A stretch of 64,000 bases of DNA, from assembly GCA_022496185.1 (NCBI GenBank), contig WTXG01000080.1, positions 92,071 through 156,070 of the forward strand. Reading direction: 5' to 3'. This document shows positions 1 through 64,000 of the stretch, piece by piece. The position numbers and the translations under genes were made by a program. The notes beneath the pieces were generated by a model that worked only from the letters and a program-made list of their open reading frames with translations, was not told where the DNA came from and did no database searches. Source of the DNA: Multifurca ochricompacta (Eukaryota > Basidiomycota > Agaricomycetes > Russulales > Russulaceae). Each line of letters opens with the position of its first letter. Position 1 is the first letter of the stretch.

Positions 1-2895
1 ATTCCCCAATGATTGCATTCAAGGGAGACTCACAAGACATCATGCTGACTTTGTAGTGAACGGGGGCGTCCGACCACAAGAAGACGCGCAACTGCTTGTT
101 GATGGGACCTACGCGCCACCAGTGGATGAGTGGGTTGAAGATAAGCTCGTTGCATCCTTAAATATCAAAAGGTCAGTCAGCGTTAATCAACTCTCTAATT
201 AAAAGTGTGGGAAACCTACCGTAAGAGTACTTCTGCCACCGGTTGAGTTCATCGTCGCAAGTCAAAGAGACACCCTCCTTGAAGCCACCTTCGGAATAGG
301 TCGACCACCGAATGATGTACCCCTTGAGCTGCACGCAAACATCATCAACGAGTCGATACTTCTCACTACCAGAAAGCACGAACCTGAAGACGCAGAGCCA
401 TGTCAAAGTCCTCAGAGACATTCGTCTCTGACCAAATCTTCTTCTTGTTCTCATCGCCGGGGTCCTCGAACGCGGCATCCTGAAGCGCAGACCAGCGGAG
501 GAAGGCATTGTGTCCAACGAAAGGCGCGACTTCTCCGTTTGCGCATGCCATGGAGATACACTTGTTAATACGACGGGTGAAGTGCGCGATGCCGTTCTCG
601 AAGTAGTGATGAGCAACCTGCATGACATCTGTGACGACGTTTGAGTACCCCTCTCTAGGGACACCAAAAAGAAAAGAAAAAAAAAAGGTAGGAAATCCTC
701 ACCTGACTCGTGTTGGATGATGGCAACCTCGGGACACTCAGCAAGCTCGCGGGCAGCATCGCGGAAACAGTCCTGTAACGCCACGTCAGCACATCAAGTT
801 CTACCGCGGCGGAGAAGGCGCATGCAAGCGAAACCTTACCTCGGGTACGATTGTGTCAGAGTCTACGATAAGAATCACCTCACCCATACGAAGAGCCTTT
901 GCGTTATGCGCCCAGGGCTTAAAGCGCTTTCCGCTTTCCTCATAGATTTCCTCGACCGCAATGCGAAGCGCCTGGTCTTCGATACCCTCACCACCGTCAT
1001 CGGAAGCCGAAGAGTCCGTAACGGAGGCCTTCTCGGCACGCTCGAGCTCGAGCCGATGTATGATTTCCTCCATCTTAAGACTGAGTGCAAGTCCGTAATT
1101 CATGTTGCTCGCCTTCTTGAAACGCCCACGACGTTTGAAGCCACCTTCAGAATCGTCATGCTTGGGTCGTGCCACCCAACCAATGCCGTTATCGGCGTAG
1201 AACCTTATGCGCTCCTCACGATCGTATTCAGAGATGAGCTGCAAGCCATCATCATGAACAAAAATGGACGAGGTGCCACCCTGACGCGCATAAGTCTGCA
1301 TAGCCTTCTTAAGCGACAGAACAGACGGAGTACTAAATTGTTGGTGATGTTGTCAGCAATCAAAAACGATCGAACGAACGAACGAACGAGACGGCATAGG
1401 TATGGTGATTATAATTTAAATGAAACTTACATAGTCTGTTCAAGACTCTCTTTGTATACGGGAAGCTCAATGGTTATGTGGGGTAAGTGAGCATCGACCT
1501 CTTTGTTTGCTGCGGGTTTAACGGCCGAGTAGTATTTGGAATTCTCATGGTACTGAGCAACAGGACCGAGTCTATCGAATAGATGGCGCGTGAGTGATTT
1601 AAACCCCAAAAAATGATACCGACCGACTTACACGTAAGAGATGTTCGTAATCACTTGAAGAGAGAAGAACTACAAGAGAAAAAAATGAATGGACAGGGAA
1701 AGATAACATTATAGAGAGCAGCCCAGCTTACGAGGGAAACGCAGAAAAGGAAAGGAGCTGTCGCAAGAAGTGCAAATCGAACGTAGTCGTGTGTCAACCG
1801 AAACTCTTGGAGTAAGATGCTGGCACCACTTCCAATGAAGACTTGATACCGTCCGTCCCGTCAATCAAGAGTCGCCAACAAAGCAAAAAAGATCACACGT
1901 ACAAGTTGATAGCGCCATGCCGAGGCCACCATACACCGGAGCAAAGTACCGAGTCGGCCGTGAGCTCGCTCCACCTTTTTCGAGGTCACGTGGAGATGGA
2001 GCCTGTGTCGCCTTGGACCCAATGCGCCATCCCCACAGGGAACCACCCGAAACCGGTTTCGGTTTTGAATTAGGGTCAGATTCAGATTCAGGTGAAGTGG
2101 ATGGAGCAGCGGATTCTACATCCTTCTCGTTCAGTTGCACATCTGAAGCTGAATTGACAGCAGACGTGACGGCGGGAGTTGCCGCGATACTTGGTCCAGG
2201 AGTAATGCTCGTAAGTGAATGTCGGCGAGACCAAACAAGTTTATGAGTTGTCTTCAAAGTCGCGACACTGTGGGATAATACTGTCCAAGTTATCTGACCA
2301 CACCACCAACACGCGTTCGTCACGCTTTGTTTTTTTTAGGGGGTGAATGGGTTATGATGTCGTTAGTCAGGGTAGACGTACCGTGGGAAATGGGGGAATT
2401 GACTTACGATGAATGCGCCACACTGCTCCTTGTCGGCACGCGGTAAATCGGGCATGCTGTCAAGGATTTGGATGCGTGTGTCATCATCAACATAAATGGC
2501 AGTGGCATCATCGTCCCTGGAATTAAAAAAAAAAGTTAGCATGGAAGTGGAAGCTTGATTGATCAAGGCACGTGAGAGCATACATACACAGTGCTAAGAG
2601 CGACGTGAACCGCAGCGCTGCGAACCTTGACAGCGACGACAGGGTTCAAGACGCGAATAGCAGCCTCAAAGGGCTCTAGGAAGCGGTTCTCATAAGGGAA
2701 CACGCGGTATTGCCCGGTCTGGATACGAAGGCAGACGCCAGCATGTATGTTCTCAGCAGATGGCTTGAACCATGCGTCGCCTTGAGTCTGAAAAGTACAA
2801 TTAGATCAAGGATGAGTCGGATCATGGAAGGAAGGTATGACGCCAACCTGTCTGAAGATATGGTGCAATAAAGCATCATATGCGTCGTAATCCAT
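1..2895 (-). CDS. GT2 family polysaccharide synthase-like glycosyltransferase (3' end outside window)
   Basis: Membrane-bound processive glycosyltransferase of family GT2 (chitin/cellulose/hyaluronan synthase superfamily); the sugar donor cannot be told from sequence. Translation starts at 2895 with MDYDAYDALLHHIF. Exons I could phase are 2895-2848, 2787-2588, 2516-2408, 2293-1903 and 1841-1732, all with GT-AG introns and compatible phases; further exons follow to the window start. A Ser/Pro-rich linker lies near 2210-1990. Hydrophobic segments lie around 1841-1632. The catalytic part begins with HITIELPVYKESLE (about 1480) and continues with FVHDDG, WVARPKH, RFKKASNMNYGL, the DxD motif VDSDT (about 860), SEDFDMAL (about 400) and NRWQKYSYG (about 230), matching the D, D, D, (Q/R)xxRW plan of GT2 enzymes. 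The window ends before the last membrane segments. No break is visible. A chitin synthase proper would show QRRRW, which I do not see. Confidence 0.85.
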
Positions 2896-5800
2896 AGCTT
2901 GATCCTCGAGAAGATGAACAAATACGAGGAGGAAAGCAGGGCGAAGGGTCAAGGGGGGCAGACCGGTAAGGGACAGAGCAAAGAGAGCATCTTAAGAGCT
3001 GCTGAGATATCATATATTATTTTTTATTATTTTTATTATCCCCTGTGCGTGTGTGTGTGATTACCTTCCTCTCACCACCGGTAGAATGAAATCATCCGAA
3101 ATAGGCGGCGGATCATTTAGCAAAGGAACTTGGCACAAGGTGCGGTCCTGGACCAGTCTCGAATGAGGGCGTTTATCGCCGTATGCAATAAAGCGCGGTG
3201 TATCGGAGAAAGCGCGGATAAAGCATCAACATCGGCCCTCTGTCAAAGGGAGGAATCCCCCGGAACCCAGAAGCTAGGTGAAGATGACGTTCCAGTCAAA
3301 AGCGAACTCCTGTCATCATCTTCACCATCATCACCATCATCATGAGAAGTAAGGGGGAGAACGTCAGTCGGCAAATGCGTTTGTGACACGAATAAATGAT
3401 TAATGAATGTAAAAATGCATAATACCTTTCTTATCTCTTTTCTTTTTCCTTCTTTTCTTTAGACGCCTGAGACAACGTTATGAATCTCCATCGAACAAGA
3501 GATCAATTAGAAGCACAAAACACGTTGAAGATGTTGCGATATCCAAAAAAAAAAAGAAAGAGGACCGGTAATGGTTCTTTTTTGCTTGTCAAAGTTAGGT
3601 CGGCCGCCGAGTCGCAATCCCAGACCCGCCATGTCCTCGTTCCAAGTCCTCATGGAGAGCTGTGAGCTGAGAATACCAATGAGATCGTGGAGCTAAAGCG
3701 CGAGCCGGGTGATGCATTTTGATAACAGAGCGCTCAGTATTGTCCTCATTCGCAGCCGTAACACACGCTCAGGGCGTAAAGCCGTGAAGGCGAGACATGG
3801 AAGCGGGATCCACCACCGAACACGCCCAACCCCCAGGAACACTCAAGTTCAGGAGTACAGGAGGGAGGGAGGAGCCTAAGAATCAAAATCAATCGAGGAA
3901 TGTAATTACTCGATTGGGTTATGCGGCACCCTGGGAGTGGGAAGTATACCGAACGGAGAAAAGGCGCACCTTCAAGGGTAATTCTCGCTTGGCTGACGAC
4001 AGCGTGGAATTATTTTGATAGGTGCGGCTGAAGAGTGTACATACAATAAGGTACTGCCGACCCGTCACCGGACTGTTGGACTACTATGTGACGTGGACAA
4101 TCATTTTTACCAACCTGAAAGAAAAAGAGATATAATTTTTGGGTGGTTGGTGGCAAAAGGTGGCGTTTGACGTTCAAGAGTGGCAAATTGGTGGCTGGGA
4201 TGGGCTGGGCTGGCTGGCTGGCTTAGTGTCAGTTTAAGGCTCCGCGAAGAGATCTCAGATTTACTTTTCAGGGTTGTTCGTCAATCTCGACTCGACACCA
4301 CACCACTAAGCACCGCGGCGTGGCGCGGCACGTGTTTTGAATAGTCAACACGCGAAGAAGAATAAATTATAACACCCAGTCAAACAATAAGTAAAATTCC
4401 GTATCCGTATCGCAAATCTCTTCAAAACATGTTTCGGACAATCCAAAACGACCAGACTTGAATACAAATCCCCTACAGTTTAGCGCAAACTTTCTTATCC
4501 CTTTTTTTAAAAAATTATTTTTTTGGAGTTGAGTGGTGATACGCTTCACATTTTGATTGACGTACGTGTTGACAGTCTTAGTTTCCACTAAATTGCCGAA
4601 CCACGACTATTTTTCGGAACAGCTTAAGGACCTGCAAAAGCGTTCAACCGCGACGCAACATCCGTGTCCGTCCAAATTAGTTAACAGCGTCTTTTCAAAT
4701 GATGACGGGACTACAGAGCTTTTTTGACTTGAATTGAATCATCATGATTAATTATCGTTACAAAGTGACGATAAAAGAGCCTGTATACCATCCGGAGAGT
4801 TTTTTGTCGCGGTTACTTTTAAAGGTGAAGCAATCTTTTTTATGACGGGGCACGGGCAAAGTGTTTGAGGCGCAACGGCCAACGAAAGAGATATCTGATC
4901 AAGCGGCATGAGATGTTGCGTTTCGGTTATTTATTTATTTATTTATTTATCTTTTCTTTTGCTTTTTTTGAGAGTCAGTCTCAAATTTCCCGCACGAAAG
5001 TGCAGACTAGGTCGGGGGGTGATGTCCCTTATGCATACTTTAGTACAGGGGGGAATGATTGGGATTTGAGCGTTTAGTTTAGATATACTTCTATTCGATT
5101 TAACTGGTTTAGCTTAGTTTGAGTTCCTGCTCCTGCTCGGAGTCTGTCTATGCATGATTGCCCCCCCCTGGTCTATGTTCTTGTTGTTGATCCTGTCCGT
5201 TGGAGGTACAATCAATTAAGGGCTCAACCAGAGTGGCAGGACCTAGGACCCCCAGGGTCGTCAATTGAGTTGAGTTATTGCGCTTGAATTTGCGAGCGGG
5301 CCGAAACCATTCGGCGGTGATGTGACGGCATTGTTGGTACATATATGGGCTTACCAAAGTGAAAAATCGAGCACACCCCGAGTCAAACGAGAATTATCCT
5401 TTGCATTAAAATGTGAATGTGAATGTGGTGGATATGCAGAAGATTTATCAATGTAGTGGAAACACTGTGGTGTTTATGGGGAAGGCGCCTTGCCCTTGAA
5501 GCGGAAACCTCATGCTTTTGCTTTTCCACCCTCTTTTTTTTCCAGATAGAAACGGAAAAGATCATAACAAGGAGTATGGAGCTTTCATATTCGAGTAGGG
5601 ATTCGAACGGAATGCCGGAAAGACCATTGGCCGGTGATAGATTTGCGAGTTTTTTTAGAAAGCAGGCCACGGAGGCGGGACTTACTGCCTAGAAAGTGAC
5701 AAGAGTGCCGAGCATCTGGAGGGCATGGGTGTTGATTGGCGATAAGGTGAACGAAGATGTAACACCGGCTCGGAATACCGAGTCCATCCTGGGGACAAAC

Positions 5801-7254
5801 GACATGGGTGAGAGAGAAAAGAAGAGAGACCGAGAGAGAGAGATATGGAGATGGAGGAGGGTGGAAGGACTGCCTCTCGAGTTCTCGATGCGCCATGTAT
5901 CTGGCAGAGGCCGATCAACGGCAGCAGAATGTCATGTCATGCCCCCTACAAAAGGGACTTAGTCGGGAGTCGGGTCGGGTGGAACTGTCAGTGCTACCAC
6001 CGGCCGGGCTCAATCCCCCCTGATACACATTCATTCCAATCGGGGGGAAGAAGAAGAAGAAGAGGAAAAAATAAAAAATAAAAAATGAAAATAATAATAA
6101 AAAAGTGTTCTGCCTGAATCATACCGCTTTCGCTGATGACTCACTGTCACAAATGGGATGACATCGATTTTGGCCATGGCCACCGATTTGGAGCGTGTTA
6201 TTGTGGCGGCGGGGACGTTTGTTGTTTGCAGAGAGAGAGCGTGTGCGTATGTTCGTTGGGGCTGTCACTGTCACTTGTCAGGTCAGGTCAAAGGTTTGAT
6301 GATTATTTTATTATTATTACTATTACTATTATTTATCATTTGCTTGTCTCCGCCGCCACGCGTGCGCGTCATGCACATGATTTCATTGATCATTCATTTC
6401 CCACGCTTTGTCACTTTGGTTCAATGCGCGAGACGTTCAAATGCCCCAAATCTAATATATATTTTTTCAATTTCACGTCGAGTCGTCATAACACACACAT
6501 TAAAAGATAATGTCATCTCACGGCAAAGGCGCGCTTGAACGAAGATCGCTAAGAAGATGTGTGCTAGACCTATCAGAGGAGAAAGAGATGGGGGGTGGGA
6601 GATGGGGGTAGTGAGGGTGGGTGTGCGCACCCCTCCTAGAAGGATCGGTCATTTCCTGCGATAAAAAGAAACCTCAAACATCCTTACAACAACAACAAGT
6701 TTCGAGGGGATTCATACATCCATTCTTGGGTGCCGTGCCATTTCGGCAAGCTCTCGGAGGAATCTCAGTGGCACAGGTTACATTTTCATTCTTCCCACCT
6801 TGTAAAAGAAAAGCCCTGGCAGTACAGAACTTCCGTGCTGACTTGACTTGACTTGACTTGAGTGCATGGTACCTTTGACCGGGTCTAGATGATACCCATC
6901 TCCTTGGAGTTCGGACGGTTATATTCGTGCGGTGATTGAGCTTCCCAAATGTTAACACACCCCCTTTGCGCCGTGTCCAAGGAACATAGCATATTGGTGG
7001 CCGTAATATTATTTATTTTTTGCCATGATTCAATCGGGTCTTGCTCGAAGGATCCGCCTTTCTCAAGAGCTAGACGCTGTCCATCAACTGATGGCAAATT
7101 ATACAAATTATTTCTTTCACTAGCCTTCACTCTTTTTTAACTTGATACAAGCCTTGGCGGCGCCTTAAAGACCCCTTGCCTTGCACGAGGTAGAAAAGTT
7201 TAGGAGGAGCCCTCTCCCTAACTGGTGTCCCTTGCACGCATCTGCTCACTAGCC
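2896..7254. other. Intergenic region, no supported gene
   Basis: I see no conserved protein, tRNA or transposon here. The region has A/T-rich runs, a (TTTA)n microsatellite near 4927-4951 and purine/pyrimidine tracts. A possible acceptor (T-run then CAG near 5545) precedes a short open frame to 5692, but it resembles nothing I know. It should hold the promoters of the divergent GT2 (minus) and GH16 (plus) genes; I could not place their elements. Confidence 0.5.
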
Positions 7255-9567
7255 ATGTCCTCTTCGCCATCCAACTCCCCCTCCTCATCTCCCGTCGTTT
7301 CTCCCCAGGAAAAGCTGACCCCGCCCCGTCCCTTCTTCCTAGAACATTCGGGCCCATCTGAGCATGAAGGGAACGCCCCACGCCCTTCACGACTCCCCCG
7401 CGGATCAATTTCCGGTCACCTCCGCCCGCAGGATCGTCAGGGAAGTTCAATCAGCATCACCCCCAGTGGTGCAACAACCCCAGCGAACCCTTTCTCTACT
7501 CCCACCATGGAGGCTGCGAACCCCTTCTCTCCACCAGCGAGCGTCATAAGTTTCAGCCTTGGGGATGCGGCCGCCACTGGGTTCGGCGATGCGCAGCACC
7601 GGATGAGCGCCCAGAGTTCTGTGGCTAACAGTGCCGTCGATTTGCAGCCTCGGCAGTCCACCATTCCACGAGAGGCTTTCTCTTCACCCCGACCCCGTCC
7701 GACAACTGGGATATATCCCGCGGGTCACCAGGCGGCGCGATCGCGTCCCAACAGGCGTAAACGGCCTGCCTCTACGATGTTGTCAGGCGAGATCATGAAA
7801 CCATGGGTCGGCAAAAAGGACAAAGCGGCACGGATATCATATTTCCTTACCTATTCCATGCTGTTGGTCGGTATCATTGCGTCTGCACTGCGGTGTTACT
7901 ACGGCTGGCGTAATGTTCCCCTGCTTGGACGGACGTGCCTTGTCTTGGAGGATAATTTCAGTGGGAATGACCTTGACACGAATATTTGGATGCGTGAGGC
8001 GGACATGGGAGGTTTTGGGTGAGTTCGATTTGTTTGAGGTTGAGATGATGATTGATTTGATGGATCACGATAGGAATGGTGAATTTGAGATGACAACGAC
8101 CTCAAGCAACAATTCATTCATCCGAAATGGCCAATTATATCTTCTTCCCACGCTCACTTCTGATGCAATTGGAAAAAATGCCATTTTTGACGGTTACACG
8201 TTCAATTTGACCGGTTGTACGAACACCAACTTGACGGCGTGCGGTGCAGTCAGCAATTCCACGTCAGGTTCGGTCATCAATCCTGTTATGAGTGCACGAA
8301 TTTCCACAAAAGGGAAACGTAGTATTCGTTATGGACGAGTGGAGGTCAGAGCTAAATTACCAAGAGGGTAAGTCGTCGATCGAGGCCATTGGCCTTCCCT
8401 TCTTGGCCTGGTAAATAAATTAGTAATATCATTTTTTATTTTTATTTTTAGGGACTGGGTTCGTCAACAAATTCTCATTCATTTCATTTCATTTCACTCT
8501 GCTTGTTACAGATGTGGCCTGCAATTTGGATGCTCCCGGAGAACAACACTTACGGCCCTTGGCCACTCAGTGGTGAGTGAGCTTAAAAAATGACAATGAC
8601 CTCTCTCATTTCTTTTTTTTTTTTTCAGGCGAGATCGATATCATGGAGGCCCGTGGGAACTCTCCGGCATATCCCGCACAGTACGTGTGGGGGAAGGATT
8701 CGTTTTGTTGTTCCATTTCTCTCACAAAGGCTTTCACTTCACAGAGGCATTAACTACGTCCGAGGATCTTTGAACTGGGGCCCTTTGACATGGTTGAACG
8801 CCGTATCAAAGACATATGGTTGGTGGACAATGCGACGAAAGACTTACGCGGACGACTTTCACACATATGCCGTCGAATGGACAGAGGACTTCATGTAAGA
8901 TCCCTCTTTCTCCGGAAGTATTCTCCCTCCGGAACCTAATCCCCCCCCCTCCCCCCCTGGCATCGCATCACATCACATCGCTCTAAACAGGCGCATTTAC
9001 GTTGATGACCGCCTTAAGCACATGCTCGACTTGCGTTTCAACATTCCATTCTTCCAGCGCGGTAAATTCCCCGCATCCGTCGCGAATGCCTCACAGGAAA
9101 TCATCCTTCCCAACCCTTGGGTAGGCCGTGGGAATTCGGCTCCTTTTGACCAGCGTATGCATCGTTAACTTTAACTATACGACATTATTTTTATTTTTAT
9201 TTTACGTAGCTTTCTACCTCATCCTTGATGTTGCCATCGGTGGCACCAACGGTTGGTTCCCGGATGGTGCTGGAGACAAGCCGTGGCTCAATGGAGCAAT
9301 CAGTGCGTGTTTCCCTATATTATTTTTATTTTTATTTTTTTTGTGCGTGCGCGTGCACACTTGGCGATGACTAATCCTTGGGTCTTTTCATTATTTTCTT
9401 TAGATGCCATGCAGCTCTTTGCTCAGGCACAAGATAAGTGGTCCAAAACCTGGCCGAAGAGCGAGGATGAGCGCGCGATGAGGATGTAAGTCACTTTTGT
9501 GTCACGAGGATGTTTGCTAACGCCGGCTTGAAATAGTGACTGGGTGAAGATGTGGGAGCTGTGTTAA
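7255..9567 (+). CDS. GH16 beta-glucan synthesis-associated protein, SKN1/KRE6 family
   Basis: Type II membrane protein of the SKN1/KRE6 family, needed for cell-wall beta-1,6-glucan assembly in the secretory pathway. Ten exons join in phase to 565 aa: 7255-8018, 8074-8367, 8452-8458, 8512-8572, 8629-8680, 8745-8894, 8991-9154, 9210-9302, 9404-9485 and 9537-9567. The start is the ATG at 7255 (MSSSPSNSPSSSP). Residues 1-190 are a Ser/Pro-rich cytosolic tail and about 194-216 are a membrane anchor (ISYFLTYSMLLVGIIASAL). The GH16 domain follows, with the catalytic motif GEIDIMEARGN, giving nucleophile E377, D379 and acid/base E382. Family motifs RGDW, WPAIWMLP, FYLILDVAIGG and a C-terminal DWVKMWEL are present. 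All catalytic residues are present, so it is probably functional. Exon 3 is only 7 nt. Confidence 0.93.
8452..8458 (+). other. 7-nt microexon of the GH16 gene
   Basis: GGACTGG lies between an AG acceptor (8450-8451) and a GT donor (8459-8460). Exon 2 ends with phase 2 (AGA GG) and exon 4 starts in phase 0 (ATG TGG CCT). Only inclusion of these seven bases restores frame, and it yields the family-conserved RGDW before WPAIWM. The donor GTTCGT is weak. Confidence 0.8.
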
Positions 9568-12500
9568 AAAGGCTAATACTTCCTTTTTTCTACCTTTCCT
9601 CTTGGGACAATTTGGCTAAAGACACACGGACTGATTCTTAACGATGATCTTTTCCTTTTTTTTCTGATAGACCTACCTTTTCCTTGGCTCCGGGTCATTA
9701 GACCATGTTGGCATCAGTTGTTTACTTTCTATTGCTTTCATCACTTCCACGTAACTCTATTGTTAGAATGTTAGAATACGGTTATTTGTACCAATTCAAT
9801 TCGGTTCGATAATACATAGTAACAGCTTTGAGAAAATGGAGATGGCAGATCGCGTGAAAGTGTCACCAACAGATTGCAGTGTGAAGTTGTCACGTTCGGC
9901 GCAATCCGAAACCCCTCTCTTAACGCGTGTGGTTTCGTTTTCATGATGTCTGAGCTTGACAGTGTCCAAGCTTTGGGTGAAGGAACAACTTCCATTCTTC
10001 GAAGTTTAATTATCCTAAACACGCCCTGTGGCTCGTGTACGGGTACCCTCTTGGCTTCCTCCATTTTATTATTTATTTATTTATCTTTGTCTTTACCGAT
10101 CCTGTGTGTGGCCCGTTGCCCGTTGGTGTCGCCATGCCATGGGCGGTCCGTAAATCAAGCGGCGCCAATACTTTTGATTATCTCTGGGGAAGAACGGGGA
10201 TCTGGGACATCCTTCTATATCTGCTATTCGACGTTTCCTTTCTTCCACTTCCAGGCCAGTCTAACACAGGTTTTTCGTGGAAAAATGAAACTCGAGCACG
10301 CAGGAAGTCCAGAATCTCGAATTAAGACTAACCTGGCAGCGTCGTACAAAAAAAATAACTTCTTCTTCTCCTCCTCCCCTTCCGCCCCCCGGAACTATTG
10401 ACGATATTAGTATACGTGAAAGCGCAGAGGTCTGTCTATCCTTGGACCATGCCCCTCTTTTGGAACACATCCTGGGAATCTTGGTACCACCTGAAAGGCC
10501 CTTATCCCTCCATCATGCAATCACACAGGCTCTTCACTCTCTCCATATCATGGTTGACATGAAACGATCAGAAAAGAAGAAGAAGAAACAAAGAATCAGC
10601 CCGGACCCGCGGAATAGGCACGGAAGATAGAAGCAACGAAAGACAGACACAGTGAGGTGAGGGGAAAGGAAAAGATTGAAAAGAGACGGCAGAAACTTTT
10701 CCGAAACTGAACGATGTTCGAATGTCACTAACAATTTCCTTGATTCGATTATTGTCCCACTCATGCACGTCCTGAACGAAGGCAGGACCGGAAACTAGAT
10801 CCGAGGATGACAGCGGCTTTAGAAGTATGTGTGAGATGATATATCTCCATAGAGAACCTGAAAGAAAAGGATGGAGGAGGGGTGGAGGGGGGGTGAGGGA
10901 AATGAAATGAAGATGTAGTAGAACCCTTGAAGTAGCTAGCACACAGCCAAACGTGGTTCATACTCGACGCTAAAAACTACGCCGCGTGGTGGCTTTTATC
11001 GTTCGTATTCGTGTTCTTTGCAAAAAGGCATCTAAATCGACGAAATATAACGACGAATTCTTCGGATCGGGGAAGCTGGGAGAACCCGTACCCGTACCTT
11101 CGGATTGTGGTGTGGATCAAATCTTGACTTAACAAGAAGCTCAAAAACAACAAAAAGTCACCAGAGAGCCGCGTTGAGTATTAAAGCACGTGATCGCGAT
11201 TAGACTAACTAATTTTTTTGAAACGAAACTTATCGTCGTCGACGACAATAGGTTGATTGGCAAATTCATCCGCTCTCACCGACATAAGGCCTACTATGAG
11301 CATGAGCGCTTAGTACAATACGCCCAGCTCCATCTCGGGCAGCTACATAACCCTATTGTATGACCCACAATCCCATCTCAATCGCGTGATTGAACCAGTG
11401 CCATTCATCATCTATACTTGACCACTCGCATTTGCCCAACCTCAGGGCACCACCACCACCACCCCCTCCCCCCTTTTTTCCCCCTCGATCATGACCTGAG
11501 CCCTTGTCGCGTGTATCCAAATCATGTTCTCTCTTGTAGATAACGTCAATGTCTGTCTTTCATTTCTTGTACTTTGCACCCCCACCCACCTCAATGATGA
11601 CGTTTCGGGGAAAAAATAAAATAAAATAAATATGTATATGTTTCCTATCTGTTTGATAAAAAGAGGACCTCACTTTCTCGGCTAGTTAGACCTCGAGTAT
11701 TTATGATTACGATACTCCCCCTCCCCGGTTTTTCTTGGCATACTTTACGCCGCGCGTTCAAAGAAATATGAGTGAATGTCCCCCTGACGGTGCCAGCAGT
11801 ACAGCTGGGTCCCAAAAAAAAAAATCACTGGACGGACTCGGAAACTGTGGGAGTTTATTCTTTCATATTTGATTAAAGGGGCCTTATGATGGAAGCGTTA
11901 TTCCGTGCTCTGCCCTGCCAGACTCGATCATCATCGACCCCTCAAAGAACAGCCACATCACCGGCCATGGACATGCACTCGCGTAAATAATAAAACAAGT
12001 TAGGGCGAATGGGTCACCCCTTATTCGTGAGCGTCATCGCAGGGCGCACAGAGCGCATTGACACATATAATAAGAGGGAAGATGTGAACACATCACGTGC
12101 GCCAAATTGGCCGCATGGCCGCACGGCGCAAGCCATTCGCTACCGGTTGTGTGTGAAATACACACCCACCGATAGCAGCCCTTTGCGTGCAGCCTCGTTC
12201 GAACGATTACGGCTAACGCACGGCGCTTACCAACAGGAGTTTTTTTTTGGTTCCTATCCAGCAAAGATCGTGATGGACTGAAATTTTTGTCCGCTCAAGA
12301 AGCGGTAAGGGCAGACAGACATTCAGGGCGTGTGTGACGCTAAACCAGATACATCACTTTTTTTTCTCGTTCTATTCTCTCATCCGGGACCTGGTTTTCG
12401 CTATGATAGTGAACAAGAAGAAAGGGGGGGGGGGCAGCCTGGAACTTCGGTGACGCCGGTGGCAGCAGCGCACACACGCATGCACACGTCAGAGAATGAA

Positions 12501-13245
12501 GTGCGGGAATTACGTGGACTCAATAGAGAGATTCGAATGCAGGTCCGCTTAGCCGATACTGGCAGATAGAGAATCGTATAGCAGCCTGTCAACGTACACA
12601 GTATCCCCCTCTCCTCCCCTCCTCCCCATGGTAAGAGGGTGACCCTAACACACCACCTTTTCAATTTTCGACGACCCAAAGACACACGTCTTGCCGTTCT
12701 TGCCGAATGAGGAAGCCAACCCGTTATGGAAATAATCAAGTGGATCCTTTGAACGATTTTTTTCAGGGTAAGTTTGCACAGCCCCGTCCAGTCACATCAG
12801 CATTCGTAGAGTGAGAGGTGACCATCGTGCGAGCCGTGAAGTGGCAGGATTTGGTGAGAAATGGCCATAGAGCTGCCACTAGGGATCTGACAGCGTGAAG
12901 CGTGACATGCACCCATCGTTACGGCAGCATGAGGGGAATTTGAATCTATCTTATCTTCTGCACTTACTCCAGGATGGATGCCAGGCCCCCGTGCAACGCG
13001 TAATTTATTTTCTAGGGTCCTGTTTGTGCACACGGGAACATCCAATTCATGTCAGTAAATGGGCGTTTGGGGAGGGGGTGTGGTGACAGTCCTGAGTGCC
13101 GCATGCTTCTGTGCACTATCTCTACAGACTCGTGATCACAGTAAAGTAGACAGTCTCGATTTCTTCCTGAGTTTTACCTCACAACACTCACTTTACCTGT
13201 ATCGGATTTGTCGACTTGATTCTTAAATGATTATATACGTATACA
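9568..13245. other. Intergenic region, no supported gene
   Basis: No recognisable protein family. A 124-codon frame on the minus strand (10942-10568) contains HEWDNNRIKEIVSDIRTSF, but I recognise no domain and flanking splice sites are unconvincing. The rest is low-complexity A/T and C/T runs, for example an AAAAT repeat near 11610-11630. Confidence 0.45.
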
Positions 13246-13325
13246 TCCGTTATGGTGCAACGGCTAGCATACCTCGCTTTCATAATTAGAGCCGAGGAGG
13301 CCGGGGTTCGACTCCCCGTAACGGA
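13246..13325 (+). tRNA. tRNA-Glu (anticodon UUC) with a 9-nt intron
   Basis: The acceptor stem TCCGTTA/TAACGGA pairs perfectly over 7 bp. The anticodon stem CCTCG (13272-13276) pairs with CGAGG (13293-13297) and the T arm CGGGG/CCCCG is perfect with loop TTCGACT. The anticodon loop is 16 nt, so a 9-nt intron TAATTAGAG (13283-13291) sits after position 37, the canonical nuclear site. The anticodon TTC is at 13279-13281. The A box (D arm) and B box (GGTTCGACTCC) are intact. CCA is not encoded, as expected for a nuclear gene. Confidence 0.95.
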
Positions 13326-13329
13326 ATTA

Positions 13330-13334
13330 TTTTT
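13330..13334 (+). terminator. Pol III T-run terminator of tRNA-Glu
   Basis: TTTTT begins 5 nt after the tRNA 3' end, the usual RNA polymerase III stop. Confidence 0.8.
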
Positions 13335-15661
13335 ACGCTCGCTTGGTCCTCCCCTCCACTCTTTTTTTTTCTTTGTTGTGCAACGTCATGGAAACTATAC
13401 TTGTCATACCAGTTGCTGCGAAATAAAGTATTGAGTGGCGTATTACGTTTTTCTGTCATTGGTAAATCACAGATACAAGAGAATAAAGGAGACCCTCCCA
13501 GAAGACTCGAATCGAATCAATCCCTCAGCATGGCAAGACGACAGCGGCCAGTTTCACAGTTGACTGAAATGGAAAGCCGTCAGATCAAAGTGCTAGAATT
13601 CCCCCCCCCCCCCTCCCCTCCCCCTACCGATACGACATGATAACATTATTGCGCTTACGGCTCTTTCGTCACTGGTTTCCAACTATCCTCAAACTCAAAC
13701 TATTCTCAAACAAATCTGTGCGGGGATAGGGATGTTCCGATCCAAACCTGGAAATGCTTCCGCCATTTTCGTGCTTGTCGGGCACTATGGTGTCTTTGAC
13801 AACAATGAAGACTTCTGGTCTCTTGATCACGCGGTTGCCCGCGAGGATGTCGGTGCATAGCTTCCATTCGATGTCTCATCTCGCCCTCAATATCTTTGCG
13901 CCTTGTTGTCCGGGAGTATCACCTTTTGACATCGCTTGTATTTCGTATACGTATCGACATTATTGCGCCAACGTGGGCTTTTGTGCAACTTCCCAGAATC
14001 CTGATATGAAGTGTCCTTATCCAATCTATCCCCCCTAGAACTTGGCTCCAATCAAGTTGCAGAATCCCAACAAGAACAGTTTCTGGCGTCGATGCGACCC
14101 GGTCGACGTGCAAGCGCACATTTCGCTATTACTGTCGTGGCCCTACCAGAACCACCCTCAATGAAAGTCAGGCTTTGTGACATAGAAGGCTTTACTGTAG
14201 GCTTCGTCGGGCCGCACGCCTTACCTTTGGTCTCCGGTTTTTTTTTTTGTTGCGAAATATCTTACTGGCGGTTTGGGAAGCACATGGCGGCGCGTACTCT
14301 GTAACCGAATTGTTTTTTGGTGCTGTCTGTTGCAAACCATTTTCCACGAAAGTCCAGCTATAGTTGGGTCCCGCTATCTCTGAGCTAGTTTTCCTCCACT
14401 GCGGACAACTCCTCCCACGCCCTTCACCTCACTCTATGCCTTGCGCCTTGCCTACTGCTGTTACCACAATGCGACCAATGACTGGATCAACTTGAAACGG
14501 CCTGCTTCAGAAATGCGACAGCGCGGATAGACACCTCCCTCGTGCGCCACTGACACCTCTGAACGAAGAGATGCAAAAGATTTACAATAACATTTTCTAA
14601 AGCATTAGAGCTCCTGGACTTCCTTCAACATATACAGGCTGCATTCAATCCGGAGTCAGCGCAAGGTCCTTGGGATCCGGGGTGATTAATCTTTTCGTCG
14701 ACCGTGGAAACGCTGGTTCCTCTTATATAACCTCACCATGAACTTCCTCTGTCGAGTTTTTATACATTTGACCCGCCGTAAATACCACAAATGCCCCCGG
14801 CGACCAGTCTGGAGTCCGACTCTGACAATCGGAATTCGCACATGGGTTCCAAAAAAAAAAAAAATTGTCTGGATCAAAATCTGCTCCTCCCACTGGGTCG
14901 GCAACGCTGCGCGCAGTGTTCACACTTTTCATAGCAATAGCAACATGGGGTTCCACCCAGTAGCTCGTAGATGCAATGCCCGCCTACCCTCTGCGCCACT
15001 AGTGCCTCATTACCCAATATGAATTGATGATGATCTCGGATCCCTCTTATCTTGAATGCAAGAGTCATTGTGACTTTTTTTTAGTATATAACTTTCACCC
15101 CCCGCCCCGAACTGGATTCCAGAACGATTCCCGTGACCAAATGAGCGCGAACAAGGTCAGTGAAATTGGGGCCCTCTCTGCCACGACGCACCGCGAATAA
15201 TTGGACGTGCCTTGACTGAAATTTTTATTTTATTTTGAAACATATGTAGTGGTAGGTTTGCGTTGTCAAGCTTGATATGTATGACCTGACTTGCCCCTAA
15301 ATTTTTTTGGGGGGGTCTTGGTTGGTAAGTTAAACACTTCTACTTCTTATCTCGTCCCGCTCGTATACTGGGTAAGGGCTAGAATCCGGAACGCCCATCT
15401 CTAAATCTTGAATAAGAGAAGAGTGCTTGACAACGAGCGTCAAGTCATGTGACCGCGTCATAATATCGCGAGCGGCGGCAATCACAATTCAGAATTTATT
15501 CACAACTTGACTTTTCTTGACATTGCATTCACTCATTGACAACTGACCCTCACCTTGTAATTCTCATCAGCGTTTAATTTTTTTAATTTTGATTTATCTT
15601 GTGAGTGTAGTCTGCCTCGTTGCATCCATGCATGTTTGTTTACCAGTAAAAAAGTCCCATT
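13335..15661. other. Intergenic region, no supported gene
   Basis: Short open frames only, none conserved to my eye. Homopolymer runs occur (C near 13600, A near 14850, T near 14240). Nothing else is supported. Confidence 0.45.
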
Positions 15662-17014
15662 TTGCATCAATCATCCATCCCCCCCCCTCTCCATCCTCTT
15701 CCCACTTCCACTTCGAGCTGCCATGACCTTCAGGCGGTCGCACAAAGGCGATCCACCCCCTTCGAACCACTTCCGGACAATGTTTTCAATCGCCAGTTCC
15801 ATCCATCGTGGCACGATGCCTATGAACGTTGCACCAGACTCTTCTTCTGGGCCGTCGGTCGCCAGCAAATACCTGGAACGGCTTCTTACGACATGTGCTC
15901 TCGCGTGCTCGGTCACCTCATCCTGGAGGCACCGACAGAGTTAGGACGGGATTGGGTATGCAAGAAGATACTCAACTGCCCGGACGAGTATGCGCTTGCA
16001 CGACTGGCGCAGAAGTACATATTCACCTTTTTCGGGGCCTGTGCGTCCTCCCGCTTCACATAGGCCACTTCGCCGGCTCTGAAAGTGGCTTTAAAAAAAA
16101 TAAAAAAAAATAAAAAAAATGAAAAAAAAGTTAAAGCCTCTGCAGGACGGTCCTTGTCGTACATCGTGGGTTCATCCCTTTCGACTCCCAACGAAGGGGG
16201 TATTTCCTTCCTTGCGGACTACGAGGAGAAGAGAATGCTCGTACGTCCCACACGCTCTCCCTACTCCATTTACCGTGATAGACCCCCAGGACTTTGTGTG
16301 TGCGAAAACAAATAAACCAAATTAAATCAAATTAAAAAAAAACGAACTAGGCATTGGAGCGTGATGCATACAGATGCATGATCACCGGCGCGCTAGACTC
16401 GGTTTCTGCCCCGGAAGCACTGCTGGCTGGCGTTCCACTCGCCGCCACGGAAGCCACCCCGATCATCCCTCCTTCGGTCGACATCCGGACGTTTTCTCGC
16501 TATGCCAGTTTCTCGAACGATGATCCGTTATGCGATCCCGCGCTGAGTTTCTATCGCCTCGAGAACATCCTCACGCTCGATGGTGACATGTCGGACGAGT
16601 TCAGAAGCCTCAATGTCTGGTTTGAGGAAACCGTAAGTTGTCGCTGTTTACCCCCTCTCCTCTCGCCTTGAACCTCTGTTTTCTTTTTCGCGATAAACTC
16701 AGCGATTATTCTCACCTGAACAGAATCGCGATGATGAATATGAAATCGTCACATGGCATCCCAGTACCCTCCCGGCACCTCATCGCCGATGTTCCACCGT
16801 GACATTCACGACCACGGATCCAGTAACAAAACCCGTTCCATCATCACGCTATCTCCGATTGCATGCTGCATGCGCGCGCGCGGCTCACAAATCTGGCGCC
16901 GCGGCCTATATCGAGGCGCTTGCGAGGGACATTGCGAGGTTAACAGTCCTAGCGGAAGATGGCTCGTCAGCCGGGGTGCTTGCCGCGGCGCTATCTCGAA
17001 TAGCGGCCGCGTGA
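15662..17014 (+). CDS. HNH nuclease domain-containing protein (basidiomycete family)
   Basis: Resembles the expanded basidiomycete proteins with one HNH_2-type domain; cellular role unknown. The conserved frame opens around 15662-15733 and runs to the donor at 16041. The next exon (start uncertain, 16131-16146) ends at 16240 before a perfect GTACGT donor. The exon at 16351-16632 starts ALERDAYRCMITGALD, the hallmark of the family, with C and downstream H-rich residues as expected for the metal site. The last exon is 16724-17014. Donor/acceptor phases at 16240/16351 and 16632/16724 fit exactly. No in-frame ATG precedes the first exon within its open frame (an ATG at 15723 is in another frame), so the real start probably lies in an upstream exon; the GTGAGT at 15601 could be its donor. 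The 5' structure is uncertain and the HNH call is firm. Confidence 0.75.
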
Positions 17015-17995
17015 GAGAGCACAGACTACCAGCCTTCCCTTAGTTCCCATTCGTCGGGGAGTCAGTGCTGCTGATCTATACCATTCATTTGTCCATTCTT
17101 CTTTCTTGGATAGCCGCTTGTTCATCATCTTTTCTTCTTGGTTCTCTAGTACTTAATCATGATTACACCATGGGTTGTCATGGTCTCCAGCTCCAGCCCA
17201 TCGAGACGGTCAATCAGAACCACCACTGACAGGACCCGCGGGGCTGATCCGCCTAGAAGGTTGTGCGGTGGGGGATGGTAGGGTAGAAGTAATTGAGAGT
17301 GATCGCGGTGAGGGCGGCATATGAGCTCATCATGAAGAGTGGATTCCCATCCGCGGAGATCCTTCAGTGATATACCCGCGAATGAGAATGATGTGCACAT
17401 GATGTCGGGAAACTGTGAGAGAAAGGTTGAGGGTGAGGACAGTTTTTGTTTCATATTTTTTTTTTAATGAGTAGCAATAAAACAAATATTGGGTAGGATT
17501 GCCGTTTCCTTTTTCCTCCTTTCGTTTCTTTCGTTTCCTTCATTCTGTTCGTCGTCGTCGTGAATACTTCTCCGTCCCACCAGGACGTTTCCTGAAAAAG
17601 GATCATCCCTTCCTTCACGTAAGAACTCTTAAATGTGTACTGGTCTTCTGATGATTGAGCGAGCGTTCCAGCGCTAATACCCCCCCCCCCCCATCTACAC
17701 CACATATACATACATACCTCCACTCTTTCCAAAGAAAATTTGCTGGTCTCATATTTTCGGGATAGTGGCGTCGGCGTAGTTGATGAAGAACCTCGAGCGG
17801 CGGCCTGATTGGGTACAAAATGGGCGTAGGCGGCTTGCCAGGGGGGGGGTGGTCAAGAGGGGCGGAGAGGAAACGTTGATGGGGAGACCTGAATGAACGG
17901 CGAAGATCCGATGGCGGAGAGAAGGTAAAGATGATGAGCAGTACCGGCGCAAGGTGGGCCAAAGGGCGAGAACGGCCGCTTTGTAAAGGAGCCCA

Positions 17996-18028
<33 letters not shown>

Positions 18029-20881
18029 GTCAGCAGATATGGGAAGCTTTTTCTTTTTCTTTTTTTTTTTCTACGACCAGGAATTGCAAAAAAAAAAAAA
18101 AAGAAAAGGGAATCCAGTGAAATTATAACAGAAAACACCGCACATGGTAACTGAAGTTTCAACCTGCGATAGCAGGACATAATTGATGAGAGGACCAATG
18201 GGATAGAAGGTAATGTCTAACCCAATTTACGATGTTGTTGCGATTCAACCCCGTGGTTGTTGATGCATGCGTGCGCGTGCGAACACGCGCTGCGATATCC
18301 TCTACGCCATAAGCTCATTTACTATATGGAGGTGGTGTTCAGCGGCCCCTCCAAATAAAACGTCGTCCTTAAATCAATAATCAATCCAAAGAACTTTTAG
18401 TCTCGTTTCGCAACTCACGGAAAGAGCCGTTTCCCCCGCATCACAAATCCCCAACGTACCAATTCCTAGATGCAGTAGTTGTACCCTACACACACACACA
18501 CACCCCGAAATCTGCGGCTTTAGTGGCGCTTCAAGTCGATCACCGGGGGGAGAAGCAAGGTTATGTGCACGGTAATAGAGCCGGAGGGGGCGAGCACATG
18601 CAAGTCCTCCTGCACAAAGCGTAGCACAGCCATATTTTGTTTTTCATTCCCAGGTAGACCGCACGAACAGAAGAAAGATTCAGAGGAATCACAACCTTTT
18701 TATTAGAAATAATATAGTTGTCGTGGTGAGTGGAGTGGCAGATCCAGAGTAGAGCAAGTGAGTGAGTGAGTGGGTGGTGAGTGAGTTTGAGTGAGTGAGG
18801 TCGCACTTCGCCCATTCGTTTGAGTAGGGGCGCCGTGCCCGTAATCCGTTGAAGGGTTTTTCCGTCAACTGTGGAACATTGATTATATTTCCAAACGCAC
18901 ACTGTATTCGAACTCTCAACTCTTCATAGTATCAGTATGAAGAGTGTGTGAGGCAACAGTCAAGTCGGCAACTGAAAGAGACACGGGATTTGGGCTACGA
19001 TGAACAAATGACTCTGTTACACTACCACCGATCAATGGCAGCGTGTGGGCATGGTGTTTTATATTCTACTCGATTGTCGTGGGGAGGCTCATGCGTGTTA
19101 GGTGGGAGATTCTGTCAGGGTGCGTCCGATGCTAGTCTATCTTTTCCTGGTCGTTGGTTGCAACGCTCACATGGTGCCCTTCCATTTTCGAACGCTTTGG
19201 AGGTTTCCGTCAATGTCACCCACCTTTATCCTTTACATTCGTGTATACAGTATGCTTAAGCATTCTGCTACGAAGATGAGGTGAAGTATCGAGATTGGAT
19301 CTCATGAGAGAGTATCGTGTGGTATATTCACTTCTCAAAGTATGGCACCCCATGCCAATGTCATCAACAGAATTAATCGCATGCGGATGCCTAGCTTCTA
19401 TCGTCGGGCTTTGTCTGGTCCATTCGTGAGCTCTCAGAATGGTTTCTCATCGAGTCCTCTTCACTTACCCCTTTCACGTCCTCTCATACATCTCTTAGCT
19501 TGGGAACGCTCCTTGGGGAGCTCTTGTAATTCTCGTTTTTCTTTTTGTAGCTCCGGCTTCTGCATTGCAGGCTTTCATAGCCTTGTCGGTTTTTCATAAT
19601 ACTGACTTTCGCGCACCACTTTTCGCTCTGCGCATTGCCACACTGGGTGGTCGGTCGGTCCCCTACTGCTGCACATGCCATGTTTCTCATTGTATCCCAT
19701 CTCCCATGTTTGTATTCCTTCCTCCACTCTGGCCAGGTCTCGTGGGGTTTCCCCCCAAAAAAATTTGTGCTTTTCTACTCATACTAAGGTAAAAAAACCT
19801 TCACATTTCTCCCAGGCTGGATAGGCCATATCTGTTCTTAAGGCCACAACCACAGTTTTAGGAGAATCTAGTACCCTTGTGCTTGCTTCGATCATCTTCG
19901 TCAAAAATGGCAACTCTCTTTCACCCTTCAGTCAGTGAAACGCGCCCAGTCATTTTCTCGAGAAAAGGTCACCGAACATCACGTCCTCAGATGGCGGGTT
20001 TCGGGAAATGTTACCGCAATGGCCTTTGACTCTCCATATGAATCAGAGAGATATGGTAACACTCTTTGTTCTTGATGGTGTTGTCCAATGCACGTTGCGC
20101 AACGAATTCTCACATGTTGTTCGGTCTTCCGTAATGAACAATGGTAGCCTCTTATGTCGCAGATACTGGGACATTCCGCTCGCGGGCCCCCACAGTGAAT
20201 GGACAATATAAGCTACATCCACAACTGCACAGGAGGTGGATGTTGTGCGAGGCCAATCAGAAAGGGGCACAGTAAACGTCTAGTCGCAAGGGACAGACAG
20301 TCAAGATTGGTCAATCTTCTAAGTAATTTGGATTAGATGAGGAGATTGTTAAAAAAAGTCACTGTCACGCCAATGACAACCCCGTGTGGGTATTGCAATA
20401 TCAAGCAGATAGCGAGTATGGCCTATCACGGACTCGTCGGGCAACGACCGTCACGATGGCTTCATAAATTAACAGGTGAATGGGGTGCTCAAGGTAAAGG
20501 TTTCGAAGGGAGCTGAGTGTTGAAAAATTCGGACTGGAAGTCGGTTGGTGCGGTCGGCAAAGCCCGCGTCGCGTGTTGACATTCCCACAATGAGCAATTG
20601 GGGCTAGCAGCCGCATCCACCAAGACGAACTTGCCTTCGTTTCCGTATTCAACCAAAACAAACATTTACTTTTTCAGTTCAGGATCAAATCATGCAATAG
20701 AATCGGTTTCATTCAGGAAAACCCTCCGTAGGATATTTCATGCGTCATCTAGAAGCGACCAATCAGTTTGTGAGTTTCCGTCTTACTGCTTGCATGGTGG
20801 CTCTCAATCTGCCCTCCTTCTGCAGCTGCTGGCCTCAACCCCATCTCATCGGAGCCAATCGGTGAAGGTGGTGGGGTCGCG
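17015..20881. other. Intergenic region, no supported gene
   Basis: No conserved gene seen. It contains a (CAT)n microsatellite at 17998-18028, T/A homopolymers near 18050-18100, a GAGTGAGT repeat near 18755-18800 and a short CA repeat near 18490. The 5' exon of the NLR gene may start upstream of 20882 within this stretch. Confidence 0.45.
17998..18028. repeat. (CAT)n microsatellite
   Basis: About ten uninterrupted CAT units. Confidence 0.95.
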
Positions 20882-23842
20882 ATGAGCGCGATCGAGACAT
20901 CTCTCGCAGCTTTGAAGGAGGCAAGCTCTTTGGCGGGAAAAATCCCTTACATCTCCCCAGTTGCAGGTCTTCTACTCCAAGTTCTCACCATGCGGGATGT
21001 GAGCATCTAACCACACTCTAGGTTATGCTTCATGTTGAAAACTTTGTCTGTTTTGACAGGAAGTAAAGCAGCACAAAGAAGAATGGGATATTGTAATGCG
21101 CAAACTTGGCAGAGTTGCCAGCCTAGTCGTAAATGTTGGAGAGTCCTGCCAGAAATATAACCTTGAGGAAAAGGATCTCCCTCCCGGTCTTCGCTCAATC
21201 CTTCAGTCCATTCAGTCGTATGTCCTATATTCATGTGCTCCATCACTAACTGATCATACATAAGTGAACTACGTGGGATTGAAAGCGCACTTAGGCGAAA
21301 CACGGAGGTAGGACGTGTTGAAAAGGTTCTTCTGCGCAAGGATTTGCTACGGAAAGTCAAGCAATATGATGGGGAGCTATCGAATATACTTCAGACTTTC
21401 CAGGTTGGTCCTAGTTTCATCCTCCCTGTCACTCACCCAACTCATTGGCACCAGGCCGAGTTGGTTTTGGATGTGCGTTTTGCACTGGTTGAAGCGCGCC
21501 AGGTATGCGTGCTGCTGATAAAAGGTTGTAGTGATATCATCTTACAAAATTGACAGGTCCTCCATGCGGGCCCATCTGGAGTCCTGATATCATCACGTAG
21601 GCATATCTTGTTGATACTCATGTTGCGCTGCCGACTGACAATCCCCAAGCTCCAAACCCCAGGAGCCATCTGCACCCGCAATTTTCTTTGGCCGTGATGC
21701 CGAGCTTGCTGAGATCCTTCACATGATTTTCACTGGCGTCGGATCTCGTCCTGCCCGCATTGCAATCCTCGGGCATGGTGGTTATGGCAAGACAACCCTT
21801 GCAAGTGCAGTCTCACTCACCCTCAAGTTCAAGAACACTTCGGGGATGCTCGATACTTTGTTGCTTGCGAATCAGTCTCCTCATCAGGTGCTCTCCTAGT
21901 TGAACTCGCAAAGACACTTGGTGGTGTCTTGGATGGAGGCTCAAATGCTTCCTGGTCTCATATTCATGCTAAATTATGTTCAAAGGATAACATCATCTGT
22001 CTTGACAATTTTGAGTCACCTTGGGACCAGGCTGGTGACATAAGACATTCTGTCGAGAAGCTACTTTCCAGGATTGCAGGGATCCATTGTGTCACTCTTC
22101 TTATCACTATGCGAGGTACGATTCGGCCGGCCCAGACTCAGTGGACAAAGCCTACATTGGCTCCATTGAAGACTCTTAGCCAGGATGCTGCTAAAGAAAT
22201 ATGGAAGGAAATAGGAGATGATATGATGATGCTGCAGAGGAACTCATCAAGGCTGTGGATTATGTTCCTCTTGCTGTTACCCTGTTAGCACATCTTTCCC
22301 AGGCAACATCACCTTCAATATTGTTAAAAGAGTGGCATTTAAAGCAGACCAAATTTATCCAAATGGGTCAGGGCCATAAGCTATCAAATCTTGAATACTC
22401 CATCCAACTATCCATTGAAAGTGGCAGCATGAAAGCCAATCCATCTGCCAAGGATCTACTTGGGATTCTCAGCATGCTACCAGATGGGATACATACAAAG
22501 CAGTTGGAAATATTTCAGGAGATTCTTGTTGATATGGATCTTCTATCCTGCTTGCGTATCCTGCAGCAGTGCAGTCTTATAAATGTGATTGGAGAGAAAT
22601 ATCAAACTCATCCAATCACTCGTCACTTTTGTAATCATCAAAATTTCATATCAGAAAACCATATAAAATCACTCCAGGAATTCTACATCAACCTGGCATC
22701 TTCAGAATCATATAGAGCACAGGCCCAGAAGCATGCTGAGATGGCACTTGAAGTGAATAACACAAAGGCCATGCTATTCCATCTTTTGAAGTCAAACTAT
22801 ATGGATCATTCAAGACTAGTTGACTCCATAATTACATTCACCCTTTTCCATGTCAGCATAGGAGATCATTCAGACAGATTGATAAGCCAAACTGTTGAAT
22901 ATTTGCAAAAAAGGCAGGGTACCACATCATTATTGATAAAGTGTCTTCAGAGGTGGGGAAAACTGTGTTTTTATGCCAGTGACACTGCACAAGCAAAACA
23001 TAAGATGCAAGAAGCAGAAATGTTGTGTTCATCAAGTTCAGATAAGGATGGTGCCCTGCATGCAGCAGTATTAACAGATCTTAGTGAGCTTTATCTATGG
23101 CATGGAGCACTAGATGAGGCAGAAGCATCATATCAAAAAGCCTTAAAACTTCACCAGATTGCAAATGATGCATGGGGTCAGGGAAATGATCACAAAGGAC
23201 TTGGGGACATATATTTAGAAAAGAGGAAGCCAGCTGAGGCTGAAGCCTCATATAAGAAGGCATTGGAATTTCACAAGATTGCCAACAGTGCCTTGAGGCA
23301 AGGGAATGATTACAAAGGGCTTGGAGAGACATATCTACAGCTGGAGAAGCCAGATGAGCTGAATCCTCATTTAAAATGGCCTTAGAATGCCACAGGATTG
23401 CCAACAGTGCACTGGGTCAGGGCAATGATCACAGAGACTTGGAGAGACATATGTACATTTGAGGAAGCTAGATGAGGCTGAAATCTCATATAAAAAGGCC
23501 TTGGAGTTTCACAAAATTGCCAATGGTGTCCTGGGCCAGGGAAATGACAACAATGGACTTGGAGGTGTATATCTACAGTTGAGGAAACTAGATGAGGCTG
23601 AAGTCTCATACCAGCAGGCCTTGGAATGTTATAAGGTTGCCAATATGGTCCTGGGTCAAGGAAATGCTTTACATGGTCTGGGTAGAGTATACATGGAGAG
23701 GTCACAACTTAAAGATGCAAAGCACATGTTTGAGCAAGCACTTACCAAGCATAAGCAAGCAAAAGCCACAATATGGCAAGGGTTGGATAAGGAATACTTG
23801 GATAGAGTCTTGTCTAAGATGGATCATGCTTCCAAGAAGTGA
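20882..23842 (+). pseudogene. NLR protein: N-terminal helical domain, NB-ARC and TPR repeats, with frameshifts
   Basis: Fungal NLR-type STAND NTPase; relatives act as signal-transducing innate sensors. The ATG at 20882 begins a helical N-terminal region (MSAIETSLAALKEASSL) in five small exons (20882-20998, 21060-21217, 21265-21403, 21455-21502, 21557-21596). The NB-ARC part starts with IFFGRDAEL (about 21680), has P-loop GHGGYGKTT (about 21775), Walker B IICLDNFES (about 21995) and VPLAVTLLAHL (about 22262). TPR repeats of 40 aa follow from about 23090 to a stop at 23842. The frame breaks at about 21803 (one base missing after GCAGTC), about 22220, about 23353 (GAGGCTG reads GAGCTG) and about 23425. 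Each looks like a one-base loss and the peptide on both sides remains conserved. It is either a young pseudogene or an active gene with base-call deletions. The join into the NB-ARC exon (about 21650) is also not in phase. Confidence 0.8.
23090..23790 (+). repeat. 120-bp tandem TPR-coding repeats
   Basis: At least five to six 120-bp units encode variants of DEAEASYKKALEFHKIAN followed by GQGNDHKGLG. Near-identical DNA units make this region prone to unequal exchange. Two units (about 23340-23460) carry single-base losses. Confidence 0.85.
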
Positions 23843-24172
23843 GAGCCTTTGACATGCTATGACCCCAGAAGTATTTCTTTTGCAGTTCTTTAAGACTTGT
23901 CATTTCCTTTCCTGACTTATTGTTGTGCCTCCTATGTATATAAGTCCCCTGTAGCTAGCTTGTAGGCTTCAGACTCAACAGGTAGTGATGTTCCAGCCCA
24001 GCTTGGCCCAAAAGGCACAGCTTTGGCTTGGCCTGGGGCAGCTCCAGCTTTCCTGAAGTCTGGGCTGAGCCAAAGCTGCCACAGACAGCTTGGCCCTGGC
24101 CTGGCTTGGCCCAAGCCATGGCTTTTGGCAGAGAAAATTTTATGACATATAACTAGTAGTTATAGTTCAGCT
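23843..24172. other. 3' flank of the NLR gene with GGCC/AGCTTGG-rich repeat
   Basis: From about 23990 to 24125 the sequence is built of reshuffled CAGCTTGGCCC / GGCTTGGCC motifs in both orientations, giving imperfect hairpins. No gene is seen. Confidence 0.5.
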
Positions 24173-24481
24173 TGTTGACACAGGACGTGTCTGGAGATGC
24201 TTCAGGCATCTAAGGTTCACTTCAGCTGTAGATAAGATTAGATTAGGTTCCGGAGTTTTGGACTTTTTATGATATCTTTATTACATTTCTTTCTCTACTT
24301 ACTCAGCTGATTAGTGATGTACTTAGTAATGTGCAGTAAGCATGTGATTCTCTGTTAGCCAATGGCTTTACTCCCTTGTTACTTATTGTCCGGCACTTGT
24401 GGACTTATTCCCAGTGCACACAGACCATTTCCCCTGGCCCCCATGGGTATATAAGGGTGTCTGTTTCATCTCTTACACTTC

Positions 24482-24635
24482 AGAGTTCTTCTAACCTCTG
24501 AAGTGTAAGTTCCTTCTACTTTACTCTCTACTACCTCTAGACTAACATTGTATATAGACTTGTCTTTGTTCTAGGTCAGTAGTATAGTATGATATAGAGT
24601 TCTTCTAACCTCTGAAGTACTTGTCTTTGTTCTAG
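24482..24635 (+). promoter_or_regulatory. LTR A1 leader: intron plus intron-free copy
   Basis: 24596-24635 (40 nt) is identical to 24482-24504 joined to 24558-24574. The 53-nt segment missing from the copy starts GTAAGT, ends TATATAG and has a CTAAC branch site. After exon 2 comes GTCAGT, and after the copy comes TTCTAG|CC, so a second GT-AG intron (24575-24635) could remove the copy. Confidence 0.85.
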
Positions 24636-24676
24636 CCTAACATGCTACTAACCACAGTCAGTATAACCAGCAGCAT

Positions 24677-26020
24677 TGTAATGCTCAGCGGGGCATTGCT
24701 GTGCGATGTGCACCAGTTGGCACAAGTCCACTGACACTAGTCCAGCACTAGTCAGCCACATCTGCAGCACCCGACACTGTGGGTCCGGGATCTACAACAA
24801 GCCTGGCCCTGTTGGGCCAGGCTCTTAGCTTCAGGGTAGATAGGAAATTGTGCTATAACCAAGCACAGAGAAAGACAGGAAGAGTCAGCCAAAGGGAGCT
24901 AATCTCCTAAGGCTGTTGAGTGGGGATCAGGCTCAGCTGAAGTGCCAGAAGCACATCAGGCAAACTGGGCTCAAAGGAAGCAAAGGAGGGGAAACCAGAG
25001 CAGCAACGGCATCTGGGTCAAGGGGTGAGATCTGGAGATGAAGTACACACCCATTGCCAGAGGCAATGGGGTCCTTTCAGTGATGCAAAGAAAGCAAAGA
25101 GGACTTAGAAGTCCAATCTGTATTCCATGATCAGGGAAACTCTAGGCTGAAGGCCCAAGAGGTCAAATCTAGGGTTGTACAAACTGTCTACAGGGTCTTA
25201 TATACTGTATGGGGATCTGGTTTGTAGCTAATCAGGAACAGGGTCAGAGTCCTTATCATCCAATAGCAGATAAGATGTCAAATATAGTCCATAATAAGGA
25301 TAAGCCTTATCAGAAGCATAATCATGTGGGACAGCCCCACAGGAGTCATATCAGTGTGGGAGGATTCCCACCAGGGTCAGGGGTAAATGGGGAGATAACA
25401 GGTCCCACAGGAGTCAGGGTGGATGTGGGAATACTCCCACAGGAATCAGAGAAGCAAATGATAAGCCAGATGGGCCATGTGATCAGAAAGGGGTAAATGA
25501 TCAGATGAAGATGCTGTGATCAGGGTCAGGGATCACATGGTCCAAAGTCACATGGTCAGGGATCACATGGTCAAGGATCACATGGCCAAGGGTCACATGG
25601 CCAGGAGTCACATGACTGGCAGAGGGTCAAGTACAAGCCAAAGTCGTCTAGTTGTCTGGACTGGTCAGATTGGCAGGGACAATGTCAGGGGTTCCTATGG
25701 GTGTCAAGCACAGGGACAGGGTCAGGAGCAGTGGCCAAGGCATAAGCCAAGGCAGCAAGGAAGGGTGGTGTACATCCAACAGTGTAGCAGCATAACTACC
25801 AGCAGGTTAGGTGTAAATGGCAGCATGGGAGGTCAGTCCTATGAACAATGTCACAGGAATCAGGGTAGGGTCCTGGGCACACAGGCCACAGGCATCAAGG
25901 AAGGTCCCAAGGCAACAGGCCAAGGGCATCAAAGAGTGGTCCAGAGAAGGAGGAGATCAAGGATGGTGCAAAGAATAAGGCATGGTGTGCAGGGTCAGGA
26001 AAAAGAGTAGGGTCGTAACA
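24677..26020 (-). mobile_element. Solo LTR F1 nested in LTR A1
   Basis: On the plus strand it begins TGTAATGC and ends GTAACA. TSD AGCAT lies at 24672-24676 and 26021-26025; removing it restores the A1 end. It is the reverse complement of LTR F2 (39074-40203). It is longer (1344 bp against 1130) partly because of a 15-bp tandem array. Its TATA box is near 25200 on the minus strand. Confidence 0.88.
25533..25615. repeat. 15-bp tandem repeat with TCACATGG core inside LTR F1
   Basis: Five and a half units of 15 bp, each starting TCACATGG, diverged in the last six bases. The CACATG core is E-box-like. LTR F2 has only scattered, inverted versions (CCATGTGACC near 39430). Confidence 0.85.
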
Positions 26021-26037
26021 AGCATGATTGTTTGACA

Positions 26038-27051
26038 CAGCTAATCCAAATCTGATTTGGTGTGTTATGTATAGTGTTTAAAGGTCCAGTTGCCCAAACT
26101 GAAAAAATGACTGAAACTGGACTGAACCCAACTGAATGCAACTGGACCATCAGTTGCAGTTGCACAGATTTGATGACTTACCAGTTGCTGGTTGCAAGCT
26201 ATTTCATAATATTGAAGGACCAATGAAAACCAATTTAAACTGGTTGCAACTGGTCTTTCATTTAAATATAGGGCATAGTGCAGGTCCAGTGGATCTGAGT
26301 AGTCTGTGGGAATAATACTTGCACAAATTAAGGCTCAAGAAATGGCCACATCCAGGGATTGAACCCAACACCTCCAGGAACAAGCTCAATCCAGTGCTCT
26401 AACCACCAAGCCACCCAGCCTCACTTGTAAATACACACAATATATTATATATAGGGTAATGAACAGTTGATTTTATGTCATACACAGGTCCTTCTGCATG
26501 CAGAGCTTCTCTAGCTCTTGCAGCACTTTCTGTCCAGCAGCTACATTGGCCAATGCCACATGGAATGTTTGTTGCCAGGGGTGCTGCTCTATTCTTCCCT
26601 GCCATGATGTCTCCCATCCAACATGTTTGTTCAACAACCCACCAATTGATCTTGGGCCCCTGCATCAAGGCTACAATTAGTGATTGTCAAGGGGTTTCGT
26701 ACCCGTGTGGGTAAGTGCCGCGGGTTTTGCTGGGTACGGGTATGGGTATATGGCTCCCAACCCGTGGAAACCCGTACCTGCGCGGCGGGTTTGGTGGGTA
26801 TAGGCGCCAATTATGCATTGACAAGATCAGTAGAATTTCTGAGATAAAACACATCTGCAGCCACAAAAATACAAGATCTCGTCTGATGTATGCTACAGGG
26901 TGGCGTTAAATATGTTCTAGTATTATCCTACAAAATATCAAAGCAGATTAACAGTGCAATGTAAAATAAAATCCTTATCAGTGATCCACTTTCTTGAAAA
27001 CCATGATACATCTGTTTTATTAACGCGCGACCAATTCTGCCGGTCTGGCAC
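26038..27051. repeat. Interspersed repeats: AACTGG-rich element, tRNA-like SINE head, GGGTA-rich repeat
   Basis: 26080-26290 is made of permuted AACTGG/CCAGTTGC motifs and begins GTTTAAAGGTCCAGTT; a cognate with the same end lies at 62455-62640. 26343-26420 is tRNA-like (separate entry). 26690-26810 is rich in GGGTA/TACCC words (GGGTACGGGTATGGGTA). No open protein frame of note. Confidence 0.55.
26343..26420 (-). repeat. tRNA-derived SINE-like head (candidate)
   Basis: On the minus strand an A-box-like TGGCTTGGTGGTTAGAGC (26413-26396) is followed about 30 nt later by a B-box-like GGTTCAATCCC (26365-26355). The D stem GCTT/GAGC pairs. The acceptor and anticodon stems do not close, so this is not a functional tRNA; a tRNA-derived SINE or tRNA pseudogene fits. 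Confidence 0.5.
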
Positions 27052-27959
27052 TGTCACGGCTCTACCTTATTTTTCCTTTTCTTTTCTCCCTTTTGGATCA
27101 CATGACTGTGGGAAGATTACCCAGCAGTCTCAACATGTGATCATGGGAATGTAGTCGTGACATGGATCATGTGACCGAGTCACATGTAATAGTCACATGT
27201 TGCTTAGTCAGCACAAGAGCCACTCAACAATAACAAGTCGATTCTCTATTGTGTTTACCACAATAGGCAAAGCCCCACAGTCTAGACAGTTCTAGACCAA
27301 GTGGAGCTGTTATCAAGATAAGAGGAGTCCAGCCTAGAAGGTTCTAGGTAAGTGGAGCTCTAGATAAGGGCCCAGGTTGGGCCATGGCCAATTTTAGCAC
27401 AGAATCACATGTATCAGTAGATAGACGTGTTCCAGACCTAAGGGCTAGACTACATATCAGTTATCTACTCCACAATGACGTCATTATGACATCACATTGT
27501 GGAGCATGATCAATCAGCAGAGTAAAGCAGCTTACGAATCACAAAGATAAGGCTCAGTCAGCAATACAGCTGACTGATACCTGCTGATTCTTGCTTACAC
27601 CTACTGCTTACCTCGTTACACTGAGAAATGTATATAAGACCCTCTGTAACAGCCTGTAGCCCCCATCTTGTCCTCTTGGGGCTGCAGGTGAGTAACTGTC
27701 TACACGAGTTCGATACATAGTGCTAATGGTATCCTGCCTCCCTGTGTGACTCGATCCTCTGGATCTTGTCCTCTTGGGGCTGCAGCTTCTTCCAGTTTCA
27801 GAACGCCATCACTGTGGTTGAATAAACCACTGTGAGTGACACAGTTCCTGGTCATTGCTTGACGTGTGACGTTTGCCTCCGCGGTATGCCCAATGACTTA
27901 GGTCACCACACCTTTGCCCTTCTTTGTTACTAAGTGTACACGGAGCTTCACCCATTACA
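27052..27959 (+). mobile_element. Solo LTR B1
   Basis: Starts TGTCACGG, ends CCATTACA, 908 bp, with TSD GGCAC at 27047-27051 and 27960-27964. TATATAAG is at 27631 and the predicted RNA start is A27665. The first 23 nt (27665-27687, starting ATCTTGTCC and ending GGCTGCAG) are followed by GTGAGT. The same 23 nt recur at 27763-27785, directly before CTTCTTCCAG. Its twin B2 (56974-58387, minus) conserves this layout. Confidence 0.9.
27665..27785 (+). promoter_or_regulatory. LTR B1 leader: first exon, putative intron ending in a copy of that exon
   Basis: A GT-AG intron 27688-27785 (GTGAGT..., branch GTGCTAATG near 27720, acceptor GGCTGCAG) would join the first 23 nt to CTTCTTCCAG, giving exactly the sequence already present from the second copy onward. 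Confidence 0.65.
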
Positions 27960-29040
27960 GGCACTATCTAAAATACACTCTAGACTAATATAGACTATTC
28001 TATAATCTAATTATCAAATTACTTTATTGAAACAAGGCCCGCATGTGTCTACAAGCTGCATGGGGCAGCGACTACATTGCATCGCATGGTGGTCTGACCT
28101 CCTTCCTATTAAGGAAGGTTGACTTAAACATGCAGAATCGTGCATCCAGGGACTAGGACAGTCGCGCTTGTATGAAATGAAACCAGAATAATAAAATAAT
28201 AATGTAAATAAAGGATCCATTTAATCTTCTGAACATAAACCAACAATTTTTGAGGAATCTTGAGTAGCCATAAATGAATGCATTGTGTCCAAGTGCTTAT
28301 CTCCTTGACTGGGATGGCCCAGGCCATTTACCCGAAATGCGCAGAAATGCAAAGAACAGTCGCGCTTGTATAAAATTGAAACCAGAATAATAAAATAAAA
28401 ATGGAATAATAAATTATCTTAATCTTATGAACATAAAATAGGAATCTTTGAGGGATCTTGAGTAGCCATAAATGAACGCATTGTGTCCAAGTGCATATCT
28501 CCTTGACCAGGATCTCCTGGGCCGGATGTCCAAAATGCGCGATGCAAGTAAAGAACTTGCACGTGTTTCATTTTATGGGTAACCCAGGTATCAAAACAAT
28601 TACCCAGGGGTTGCCCCTGCAAATTGCTATGTGTTCATCAAATTATTTTGCATTCTGTGTGGTTATCTGACAGGCTATTCATCAATGTTCTATAACATCC
28701 TATCTAATCATCTCTGTATACTGGATTTTAGTTGTGCTTGTATAAAATTGAAAGCAGAATAATAAAATAAAAATGGAATAATGAATTATCTTAATCTTCT
28801 GAACATAAAACAAGAGCCATTGAGGGATCTTAAGCAGCCACAAATAAATGCATTGTGTATCTTCTTGGTCCGGGAAGGCCCAGGCCGGTTATCCGAAATG
28901 TGCAATGCAAGTAAAGAACTTGCATGCGTTTTCACGGGTGACCCATTGGTAACCTGCGGGTTACCCATACCTGTAGTGATGGGTATGGGTATGGGTACAG
29001 GTACCAATGAGTATACCCCAGGGTTACCCCTGCTAATCAC
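27960..29040. repeat. Repeat cluster: hairpin element fragment and diverged ~203-bp tandem units
   Basis: 28097-28132 carries a CTTCCTATTAAGGAAG hairpin followed by GACTTAAACATGC, related to the inverted element at 61620-62220. Units starting with GTCGCGCTTGTAT or its variant start near 28153, 28356 and 28729; each contains CAGAATAATAAAATAA and GCATTGTGT. The first two are spaced 203 bp and the third is offset by a further ~170 bp. GGGTAACCC / GGGTATGGGTA words end the cluster (28580-29040), as in 26690-26810. Confidence 0.6.
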
Positions 29041-29383
29041 TACCCAGATGCCATTGCTGCTCTGGTTTCCCCTCCTTTGCTTCCTTTGAGCCCAGTTTGC
29101 CTGATGTGCTTCTGGCACTGCAGCTGAGCCTGATCCCCACTCAACAGCCTTAGGAGATTAGCTCCCTTTGGCTGACTCTTCCCATCTTTCTCTGTGCTTG
29201 GTTATAGCACAACTTCCTATCCACCCTGAAGCTAAGAGCCTGGCCCTGTTGAGCCAGGCTTGTTGTAGATCCCAGACCCACAGTGTTGGGTGCCGCAGAT
29301 GAGGCTGACTAGTGCTGGACTAGTGTCAGCAGACTTGTGCTGACCAGTGCATGTCGCACAGCAATGCCCCGCTGAGCATTACA
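29041..29383 (+). mobile_element. 5'-truncated LTR F3
   Basis: Matches the last ~340 bp of LTR F (same orientation as F2), ending GCATTACA at 29383. The 5' part is missing; the GGGTA-rich repeat abuts it. No TSD can be tested. Confidence 0.75.
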
Positions 29384-30851
29384 TCTAAGTCCTAGCAGAG
29401 CCAGCTAGATTGGCATACCATCATCATCCTGGACCAGGGAGAGGTAGTCATCTGCTATGGCATAGTGGTCAGCATCATAATTCTTGTTGTCTTTGTCTGT
29501 GGGGCAAATGTGTGTTTGTAGAAAACTGTAGGGCCCTTGCCTCCCACATTGAAAGCAGCTGTCGTAAACATGACAGTTAATTTCTTGATGTCTGGTGTTG
29601 TGGGAGAGACACTTGCTGCACCATCTGGATGGGTTGATGATGGTGGGGGCCTCTGTAAGCTGGTGGAATAGGCACTGGCAACTCCAGTGTGAGGTGCTCT
29701 GGCAGTGTCGGCAGCATTTCTTGGTGGAGGGACAACACCAACTGAGATGGTACTTGCTACCACAGTGCCAGCAAGTCTGACCTCCTGGGTTTTTGTGCAA
29801 TTGTGGCATTTCAAGGCAGCTTGGGTTGAGCCAGGGTGCAAGTTTGAGGGGGTGGCAAGGGAGAGGCCAGGCAAAAATGTTGGTGTACCATTCTGCTATA
29901 GTCTGATACACTTCCCCTAACTCCAACCACATCCTGATGGATGCCAGGTGTTGTTCAACATTGAAAATGCCCTGTGAGATCCTTGTCATCTGTCTCATAT
30001 AATTGTTGTACTGCATGTTGAGGTTGGCCTTGAGTGCCTGAAACTTGTGCAGTCATGTGACCTTGGCTGTAAGTCGCAGCATGCATAGATCACAGAGAAC
30101 TTCATTAATGGCAAAGGCATGAGGGTTGGTGCTTGAAAGATGCTCTAAGTGCTCTGGCCCCAAGATGTAGTGAAGGTGGTCAATTTGTTTTTCCTCAAGA
30201 TAGACTGGGGCCCCATACACAGGCCCTCCCTTTTCTAAACATCCTGCTACATCCATACCTTCATTCATGTAGTAGATGTACTTGGCAATCTCAGTCTTGC
30301 CATCTCCTTGAGATGTGGGGATCATGAGTGGGAAGTAAAAGGGGGATTTCGGGTTGTTCAGGAAGAAAGGAAAGTCAGGAACCTTGTTGCCAAAGTTGAC
30401 ATTGATCAGGTCATTTGGGTGTGGGTGTTTGGGCAGATTAAAATCTTGGTCAGTGTTGGGGGTTCTGATCCCTTCAGCCACTTTGGCAGCCACATCATAA
30501 TCAATAGGAGAAAGTGGACAAGAAGGAGGGTGAGCAGCAGGAAGTAGGGGAAAGGCATTGATGGCAGCAGAGGAGTGGATGTTGAATGAAGACATAAGGC
30601 TGGTAGTGAACTATTTCTGGGAAGGAGTGTACTGGAGGGTGAGTAAGGTGAGGCTTTCTATTTATCTGCCTCTGGATGGCACCTATGGAAGTCCTTGACA
30701 AGGTCAGGTGCAAAGACATCTGCAGCTGCTTCCCATGTATTGTCAGTGTCAGGGAAGCCCTTCCATTTGATCAGATAGTAAAGTTTGCACCCCCTTCCTT
30801 TTCACTTTGTGTCAGCAATACATTCCACTTCCCATTCTGGTTCTCCATCAA
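29384..30851 (-). pseudogene. Gypsy (C-type) fragment: chromodomain end of pol and zinc-knuckle ORF3
   Basis: Read on the minus strand it starts within the pol chromodomain (YLIKWKGFPD, about 30775). After a stop comes ORF3 from 30595 (MSSFNIHSSAAINAF) to a stop at 29405-29407, with a frame change near 30016-30053. ORF3 keeps four Cys/His clusters: CWHCGSKYHLSWCC, CRHCQSTSHWSC, CSKCLSHNTRHQEINC and CFQCGRQGPYSFLQTHIC, and ends SLVQDDDGMPI. The element is cut on one side by LTR F3 and on the other by LTR D0 (30852). Confidence 0.8.
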
Positions 30852-31411
30852 TGTTACAATCCCCACCAAGCGCCCCTCTTTTCTTCACTCTTCCCAATGA
30901 TGACCCTACCCTTCCTGATCACATCCCCATCCTGGGATCCATCACATGCCTTACTTCCATCCCTGTGACTGCCTTTGACTTTGTTGACTCTGTATTTGTC
31001 TATGTTTGCTCTCTTATCTCCTTATCTTTAAGACTGGACATTTACTTAATCCCCTATCAGAAGCCAGGCTTTATGCCCTCTGCTTTTGTATATTTGGGCC
31101 CACTTGACTCTGTGATTCTTATCTCATAGATGCCTATTTGATTACATATATAAGTCCACTGTAGCTACACTGTAGACCTCAGACTTGACTTATTGAATAC
31201 ATTGGTGCTTGTCTTTTGGACATCCCTGTTGAACTCCCTTTGCTTGTCTCAGTGCTTTTGGCACTTTCTGCTCAACATTGTCTTAGGGTACAGCCCCTTT
31301 GACTTTGACTTCTCTTGCATAAAGTCCAAGAGGCATGATTGGTCTCTTATCTAATCACAAAGTGTATGCTGTCACACAAGTCATGTGGAACATCCCACAC
31401 TGGATGTAACA
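30852..31411 (+). mobile_element. LTR D0 (5' LTR of a truncated D-type gypsy element)
   Basis: Starts TGTTACAATCC and ends GATGTAACA (560 bp). It is followed by the D-type primer site and the first part of gag, so it is a 5' LTR. Its first-RNA-base motif is AGACTTGACTT and the primer site reads AAGTCAAGTCT, a perfect complement. Confidence 0.85.
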
Positions 31412-31651
31412 TCAAGTCAAGTCTCTCATTGTGGTTTCCAGCTGCAGTCAGACCCTCTTTCAAGAAGAACCCATTGAATGAAGAGAAGAGAATAATCTTT
31501 CACAGCAAGTACTTGGCTCTGCCACCTGGAAAGATTTCAAGTCCAAGTTTGGATACTATGTCTATCACGATGGAAGATACCAACTGGTAGAATACAATGA
31601 CAAGAAAAGAGTTTGGTATTGCATCTGATACTTGGACAGCCAACACTCTTG
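31412..31651 (+). pseudogene. D-type gypsy gag N-terminal fragment
   Basis: Matches the first ~75 codons of the D gag (GYYVYHDGRYQ region) with frameshifts, and is cut at 31651 by LTR C. The rest of this D copy is not found beyond the C element. Confidence 0.75.
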
Positions 31652-32241
31652 TGTTACAAACCCTGCTGTGTTGCCTTGTTTTCTTTCCCTCTTCACATGA
31701 CTCGTTGTTTGGTTGTGCTTGCGCCTTTGTTGACTGTGTTGTGACTGGCATTGTACTTGTTTGCCCCTTATCTATGACTCAACTTCTTACTTATCTGTGA
31801 CTCATACCTTACCTCAGAACTCTTATGTATTTTCCCACCAGAATCACAACTATACCGGATTTGTCTACATATATTCTCATCTGGCCCACTTGACCCATTC
31901 CCCATTTGGATACATTATAACTTTGTTGATACATCAAGTATATTACTCCATTCAGACTCTGATTTCTATTACGTATATAAGGCCTGCCTAGATAGCCTGT
32001 ATGCCTTAGACTCAACTTCTTAATTGACTTGGTGCATTACCTTCTGGGTGATCCTAAGACCCGACTCTTGAATCGTCTCAGTGCTTTTGGCACTCTTCCG
32101 CTCACTGGTACTAAGGGATTAGCTCCTTGGTATTGACTCTCACTCGATCTCTGTGTGCTTGAAAGACAGTACACACTTGACTTCGTAGTTTTGCTACACA
32201 ACTTACCACATGTCTGTTGAACACCCGCACCAGGCATTACA
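31652..32241 (+). mobile_element. 5' LTR of gypsy element C
   Basis: Starts TGTTACAAACC, ends GGCATTACA (590 bp). The 3' LTR is 56818-58830 with B2 inside (594 bp net). The left flank TCTTG and the right flank of the 3' LTR (TACTG) do not match cleanly. Confidence 0.88.
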
Positions 32242-32243
32242 TT

Positions 32244-32254
32244 AAGTCAAGTCT
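32244..32254 (+). promoter_or_regulatory. Self-primer binding site of element C
   Basis: AAGTCAAGTCT, two bases inside the LTR, is the exact complement of AGACTTGACTT at the predicted RNA start of the 3' LTR (58595-58605, 34 nt after TATATAAG at 58561). In the 5' LTR this motif has drifted to AGACTCAACTT. Confidence 0.7.
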
Positions 32255-32262
32255 CCCCCACC

Positions 32263-34295
32263 GTGGCTTCATCTAGCCGAAGCCAGACCTTGCACACTGA
32301 AGAACTCATCAACCATTAAGACAAGGATAACCTTTCACAACAGGTCCTTGGCTCTGCCGTCTGGAAAGATTTTGAAACCAAGTTTGGATACTATGTCTAT
32401 CACGATGACCAGTACCAGCCAGTTGAATATGACGAACAGAAACGAGTCTGGTACTGTATCCGTTACTCTAGAAGCCACTGTTCCTGGGTTACCACAGGAC
32501 CTGCCCCACCAGAGTATGGCTTAGGACCTTGGAGAGAGAATCCTCCAGCCATCATCACAGATTCAGAAACCAAAGAATACATCGAAGAAAGCAGCGAAGA
32601 TGCACAAGTCATAGCCCCTAGTTTTACAGCTCCGACAGTTGCACCCAGAGTACTACATCCAGAATATCTGCTTTAGTCTCTCCCCAGATCACATGACAAA
32701 CCTCAGACACCCCGACCATCACTTATCCAACAATGTTGACCATTGCTGCGCAATTGCCAGACCCCGCTCCAGTTGTCCCTGCCCAAACCTCCCTCCCCCA
32801 TCAGGACGCCTTATGGGAGTCCTTCCAACCACGTTTACTGGTGATTGATCCCAGAGCAAAAAGTTCATGCTCGAGTTCGAGATGTTTAAAAATTTCAACC
32901 ATGATGTCCCGCAAATCATAAACCCTTTCCAGTGAACCAACCTCTTCCTCTCGCTTATTAGAGGAGACTCTGTTGATGACTGGACAATGGAGCAGATTGA
33001 ATGGCTGAACGATAGAGTTACAGCTGGAACCAGAACCACGGATGAAGATCTGTGGGATGTAGTGGCACAAAGATTTAAGGATGCCTTCACGGATGGACAG
33101 GCCAAGCAGAAGGCTGCCAGAGAATTGAAGTCCCTCAAGATGGAAAGAGGGGATTTAGATGGCTATGTAGCCAGATTCCACAACCTGGCTAAAAGAGCAG
33201 GGTATGATGTGAACAAAGAGGCAACGCTTGACCTCTTCTCCCAGGGGTTACCCAACCCTCTGGTGAAAAATATCATCCAGTTCCATCACCCTGAGTTGTG
33301 GAGCCAGTGGATGAGTGCTGCCAGAACACAGCAGCAGGATTATCTAGACTTCCAAATGCGCTTTGGAGTGGATACTAAGAAGGGTAAAACCTGCGATCAG
33401 TGGAAGGCGGCATTTGGTGTGACAGAATTCTCCCTGCGACGTTACTAATGACTTGACATTGTGTTTCACCGGTGTTTTGGCTTACTGAGGGCCTAACCCC
33501 TCCTAATTCTCCTTAGTTCTAGCTCATTCTACTGCACAACCATTTAGATACTGTGTCATAGTCCTAGAACCTTCTATTTACTATGACATAGCTAGTTCTA
33601 CATGTATTTAAAGACCTACTAGAGTAGAGAGACAGACTAAGTCTGTTCTCTTGTGTTCAATCAGAGGTGCTTCGGAATCCTTGAATCCTCTCAGTTAAAC
33701 CCCACTTGAACTCTCCAAGATGTGACTTGGAGAGCCTTCATCATCTTGAACTTGTTGCAGGACTTAGAGTCTCTGCCATCGACCTCGAATCTCACGCGCG
33801 TGCCCTCTGACTTTGTCATGGGCTTGACTAGATCTTGACTCTATTGTAACTTTGAACCTTGCCTTGGAAGACTTGCTCCCATCCGACCCCGACACAGTTC
33901 CGCACCTAACTGTGACATTTGGAGTGAAACCTACTACTTCCTGAGACCCCAATGCCATGGATACGTCGGCAGATTGCACCAAAGCCCATGCAGCCCTCAC
34001 TGACGATGAAAAAAGAAATCTCATGAAGGAAGGGCGCTGCTTCCATTGTCGGGCGCAAGGGCACATGTCATGATTTTGCCCAAAGAAAACAGTTTGTGCT
34101 GCTGAAGCAACAGTGGCCACTACTGCCATGACACCGCTGATACAAAACCTACCCACCCCAGTAAAAGAAAACCCAGTAACTGCCCCAAGGACTAAGGAAC
34201 AGAAAGCGGCAGCAATATGGGACCATATGATGAATGAGGATGAGGCAGTACATGCTCTCATTGTCGATAAGGCCTTTGGCCAGAAGGATTTTTGA
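32263..34295 (+). pseudogene. Element C gag (GUG start, several breaks), split by solo LTR H
   Basis: Capsid/nucleocapsid gene of element C. It starts at GTG 32263 in the context CACCGTGG and ends with GATTTTTGA (stop 34293-34295). It keeps the capsid-like block WTMEQIEWLNDRV and NLAKRAGYDVNKEATLDLF (about 33000-33330) and a CCHC knuckle (CFHCRAQGHMS, about 34040). Stops and frameshifts lie at about 32320-32330 and 32670-32940. LTR H sits at 33418-33917. Confidence 0.8.
33418..33917 (+). mobile_element. Solo LTR H in element C gag
   Basis: Starts TGTGACAG, ends CTGTGACA (500 bp), with TSD TTTGG at 33413-33417 and 33918-33922; excision restores the gag frame (AFGV). Only copy of this family in the window. 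A TATTTAAAG TATA-like box lies at 33605. No duplicated leader is evident. Confidence 0.88.
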
Positions 34296-37200
34296 TTGGC
34301 TCAACCCCATTGGCCTGGGCAAGAGCACTCCATGTAACTTCTGTGTACACTAGTCATTTCAAGTCTTTAAAAATACCAGTACACTTTGAAACCAAACAGA
34401 AGATGGCTGACAGACAGATATTGATTGACTCTGGAGCTACGGATAATTTCATCAGCCAATGACTTCAGAGGATGCTAGGACTGGGGACACAGTTACTTCC
34501 CCAAGAAAAAAATATTTGGAACATAGACGGGACGGCTAACAAAGCCGGAAAAATCACACATTGCTGTGATTTAGAAGTACAGGTCGGGGAGTGGACCAAG
34601 CAACTCCATTTCCTCATCACAGATTTAGGAGACGAAGACATGGTTTTGGGATATCCATGGCTAGCAGCATTCAAGCCCAAGATCAACTGGGCAGAAGCAA
34701 CAATGGACAAAGATTCTACCCAGTTCTCATTACATCCCTGGGATATGACTATGCTGCGCGACACCCCCTCACCCATGCTATCGTCATGGGATCAGCCGTC
34801 ACCTGGAGTGACATGGAACCTGTGGATCAGGTGTATTGCTATGTTACGAAGGCATCGGAATTGGCCCAGGCAGAAGCACAGAAAAACCCGGAAAAGACAT
34901 TTGAAGAGCAGTCCCGGCAGAATATCATTGACATTGGAAGGTTTTCTCAGAGGAAGAGTCACAATGTTTCCCTCCCTCTTGACCTTGGGATCATGCCATT
35001 GATTTCGTCCCAAATGCCCTGCAATCGGTAGATTGTAAGATCTACCCACTGTCTCAACCCAAGAAGGAAGCACTCTCCACCTTCCTGGAGGAACATCTGG
35101 CGAAAGGATACATACGACCCTCCAACTCGCCCTATGCTTCACCCTTCTTTTCATTAAAAAGAAGGAGGGAAACTGCGACCGGTACAGGACTACAGACAGA
35201 TTAACGAACTCACAGTGAAAAACAACTACCCACTTCCTCTGATCTCAGAAATTATCATAAAATGTGCGATAAAGCCCTGTTCTCAAAGATGGACATTCGC
35301 TGGGGATACAATAACATTCATATTTGAGAAGGTGACCAGCCCAAGGCTGCCTTTAAGACCAATCAAGGACTTTTTGAACCAACGTTATGTTCTTTGGCTT
35401 GACAAACTCGCCGGCAACCTTCCAGTCTATGATGAATCATATTTTCTGCGACCTGATCCTTACAGAAGAAGTTGTGGTGTACATGGATGACATCCTAGTG
35501 GCCACAAAAGACGACATTCACCACCACTGGACCCAAGTTCACAAAGTACTGGAAATCCTAGCGAAACACGACCTTTATTTGAAACCCACCAAATGCTCAT
35601 TTAAGCAAAAGACTGTCGAATATTTAGGTGTCATCCTGGAAGGGGGACAAGTACGCATGGACCCTGTAAAAGTACAAGGCATTCGAGAATGGTCCATCCC
35701 ACAGTGTAACAAGGACGTCAGATCATTCATTGGTTTTTGTAATTTCTATCGACACTTCATCAAGGGATTCTTGGCCATAGCCCGACCACTTAACAATCTC
35801 TTGAAAAAGGATATACCCTGGCATTGGGATGAACCACAACAGAAGGCATTTGACCAGATAAAGGTGATCATCAGCTCTGAACCAGTCCTTATCCAACCCG
35901 ATCTAGCCAAACCCTTCGAACTGGAAGTTGACGCTTCTATGTATGCCAATGGGGCGGTCTTGTCACAGAGAGATATTGGAGGGATCCTTCACCCAGTTGC
36001 ATTCTACTCAGAAACGTTCTCATCAGTGGAAAGGAACTACGATATTTGGGACAGGGAATTACTGGCTATTGTAAAAGCACTATGACACTGGTGACCATAT
36101 CTGGCTGGATCCCCACATAAAACCATCATCTATACGGACCACTCCAACCTTCTGTATTGGCAAGAACTCCATAAGATCAGTCGACGAGTAGCACGAGAGG
36201 TTTTGGAGCTCAAAGAGTACAACTTCACCCTCAAGCACCTACCTGGGGCTCGTAATGCATGAGCCAACGCCTTATCCAGACCAACCGGATGTGATGAAGG
36301 AGAGAATGACAATGACAATATCGTCATTTTACCAGAAGATGTCTTTGCAAAGACCGCTGTTGTTAGCCTCCATGACATGGATCTATGGGCCCAAGTGACA
36401 CAGAATATGAATCAGAAGCTGTGCCAATCCTGGGCAGAGCCGCACAACATAAAAATGAAAAACAGCCTCTGGTGGAAAGATGGCGATCAATTGGTTGTCA
36501 CCGGTGGCGACAACATTAAGAGGGGGGTGATCCATTTTCACCACGACCTTCCCTCTGCAGGACACCTGGGGATTGCAAACACCTATGCCCTTGCGAAATG
36601 AGATTATTGGTGGCCGAACATGAAAAAGGATGTAGAAGCATACGTCAAGGGATGTGCAGAATGCCAGGCAAACAAAGTAAACACTCACCCAAAACCGCCG
36701 GCACTTTCACCCATTACACCGATAGCAACAGCTCCCTTCCAGACCATTGCTATGGACTTTATCGTCAAACTTCCACAGTCACAGGGATATGACTTGATAC
36801 TCACCATCACAGACCATGATTATTTGAAGGCCACCCTCTTCATCCCCTGCAATGAGATGATATCAGCAGAAGGAGTTGTGAAACTCTACCTAGACCATGT
36901 CTATTGACACTATGGACTCCCTCAAAAGATTATCTCTGACCGAGACCCATGATTTGCTTCTATGTTTGCCCAGGCCCTCTGTAAACGTCTCGATATCCAG
37001 CAGAACATCTCCACAGCATATCACCCTCAAACAGATGGTCAATCAGAGCGTACAAATCAATGGCTAGAACAGTATCTTTGATTTTGGTGTAACGAGCGAC
37101 AGAACAACTGGGCAGAATGGCTGGCGACAGCTGAGTTCGCACATAATAGTTGGCCAAATGGAACGATGAAAGCCACCCCTTTCTCCCTTATTATGGGATG

Positions 37201-37854
37201 GGACCCTCGCACCACATGGACAGACAAACCCACAAATGTACCATCTGTGACACAGTGTATCGGCCAATGGGAGGAGATACGAGAATCGGCCAATAGGAAT
37301 CTCCAGAAGGCACAAAGGACCCTGGCCGAGAAGCCCACTAGGTTTACGCCCTATCAGGTTGGAAATCAAGTCTGGTTAGAAGGGCATAACATCCACACAT
37401 CACACCCAATGGCGAAATTAGCTCCCAGATGCCACGGCCCCTTTGTGATCAAACAGAAGCTCTTGGACGTCATGTACAAACTCGCGTTACCTGCCACCTG
37501 GAAGATACACCCCATTTTCCATGCCAGTCTTCTAACACCATACAAAGAGACTTCCATTCATGGACCGAATTTCCCTAGACCCCCTCCGGACCTAGTTGAT
37601 GGAGAACCAGAATGGGAAGTAGAATGCATCGCTGACACGAAATGGAAGGGACAAGGGCATAATCAAAACTCCATTATTTGATCAAATGGAAGGGATTCCC
37701 TGACGCCAATAACTCATGGGAACCTGCTGTGGACGTCTTTGCACCCAAGCTCATCGAAGACTTCTATAGACGCCATCCAGAGGCAGATAAAGAGCAAGGC
37801 AGAATGTGTGCTGTTGGACAGTTTCCTCCCCCACAGCTAACCGAAACAACATCC
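34296..37854 (+). pseudogene. Element C pol: protease, RT, RNase H, integrase, chromodomain (decayed)
   Basis: Protease DSGATDNFI (about 34430), RT with VYMDDILVA (about 35480), RNase H ELEVDASMYANGAV (about 35925), integrase with HHCC (CAECQANKVNTHP, about 36655) and DDE region (AMDFIVKLP; YHPQTDGQSERTNQWLEQ), and a C-terminal chromodomain (IKWKGFPDANNSWEP, about 37680). Frameshifts occur around 34900-35390. In-frame TGA codons lie at 36083, 36260, 36599, 36905, 36950 and 37079; at each, relatives have Arg (mostly CGN) or, at 36083, Gln in the sister copy, so CGA to TGA deamination is the usual cause. Confidence 0.88.
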
Positions 37855-38239
37855 ATGTCTCCATCCCAAGTCCACACCTCCGCCGCCATCGATGCGTTTC
37901 CCCTATCTACTCCTGTGCATCCTCCTTCTCGCCCACTTTCTCCTATTGACTACAATGCGACCGCCAAAGTGGCCAAAGGGGACAGAATCATCAACATCAA
38001 TGAAGATTTTAATTTGCCCGAACACCCCCATCCCAACGACCTGATTGATGTTGACTTTGGGGATGAGGCCCCAGAGTTTCCGTTCTTCCCGAACAACCCT
38101 GACTCACGATTCTACTTCCTGCTCATGATCCCAACTTCCAAGAACGACAGTACCACAGAGATAGCCAAATATATTTATTACACCAACAAAGGAATGGATG
38201 TTGCCGGGTGCTTGGAGAAAGGAGGACCAGTCTATGGGG
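37855..38239 (+). CDS. Element C ORF3, 5' part
   Basis: Starts MSPSQVHTSAAIDAF at 37855 and is cut at 38239 by D' inside TSD TGGGG. The rest resumes in frame at 55976 (APVYLEEK). In this copy the frame upstream is open from the pol chromodomain, because the stop seen in the G1 fragment is lost. See the entry at 55976. Confidence 0.8.
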
Positions 38240-38831
38240 TGTTATGTCCAGTGTGAGACATTCTGCACGACTTGTGCGACAGCTTTGTATGTGTATTCAG
38301 ATAAGAGACCAATAAGGCCTCTTGGAGTTCAAATGGATGAGTCAAAGTCAAAAGGGGCTGTTCCCTAGTGACGATGTTGAGCAGAAAGTGCCGAAAGCAC
38401 TGAGACGATCGAGTCAAAGGTTTCAAGGGGAAGTCCAGAAGACAAACACCGATGTATTCAATAAGTTGAGTCTGAAGCTACAGTGTAGTCTACAGCAGGC
38501 TTATATACGTAATGAGGTGAGCGTCTATTGATAAGGGATACGGAGTCAAGTGGGCCCAAATATACGAAAGCAGAGGGCGTAAAGCCTGGCTTCTGATAGG
38601 GTATTAAGTAAGTGTCTGGTCTTATAGATAAAGAGATAAGCGATAAGGGAAGGCATAAGCAGAGTGTAAACAACACGTCATTATGTACAAACAGCAGTCA
38701 TGGGGAGGGGAGCAGGGCACGTGAGGGATCCCAGGACGGAGACACGATCAGAAAATGGAGGGTAGGCAGAAGGGAAGGGTCCGCAGTGGGGAGAGTGAAG
38801 AAAAGTGGGGTACTAGGCCCTGGTCATAACA
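38240..38831 (-). mobile_element. 3' LTR of element D'
   Basis: Reverse complement starts TGTTATGACC and ends GGACATAACA, 592 bp. A purine-rich tract (AGAAGGGAGGGTGA) lies just upstream in element orientation. Confidence 0.88.
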
Positions 38832-38862
38832 TCACCCTCCCTTCTGGTTCAAGCTGACCCAG

Positions 38863-41185
38863 CTAGAAACGCGCACCATCATCATCCTGTACCAAGTCTA
38901 CATAATCATCCGCCAGATTCCGATCTCCGGTGGTGTAGGTCTCGTCGGCTGTGCATTGATGCGTGCGCAGGAAGCCGTATGGACCCCGTCGTCCACATTG
39001 GGGGCACATGTCGTAGACCGGGCAGTCAAGCTCGCGATGTCCCGCATTATGATGCAGACATTTGCTGCACCACTGTTACAACCCCACTCTTTTCCCTAAC
39101 CCTTCCTTGATGCCATCCTCTCTCCTGATCTCTGCCTTTTGACCTCTGACCCTTGATACCTGCACCTGACTCACTGATAGTTCAGCTACTGTGCTGATGG
39201 CTGCATTCCCCTTTCCCCTGATGCTTGGCCTCTGTCTTGGCCAGCATCTGTACCCTATCCCTGTGGCTGACACCCATGGGATCTCTGACACTGTCCCTGC
39301 CAAACCTGACTCTGCACACAAGATGACTTTGGCTTGCATTTACCCCTCCAGACCACATGACCTGTAGGCACATGACATGGACTCAAAGCCATGACCTGTC
39401 ATGTGACCCTTGACCACATGACCTCAGACCATGTGACCCCTCTGACCATGTGACCTTGGGCTTTGATCATGACCCCTTAGATCATCTGACCCATCAGTCA
39501 CTTGACCCTCTTCTCTGATTCCTGTGGGAGTATTCCCACACTGATCTGACTCCTGTGGGACCTGTCATTTCCCCATTTGCCCCTGACCCTGGTGGGAATC
39601 CTCCCACACTGATATGACTCCTGTGGGGCTGCCCCACATGATTATGCTTCTGATAAGGCTTATCCTTATCATGGACTATATTTGACATCTTATCTGCTAT
39701 TGGATGATAAGGACTCTGACCCTGTTCCTGATTAGCTACAAACCAGACCCCCATACAGTATATAAGACCCTGTAGACAGTTTGTACACCCCTAGATTTGA
39801 CCTCTTGGGCCTTCAGCCTAGAGATCTTAGACCCCAATACATCAGAAGCCTTTTCTCCCTTTTTTGTGTCCTTGAGATCCCTGCAGGGACCCCCATTGCC
39901 TCTGGCAATGGGTGTGTACCCTTCCTTTTGAACCCCTCTGCCACTCCCTAAGGGCTCCAGTGCATTTGGTGTGCTTCCGGCACAGCAGCTGGGCCCTGTC
40001 CCCACTTAACAGCCTTAGGGGATTAGCTCCCTTTGGCTGGCTCATCCCGTCTCCCTCTGTGCTTGATTATAGCACCAAACCTTAACCAATTCCGAAGCTA
40101 GGCAGTGACCAGAGCCTAGCCTTATTGTGCTAGGCTCGTGGCTGAGGTAATGGACCCGCGCCGACCCGTGCACGCCGCACAGAACGCTCCGCTGAGCGTA
40201 ACAACCACCCCGACGGGTTGACGATTGTTGGGGCGATGCCCATGCGACGGAAAATGCAGAAGCGGCTCCAATGTAAATTGCTTCAGCAGTGTCGACACCA
40301 CTTGTGGTTAAGTGGGCAGTTCCAGCTAATGTGATACTTGCTATCGCATCGCCAGCACGTCTCACCTTGGGGGTTCTTGTGCATCCGTGGCATCTCAAAC
40401 CGATTCGGCAGTAATTGTGGGGCAGCCCCTAGCGATCGTGGAGGGAGGGGTCGGGCATACGTGTCGGCATACCTTTCAGCGATGGTTTGGTATGCATCTC
40501 CAATCTCCAGCCTCTTCCAAATCTCCACTATCTCCTGTTCGATCTGGAACATCCCGCTGGTCAGTCGGGTCATCATCTTTGCGTGCTCCTTGTACTGTTT
40601 GTTGAGCATTGTGCGTAACGTCAGAGTCTTCCGCAGTCTCATTACTTCGGCCTTGAGACGCGGGAGGCGCATGTCGTTCAGCACCTCATCGATTGCAAAG
40701 GCGTGAGAGTCTTCAGCGGCCAGATGCCCCAGCTGCTCGTCAGTCATCGTGTGGTGCAGACATCCTGTGTACCTTTCTTCCAAATAGACTGGGGCTCCAT
40801 AGACTGGGCCACCCTTCTTCATGCAACCAGTGACATCCATTCCTCCATTCGTATAGAAGATGTATTTGGCAATAGCCGTTGTTCCATCAGCCATAGTGAT
40901 CTTGAGAGGGAAGTACATCGAGGAATTGGGGTTGTTAGCGATGAATGGGAACTCTGGTACCTCGTCGTCTAATTCCATACCCAGTAGGTCATTTGGGTGT
41001 GGCTCTTCACTGTGGTCAAAGTTGTCGTTGGGGTCGGGGGATTGATTCTTAACTCGAGCTTCGGCGGCCTCGTAGTCAATGGGTGAAGAGGGGCATGTAG
41101 AGGGATGGGTGGAGGGGAAATTCTCGACAACTATGGCAGTGGCGGTGAAGGCGTCGACGGCAGCATTGGCAGCAATGAAGGACAT
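38863..41185 (-). CDS. Element D' ORF3: zinc-knuckle protein after integrase, split by LTR F2
   Basis: Starts MSFIAANAAVDAF at 41185; stop at 38865-38863. With F2 (39074-40203) and one TSD removed it is a single open frame of about 397 codons. The N-terminal half has SPIDYEAAEARVK, HPNDLLGMELDDEVPEFPF and an IAKYIFYTNGGMDVTGC block; a helical stretch follows (about 40650-40480). The C-terminal half has four Cys/His clusters beginning CWRCDSKYHISWNC, CRHCRSNLHWSRFC, CSKCLHHNAGHRELDC and CPQCGRRGPYGFLRTHQC, ending VQDDDGARF. Function unknown; nucleic-acid binding is inferred from the knuckles. Confidence 0.82.
39074..40203 (+). mobile_element. Solo LTR F2
   Basis: Starts TGTTACAACC, ends GCGTAACA (1130 bp), TSD ACCAC at 39069-39073 and 40204-40208. 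TATATAAG is at 39759 and the predicted RNA start is A39793 (AGATTTGACCT), again 34 nt. The AGAYTTGA start suggests a self-priming gypsy family like C and D. Confidence 0.9.
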
Positions 41186-41262
41186 GATTGATTGGATAGT
41201 GGTAGGTCGTTGCTGGGGGAGCATGTACTGGGGAGTTTAATTGGGGTCTGGGGTTGTTCCTT

Positions 41263-44201
41263 TTAATCGTCTTTGGGCACTTCTGGATGCCGGGCATGGA
41301 ACTCCGAGATAAGGACCGGGGCGAAGATATTCCCGGCCGGCTCCCACGAACTGTCAGAGTCTGGGAATCCCTTCCACTTGACTAGGTAATGCATCTTGCG
41401 CCCTCGGCCTTTTCTCATTGAGTCTAGAATGCGCTCCACTTCCCATTCCGCTTCGCCATCGATAAGGTCAGGTGGGGTCTTGGGAAGTTTTCCCCATGAA
41501 GGGATGTCTCCTTGTATGGCGTCAGAAGTTTGGCATGGAAGACGGGGTGGATTTTCCATTTGGGTGGCAATCGCAGTTCATATGACACATCTGACAGCTT
41601 CCTTGTTATCTGGAAGGGGCCATGATGTCGAGGCGCTAGTTTGGCTGAGGGGTGTGACGTGTGAATATTTCTTCCCTCGAGCCAGACCCAGTCATTGGGC
41701 TGATAAGGTGTGAACGTGCTTGGCTGTGCAGCTAGGGCTTGCTGTGTTTTGCTAGATTTTCATTGGCCGATTGCCGTAAGTCTTCCCATTGGTGCATTCA
41801 TTGAGTTACTGAAGGGACATTAGTGGGCTTGTCCGTCCACGTGGTGCATGGGGTCCATCCCATGATAAGGGAGAAAGGGGTAGCTTTTGTTGTTCCGTTG
41901 GGCCATGAGTTGTGTGCAAATTCTGCAGTCGACAGCCACTCTGCCCAGTCATTTTGTCGTTCATTACACCAGAACCAAAGATACTGCTCCAACCATTGGT
42001 TCGTCCGTTCTGACTGTCCATCTGTCTGTGGATGGTAAGCCATAGAGATGTTCTGTGCAATGCCCAGTGTTTTACACAGGGCTCTGGCAAACGTGGATGT
42101 AAACTGGGTATCTCTGTCGGATATAATCTTTTTGGGGAGACCATAGTGGCGGTATACATGATCCAGGTATAGTCTTGCCACTCCTTCCGCCGTGATCGTC
42201 TCATTACAAGGTATGAACAGGGCCGCCTTGGAACAATCATGGTCAGTGATCGTGAGGATGGTATCAAAGCCCAGTGATTCAGGTAGTTTAACGATGAAGT
42301 CCATCGCAATGGTCTGGAAAGGGGTTGACGATATGGGGGTAATGGGATGTATTGGCGGGATTTTCGGGTGTGTATTCACTTTGTTTGCTTGACATGCTGC
42401 ACACCCTTGTACATAATTTTCAATGTCCTTTTTCATGTTGGCCACCAGTAGTCGCACTTGGCAAGGGCACAGGTGTTGGTGATGCCAGGGTGGCCAGCAG
42501 AGGGGAGGTCATGGTGAAAATGGATCACCCCCCTCTTAATGTTGTCACCACTGGTGACAACGAGTCGATCCCCATCTTTCCATCAAAGGCCGTTTATTTC
42601 TTTCAAATTGTGCGCATTGGCCCATGAGCGGCATAATTCCTGGTTCATGTTTTGTGACACTTGTGCCCACAGGTCCATGTCATGGAGACTGACTATGGTG
42701 GTCTTCGCAAACACTTCCTCAGGGAGAACAATGATGTCGTTATTGTCATCCTCTCCAGTATGCATATCCGGCCTTCGTGACAGCGCATCGCTCTCGCATT
42801 TTGACTTCCTGCGATGTGTTTCAGGGTGAAATTATACTCTTCGAGTTCCAGAACCTCTCGCGCTACGCGCCGGCTGATTTTATGGGGTTCCTTCCAATAC
42901 AGCAAGTTGGAATGATCAGTGTAGATGACAGTTTTATGGGGGGTTCCTGCCAGGTAAGGCCGCCAGTGTCGTAATGCCTTGACAATGGCTAGGAGCTCTC
43001 TGTCCCAAATATCATAATTTCGTTCTGCCAGCGAGAAAGTTTCAGAGTAATATGCCACTGGGTGAAGCGCCTGCGTGGTATCTCTTTGATATAGTACTGC
43101 TCCATTTGCAAAGTGAGAGGCGTCTACTTCCAGTTCAAAGGGGTGGCTCAGGTCGGGTTGAATGAGTACTGGTTCTGAGCCAACAATGTCTCTGATCTGC
43201 TCAAATGCATGTTGCTGTGCGGCCTCCCAATGCCATGGTACATCCTTCTTTAAGAGATCATTCAGTGGTCGTGCAATGCCGGAGAACCCCTTGACAAAGC
43301 GTCGGTAGAAGTTACAGAATCCAATGAATGATCGGATGTCTTTGACGCAGGTTGGTACAGGCCATTCTTGAATTCCTTGCACTTTGATGGGATCCATGCG
43401 TACTCGTCCTTCTTCCAGAATGACTCCCAGGTATTTGATGCTCCGTTGTTCAAAGGAGCATTTGGCTGGTTTAAGGTATAGGTCGTGTTCATGTAGTATG
43501 TCTAGCACCTGGTGCACTCGTTTTTGGTGATGGCTTAGGTCGTCTGAGGTAGCTACTAGGATATCATCCATATAGACCACGACTTCACCAGTGAGAATAA
43601 GGTCGCGGAATATGTGGTTCATCATGGACTGAAATGTTGCTGGTGAATTCATAAGGCCAAAGAACATGACATTCGGCTTGAACAATCCTTGATTCGTCTT
43701 GAACGCCACTTTACATTGGTCGCCTTCCTTGATCCTGACATTGTTGTAACCCCATCGTACATCCATTTTTGAAAAGAGGGACTTGTCCCTCATGGTGTCA
43801 ATGAGTTCAGAAATCAGTGGTAGGGGGTAGACATTCTTTACAGTGTACGCATTGATCTTTCGGTAGTCCTGGACAGGTCGCAGTTTGCCATCCTTCTTTT
43901 TGATGAAGAAGAAGGGCAAGGCATACTGCGACTTGGACAGGCGAATGTATCCCTTGGCCAGATGTTCTTCCAGGAATTCCGTAAGTGCAGCTTGTTCGGA
44001 CTGGGACAGAGGGTAGATTTTACAATCTATTGCGGCCGGTGTTTCGGGAAGAAGGTCAATGGAATGATCCCATGGTCGCTCCGGAGGAAAGCGATGTGAT
44101 TCTTCCTCGGAGAACACCTTCCAATGCTGCTGGTAAACATCCGGCACTACATCGTGGTAGGTTTTCTCATTCTGTCCTTGTACTGCCTTCTGGGCCAGCT
44201 C
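41263..44201 (-). CDS. Element D' pol, distal part (RT to chromodomain)
   Basis: Continues from 51691-52226 across the D insertion (KASEL/AQK junction). [11 protein letters not shown] (about 43560), RNase H ELEVDASHFANGAV (about 43120), integrase zinc motif CAACQANKVNTHP (about 42390), DDE part (ISDRDTQFTSTFARALCKTL; YHPQTDGQSERTN, about 42010) and chromodomain YLVKWKGFPDSDSSWEPAG (about 41345), stop 41263-41265. Frame is lost near 42780-42700, at 42457 and around 41720-41560. Most domains remain open. Confidence 0.85.
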
Positions 44202-44791
44202 TGTTACAATCCCTGCCGTCCGCTCCCGTTTTCTTCACTCTTCCCAATGATGACCCTCTTTACCGCCTACCTTACACTTCCTGATCACGTCTCCATCCTG
44301 GGACCCATCCCGTGCTCTTCTTCCGTCCCCATGACCCTGATTGTACTTGTTGACTTGTTGTTTGCCCATGATTCGACCCTTATCCTTTATCTCTTATCTC
44401 ATTATCATTACGACCGGACACTTACTTAATACCCTATCAGAAGCCAGGCTTTACGCCCTCCGCTTCCGTATATTTGGGCCCACTTGACTCCGATATCTTA
44501 TCTTATAGACGCCCACTGGATTACGTATATAAGTCCGCTGTAGCTACTCTGTAGACCTCAGACTCGACTTATTGAATACATCGGTGCTTGTCTTCTGGAC
44601 ATCCCTTTGGACGCTTGACTCGATCCTCTCAGTGCTTCCGGCACTTTCCGCTTAACATTGTCTTCAAGTACAGCCTTGTCGACTCTGACTCCTTCCATCT
44701 AAAACTCCAAGGGATCCCATTGGTCCCTTATCTGGTCACGAACGAACGCTGTCACACAAGTCGTGTGGAACGTCCCGCACCGGACGTAACA
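44202..44791 (+). mobile_element. 5' LTR of element D
   Basis: TGTTACAATCC...GGACGTAACA, 590 bp. TATATAAG at 44526; predicted RNA start A44560, which begins AGACTCGACTT. Confidence 0.93.
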
Positions 44792-44793
44792 TC

Positions 44794-44804
44794 AAGTCGA
44801 GTCT
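44794..44804 (+). promoter_or_regulatory. Self-primer binding site of element D
   Basis: AAGTCGAGTCT, two bases inside the LTR, is the perfect 11-nt complement of AGACTCGACTT (44560-44570), the predicted first 11 nt of the RNA. No TGG-led tRNA primer site follows the LTR. This is the Tf1/sushi self-priming arrangement. Confidence 0.8.
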
Positions 44805-44810
44805 CTCATC

Positions 44811-46324
44811 GTGGCTTCCAGCCGCAGTCAGACCCTCTTTAAAGAAGAACTCATCGAACGCAGAGACGAGAATAATCTTTCACAGCAAGTACTTGGCTCT
44901 GCCGCCTGGAAAGATTTTGAATCCGAGTTTGGATACTACGTCTATCACGACGGAAGATACCAGCCGGTAGAATACGACGACGAGAAAAGAGTTTGGTATC
45001 GTATCCGATATTCGGATAGTCGAAACTCTTGGGTCACTACAGGACCCGCTCCGCCTGAATTTGGATTAGGGCCGTGGAGAGAGAATCCCCCAGCCATTGT
45101 TACGGACTCCGAACCAGAAGAGTACGTAGAAGAAAACAGCGAAGAAGCACTGGTATTAGCGTCGACTATAGCCCCAGTTGCACCCGAAGTTGTCACAATC
45201 AGAGCCCCTGCTTTGACAACCCCCCAGATTTCCGTACAGTCTACAGACACCATCACCCCGTTTTACCAAAACATGTCCACGATCGCCGCTCAGCTCCCAG
45301 ACCCAGCTCCTCCTCCTCCACCACCACCGGCCATGCTGCCACCGAACATTCCCCCGCCATCAGGACGTCTGTCAGGTGTACTGCCACAGACGTTTACAGG
45401 GGATCGATCACAAAGCAAAAAGTTCATGTTGGAGTTTACCACGTTCAAAAACTTCAACCATGATGTTCCCCAAATCATTAATCCTTTCCAACGTGCCAAC
45501 CTCTTCTTATCACTGATCCGAGGGAGGCTGTAGATGATTGGACCATGGAGCAGCTGGAATGGCTGAACGAGCAAATCGAAAGTGGGCGTCGCACCACTAG
45601 TGAAGGGCTTTGGGAAACCATTGCCCAGCGGTTTAAAGATGCATACACGGATGGGCAGGCCAAGCAGAAGGCGGCCCGGGAATTGAAGGCTCTGAAGATG
45701 GAGAAAGGAGAGCTAGATGCCTATGTGGCAAAGTTCAGAAGTTTGGCCAACAGGGCCGGTTATGACACAGATGAAGAGGCAACGTTGGACCTCTTTTCCC
45801 AGGGGTTGCCTAACCCCCTGGTAAAGAACATTATCCAATTCCACCATCCCAATGACTGGGATACATGGGTCGACGCTGCCCGACGACAGCAGCAGGATTA
45901 CCTCGACTTTCAGACCCGCTTCGGAGTCGACACCAGGAAGGGAAAGACCCGCGACCAATGGAAGGCCGCCTTTGGGGTTAAACCCACACACACCGGTCAG
46001 AGGGATCTGAACGCAATGGATACCTCTGCGGACAGAACCAGGGCACGCGTCGCCCTTACAGAGGACGAGAGGCAGACGTTGATGAAGGAAGGACGGTGCT
46101 TTCGCTGCAAAGCACAAGGGCACATGTCAAGGGAATGCCCGAAGAAGGGAGTACGTGCGGCAGAAGCAACTGTCACGCCTGTCCGCAACAACCCACCAAC
46201 CGTCGAGAAGAAAACGCCAACAAAAGAAGAAAAAGCACAGGAGATATGGGCCAACATGATGAAGGAGAGTGAAGAAGTGCGAGCCATTCTAGTAGAGAAG
46301 GCTTTCGCAAAAAAGGATTTTTGA
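44811..46324 (+). CDS. Element D gag (GUG start; one frameshift)
   Basis: Capsid and nucleocapsid protein. Starts at GTG 44811 (MASSRSQTLFKEEL if read as Met); no ATG lies between the LTR stop and this site, and -3 A / +4 G are kept in all copies. Pro-rich stretch about 45300-45350; capsid-like region 45380-45960; CCHC knuckle CFRCKAQGHMSRECP at about 46100. At about 45525 a G run reads GGG where relatives need one more base, shifting frame. The stop TGA (46322-46324) follows GCA AAA AAG GAT TTT. Confidence 0.88.
46308..46324 (+). promoter_or_regulatory. Probable -1 ribosomal frameshift site between gag and pol
   Basis: In the gag frame the end reads gcA AAA AAG GAT TTT TGA. Both A_AAA_AAG and G_GAT_TTT are in the X_XXY_YYZ register and pol lies in the -1 frame. 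G_GAT_TTT is retained in elements C and D' although A_AAA_AAG is not. Confidence 0.5.
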
Positions 46325-49300
46325 TTGGCTCAAACCCATCGGCCTGGGCGCGAGCACTCCATGTAACCTCTGTGTATACTAGTCGCTTCAAGTCTTTGAA
46401 AATACCAGTACATTTCGAAACCACACAGAGAACGGCCGACCGTGACATCCTGATTGACTCAGGGGCCACAGATAACTTCATTAGTCCACGGATGGCAAGG
46501 ACCATGGGACTGGGGATGCTGGCACTCCCCCAGGAGAAGAACATCTGGAATATTGACGGAACTGCTAATCGAGCAGGAAAAATCACACACTACACTGACC
46601 TCAATGTCCAAGTGGGGGAAAGAACAAAGGTCATCCGCTTTCTAGTCACCAATCTAGGCGAAGAAGATTTAGTTCTAGGATATCCCTGGCTCGCCGCATT
46701 TGAACCAAGAATCAACTGGGGAGACGCAACCATGGACAAAGACTTTTACCCCGTTCTCATCACGTCGCTAGGGTACGATTATGCCATTCGACATTCGGCG
46801 GTCTGCAGGGCAGACAAAGAGGAAGAAGATCCGGGTTATTGCTTCACTACCAAGGCATCAGAACTCGCGCAGAAGGCAGTAGAGGGGCATACCGAAAGGA
46901 CTTTTGAGGAGGTCGTGCCAGAAGAGTATCATCGACACTGGAAGGTATTCTCTGAGGAGGAATCTCAACGTTTTCCACCTGCACGACCCTGGGACCATGC
47001 CATTGACTTCACACCCGACACCCCATCCGCAATTGATTGTAAAATCTACCCATTGTCACAAGCAGAACAAACTGCGCTCACGACATTCCTTGAGGAACAT
47101 CTGGCAAAAGGGTATATTCGTCCATCGAAATCACCATACGCGTCGCCGTTCTTCTTTATCAAAAAGAAAGATGGCAAGCTTTGACCTGTTCAGGATTATC
47201 GACGAATCAATGCCCATACGGTGAAGAACGCCTACCCCTTGCCGCTTATTTCGGAACTCATTGATACTATGCGGGACAAATCCCTATTCTCTAAAATGGA
47301 TGTCCGCTGGGGCTACAACAATATCCGGATCAAGGAAGGAGACCAATGCAAAGCAGCTTTTAAGACCAATCAGGGGCTCTTTGAACCGAATGTTATGTTC
47401 TTTGGCCTCACCAACTCGCCCGCCACTTTCCAATCAATGATGAATCATATCTTCCGCGATCTCATTCTCACGGGCGAAGTAGTGGTGTACATGGACGACA
47501 TATTAGTGGCCACTACCAACGACCTAGCCCATCATCGAAAACGAGTACACCAGGTGCTAGACATCCTGCACGAACACGATCTGTACCTCAAACCAGCCAA
47601 ATGCTCGTTTGAACAATCGAGTGTGGAATACCTAGGGGTTATCCTGGAAGGAGGGCATGTGCGGATGGACCCAGTAAAAGTACAAGGAATCCGGGAGTGG
47701 CCTGTACCCATGTGCATCAAGGATGTACGGTCCTTCATTGGATTCTGCAACTTTTATTGGCGCTTTGTCCGTGGATTCTCAGGCATCGCCCAACCATTGA
47801 ACGGATTATTGAAAAAGGACGTACCCTGGCATTGGGCAGATGAACAACAACAAGCCTTTGAGCAGATCCGAGACATTGTCGGTTCAGAACCAGTCCTCTT
47901 ACAGCCAGACCTAGAGAAACCCTTTGAGCTTGAAGTTGACGCTTCCCATTTCGCCAACGGTGCCGTACTCAACCAGCGGGATGCAACAGGACTACTTCAC
48001 CCAGTTGCCTTCTACTCAGAAACATTCTCGCCAGCAGAACAAAATTACGATATTTGGGACAGAGAGCTACTAGCTATTGTAAAGGCACTACAACATTGGC
48101 GACCATACCTAGCGGGAACCCCCCATAAAACCGTCATCCATACTGATCACTCCAACCTGCTCTACTGGAAAGAACCCCATAAAATCAGCCGACGGGTCGC
48201 TCGCGAAGTTCTAGAGCTCGAAGAATATAACTTTGTGTTGAAACACATCGCGGGAAGTCGTAATGCACGAGCAGATGCCCTATCTCGGCGACCAGATTTA
48301 AACCATGGGGGGGAGGACAACAATGATATCACAGTACTCCCTGAAGAAGTCTTCACTAGAGTAGCCGTCGTCAGCCTCCACGACATGGACTTATGGGCCC
48401 AGGTATCACAGAACATGAACCAGCAGTTATGCCAATCATGGGCAGCGGCGCATAATCTGAAGAAGATTGATGGCCTGTGGTGGAAGGACGGGGATCGACT
48501 CGTTGTCACCGGTGGCGACAACATTAAGAGGGGGGTGATCCATTTTCACCATGACCTACCCTCCGCAGGACACCCAGGCATTGCTAATACCTACACACTC
48601 GCCAAACGAGACTACTGGTGGCCAAACATGAAAAAGGACGTGGAGGAATATGTGAGGGGATGTGCAGATTGCCAAGCCAACAAAGTGAATACGCACCCAC
48701 ACCCACCAGCACTATCCCCCATTACACCAACGGCGTCACAACCATTCCAGACCATCGCCATGGATTTCATCGTCAAACTCCCCACTTCCAGAGGCTTCGA
48801 CTCCATCTTGACCATCACTGATCACGACTGTTCAAAAGCAGCACTGTTCATACCATGCAATGAGTCCATCACAGCAGAAGGAGTAGCCAAACTCTACCTG
48901 GATCACGTCTACAGACATTATGGCCTCCCGGAAAAAATCATTTCAGACCGCGACCCACGCTTCACGTCCACATTTGCCAGGGCCCTCTGTAAAACGCTGA
49001 ATATAACCCAAAACATCTCGATGGCCTATCATCCACAGACAGATGGACAATCAGAAAGGACAAATCAGTGGCTCGAACAATATCTTCGGTTCTGGTGCAA
49101 TGGACGACAGGATGACTGGGCTGACTGGCTAGCGACGGCAGAATTCGCACACAACTCTTGGCCCAATGGCACCACAAAAAACTCTCCATTCTCACTTATC
49201 ATGGGATGGACGCCTCGAGCCACGTGGACTGGAAAGCCAACGAACGTTCCCTCAGCCACACAGCATATCAGCCAATGGGAGGAGATCAGGAGATCAGCCA

Positions 49301-49803
49301 ATGAGAACCTGTTGAAGGCGCAAAGAACCCTAGCGGAGAAGCCCTCGAAGTTCACACCTTATCAGACCAATGACTTGGTGTGGCTGGAAGGAAAGAATGT
49401 TCACACGTCACATCCGACAGCCAAGTTAGCGCCCCGACGTCACGGACCCTTCAAGATAACAAGGAAGCTGTCCGACGTGTCATATGAACTCGAACTTCCC
49501 CCCACATGGCGAATCCACCCAGTCTTCCATGCCAGACTGTTGACACCGTACAAGGAGACATCCCTGCATGGGGAAAACTTCCCTAGACCTCCCCCTGAAT
49601 TAATCGATGGAGAAGCGGAATGGGAAGTGGAGCGGATTCTAGACTCCTCACGTAAAGGCCGAGGGCACAAGCTACATTACCTCGTTAAGTGGAAAGGATT
49701 CCCAGACTCAGACAGTTCGTGGGAACCAGCCGGGGATATCTTCGCTCCGTCCTTATCTCAGAATTCCACGCCCGACACCCAGAAGCGCCCAAGAACAGTT
49801 AAA
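46321..49803 (+). CDS. Element D pol (one TGA, one late frameshift)
   Basis: Polyprotein in the -1 frame after gag. Protease LIDSGATDNFISP (about 46455); RT with [16 protein letters not shown] (about 47485); RNase H ELEVDASHFANGAV and HTDHSNLLYW; integrase HHCC (CADCQANKVNTHP, about 48660) and DDE core (AMDFIVKLP, about 48760; ISDRDPRFTSTF, about 48940; YHPQTDGQSERTN, about 49030); chromodomain YLVKWKGFPDSDSSWEPAG (about 49680). A TGA at 47182-47184 replaces the Arg CGA of relatives. Near 49746 one base is missing, so the frame runs past the usual end (VPKDD stop in D') to 49938. Confidence 0.92.
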
Positions 49804-49877
49804 AGGGCGACGACCTCCAAAGCAAATTCCCCAGTACATGCTCCCACAGCAACGTCCTACCACCATCGAATCTATTA

Positions 49878-51072
49878 TGTCTTTCATCGCCACCAACGCC
49901 GCCGTCGACGCATTCACTGCCACCACAGTAGTTGTTGAGAATTTCCCCTCCGCTCACCCTTCCACACGCCCTTCCTCACCCATCGACTATGAGGCTGCTG
50001 AGGCCCGAGTCAAGAACCAATCCCCCAACCCCAACGACGATTTCGAACATTGTGAAGAGCCGCATCCAAACGACCTGATAGGCATGGAGTCCGATGACGA
50101 AGTGCCGGAGTTCCCTTTCTTCGCCAACAACCCGAACTCCTCCATGTACTACCCACTTGAGATCACTATGGGTGATGGACCACTGCTATCGCCAAGTACA
50201 TTTTCTACACCAATGGAGGGATGGATGTGGCTGGATGCATGAAAAAGGACGGTCCAGTTTATGGGGCTCCGTCTATCTGGAAGAAAGGTATACCGGTCGT
50301 TTACATCACACCATGACCGACGAACAGCTGGGACATCTGGCGGCTGAAGATTCGCGGGCCTTTGCCATCGACGAAGTACTGAGTGACATGCGACTTCCGC
50401 GTCTCAAAGCTGAGGTAATGAGACTGCGGAAGAACCTGACCTTGCGCAACACACTTAACCAACAGTACAAAGAACATGCGAAGATGATGGCCCAGCTGAT
50501 GAACGGGATGTTCAAATAGAGCAGGAGTTGGTGGAGATCCGGAAAAGGTTGGAGAAAGGAGATGCTTACCAGACGATTGCCGAGAGGTACGCTGATACAT
50601 ATGCCCGACCTCTGCCTCCACGATCATTGGGGGCTGCTCCGGTGCTGTTGCCGAACCGGTTCGAGATGCCACAACTGCATGAAAACCTGCGTGGGGAGAC
50701 GTGCTGGCGCTGTGACAGTAAGTACCACATCAGCTGGAACTGTCCTCTCAACCGCAAGTGGTGCCGGCATTGTCGAAGCAACCTGCACTGGAGTAGGTTT
50801 TGTATTTTCCGCCGCGTAGGGGTCGCTCCAACAATTGCCAATCCGTCTGGATGGTGCGGCAAATGCCTGCGTCACAACTCCGGACACCGTGAACTGGATT
50901 GTCCGATTCATGATCTATGTCGCTTGTGTGGCCAGCGCGGGCCCTACGGCTTTCTCCGCACTCACCAATGCCCCCAGGACTCGGATAAAGAGAATACACC
51001 ATGGATGAGCGTAATGTAGCCGATGATTATTTGGAATTGGTGCAAGATGATGACGGTACGAGTCGTTTCTAG
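49878..51072 (+). CDS. Element D ORF3: zinc-knuckle protein after integrase (frameshifted)
   Basis: ATG 49878 gives MSFIATNAAVDAF; stop at 51070-51072. Four Cys/His clusters from CWRCDSKYHISWNC (about 50700) to CGQRGPYGFLRTHQC (about 50930). Compared with D', bases are missing near 50193 (one), 50265 (two) and 50510 (one), mostly in short homopolymers. Same gene as at 38863-41185. Confidence 0.8.
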
Positions 51073-51090
51073 CAGGGTCTGCTCGAACCA

Positions 51091-51103
51091 GAAGAGGGGG
51101 TGA
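51091..51103 (+). promoter_or_regulatory. Polypurine tract of element D
   Basis: GAAGAGGGGGTGA directly before the 3' LTR; comparable tracts precede the 3' LTRs of C (AGAGAGGGGGTAA, 56805-56817) and D'. Expected plus-strand primer. Confidence 0.8.
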
Positions 51104-51690
51104 TGTTACAATCCCTGCCGTCCACTCCCGTTTTCTTCACTCTTCCCAATGATGACCCTCTTTACCGCCTACCTTACACTTCCTGATCACGTCTCCATCC
51201 TGGGACCCATCCCGTGCTCTTCTTCCGTCCCCGTGACCCTGTTGTACTTGTTGACTGTTGTTGCCCATGATTCGACCCTTATCCTTTATCTCTTATCTCG
51301 TTATCATTACGACCGGACACTTACTTAATACCCTATCAGAAGCCAGGCTTTACGCCCTCCGCTTCCATATATTTGGGCCCACTTGACTCCGATATCTTAT
51401 CTTATAGACGCCCACTGGATTACGTATATAAGTCCGCTGTAGCTACTCTGTAGACCTCAGACTCGACTTATTGAATACATCGGTGCTTGTCTTCTGGACA
51501 TCCCTTTGGACGCTTGACTCGATCCTCTCAGTGCTTCCGGCACTTTCCGCTTAACATTGTCTTCAAGTACAGCCTTGTCGACTCTGACTCCTTCCATCTA
51601 AAACTCCAAGGGATCCCATTGGTCCCTTATCTGGTCACGAACGAATGCTGTCACACAAGTCGTGTGGAACGTCCCGCACCGGACGTAACA
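51104..51690 (+). mobile_element. 3' LTR of element D
   Basis: 587 bp; about 99% identical to the 5' LTR. All five substitutions I see are transitions. Confidence 0.93.
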
Positions 51691-52226
51691 AGCTCCGATG
51701 CTTTGGTGACATAGCAGTAGCCAGGGCCTTCCTCTGTACGCATGGTCCTTATTACCGGATGCCGAATTGCATAATCATAGCCTAGCGACATAATAATCGT
51801 TGGGTACGAGTCCTTGTCCATTGTTGCGTCAGCCCAATTTATTTTTGGTTCGAAGGCTGCAAGCCATGGATAACCCAAGATGAGGTCTTCATCTCCTAGG
51901 TTGGTAATTAGGAAACGAATGGTCCTTGTTATTTCCCCAACCTGGACTCTTAGATCTGTGTAGTGGGTGATCTTGCCGGCACGATTGGCTGTTCCATCAA
52001 TGTTCCAAATATTCTTTTCTTGGGGAAGTGCCAGCCTTCCCAGGCCCATTGTTTTAATTAGTCGTGGGTGAATGAAGTTGTCTGTGGCTCCAGAGTCCAC
52101 TAATATATCTCGGTCAGCCGTCCTCTGTGTAGTTTCAAAATGAACTGGTATTTTTAATGACTTGAATCGACTAGCATACACAGAGGTGACATGGAGTGCT
52201 CGTGCCCAGGCCGATGGGTTTGAGCC
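51691..52226 (-). CDS. Element D' pol, proximal part (protease)
   Basis: After gag: ALHVTSVYASRFKSLKIPV, LVDSGATDNFIHP (about 52100), LGYPWLAAFEPK. Cut at 51691 by element D within KASEL. Confidence 0.88.
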
Positions 52227-55200
52227 TAACAAAAATCCTTCTTTGTAAATGCCTTCTCTACTAAGATGGCGTGCACTTCTTCGCTCTCCTTCATCATGTT
52301 GGCCCATATATCCTGAGCTTTCTCCTCTTTTGATCGTTTATCCACAGTGGGTGGGTTGTTATGAATGGGGGCTTTGGCTGTGGTGGTTGCAGCCACAACA
52401 CGTACTCCCTTCTTTGGACAATCCCGGGACATATGTCCTAATTCTCTACAGCAGAAGCACCGTCCTTCCTTCATCAATGTTTGCCGCTCATCTTCCGTGA
52501 GCGCTGCCCGGGCTTGGGCGCAGTCCGCAGAGGTGTCCATAGCGTTTGGATCCCTCTGGGCATGCTGGGTAGGCTTTACTCCGAAAGCCGCTTTCCATTG
52601 ATCTCGCATCTTTCCCTTTTTAGTATCAACTCCAAAGCGTGTCTGGAAGTCGAGGTAGTCCTGTTGTTGTCGTTGGGCGGCATCGACCCAGCTGTCCCAG
52701 TCATGAGGATGGTGGAACTGAATTATGTTCTTGACTAAGGGATTGGGCAACCCTTGTGAGAAGAGGTCCAACGTGGCCTCTTCATCCGTGTCATAGCCAG
52801 CCCTATTTGCAAGACTTCTGAACTTAGCGACATATGCGTCCAGTTCTCCCTTTTCCATCCTAAGGGACTTGAGTTCTTGGGCTGCCTTCTGCTTGGCCTG
52901 CCCATCCATGAAGGCATCCTTAAACCGTTCAGCGATGGTCTCCCAAAGACCTTCACTTGTGGTACAACGCCCACTTTTGACTTGTTCATTCAGCCATTCC
53001 AGCTGTTCCATGGTCCAGTCGTCAACCGCATCCCCCCGAATCAGGGAAAGGAACAGATTGGCTCGTTGGAATGGGTTGACAATCTGTGGGACGTCATGGT
53101 TGAAGTTCTTAAAGGTCGTGAACTCCAGCATGAATTTTTTGCTCTGTGAGCGGTCCCTGGTAAATGTCTGGGGAAGCACTCCTGATAATCGTCCGGATGG
53201 GGGAGGGATGTTTGGTGGTGCCGCCACTGGGGCTGGTGGGGCAGGGTCTGGAAGCTGGGCGGCAATGGTAGACATGTGCGGAAAGGATGGGGTGACAGTG
53301 TTTGTGGATTGTATTGATATCTGGGGGGTTGTCAAAGCAGGGGCTCTGAACGTGACAACCTTGGGTGCAACTGGAGACATAGTCACTGCTAATGCCGGTG
53401 CTTCTTCTTCACTGGGTTCTTCTATGTACTCCTCTGGTTTGGAGTCCGTGACAATGGCCAGAGGGTTTTCTCTCCACGGGCCTAGTCCAAATTCAGGTGG
53501 GGCAGGTCCTGTAGTGACCCAAGAGTGTTGGCTGTCCGAGTATCGGATACAGTACCAAACTCTCTTTTTGTCATCGTATTCTACTGGTTGGTATCTTCCG
53601 TCGTGATAGACATAGTATCCAAACTCAGATTCAAAGTCCTTCCAGGCGGCAGAGCCAAGTACAGTGCCTCACAAAACTGAGTCAATGTTTTGCACTTTTG
53701 CACTGTTTGTTGAATATTGCATCAACCAAAACAAATATAAACAAAGTCTTGGTGTACCATAAAAGGTACAAGATAAGGGCTATGTAATGCAACAATGATT
53801 ATGTAATTCTGATCAAAACCTGTGGAGCTATGCCCATTTCAAATTGGGGACTCATTGACTCAGTTTTGTGAGGGGGTATCAGAAATATCAGAATCTGATG
53901 CTCCACCAAATGTACAGCAACCAATCCTTAATATATGGTTACCATAGTTATCTTAATATTGATGGGACCTGGAATAGAGCTATTTAATCATGGTTTACAT
54001 TCCCAGAATATTATAATTTCCCAATGCACCCCACCTCCTCTGCTCAGAAAGAAAACATCCTCTCTCTGGCCTCTGAAGGTCATTCCACTCACACTATTGC
54101 CTCCAGACTCAGCCTCAGCCAGTCCAGAGTCTCTAGGACACTCAGAAACCTCCTTCCCAACCATCAGTCACCTCATTTTGGTCATCCTTCCAGGCTCTCT
54201 GCTACCTCTGAACATGCTATCATGATACAAATCACCACAGGAAAGGTTGGCAATGCTGTCCAGGCCACAAAGCACATCAATTCCATCATCCCCAACCATG
54301 TCTCTTCACAAACTGTGCATTGGGTTCTTAAACAACATTCATTCAAGGCTGTAACAAAGAAGAAAAGGCCACTACTCTCTGCAGTACATTGCATGAAGCA
54401 CTTAGCCTTTGCTTTGAAGTACAGAGAATGGACTGTGGAAGACTGGCATCTGACCCAAACCTGTTAATTTTGGTCTCAGCTGACCAAATCACCCTCTCCC
54501 AGTCCTCCATAGCCCATTTTTGGTACTTCAAAGCAAAGGCTAAGTGCTTCATGCAATGTACTGCAGAGAGTAGTGGCCTTTTCTTCTTTGTTACAGCCTT
54601 GAATGAATGTTGTTTAAGAACCCAATGCACAGTTTGTGAAGAGACATGGTTGGGGATGATGGAATTGATGTGCTTTGTGGCCTGGACAGCATTGCCAACC
54701 TTTCCTGTGGTGATTTGTATCATGATAGCATGTTCAGAGGTAGCAGAGAGCCTGGAAGGATGACCAAAATGAGGTGACTGATGGTTGGGAAGGAGGTTTC
54801 TGAGTGTCCTAGAGACTCTGGACTGGCTGAGGCTGAGTCTGGAGGCAATAGTGTGAGTGGAATGACCTTCAGAGGCCAGAGAGAGGATGTTTTCTTTCTG
54901 AGCAGAGGAGGTGGGGTGCATTGGGAAATTATAATATTCTGGGAATGTAAACCATGATTAAATAGCTCTATTCCAGGTCCCATCAATATTAAGATAACTA
55001 TGGTAACCATATATTAAGGATTGGTTGCTGTACATTTGGTGGAGCATCAGATTCTGATATTTCTGATACCCCCTCACAAAACTGAGTCAATGAGTCCCCA
55101 ATTTGAAATGGGCATAGCTCCACAGGTTTTGATCAGAATTACATAATCATTGTTGCATTACATAGCCCTTATCTTGTACCTTTTATGGTACACCAAGACT

Positions 55201-55364
55201 TTGTTTATATTTGTTTTGGTTGATGCAATATTCAACAAACAGTGCAAAAGTGCAAAACATTGACTCAGTTTTGTGAGGCACTGTACTTGCTGTGAAAGGT
55301 TATTCTCGTCTCTGCGTTTGATAAGTTCTTCCCGGAAGAGGGTCTGACTGCGGCTGGAAGCCAC
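52220..55364 (-). CDS. Element D' gag, split by the Tc1 foldback
   Basis: GTG start at 55364 (context ACAGTGG). The first ~27 codons (to 55286) continue at 53659 after the TA-flanked insertion. The downstream half is open from 53386 to 52226 with capsid-like region DWTMEQLEWLNEQ and knuckle CFCCRELGHMSRDCP (about 52450). Upstream, 53590-53390 has at least one frame change. Confidence 0.85.
54024..54443 (+). pseudogene. Tc1/mariner transposase N-terminal half, left arm
   Basis: From ATG/MHPTSSAQKENILSL with helix-turn-helix-like ASRLSLSQSRVSRTLRN, then HSFKAVTKKKRPLLS. It stops at the arm junction after EWTVEDW; the DDE catalytic domain is absent. Confidence 0.82.
54444..54921 (-). pseudogene. 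Tc1/mariner transposase N-terminal half, right arm
   Basis: Same protein as the left arm but runs further, into WSAETKINRFGSD, where active Tc1 enzymes have the first catalytic Asp (SDE); here it is Ala. It ends at the junction with the left arm. Confidence 0.82.
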
Positions 55365-55383
55365 TGTGAGAGACTTGACTTGA

Positions 55384-55975
55384 TGTTACGTCTGGTGTGA
55401 GACGTTCTGCACGACTTGTGCGACAGCTTTGTACGTGTATTCAGATAAGAGACCAATAAGGCCTCTTGGAGTTCAAATGGATGAGTCAAAGTCAAAAGGG
55501 GCCGTTCCCTAGTGACGATGTTGAGTGGAAAGTGCCAAAAGCACTGAGACGATCGAGTCAAAGGTTTCAAGGGGAAGTCCAGAAGACAAACACCGATGTA
55601 TTCAATAAGTTGAGTCTGAAGCTACAGTGTAGTCTACAGCGGGCTTATATACGTAATGAGGTGAGCGTCTATTGATAAGGGATACGGAGTCAAGTGGGCC
55701 CAAATATACGAAAGCAGAGGGCGTAAAGCCTGGCTTCTGATAGGGTATTAAGTAAGTGTCCGGTCTTATAGATAAAGAGATAAGCGATAAGGGAAGGCAT
55801 AAGCAGAGTGTAAACAACACATCATTATGTACAAACAGCAGTTACAGGGAGGGGAGCAGGGCACGTGAGGGATCCCAGGACAGAGACACGATCAGAAAAT
55901 GGAGGGTAGGCGGAAGGGAAGGGTCCGCAGCGGGGAGAGTGAAGAAAAGTGGGGTACTAGGCCCTGGTCGTAACA
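55384..55975 (-). mobile_element. 5' LTR of element D'
   Basis: 592 bp, close to the copy at 38240-38831. The RNA-start motif reads AGACTCAACTT and the primer site AAGTCAAGTCT, two CpG-type mismatches from perfect pairing. Confidence 0.88.
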
Positions 55976-56786
55976 TGGGGCCCCAGTGTACTTGGAAGAA
56001 AAGGTTGTTGACTGACTTCACTATGTCTTGGGGCCGGAACATTTACAACATCTCTTGGCCCATGACCCACGCACCTTCACTATCAATGAGGTGCTCCAAG
56101 ACTTACACATGCCACGGCTAACCACTGAAGTTGCGCGGCTGCGCAAGTTCCAAGCACTGAGGGACAATTTGGAGATGCAGCATCATGACTATGAGCGACA
56201 AATGGTAAAAATCAACCAAGGGGTTTTTGACATAGAGCACCACTTGGCAAGCATCAGGACGAGACTGGAATGAGGAGAGGCATACCAGATTATATCCAAA
56301 CAGTATGCCGATATTTTTGCTCAGCTGCTCCCATGTTGCCGCCTCGACCTCGCACCTCGGCTTAATCCCCACTGCTTCGAAATGCCCCGTCTCCATGAAA
56401 ACCCTGATGGTAAGCTTTGCTGGCACTGCAGCAGCAAGCACCATCTCAGCTGGTGCTGTCCCATGGCCAAGAAACGATGCTGACATTGCCAGAGCACCTC
56501 GCACTGGAGTCGCCAATGTCTCTTCCAACGACTCACACAAGCCCCCACCGTCCAGAACCCATCAGGGTGGTGCAGCAAGTGTCTCTCCCATAATGCTGGC
56601 CACCGAGAGATCAATTGTCATGTTTACGACGGCTGCTTTCACTGTGGGAGACGAGGGCCCTATGATTTTCTACGAACACACGTTTGCCCTGAAGATGAAA
56701 ACAAGGAGAACTATGATGCGGACCATTATGCTGTAGCTGATGACTACCTCTCCTTGGTCCAGGATGACAACGGTATGCCAATCTAG
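55976..56786 (+). pseudogene. Element C ORF3, 3' part
   Basis: Continues 37855-38239 after the D' insertion: APVYLEEK, then a helical region and clusters CWHCSSKHHLSWCC, HCQSTSHWSRQC, CSKCLSHNAGHREINC, CFHCGRRGPYDFLRTHVC, ending VQDDNGMPI and stop 56784-56786. In-frame TGAs near 56013, 56271 and 56480 fit CGA to TGA decay. Confidence 0.82.
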
Positions 56787-56973
56787 CTGGCTCAGCTAGG
56801 ACTTAGAGAGGGGGTAATGTTACAAACCCCACTGCGTCGCCTTGTTTTCTTTCCCTCTTCACGTGACTCGTTGTTTGGTTGTGCTTGTGCCTTTGTTGAC
56901 TGTGTTGTGACTGGCGTTGTACTTGTTTGCCCCTTATCTATGACTCAACTTCTTACTTATCTGTGACTCATAC

Positions 56974-58387
56974 TGTAACGGGTGAAGCTCCGTGTACACT
57001 TAGTAACAAAGAAGGGCAAAGGTGTGGTGACCTAAGTCGTTGGGCGTACCGCGGAGGCAAACGTCACGTGTTAAGTAATGACCAGGAACTGTGTCACCCA
57101 CTGTGGTTTATGCAACCACAATGACGGCGTTCTGAAACTGGAAGAAACTGCAGCCCCAAGAGGACAAGATCCAAAGGATCGAGTCACACAGGGAGGCAGT
57201 ATATCATTAGCACTATGTATTGAACTTGTGTAGACAGTTACTCACCTGCAGCCCCAAGAGGACAAGATGTTGACACGGGATGTGTCTGGAGATGCTTCAG
57301 GCATCTGAGGATCGCTTTAGCTGTAGATAAGATTAGATTAGGTTCCGGAGTTTCGGACTTTTTACGATATCTTTATTACATTCTTTTCTCACCTTACTCA
57401 GCTGATTAGTGAAGCCCTTAGTAATGTGCAGTAAGCACATGATATCTCTTTGGCCAATGGCCTTTGTCCCTCTCTGTTTATTGTCCGGCACTTGTGGACT
57501 TATTCCCAGTGCGCACAGACCATTTCCCCTGGCCCCTATGGGTATATAAGGGTGTCTGTTTCGTCTCTTCCACTTCAGAGTTCTTCTAACCTCTGAAGTG
57601 TAAGTTCCCTTTACTATACTCTTCTTTACCTTTGACTAACCATCTTCTGTAGACTACTTGTCTTTTAGGTCAGTAGTATAGTTGTATAGAGTTCTTCTAA
57701 CCTCTGAAGTACTACTTGTCTTTTAGCCTCACCGCTACTAACCACAGTCAGTATAACCAGCAGCATGATTGTTTGACACAAGATGGGGGCTACAGGCTGT
57801 TACAGAGGGTCTTATATACATTTCTCAGTGTAACGAGGTAAGCAGTAGGTGTAAGCAAGAATCAGCAAGTATCAGTCAGCTGTATTGCTGACTGAGCCTT
57901 ATCTTTTGTGATTCGTAAGCTGCTTTACTCTGCTGACTGATCATGCTCCACAATGTGATGTCATTGTGGAGTAGATAACTGATATGTAGTCTAGCCCTTA
58001 GGTCTGGAACACGTCTATCTACTGATACATATGATTCTGTGCTAAAATTGGCCATGGCCCAACCTGGGCCCTTATCTAGAGCTCCACTTACCTAGAACCT
58101 TCTAGGCTGGACTCCTCTTATCTTGATAACAGCTCCACTTGGTCTAGAACCGTCTAGACTGTGGAGCCTTGCCTATTGTGGTAAACACAATAGAGAATCG
58201 ACTTGTTATTGTTGAGTGGCTCTTGTGCTGACTAAGCAGCATGTGACTATTACATGTGACTCGGTCACATGATCCATGTCACGACTACATTCCCATGATC
58301 ATGTGTTGAGACTGCTGGGTAATCTTCCCACAGTCATGTGATCCAAAGGGGAGAAAAATAAAGGAAAAATAAGGTAGAGCTGTGACA
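56974..58387 (-). mobile_element. Solo LTR B2 nested in LTR C, split by LTR A2
   Basis: TSD CATAC at 56969-56973 and 58388-58392. Net length about 898 bp; reverse complement of B1. The duplicated leader exon and GTGAGT are kept. Confidence 0.92.
57268..57778 (+). mobile_element. Solo LTR A2 nested in LTR B2
   Basis: 511 bp, TSD CAAGA at 57263-57267 and 57779-57783. TATATAAG 57543, predicted start A57577. Exon 1 57577-57599, intron 57600-57652 (GTAAGT...CTGTAG, branch GACTAAC), exon 2 57653-57668. Intron-free copy 57688-57726. Confidence 0.93.
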
Positions 58388-58830
58388 CATACCTTACCTC
58401 AGAACTCTTATGTATTTTCCCACCAGAATCACGACTATACCAGATCCGTCTACATATATTCTCATCTGGCCCACTTGACCCCATTCCCCATTTGGATACA
58501 TTATAACTTTGTTGATACATCGAGTATATTACTCCAATTCAGACTCTGATTTCTATTATGTATATAAGGCCTGCCTAGATAGCCTGTATGCCTTAGACTT
58601 GACTTCTTAATTGACTTGGTGCATTACCTTCTGGGTGATCCTAAGACCCGACTCTTGAATCGTCTCAGTGCTTTTGGCACTCTTCCGCTCACTGGTACTA
58701 AGGGATTAGCTCCTTGGTATTGACTTCTCACTCGATCTCCGTGTGCTTGAAAGACAGTACACACTTGACTTCGTAGTTTCACTACGCGACTTACCACATG
58801 TCATGTCGAATGCCTGCACCAGGCGTTACA

Positions 58831-61513
58831 TACTGCCATTGCATTACAGAAAGCCCCAGGCTTGATCTCTGCCACTGCAGATGGATGGACAGTCGACACA
58901 ACCAAAGCGGGTTTTCTTGGGGTGACTGCGCACTGGATCGAGGTGGATGGTGAAAAATGGAACATGCACTCTGAAGTTATTGGGTTCTGAACGATATCAG
59001 GTGGACATAGTGGAGAGAACTTGGGATGGTACTTTGTGGGTGTATGCATGTTGAACACAGAAGATGTTCGGTGATGCTTCAGGCATCAGGTGATTAGATT
59101 AGCTACTTTGTAGATTAGATTAGATACCGGAGTTTCGGACTTTTTACATTATCATTATTACTTTCTTTCTCACATTCCGCAGTAGCTGACTGATACACCA
59201 TGTAACATGTGATTTCTGTATTAGCCAATGGCTTTTCTCCCTCATGTTTATTGTTTGGACTTTGTCCAGCACTTGTGGACTTATTCCCAGTGCACAGACC
59301 ATCCCTTGGATAGTATATAAGGGTGTCTATTTTGTCTTCTACACTTCAGAGTTTCTTCTACCTCTGAAGTGTAAGTCATCCTCTCTACTATCTTCACTAC
59401 CTTAGACTAACTCTGTATATAGAACTTGTCTCTCTAGGTGTGTAGTATAGTATAATAGAGTTTCTTCTACCTCTGAAGTAACTTGTCTCTCTAGCCTTAC
59501 ACGCTAACACCCACAGTCAGTATGCTGCGCACATGCCTGTTTGACAATGCAATCATATTGGGATAATTAATGGCAAACGATCAAAGGTGAGCTGATATCT
59601 GAGTCAATTCAACACCTTATCTGATCATCTAACTAGCTCCTCACTATCACCCTTGACAACGCGTCAAACAATACAAGCAAGTGTGAAACTATCGAAGCCA
59701 TCCACAAGCAACGCAAGCTGCCCATCTGGTCTGCAGATGAGAATCAGTTGCCATAAGTACCTGCTTCCTCAATGTACTGTTATCATTAATGCTGCAAATC
59801 ATCAGTTGCTTATCTCATGTCATCAATCTCACAAACATTGACATCATGGACCATATCACTAGGATCGCAGCCATAGAAATGGCCACTGCAATTTGGGAAT
59901 ATGACCCATCCCTGTCCAATAACCGTGTGCTTAATGGATCACTGGACGTTATCGCATCTATTCAAACCCTGGCAATCAAGGTTTGTCCTTCATGCCATCT
60001 GTCTCCTGGTCAACACACTTCTAACATATCACATCAGATTCAGTCATCGGGGCAATGCATTGAAGCCTTTGACAAGCTTCAGATCGAATGCAGCATTCCA
60101 AATCCCCTCAACATTCCACTTCACAGCAATGTCAGATGGGGCACTGCTTATCATATGCTGAGTAGGTCTCACAAACTTCACCAGGTACAGTGCATCATAT
60201 TGCCATTACCCTTTCTCAACTAACTTACCCTCTTATATAGCCTATCAATCTTTTTGTTGCAAGTGCCGACCATCACTATGGTCCTATCACCACCATTCGA
60301 TGTGATGGCTGGGTTGTAAAACACATCCCGTGGTCTGCCTTCATGTTTACTGAACAAGACTGGGAACACGTTATGAAAGCAGTGGAAATTATTGTGGTAC
60401 ATAATTGTAACTGATCATTCTCATTGTTACTGATCTCCTCACTTGACAGGATTCTAATAGAATACAGCAATACTTCTCTGCTGAAAAGCATCCGACCCTG
60501 TGGCAAGCACTTCCTGCAATTGAAGAACTTCAGACAGCTTGGGAAGCAAAACGCGACAACCCTCAGTTCAAAAAATATCAAACTGCAATCAATGATGGAC
60601 TGGAAAAGCTAAACAAGTATTACTCATGGTTTGACAGGAAACCCGCATACATTTTGGCACTTGGTGAGTAGGATATGTTCAAATTATCTCTTAAGCTAAT
60701 CTTCTCTATCTAGTATTGCATCCATACTTCAAACTTGCATACATCAAGCTCACGTGGGGTGGTGCTGAAGAACAAGAAGCAGAACATAGGGCTGGAAATC
60801 AGCACACGAAGAATTGGCAAGATGAGGCACATCAGATACTTGAGAATACAGTATGTTATATACTTTCACACTGCTCTGCTCTACTGACATGTTTTGATAT
60901 GATAGATGGAGCAATACTGGAAGAGTCAAAGAAAAGCGTCAACTCACAAGCCAGCAGCAAATATTGAACTCCTAGAAAGCAATGACTCACTCCTGTCAGA
61001 ATATGACTGCCATCACCTAGCATTGATAGCTAGTCAGGACTTGAACCATGAATGGCAGGCAGAGTTAGAGCAATATCTCAAGGACTTGCCCTCTGATGTA
61101 ACCAAGGACACCGACATTGTCAAATGGTGGCAGGTATGTTATTCTATGATGTCCTATAAATCAGACATAAATACTGTTTACAGAACAATGGGCACACTTA
61201 CCCCACTCTTTGACAGATTGCTATTGATTACCTTGCTTGTCAGGCATCATCTGTCCCATGTGAGCGCCTTTTCTCTGCTGGTGGTGAAATTGCCACAAAG
61301 TGCCATGCTCAATTAGGTGCCACATGTTTTGAAGAGCTTCAAGTCATGAAATTTACCTGGAGGAATAATATTGGAGACCTTGCTGCTTGGAACTCAGCTC
61401 AGGTGGAAGAAGTATTTGACCACAAAATGAAGGAATTCGAAGATCTGTTGATTTTAGATAGGGAGCATCAGGAGTGGGAAACAGCTGCAGATGAGTTTGT
61501 AACATGTTTCTGA
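58831..61513 (+). pseudogene. hAT-superfamily transposase, 5'-truncated and decayed, split by LTR A3
   Basis: DDE transposase of the hAT superfamily. Recognisable blocks: ISATADGWTVDTTKAGFLG (about 58870), LDNASNN (about 59655), VINLTNIDIMDHITRIAA (about 59820), NVRWGTAYHML (about 60130), the RPAYILAL-like block (about 60640), and the C-terminal dimerisation region AIDYLACQASSVPCERLFSA (about 61222) with EIATK. Introns include 61134-61183 (GTATGT...TTACAG). Frame breaks occur at 58988 and in several exons, and a TGA in the YPTL block suggests loss. The BED finger/N-terminus is missing; the left edge abuts LTR C. Stop at 61511-61513. Confidence 0.8.
59049..59546 (+). mobile_element. Solo LTR A3 in the hAT pseudogene
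   Basis: 498 bp, TSD ATGCA at 59044-59048 and 59547-59551. TATATAAG 59314, predicted start A59348. Exon 1 59348-59370, intron 59371-59422 (GTAAGT...TATATAG, branch GACTAAC), exon 2 59423-59437. Intron-free copy 59457-59494. Confidence 0.92.
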
Positions 61514-61619
61514 GTTAGGCATATATAATATATTTTGTTCTACAATCATTGCCACATAGTAACAACAAATATGATCATACTAGCTGTCCCATGGAGATGA
61601 CATTCAAGGAATCTATAGA

Positions 61620-62220
61620 GATGTGAAAAAATGCGAAAAAATGCGAATTGATGCATCACCTTCCTAAATAGGAAGGTAGGCTTAACAATGCACATGTGTG
61701 ACTCGAAACACGTCTGTCCTGAGTGTTTAGGAGTCCTTAAGCACAAAGATTTGTAACTATGTCAAAAATATAGAGTGCTATAGTCATGAAGTCATAGTTT
61801 ATTGAAGTCATAGGTGTTCCAGATGCACATTTGAGCCATTAGAGCTGCCCTGAATGCGTGCATTGTGGAACCGGCATGGTGCAGGCTTGTATTTAGATAC
61901 TACAATACTACTAACTATCTCACCTTGTTAGATGCTTTCAATAGAGTGATAGCAACTACTTTATTATAGAAGCTATATACATTTGGTGTGCTATATCAGC
62001 TATTAAATTAAATGAGCGGATGATGTGATTTGATCTGAGATGTACTAATTAAATTATGCCGGACTGATTCTGGCATCTCTGTACTGATGACGCACATGCG
62101 TGCATTCTTAAGCCTACCTTCCTAGATAGGAAGGTAATGCACGGTCCAATTGGTGCACCCCGCATTTTGCGTTTTTTTTGCATTTCTTCGCATTTTTTTG
62201 CATTTGCATAGATAACACAA
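61620..62220. repeat. Inverted-repeat (MITE-like) element with nested hairpins
   Basis: 61658-61693 and 62100-62135 are inverted copies (about 36 nt), each containing the palindrome ACCTTCCTA/TAGGAAGGT followed by GGCTTAA.AATGCAC. Beyond each lies an AAAAAATGCG-type repeat (61625-61645 and 62165-62205). No coding capacity. A related hairpin is at 28097-28132. Confidence 0.65.
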
Positions 62221-62687
62221 CTGATTCTTGTCTCATTTAAGATCAGACACATGATCTGACTTGAAATTTTGTAGGATACTAGTTATATGAATATTATTTC
62301 TGTATAAGCAATTTTGAATGCATCTGATTGCCTCAAGTCTTAAAAATGCAAAAATGAATCAATATCCACATTCTGTGCAGTTTTCAACAGGCTTCTTTCA
62401 TGTTATCTACATTATATGACAGCATTATATTACAGCAAAGGCATTATGAATAAAATGACATAAAAAGACCAGTTAAGACTGGTTAAGACTGTGTTTTTAT
62501 TGGTCTTTTGGGATGCTTGAAGATGTAAGACTGGTTAACTGCATGAAGTGAAAATGCCTTAACTGGGACTGTTTTTTGGTCTTTTTTCAGTTCAGTCCAG
62601 TTCGGTCCCGGTCTTTTTTTGGTTAAGTTAACTGAACCTTTAAACCCTAATCACGTGGAAAGAGAAAGAAACAAGATGATGCAGTGG
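62221..62687. repeat. A/T-rich spacer with AACTGG/GGTTAAGACTGG repeat
   Basis: 62455-62640 consists of permuted GGTTAAGACTGG / GGTCTTTT words and ends GAACCTTTAAACCCTAA, the inverse of the start of the 26080-26290 repeat. No gene seen in the remainder. Confidence 0.5.
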
Positions 62688-63268
62688 TGTTACAAACCCC
62701 ACTATGTTGTCTTGTTTCTTTTTCTTTCCATGTGACATGCTGTTTGGCCCTGTTTGTCCCTTGTTGATCACATTTATGACTCCCTTTGTACATATTTGTT
62801 CCTTATCTTTGACCTGGGCTGTGCTTATCTCTGACTCATATTTTACACAAGAACTCTTACATATTTTCCCACCAGAATTGCAACTATACCAGATTTGTCT
62901 ATGTATATTCTCACCTGGCCCACCCTGATTCCATTCTCCATTCAGTTAGATTATGACTTCATTGATACATCAAGTACGTTACTCTGATTCAGACTCCAAT
63001 CTCTATTACATATATAAGGCCTGCCTAGATAGCCTGTATGCCTTAGACTCAACTTCTTAATTGACTTGGTGCATTACCTTCTGGGTGATCTCTAAGACCT
63101 GACTCCTGAATTGTCTCAGTGCTTCTGGCACTCTTCTGCTCACTGATACTAAGGGATTAGCTCCTTGGTATTGACTTCTCATCCAACCTCCATGTACTTG
63201 AAAGACAGTGCACACTTGACTTCGTAGTTTTGCTATGCAACTTGTCACACATCGTGCTGAATGCCTGC
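62688..63268 (+). mobile_element. LTR C3, 3' end interrupted by copia LTR E
   Basis: Starts TGTTACAAACC; complete up to AATGCCTGC, where the last ~15 bp are displaced by the copia element starting at 63269. The other half lies beyond the window. Confidence 0.85.
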
Positions 63269-63575
63269 TGTTAGAATACAGCCACGGCATGCAGCCACAT
63301 AGATACTGGAGATGGCGGCCCGAGATCGATCATATCAAGGCCGTCCTACACAATGCACGAGGTGTTGTGCAAATTTCTTTACTTTAATATAGGACTATTC
63401 GCATAGTTAGTGTCCTCAGTCTTTCTGTTCCAAAGACTGAGGTCAGTATCATTCTCTTTGTAGCTACATTGTCTTTTACTAATTCTTTCTGTAGCTACTC
63501 GCTTTTCTAGGTATTACCTAGCAATATAGTCTTTCTGTTCCAAAGACTGAGCTACTCGCTTTTCTAGCTCTTACA
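63269..63575 (+). mobile_element. 5' LTR E of a Ty1/copia element (processed-leader type)
   Basis: 307 bp, TGTTAGAATAC...CTCTTACA. TATA-like TTAATATA at 63384, predicted start A63418. Exon 1 63418-63441, intron 63442-63494 (GTCAGT...CTGTAG, branch TACTAAT), exon 2 63495-63510. The spliced form recurs at 63528-63567, exactly 40 nt, 8 bp before the LTR end. Confidence 0.88.
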
Positions 63576-63592
63576 GATTATGAGACCTGAGT
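63576..63592 (+). promoter_or_regulatory. Primer binding site of the copia element (half-tRNA iMet type)
   Basis: The sequence after the LTR, GATTATGAGACCTGAG, contains TTATGAG, the complement of the initiator-Met anticodon loop CTCATAA. This is the position used by copia-type half-tRNA primers. The match beyond the loop is imperfect by eye. Confidence 0.5.
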
Positions 63593-63649
63593 TTCTCTAA
63601 ATTGAACCAGAATACATACCAGACAGAAAACCACCATGCACCATAAACA

Positions 63650-63925
63650 ATGAGTTCCCAAATCAGCACAGCAGCACCCAAAGTGGCAGCAGCACTGTCT
63701 ACAAAAGGAGCATGTCAATATGACATACCATACTTGGAAGAAGATGGTGGCAATTGCACGTTCTGGAAGTACAGAGTTCAAATGGTCTTGAAACTGCGGA
63801 GATTGTGGTCCGTGGTTGATGGATCAGAGCCTCAGCCAAATCCTACAGCACCTCCTGAAGCACAGGAGGAATGGGCATTCAAAGATAGCGAAGTGCAAGC
63901 ACAGATATCATTAACTCTCAAGGAC
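63650..63925 (+). CDS. Ty1/copia gag N-terminus, interrupted by LTR D5
   Basis: ATG at 63650 (MSSQISTAAPKVAAALSTKG), then CTFWKYRVQMVLKLRRLWSV, VDGSEPQP and AQISLTLKD, the usual copia gag (UBN2-type) N-terminal block. 92 codons are open before an LTR D insertion at 63926. Confidence 0.82.
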
Positions 63926-64000
63926 TGTTACGTCCAGTGTGAGACGTCCTGCACGACTTGTGCGACAGCTTCATTTGTTCGTTCAGATAAGAAGTCAATA
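63926..64000 (-). mobile_element. LTR D5 (start of a D-type LTR, cut by window end)
   Basis: TGTTACGTCCAGTGTGAGAC matches the reverse complement of the end of LTR D/D'. It may be a solo LTR or a full element. Confidence 0.85.

Follow-up and report, generated by a model that had tools for sequence, protein, structure and literature searches.

In the genome of Multifurca ochricompacta, the LTR of a group of Ty1/copia elements appears to hold the R region twice, once split by an intron (exon 1, intron 1, exon 2) and, after an AT-rich spacer, once intact, and it is highly probable that splicing makes the 5' R of the RNA, that the intact copy 2 serves as a landing site rewritten in each cycle, and that both introns of the LTR are kept. 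In the proposed cycle, exon 1 would supply the first base of the transcript. Intron 1 and a second intron would be excised by the spliceosome from the transcript of the 5' LTR, so that the RNA begins with exon 1-exon 2-U5, that is, R-U5; in the 3' LTR the same sequence would stay unspliced, and the 3' end of the RNA would fall within the intact R or beyond it. After synthesis on the spliced 5' end, minus strong-stop DNA would anneal to the intact R and be extended across the spacer, the split R from exon 2 back to exon 1 with intron 1 included, and U3, rewriting copy 2 from spliced copy 1 and keeping both introns. Intron 1 of the 3' LTR is probably shielded by pairing of its donor with bases 5' of the RNA start, which the 5' transcript would lack. 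The RNA start, the splicing, the poly(A) site and the function of this hairpin are predicted from DNA. Reverse transcription normally erases introns. If the proposed cycle is true, a reverse-transcribed LTR can stably retain spliceosomal introns, two introns within the copied segment apparently surviving many transpositions, with splicing turned into a source of matching RNA ends; copy 2 would then be a snapshot of spliced copy 1, a natural record taken in each cycle. Such elements likely form a class of LTR retrotransposon with a spliceosome-made terminal redundancy, a copy 2 rewritten per cycle, and a hairpin straddling the transcription start that distinguishes the two RNA ends.

The window, by which is meant the whole stretch of 64,000 nucleotides that was analysed, is part of contig C585. 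The LTR of subfamily A1 within it has the following features.

24173..24675, + strand: Ty1/copia LTR, subfamily A1, starting TGTTGACA, truncated and lacking about 13 nt at its 3' end
24448..24455, + strand: TATA box, 34 nt 5' of exon 1 (spacing 33-34 nt in nine A/B units)
24473..24508, + strand: inverted repeat TTACACTTCAGAG..CTCTGAAGTGTAA, left arm upstream of the predicted RNA start, right arm over the predicted 5' splice site
24482..24504, + strand: exon 1, the 5' part of the split R copy 1, from sequence comparison
24505..24557, + strand: predicted intron 1, 53 nt, GTAAGT...CTAAC...TATAG
24558..24574, + strand: exon 2, the 3' part of the split R copy 1, from sequence comparison
24575..24635, + strand: proposed intron 2, 61 nt, GTCAGT...TTCTAG, enclosing the spacer and the whole of copy 2, from its GT/AG ends and from stable propagation
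24575..24595, + strand: spacer, AT-rich, possible poly(A) signal region
24596..24635, + strand: R copy 2, equal to exon 1 plus exon 2, putative landing site for minus strong-stop DNA
24636..24675, + strand: U5, truncated, from comparison with complete genomic LTRs

In complete genomic LTRs the 3' continuation is TGATTGTTTGACA, which is absent from the window copy, ending at 24675; the AT content of the spacer is 70.6% across 87 LTR copies. The identity of 24596-24635 with 24482-24504 joined to 24558-24574, reported in the first-pass annotation, is exact over 40 nt, and its further readings were borne out: the omitted segment has the features of a canonical 53-nt intron (GTAAGT...TATAG with CTAAC, which we take to be the branch motif of these introns), the base upstream of the repeat is C at copy 1 and T at copy 2, and the promoter spacing is as described, TATATAAG beginning 34 nt 5' of the repeat. 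A detector for the pattern exon 1, GT..AG, exon 2, spacer, exon 1-exon 2, with exact copies of at least 10 + 9 nt, gave four matches in the 64-kb window with both strands scanned (at 24482, 57577, 59348 and 63418, all on the + strand), whereas 20 first-order Markov sequences, scanned on a single strand each, gave no match. A chance repeat was ruled out by this control together with the permutation tests on genomic copies described below. The other three matches lie in these LTRs.

57268..57778, + strand: solo LTR A2, TSD CAAGA intact, LTR plus TSDs 57263-57783; exon 1 57577-57599, intron 1 57600-57652, exon 2 57653-57668, spacer 57669-57687, copy 2 57688-57726
59049..59546, + strand: solo LTR A3, TSD ATGCA intact, LTR plus TSDs 59044-59551; exon 1 59348-59370, intron 1 59371-59422, exon 2 59423-59437, spacer 59438-59456, copy 2 59457-59494
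63269..63575, + strand: group B LTR of an element extending beyond the window end; exon 1 63418-63441, intron 1 63442-63494, exon 2 63495-63510, spacer 63511-63527, copy 2 63528-63567, U5 63568-63575

The window also contains a Ty3/gypsy chromodomain element (44811-49938) whose domains are RVT_1, H2C2 integrase and Chromo, in a region where the detector found no split-R pattern; a 1.6-kb near-perfect palindrome (53656-55289, 97% self-inverted) with ORFs on both arms that share the same start and presumably resemble a Tc1/mariner-type DNA-binding part; and an ORF with tandem TPR repeats (22255-23385).

The relation between the two copies of R was followed across the 53.8-Mb genome, using the three related window LTRs as queries and scoring about 40 best candidates in each search. 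Together with the window, 73 fetched stretches yielded 117 LTR hits, 87 of them full length; the 30 partial hits were left out, as were seven loci (L002-L008) overlapping refetched loci, and the set of 87 includes duplicated contigs (L014/L015; L074/L076/L079). Copy 2 equals exon 1 plus exon 2 letter for letter in 73 of the 87 full LTRs, which belong to three related subfamilies, and these exact matches span 23 haplotypes, many with indels, while intron and spacer vary. The genomic alignment that the first-pass annotation had named as a test of its reading came out in its favour, copy 2 following the exons of copy 1 and the intron and spacer not doing so. When copy 2 was reshuffled among copies within each subfamily (10,000 trials each), the 24 exact matches observed among 35 A1 copies compared with a shuffled mean of 4.6 and a maximum of 13, the 24 among 26 A3 copies with a mean of 5.9 and a maximum of 16, and the 25 among 26 A2 copies with a mean of 16.5 and a maximum of 22. 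For exon 2 alone, 29 of 35 A1 copies (permutation maximum 18) and 24 of 26 A3 copies (maximum 14) matched; A2, with 26/26 matched and a permutation maximum of 26, is too uniform for a test. The exons of the three window subfamilies differ in 7-14 of 40 columns. The base 5' of exon 1 is C in 87/87 LTRs, whereas T, C, A and G precede copy 2 in 67, 15, 3 and 2 of them; being free before copy 2 and fixed before exon 1, this base indicates that the tracking starts at one base.

Between copy 1 and copy 2 there are 15 substitutions (0.44%) and 5 gap columns (0.15%) in 3387 nt from 87 copies, and between the two LTRs of one insertion 41 substitutions (0.81%) and 14 gap columns (0.27%) in 5091 nt from 10 elements. 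As the copies of R diverge no more than the LTR pairs, the age of copy 2 does not exceed that of each insertion, and the low divergence is as expected if copy 2 were rewritten at every transposition. Nine of the 14 discordant LTRs among the 87 are explicable by CpG decay or one-base T-run changes, four having T in exon 1 against C in copy 2 at the CpG adjoining the donor and five a one-base change in a T run. A new last base of exon 2 is found in three others (both LTRs of L013, and L072), L025 has two changes in copy 2, and in L027 CC of exon 1 has become TT. L013 is one element (TSD AAGTG) in which both LTRs have the new exon 2 base and copy 2 still has the common one; the exon 2 change was thus present at insertion, when copy 2 had not taken it over, as would be expected if copy 2 lags one cycle behind copy 1.

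The splice sites of intron 1 were read with a motif-anchored parse allowing one substitution, in which the donor is GT in 79 and AT in 8 of the 87 LTRs, the acceptor is AG in 85, and GT and AG ends of the proposed intron 2 are found in all 87; as this parse uses motifs with limited mismatches, its splice-site counts lean toward the model. An unanchored parse by exact letter matches only gives GT..AG ends to intron 1 in 73, to intron 2 in 75 and to both in 66 of the 87. The AT donors stand beside C and fit CpG decay of GAAGCG. AT-AG introns had been considered for the copies with GAAGCATAAG and were dropped in favour of such decay, copy 2 retaining GAAGC and sister copies GAAGCG.

It is the stability of the arrangement that calls for a second intron. 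The sequence directly 3' of copy 1 is GTCAGT, GTGTGT, GTATTA or GTAAAG/GTAAAC, copy 2 ends in AG, and with both introns removed the sequence exon 1-exon 2-U5 is exactly copy 2-U5. If intron 1 were removed alone, each cycle would add a further spacer and copy 2, so that stable propagation needs the second intron; exon 1-exon 2 must directly precede U5 in the strong-stop DNA, and 24575-24635 would hence be absent from the 5' RNA. The model of the first-pass annotation stands as regards the rewriting of copy 2 in each cycle, for which the tracking speaks, but not as regards the removal of intron 1 alone, intron 2 having been missed. An exon 1-exon 2-GTCAGT-type junction, the DNA product expected of an unspliced intron 2, has no true match for the A1 and A2 patterns at up to 3 mismatches, the sole match in the genome search being in fact an ordinary intron 1 end. 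One LTR in L030 retains intron 1 and precisely lacks intron 2, for which a direct-repeat deletion may also be the origin. Read by eye, the intron 2 sequences of A3, of B and of some further A-type units show no clear CTAAC motif.

The same architecture recurs outside the A subfamilies. Groups A, B and C have nearly no mutual sequence similarity (best BLAST E about 0.06), yet their anatomy is identical. All 21 group B rows (20 fetched of 40 scored places, plus the window copy) have the split R; among these 21 no exon change was mirrored in copy 2, because the copies are too alike. In a survey of 20 stretches downstream of RVT_2, hand-picked among 150 listed matches for varied ORF lengths, the split R was found 3' of RVT_2 in 17, four of them group C (L111, L125, L126, L127); of the remainder, L110 is a C LTR lacking the block and L118 and L129 show no LTR of split-R type. 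TATA-like boxes, which lie 33-34 nt 5' of exon 1 in the nine A/B units, lie 34-35 nt 5' of it in five C units, and this spacing supports the first base of copy 2 as the RNA start. The A-type exon 1-donor pattern has 459 matches in this one genome at up to 2 mismatches, which marks the design as very successful; a reversed control pattern gave no match at that tolerance.

The two transcripts would differ at their donors because of a hairpin across the RNA start. In a pairing survey, bases 5' of this start pair with the end of exon 1 and the donor in groups A, B and C; of the 32 distinct units surveyed, 31 have 4-10 contiguous pairs and one has 2, and the pairing reaches the intron in 29/32. As the left arm lies upstream of the RNA start, the hairpin would be possible only in transcripts including those bases, that is, those of the 3' LTR, which alone could thus probably hide the intron 1 donor. 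When the upstream bases are included, the donor is computed to be less accessible in 9 of 13 units, the exceptions being A2_WIN, L111, L127m and L113; in those nine the accessibility falls below the mean of 30 shuffled upstreams and above their minimum. Changes in the left arm within group A have no compensation in the right arm, so that control of the intron 1 donor by the hairpin is a suggestion. Foamy viruses are reported to have their major splice donor within R, to fold differently around it depending on whether the RNA includes the 13 nt that precede the start, and to suppress polyadenylation at the 5' LTR through U1 snRNP, the donor presumably being blocked at the 3' LTR (PMC3694450). 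The arrangement described here suggests a way in which LTR elements may keep promoter activity and polyadenylation apart although their LTRs are identical.

Rare LTRs lack the block. At up to 2 mismatches, block-less A-type LTRs occur at 7 places against the 459 intron-bearing exon 1-donor sites at the same tolerance, and the eight that were fetched (one with 3 mismatches) read exon 1-exon 2-U5 without spacer or copy 2. In group C all 14 contiguous LTRs fetched are block-less, a share that is no frequency since they were found with a block-less query. Two group C elements lack the block in both LTRs: one on C595, with identical 295-nt LTRs (TSD GCCTT) that match the intron-bearing LTRs of C76 and C25 except for the missing stretch from exon 1 to spacer, and one on C257 (TSD GTCAC). 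With both LTRs altered, the losses took place in or before a replication cycle; these elements have transposed, so that the introns are not essential. On C514 only the 5' LTR (L086) is block-less and the 3' LTR (L022, TSD CACAG) bears the intron, a difference indicating that the loss hit one LTR only. A fully spliced leader landing on copy 1 would yield block-less LTRs, and slippage would do likewise; block-less LTRs were rejected as proof of splicing, since direct-repeat deletion between 22-23-nt repeats gives the identical product. A candidate for loss of intron 1 only, C232:5822, proved to be an ordinary intron-bearing LTR broken downstream. A block-less A-type LTR with common flanks at four places (L082-L085) seems to have spread with another repeat, L087 is a solo LTR of A type that lacks the block and is flanked by the target duplication GGGTA, and no partner LTRs of L088 and L089 were found at the sites examined.

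Several other accounts of the repeated R were weighed. The version in which only intron 1 is spliced, the spacer and copy 2 staying in the 5' leader and recombination later removing the extras, is quite unlikely. Intron 1 does have better splice and branch motifs than intron 2, and direct-repeat deletion is plausible, as block-less and partly deleted LTRs exist; against this stand the want of a true match to the junction that this version expects in the A1 and A2 types, and the GT..AG ends of intron 2 in both parses. A homogenisation at the DNA level, in which gene conversion would keep copy 2 like exon 1/exon 2 and splicing would be irrelevant, is slightly less probable again. In the L063 insertion (LTRs at 199-702 and 6203-6699), a TA inserted both in exon 2 and in copy 2 of one LTR is missing from the other, as such conversion would produce, but all differences between the two LTRs fall in a single tract that extends from intron 1 to U5, the roughly 355 nt preceding it being identical; we read the tract as ectopic conversion by another, concordant copy, though it could hint at DNA-level homogenisation. 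Conversion tracts of about 15-24 nt would moreover have to stop at the splice sites and at the TATA-defined start, and the divergence of the two copies does not exceed that expected from insertion age.

It is highly improbable that the two copies stem from an old duplication which, never rewritten, has stayed identical through selection for terminal redundancy: strand transfer requires matching ends, and mismatches would be selected against, but private indels and substitutions stand in both copies and one-sided intermediates are few, as the discordant minority shows. Hardest of all to credit is an ordinary LTR in which the unspliced R is the whole 154-nt block and the intron-like look is due to chance. 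Unspliced transcripts are compatible with the DNA evidence; the shared architecture of three groups nearly without sequence similarity and the empty Markov controls argue against this account, and unspliced cycles would allow the two copies to diverge. The reading preferred here is the one in which both introns are spliced from the 5' transcript and copy 2 is rewritten from the product.

As to the element itself, ORFs and Pfam domains in L012 (rve, gag_pre-integrs and Pol_BBD in ORF 2315-4051, RVT_2 in 4885-5250) have the copia-type order, with integrase before the RVT_2 reverse transcriptase. Of five ORFs scanned in two elements, three have copia-type Pol domains and two no family, and no retroviral gag/pol/env or spumavirus proteins were found among them; the viral contigs searched yielded no relatives. 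Ten of 13 LTR pairs are similar and have a 5-bp TSD (L064 taken with a 1-nt query offset), and the pairs of L014, L015 and L062 do not resemble LTRs of one element. Directly 3' of the 5' LTR stands GGTTATGGGCCCTG, a putative PBS that we liken to the copia type, which corresponds to an interior segment of the initiator tRNA, and a purine stretch lies 5' of the 3' LTR. The LTR termini are TG..CA in A and B, and group C ends in TTTA. On two contigs with the same flank (L019, L039) an inverse A1 LTR is inserted in an A2 LTR near position 446-450.

Among the matches listed, covered as titles and abstract starts with most subscription literature outside that scope, there was no published description of a splicing-made R, and the parts seen of two reports (PMC5542766, PMC4256276) describe none. 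The LTR1 lentiviral vector, as far as the consulted parts of its report go, likewise has a rearranged terminal region that alters strand transfer, but it is engineered, makes the first transfer unnecessary and does not rebuild R via splicing (PMC5542766). With canonical Ty1/copia the elements share the position of integrase before RVT_2, two LTRs, a 5-bp TSD, a putative PBS after the 5' LTR and a purine stretch. The canonical R is single and contiguous, as it is in the block-less LTRs of this genome, whereas here R stands twice per LTR, the first copy split by an intron, and the 5' R of the RNA would be assembled by splicing. DIRS elements resemble them in that an internal copy regenerates terminal sequence, but that copy is complementary, and DIRS elements use a tyrosine recombinase and are not known to rely on splicing. 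The genomic RNA of foamy viruses keeps its donor unspliced; these viruses are not known to remove an intron to make R or to have a duplicated R. What the foamy virus LTR may share with the LTR described here, from the parts of the report consulted, is a splice donor in R and a folding difference between 5' and 3' RNA of the kind proposed for these elements (PMC3694450).
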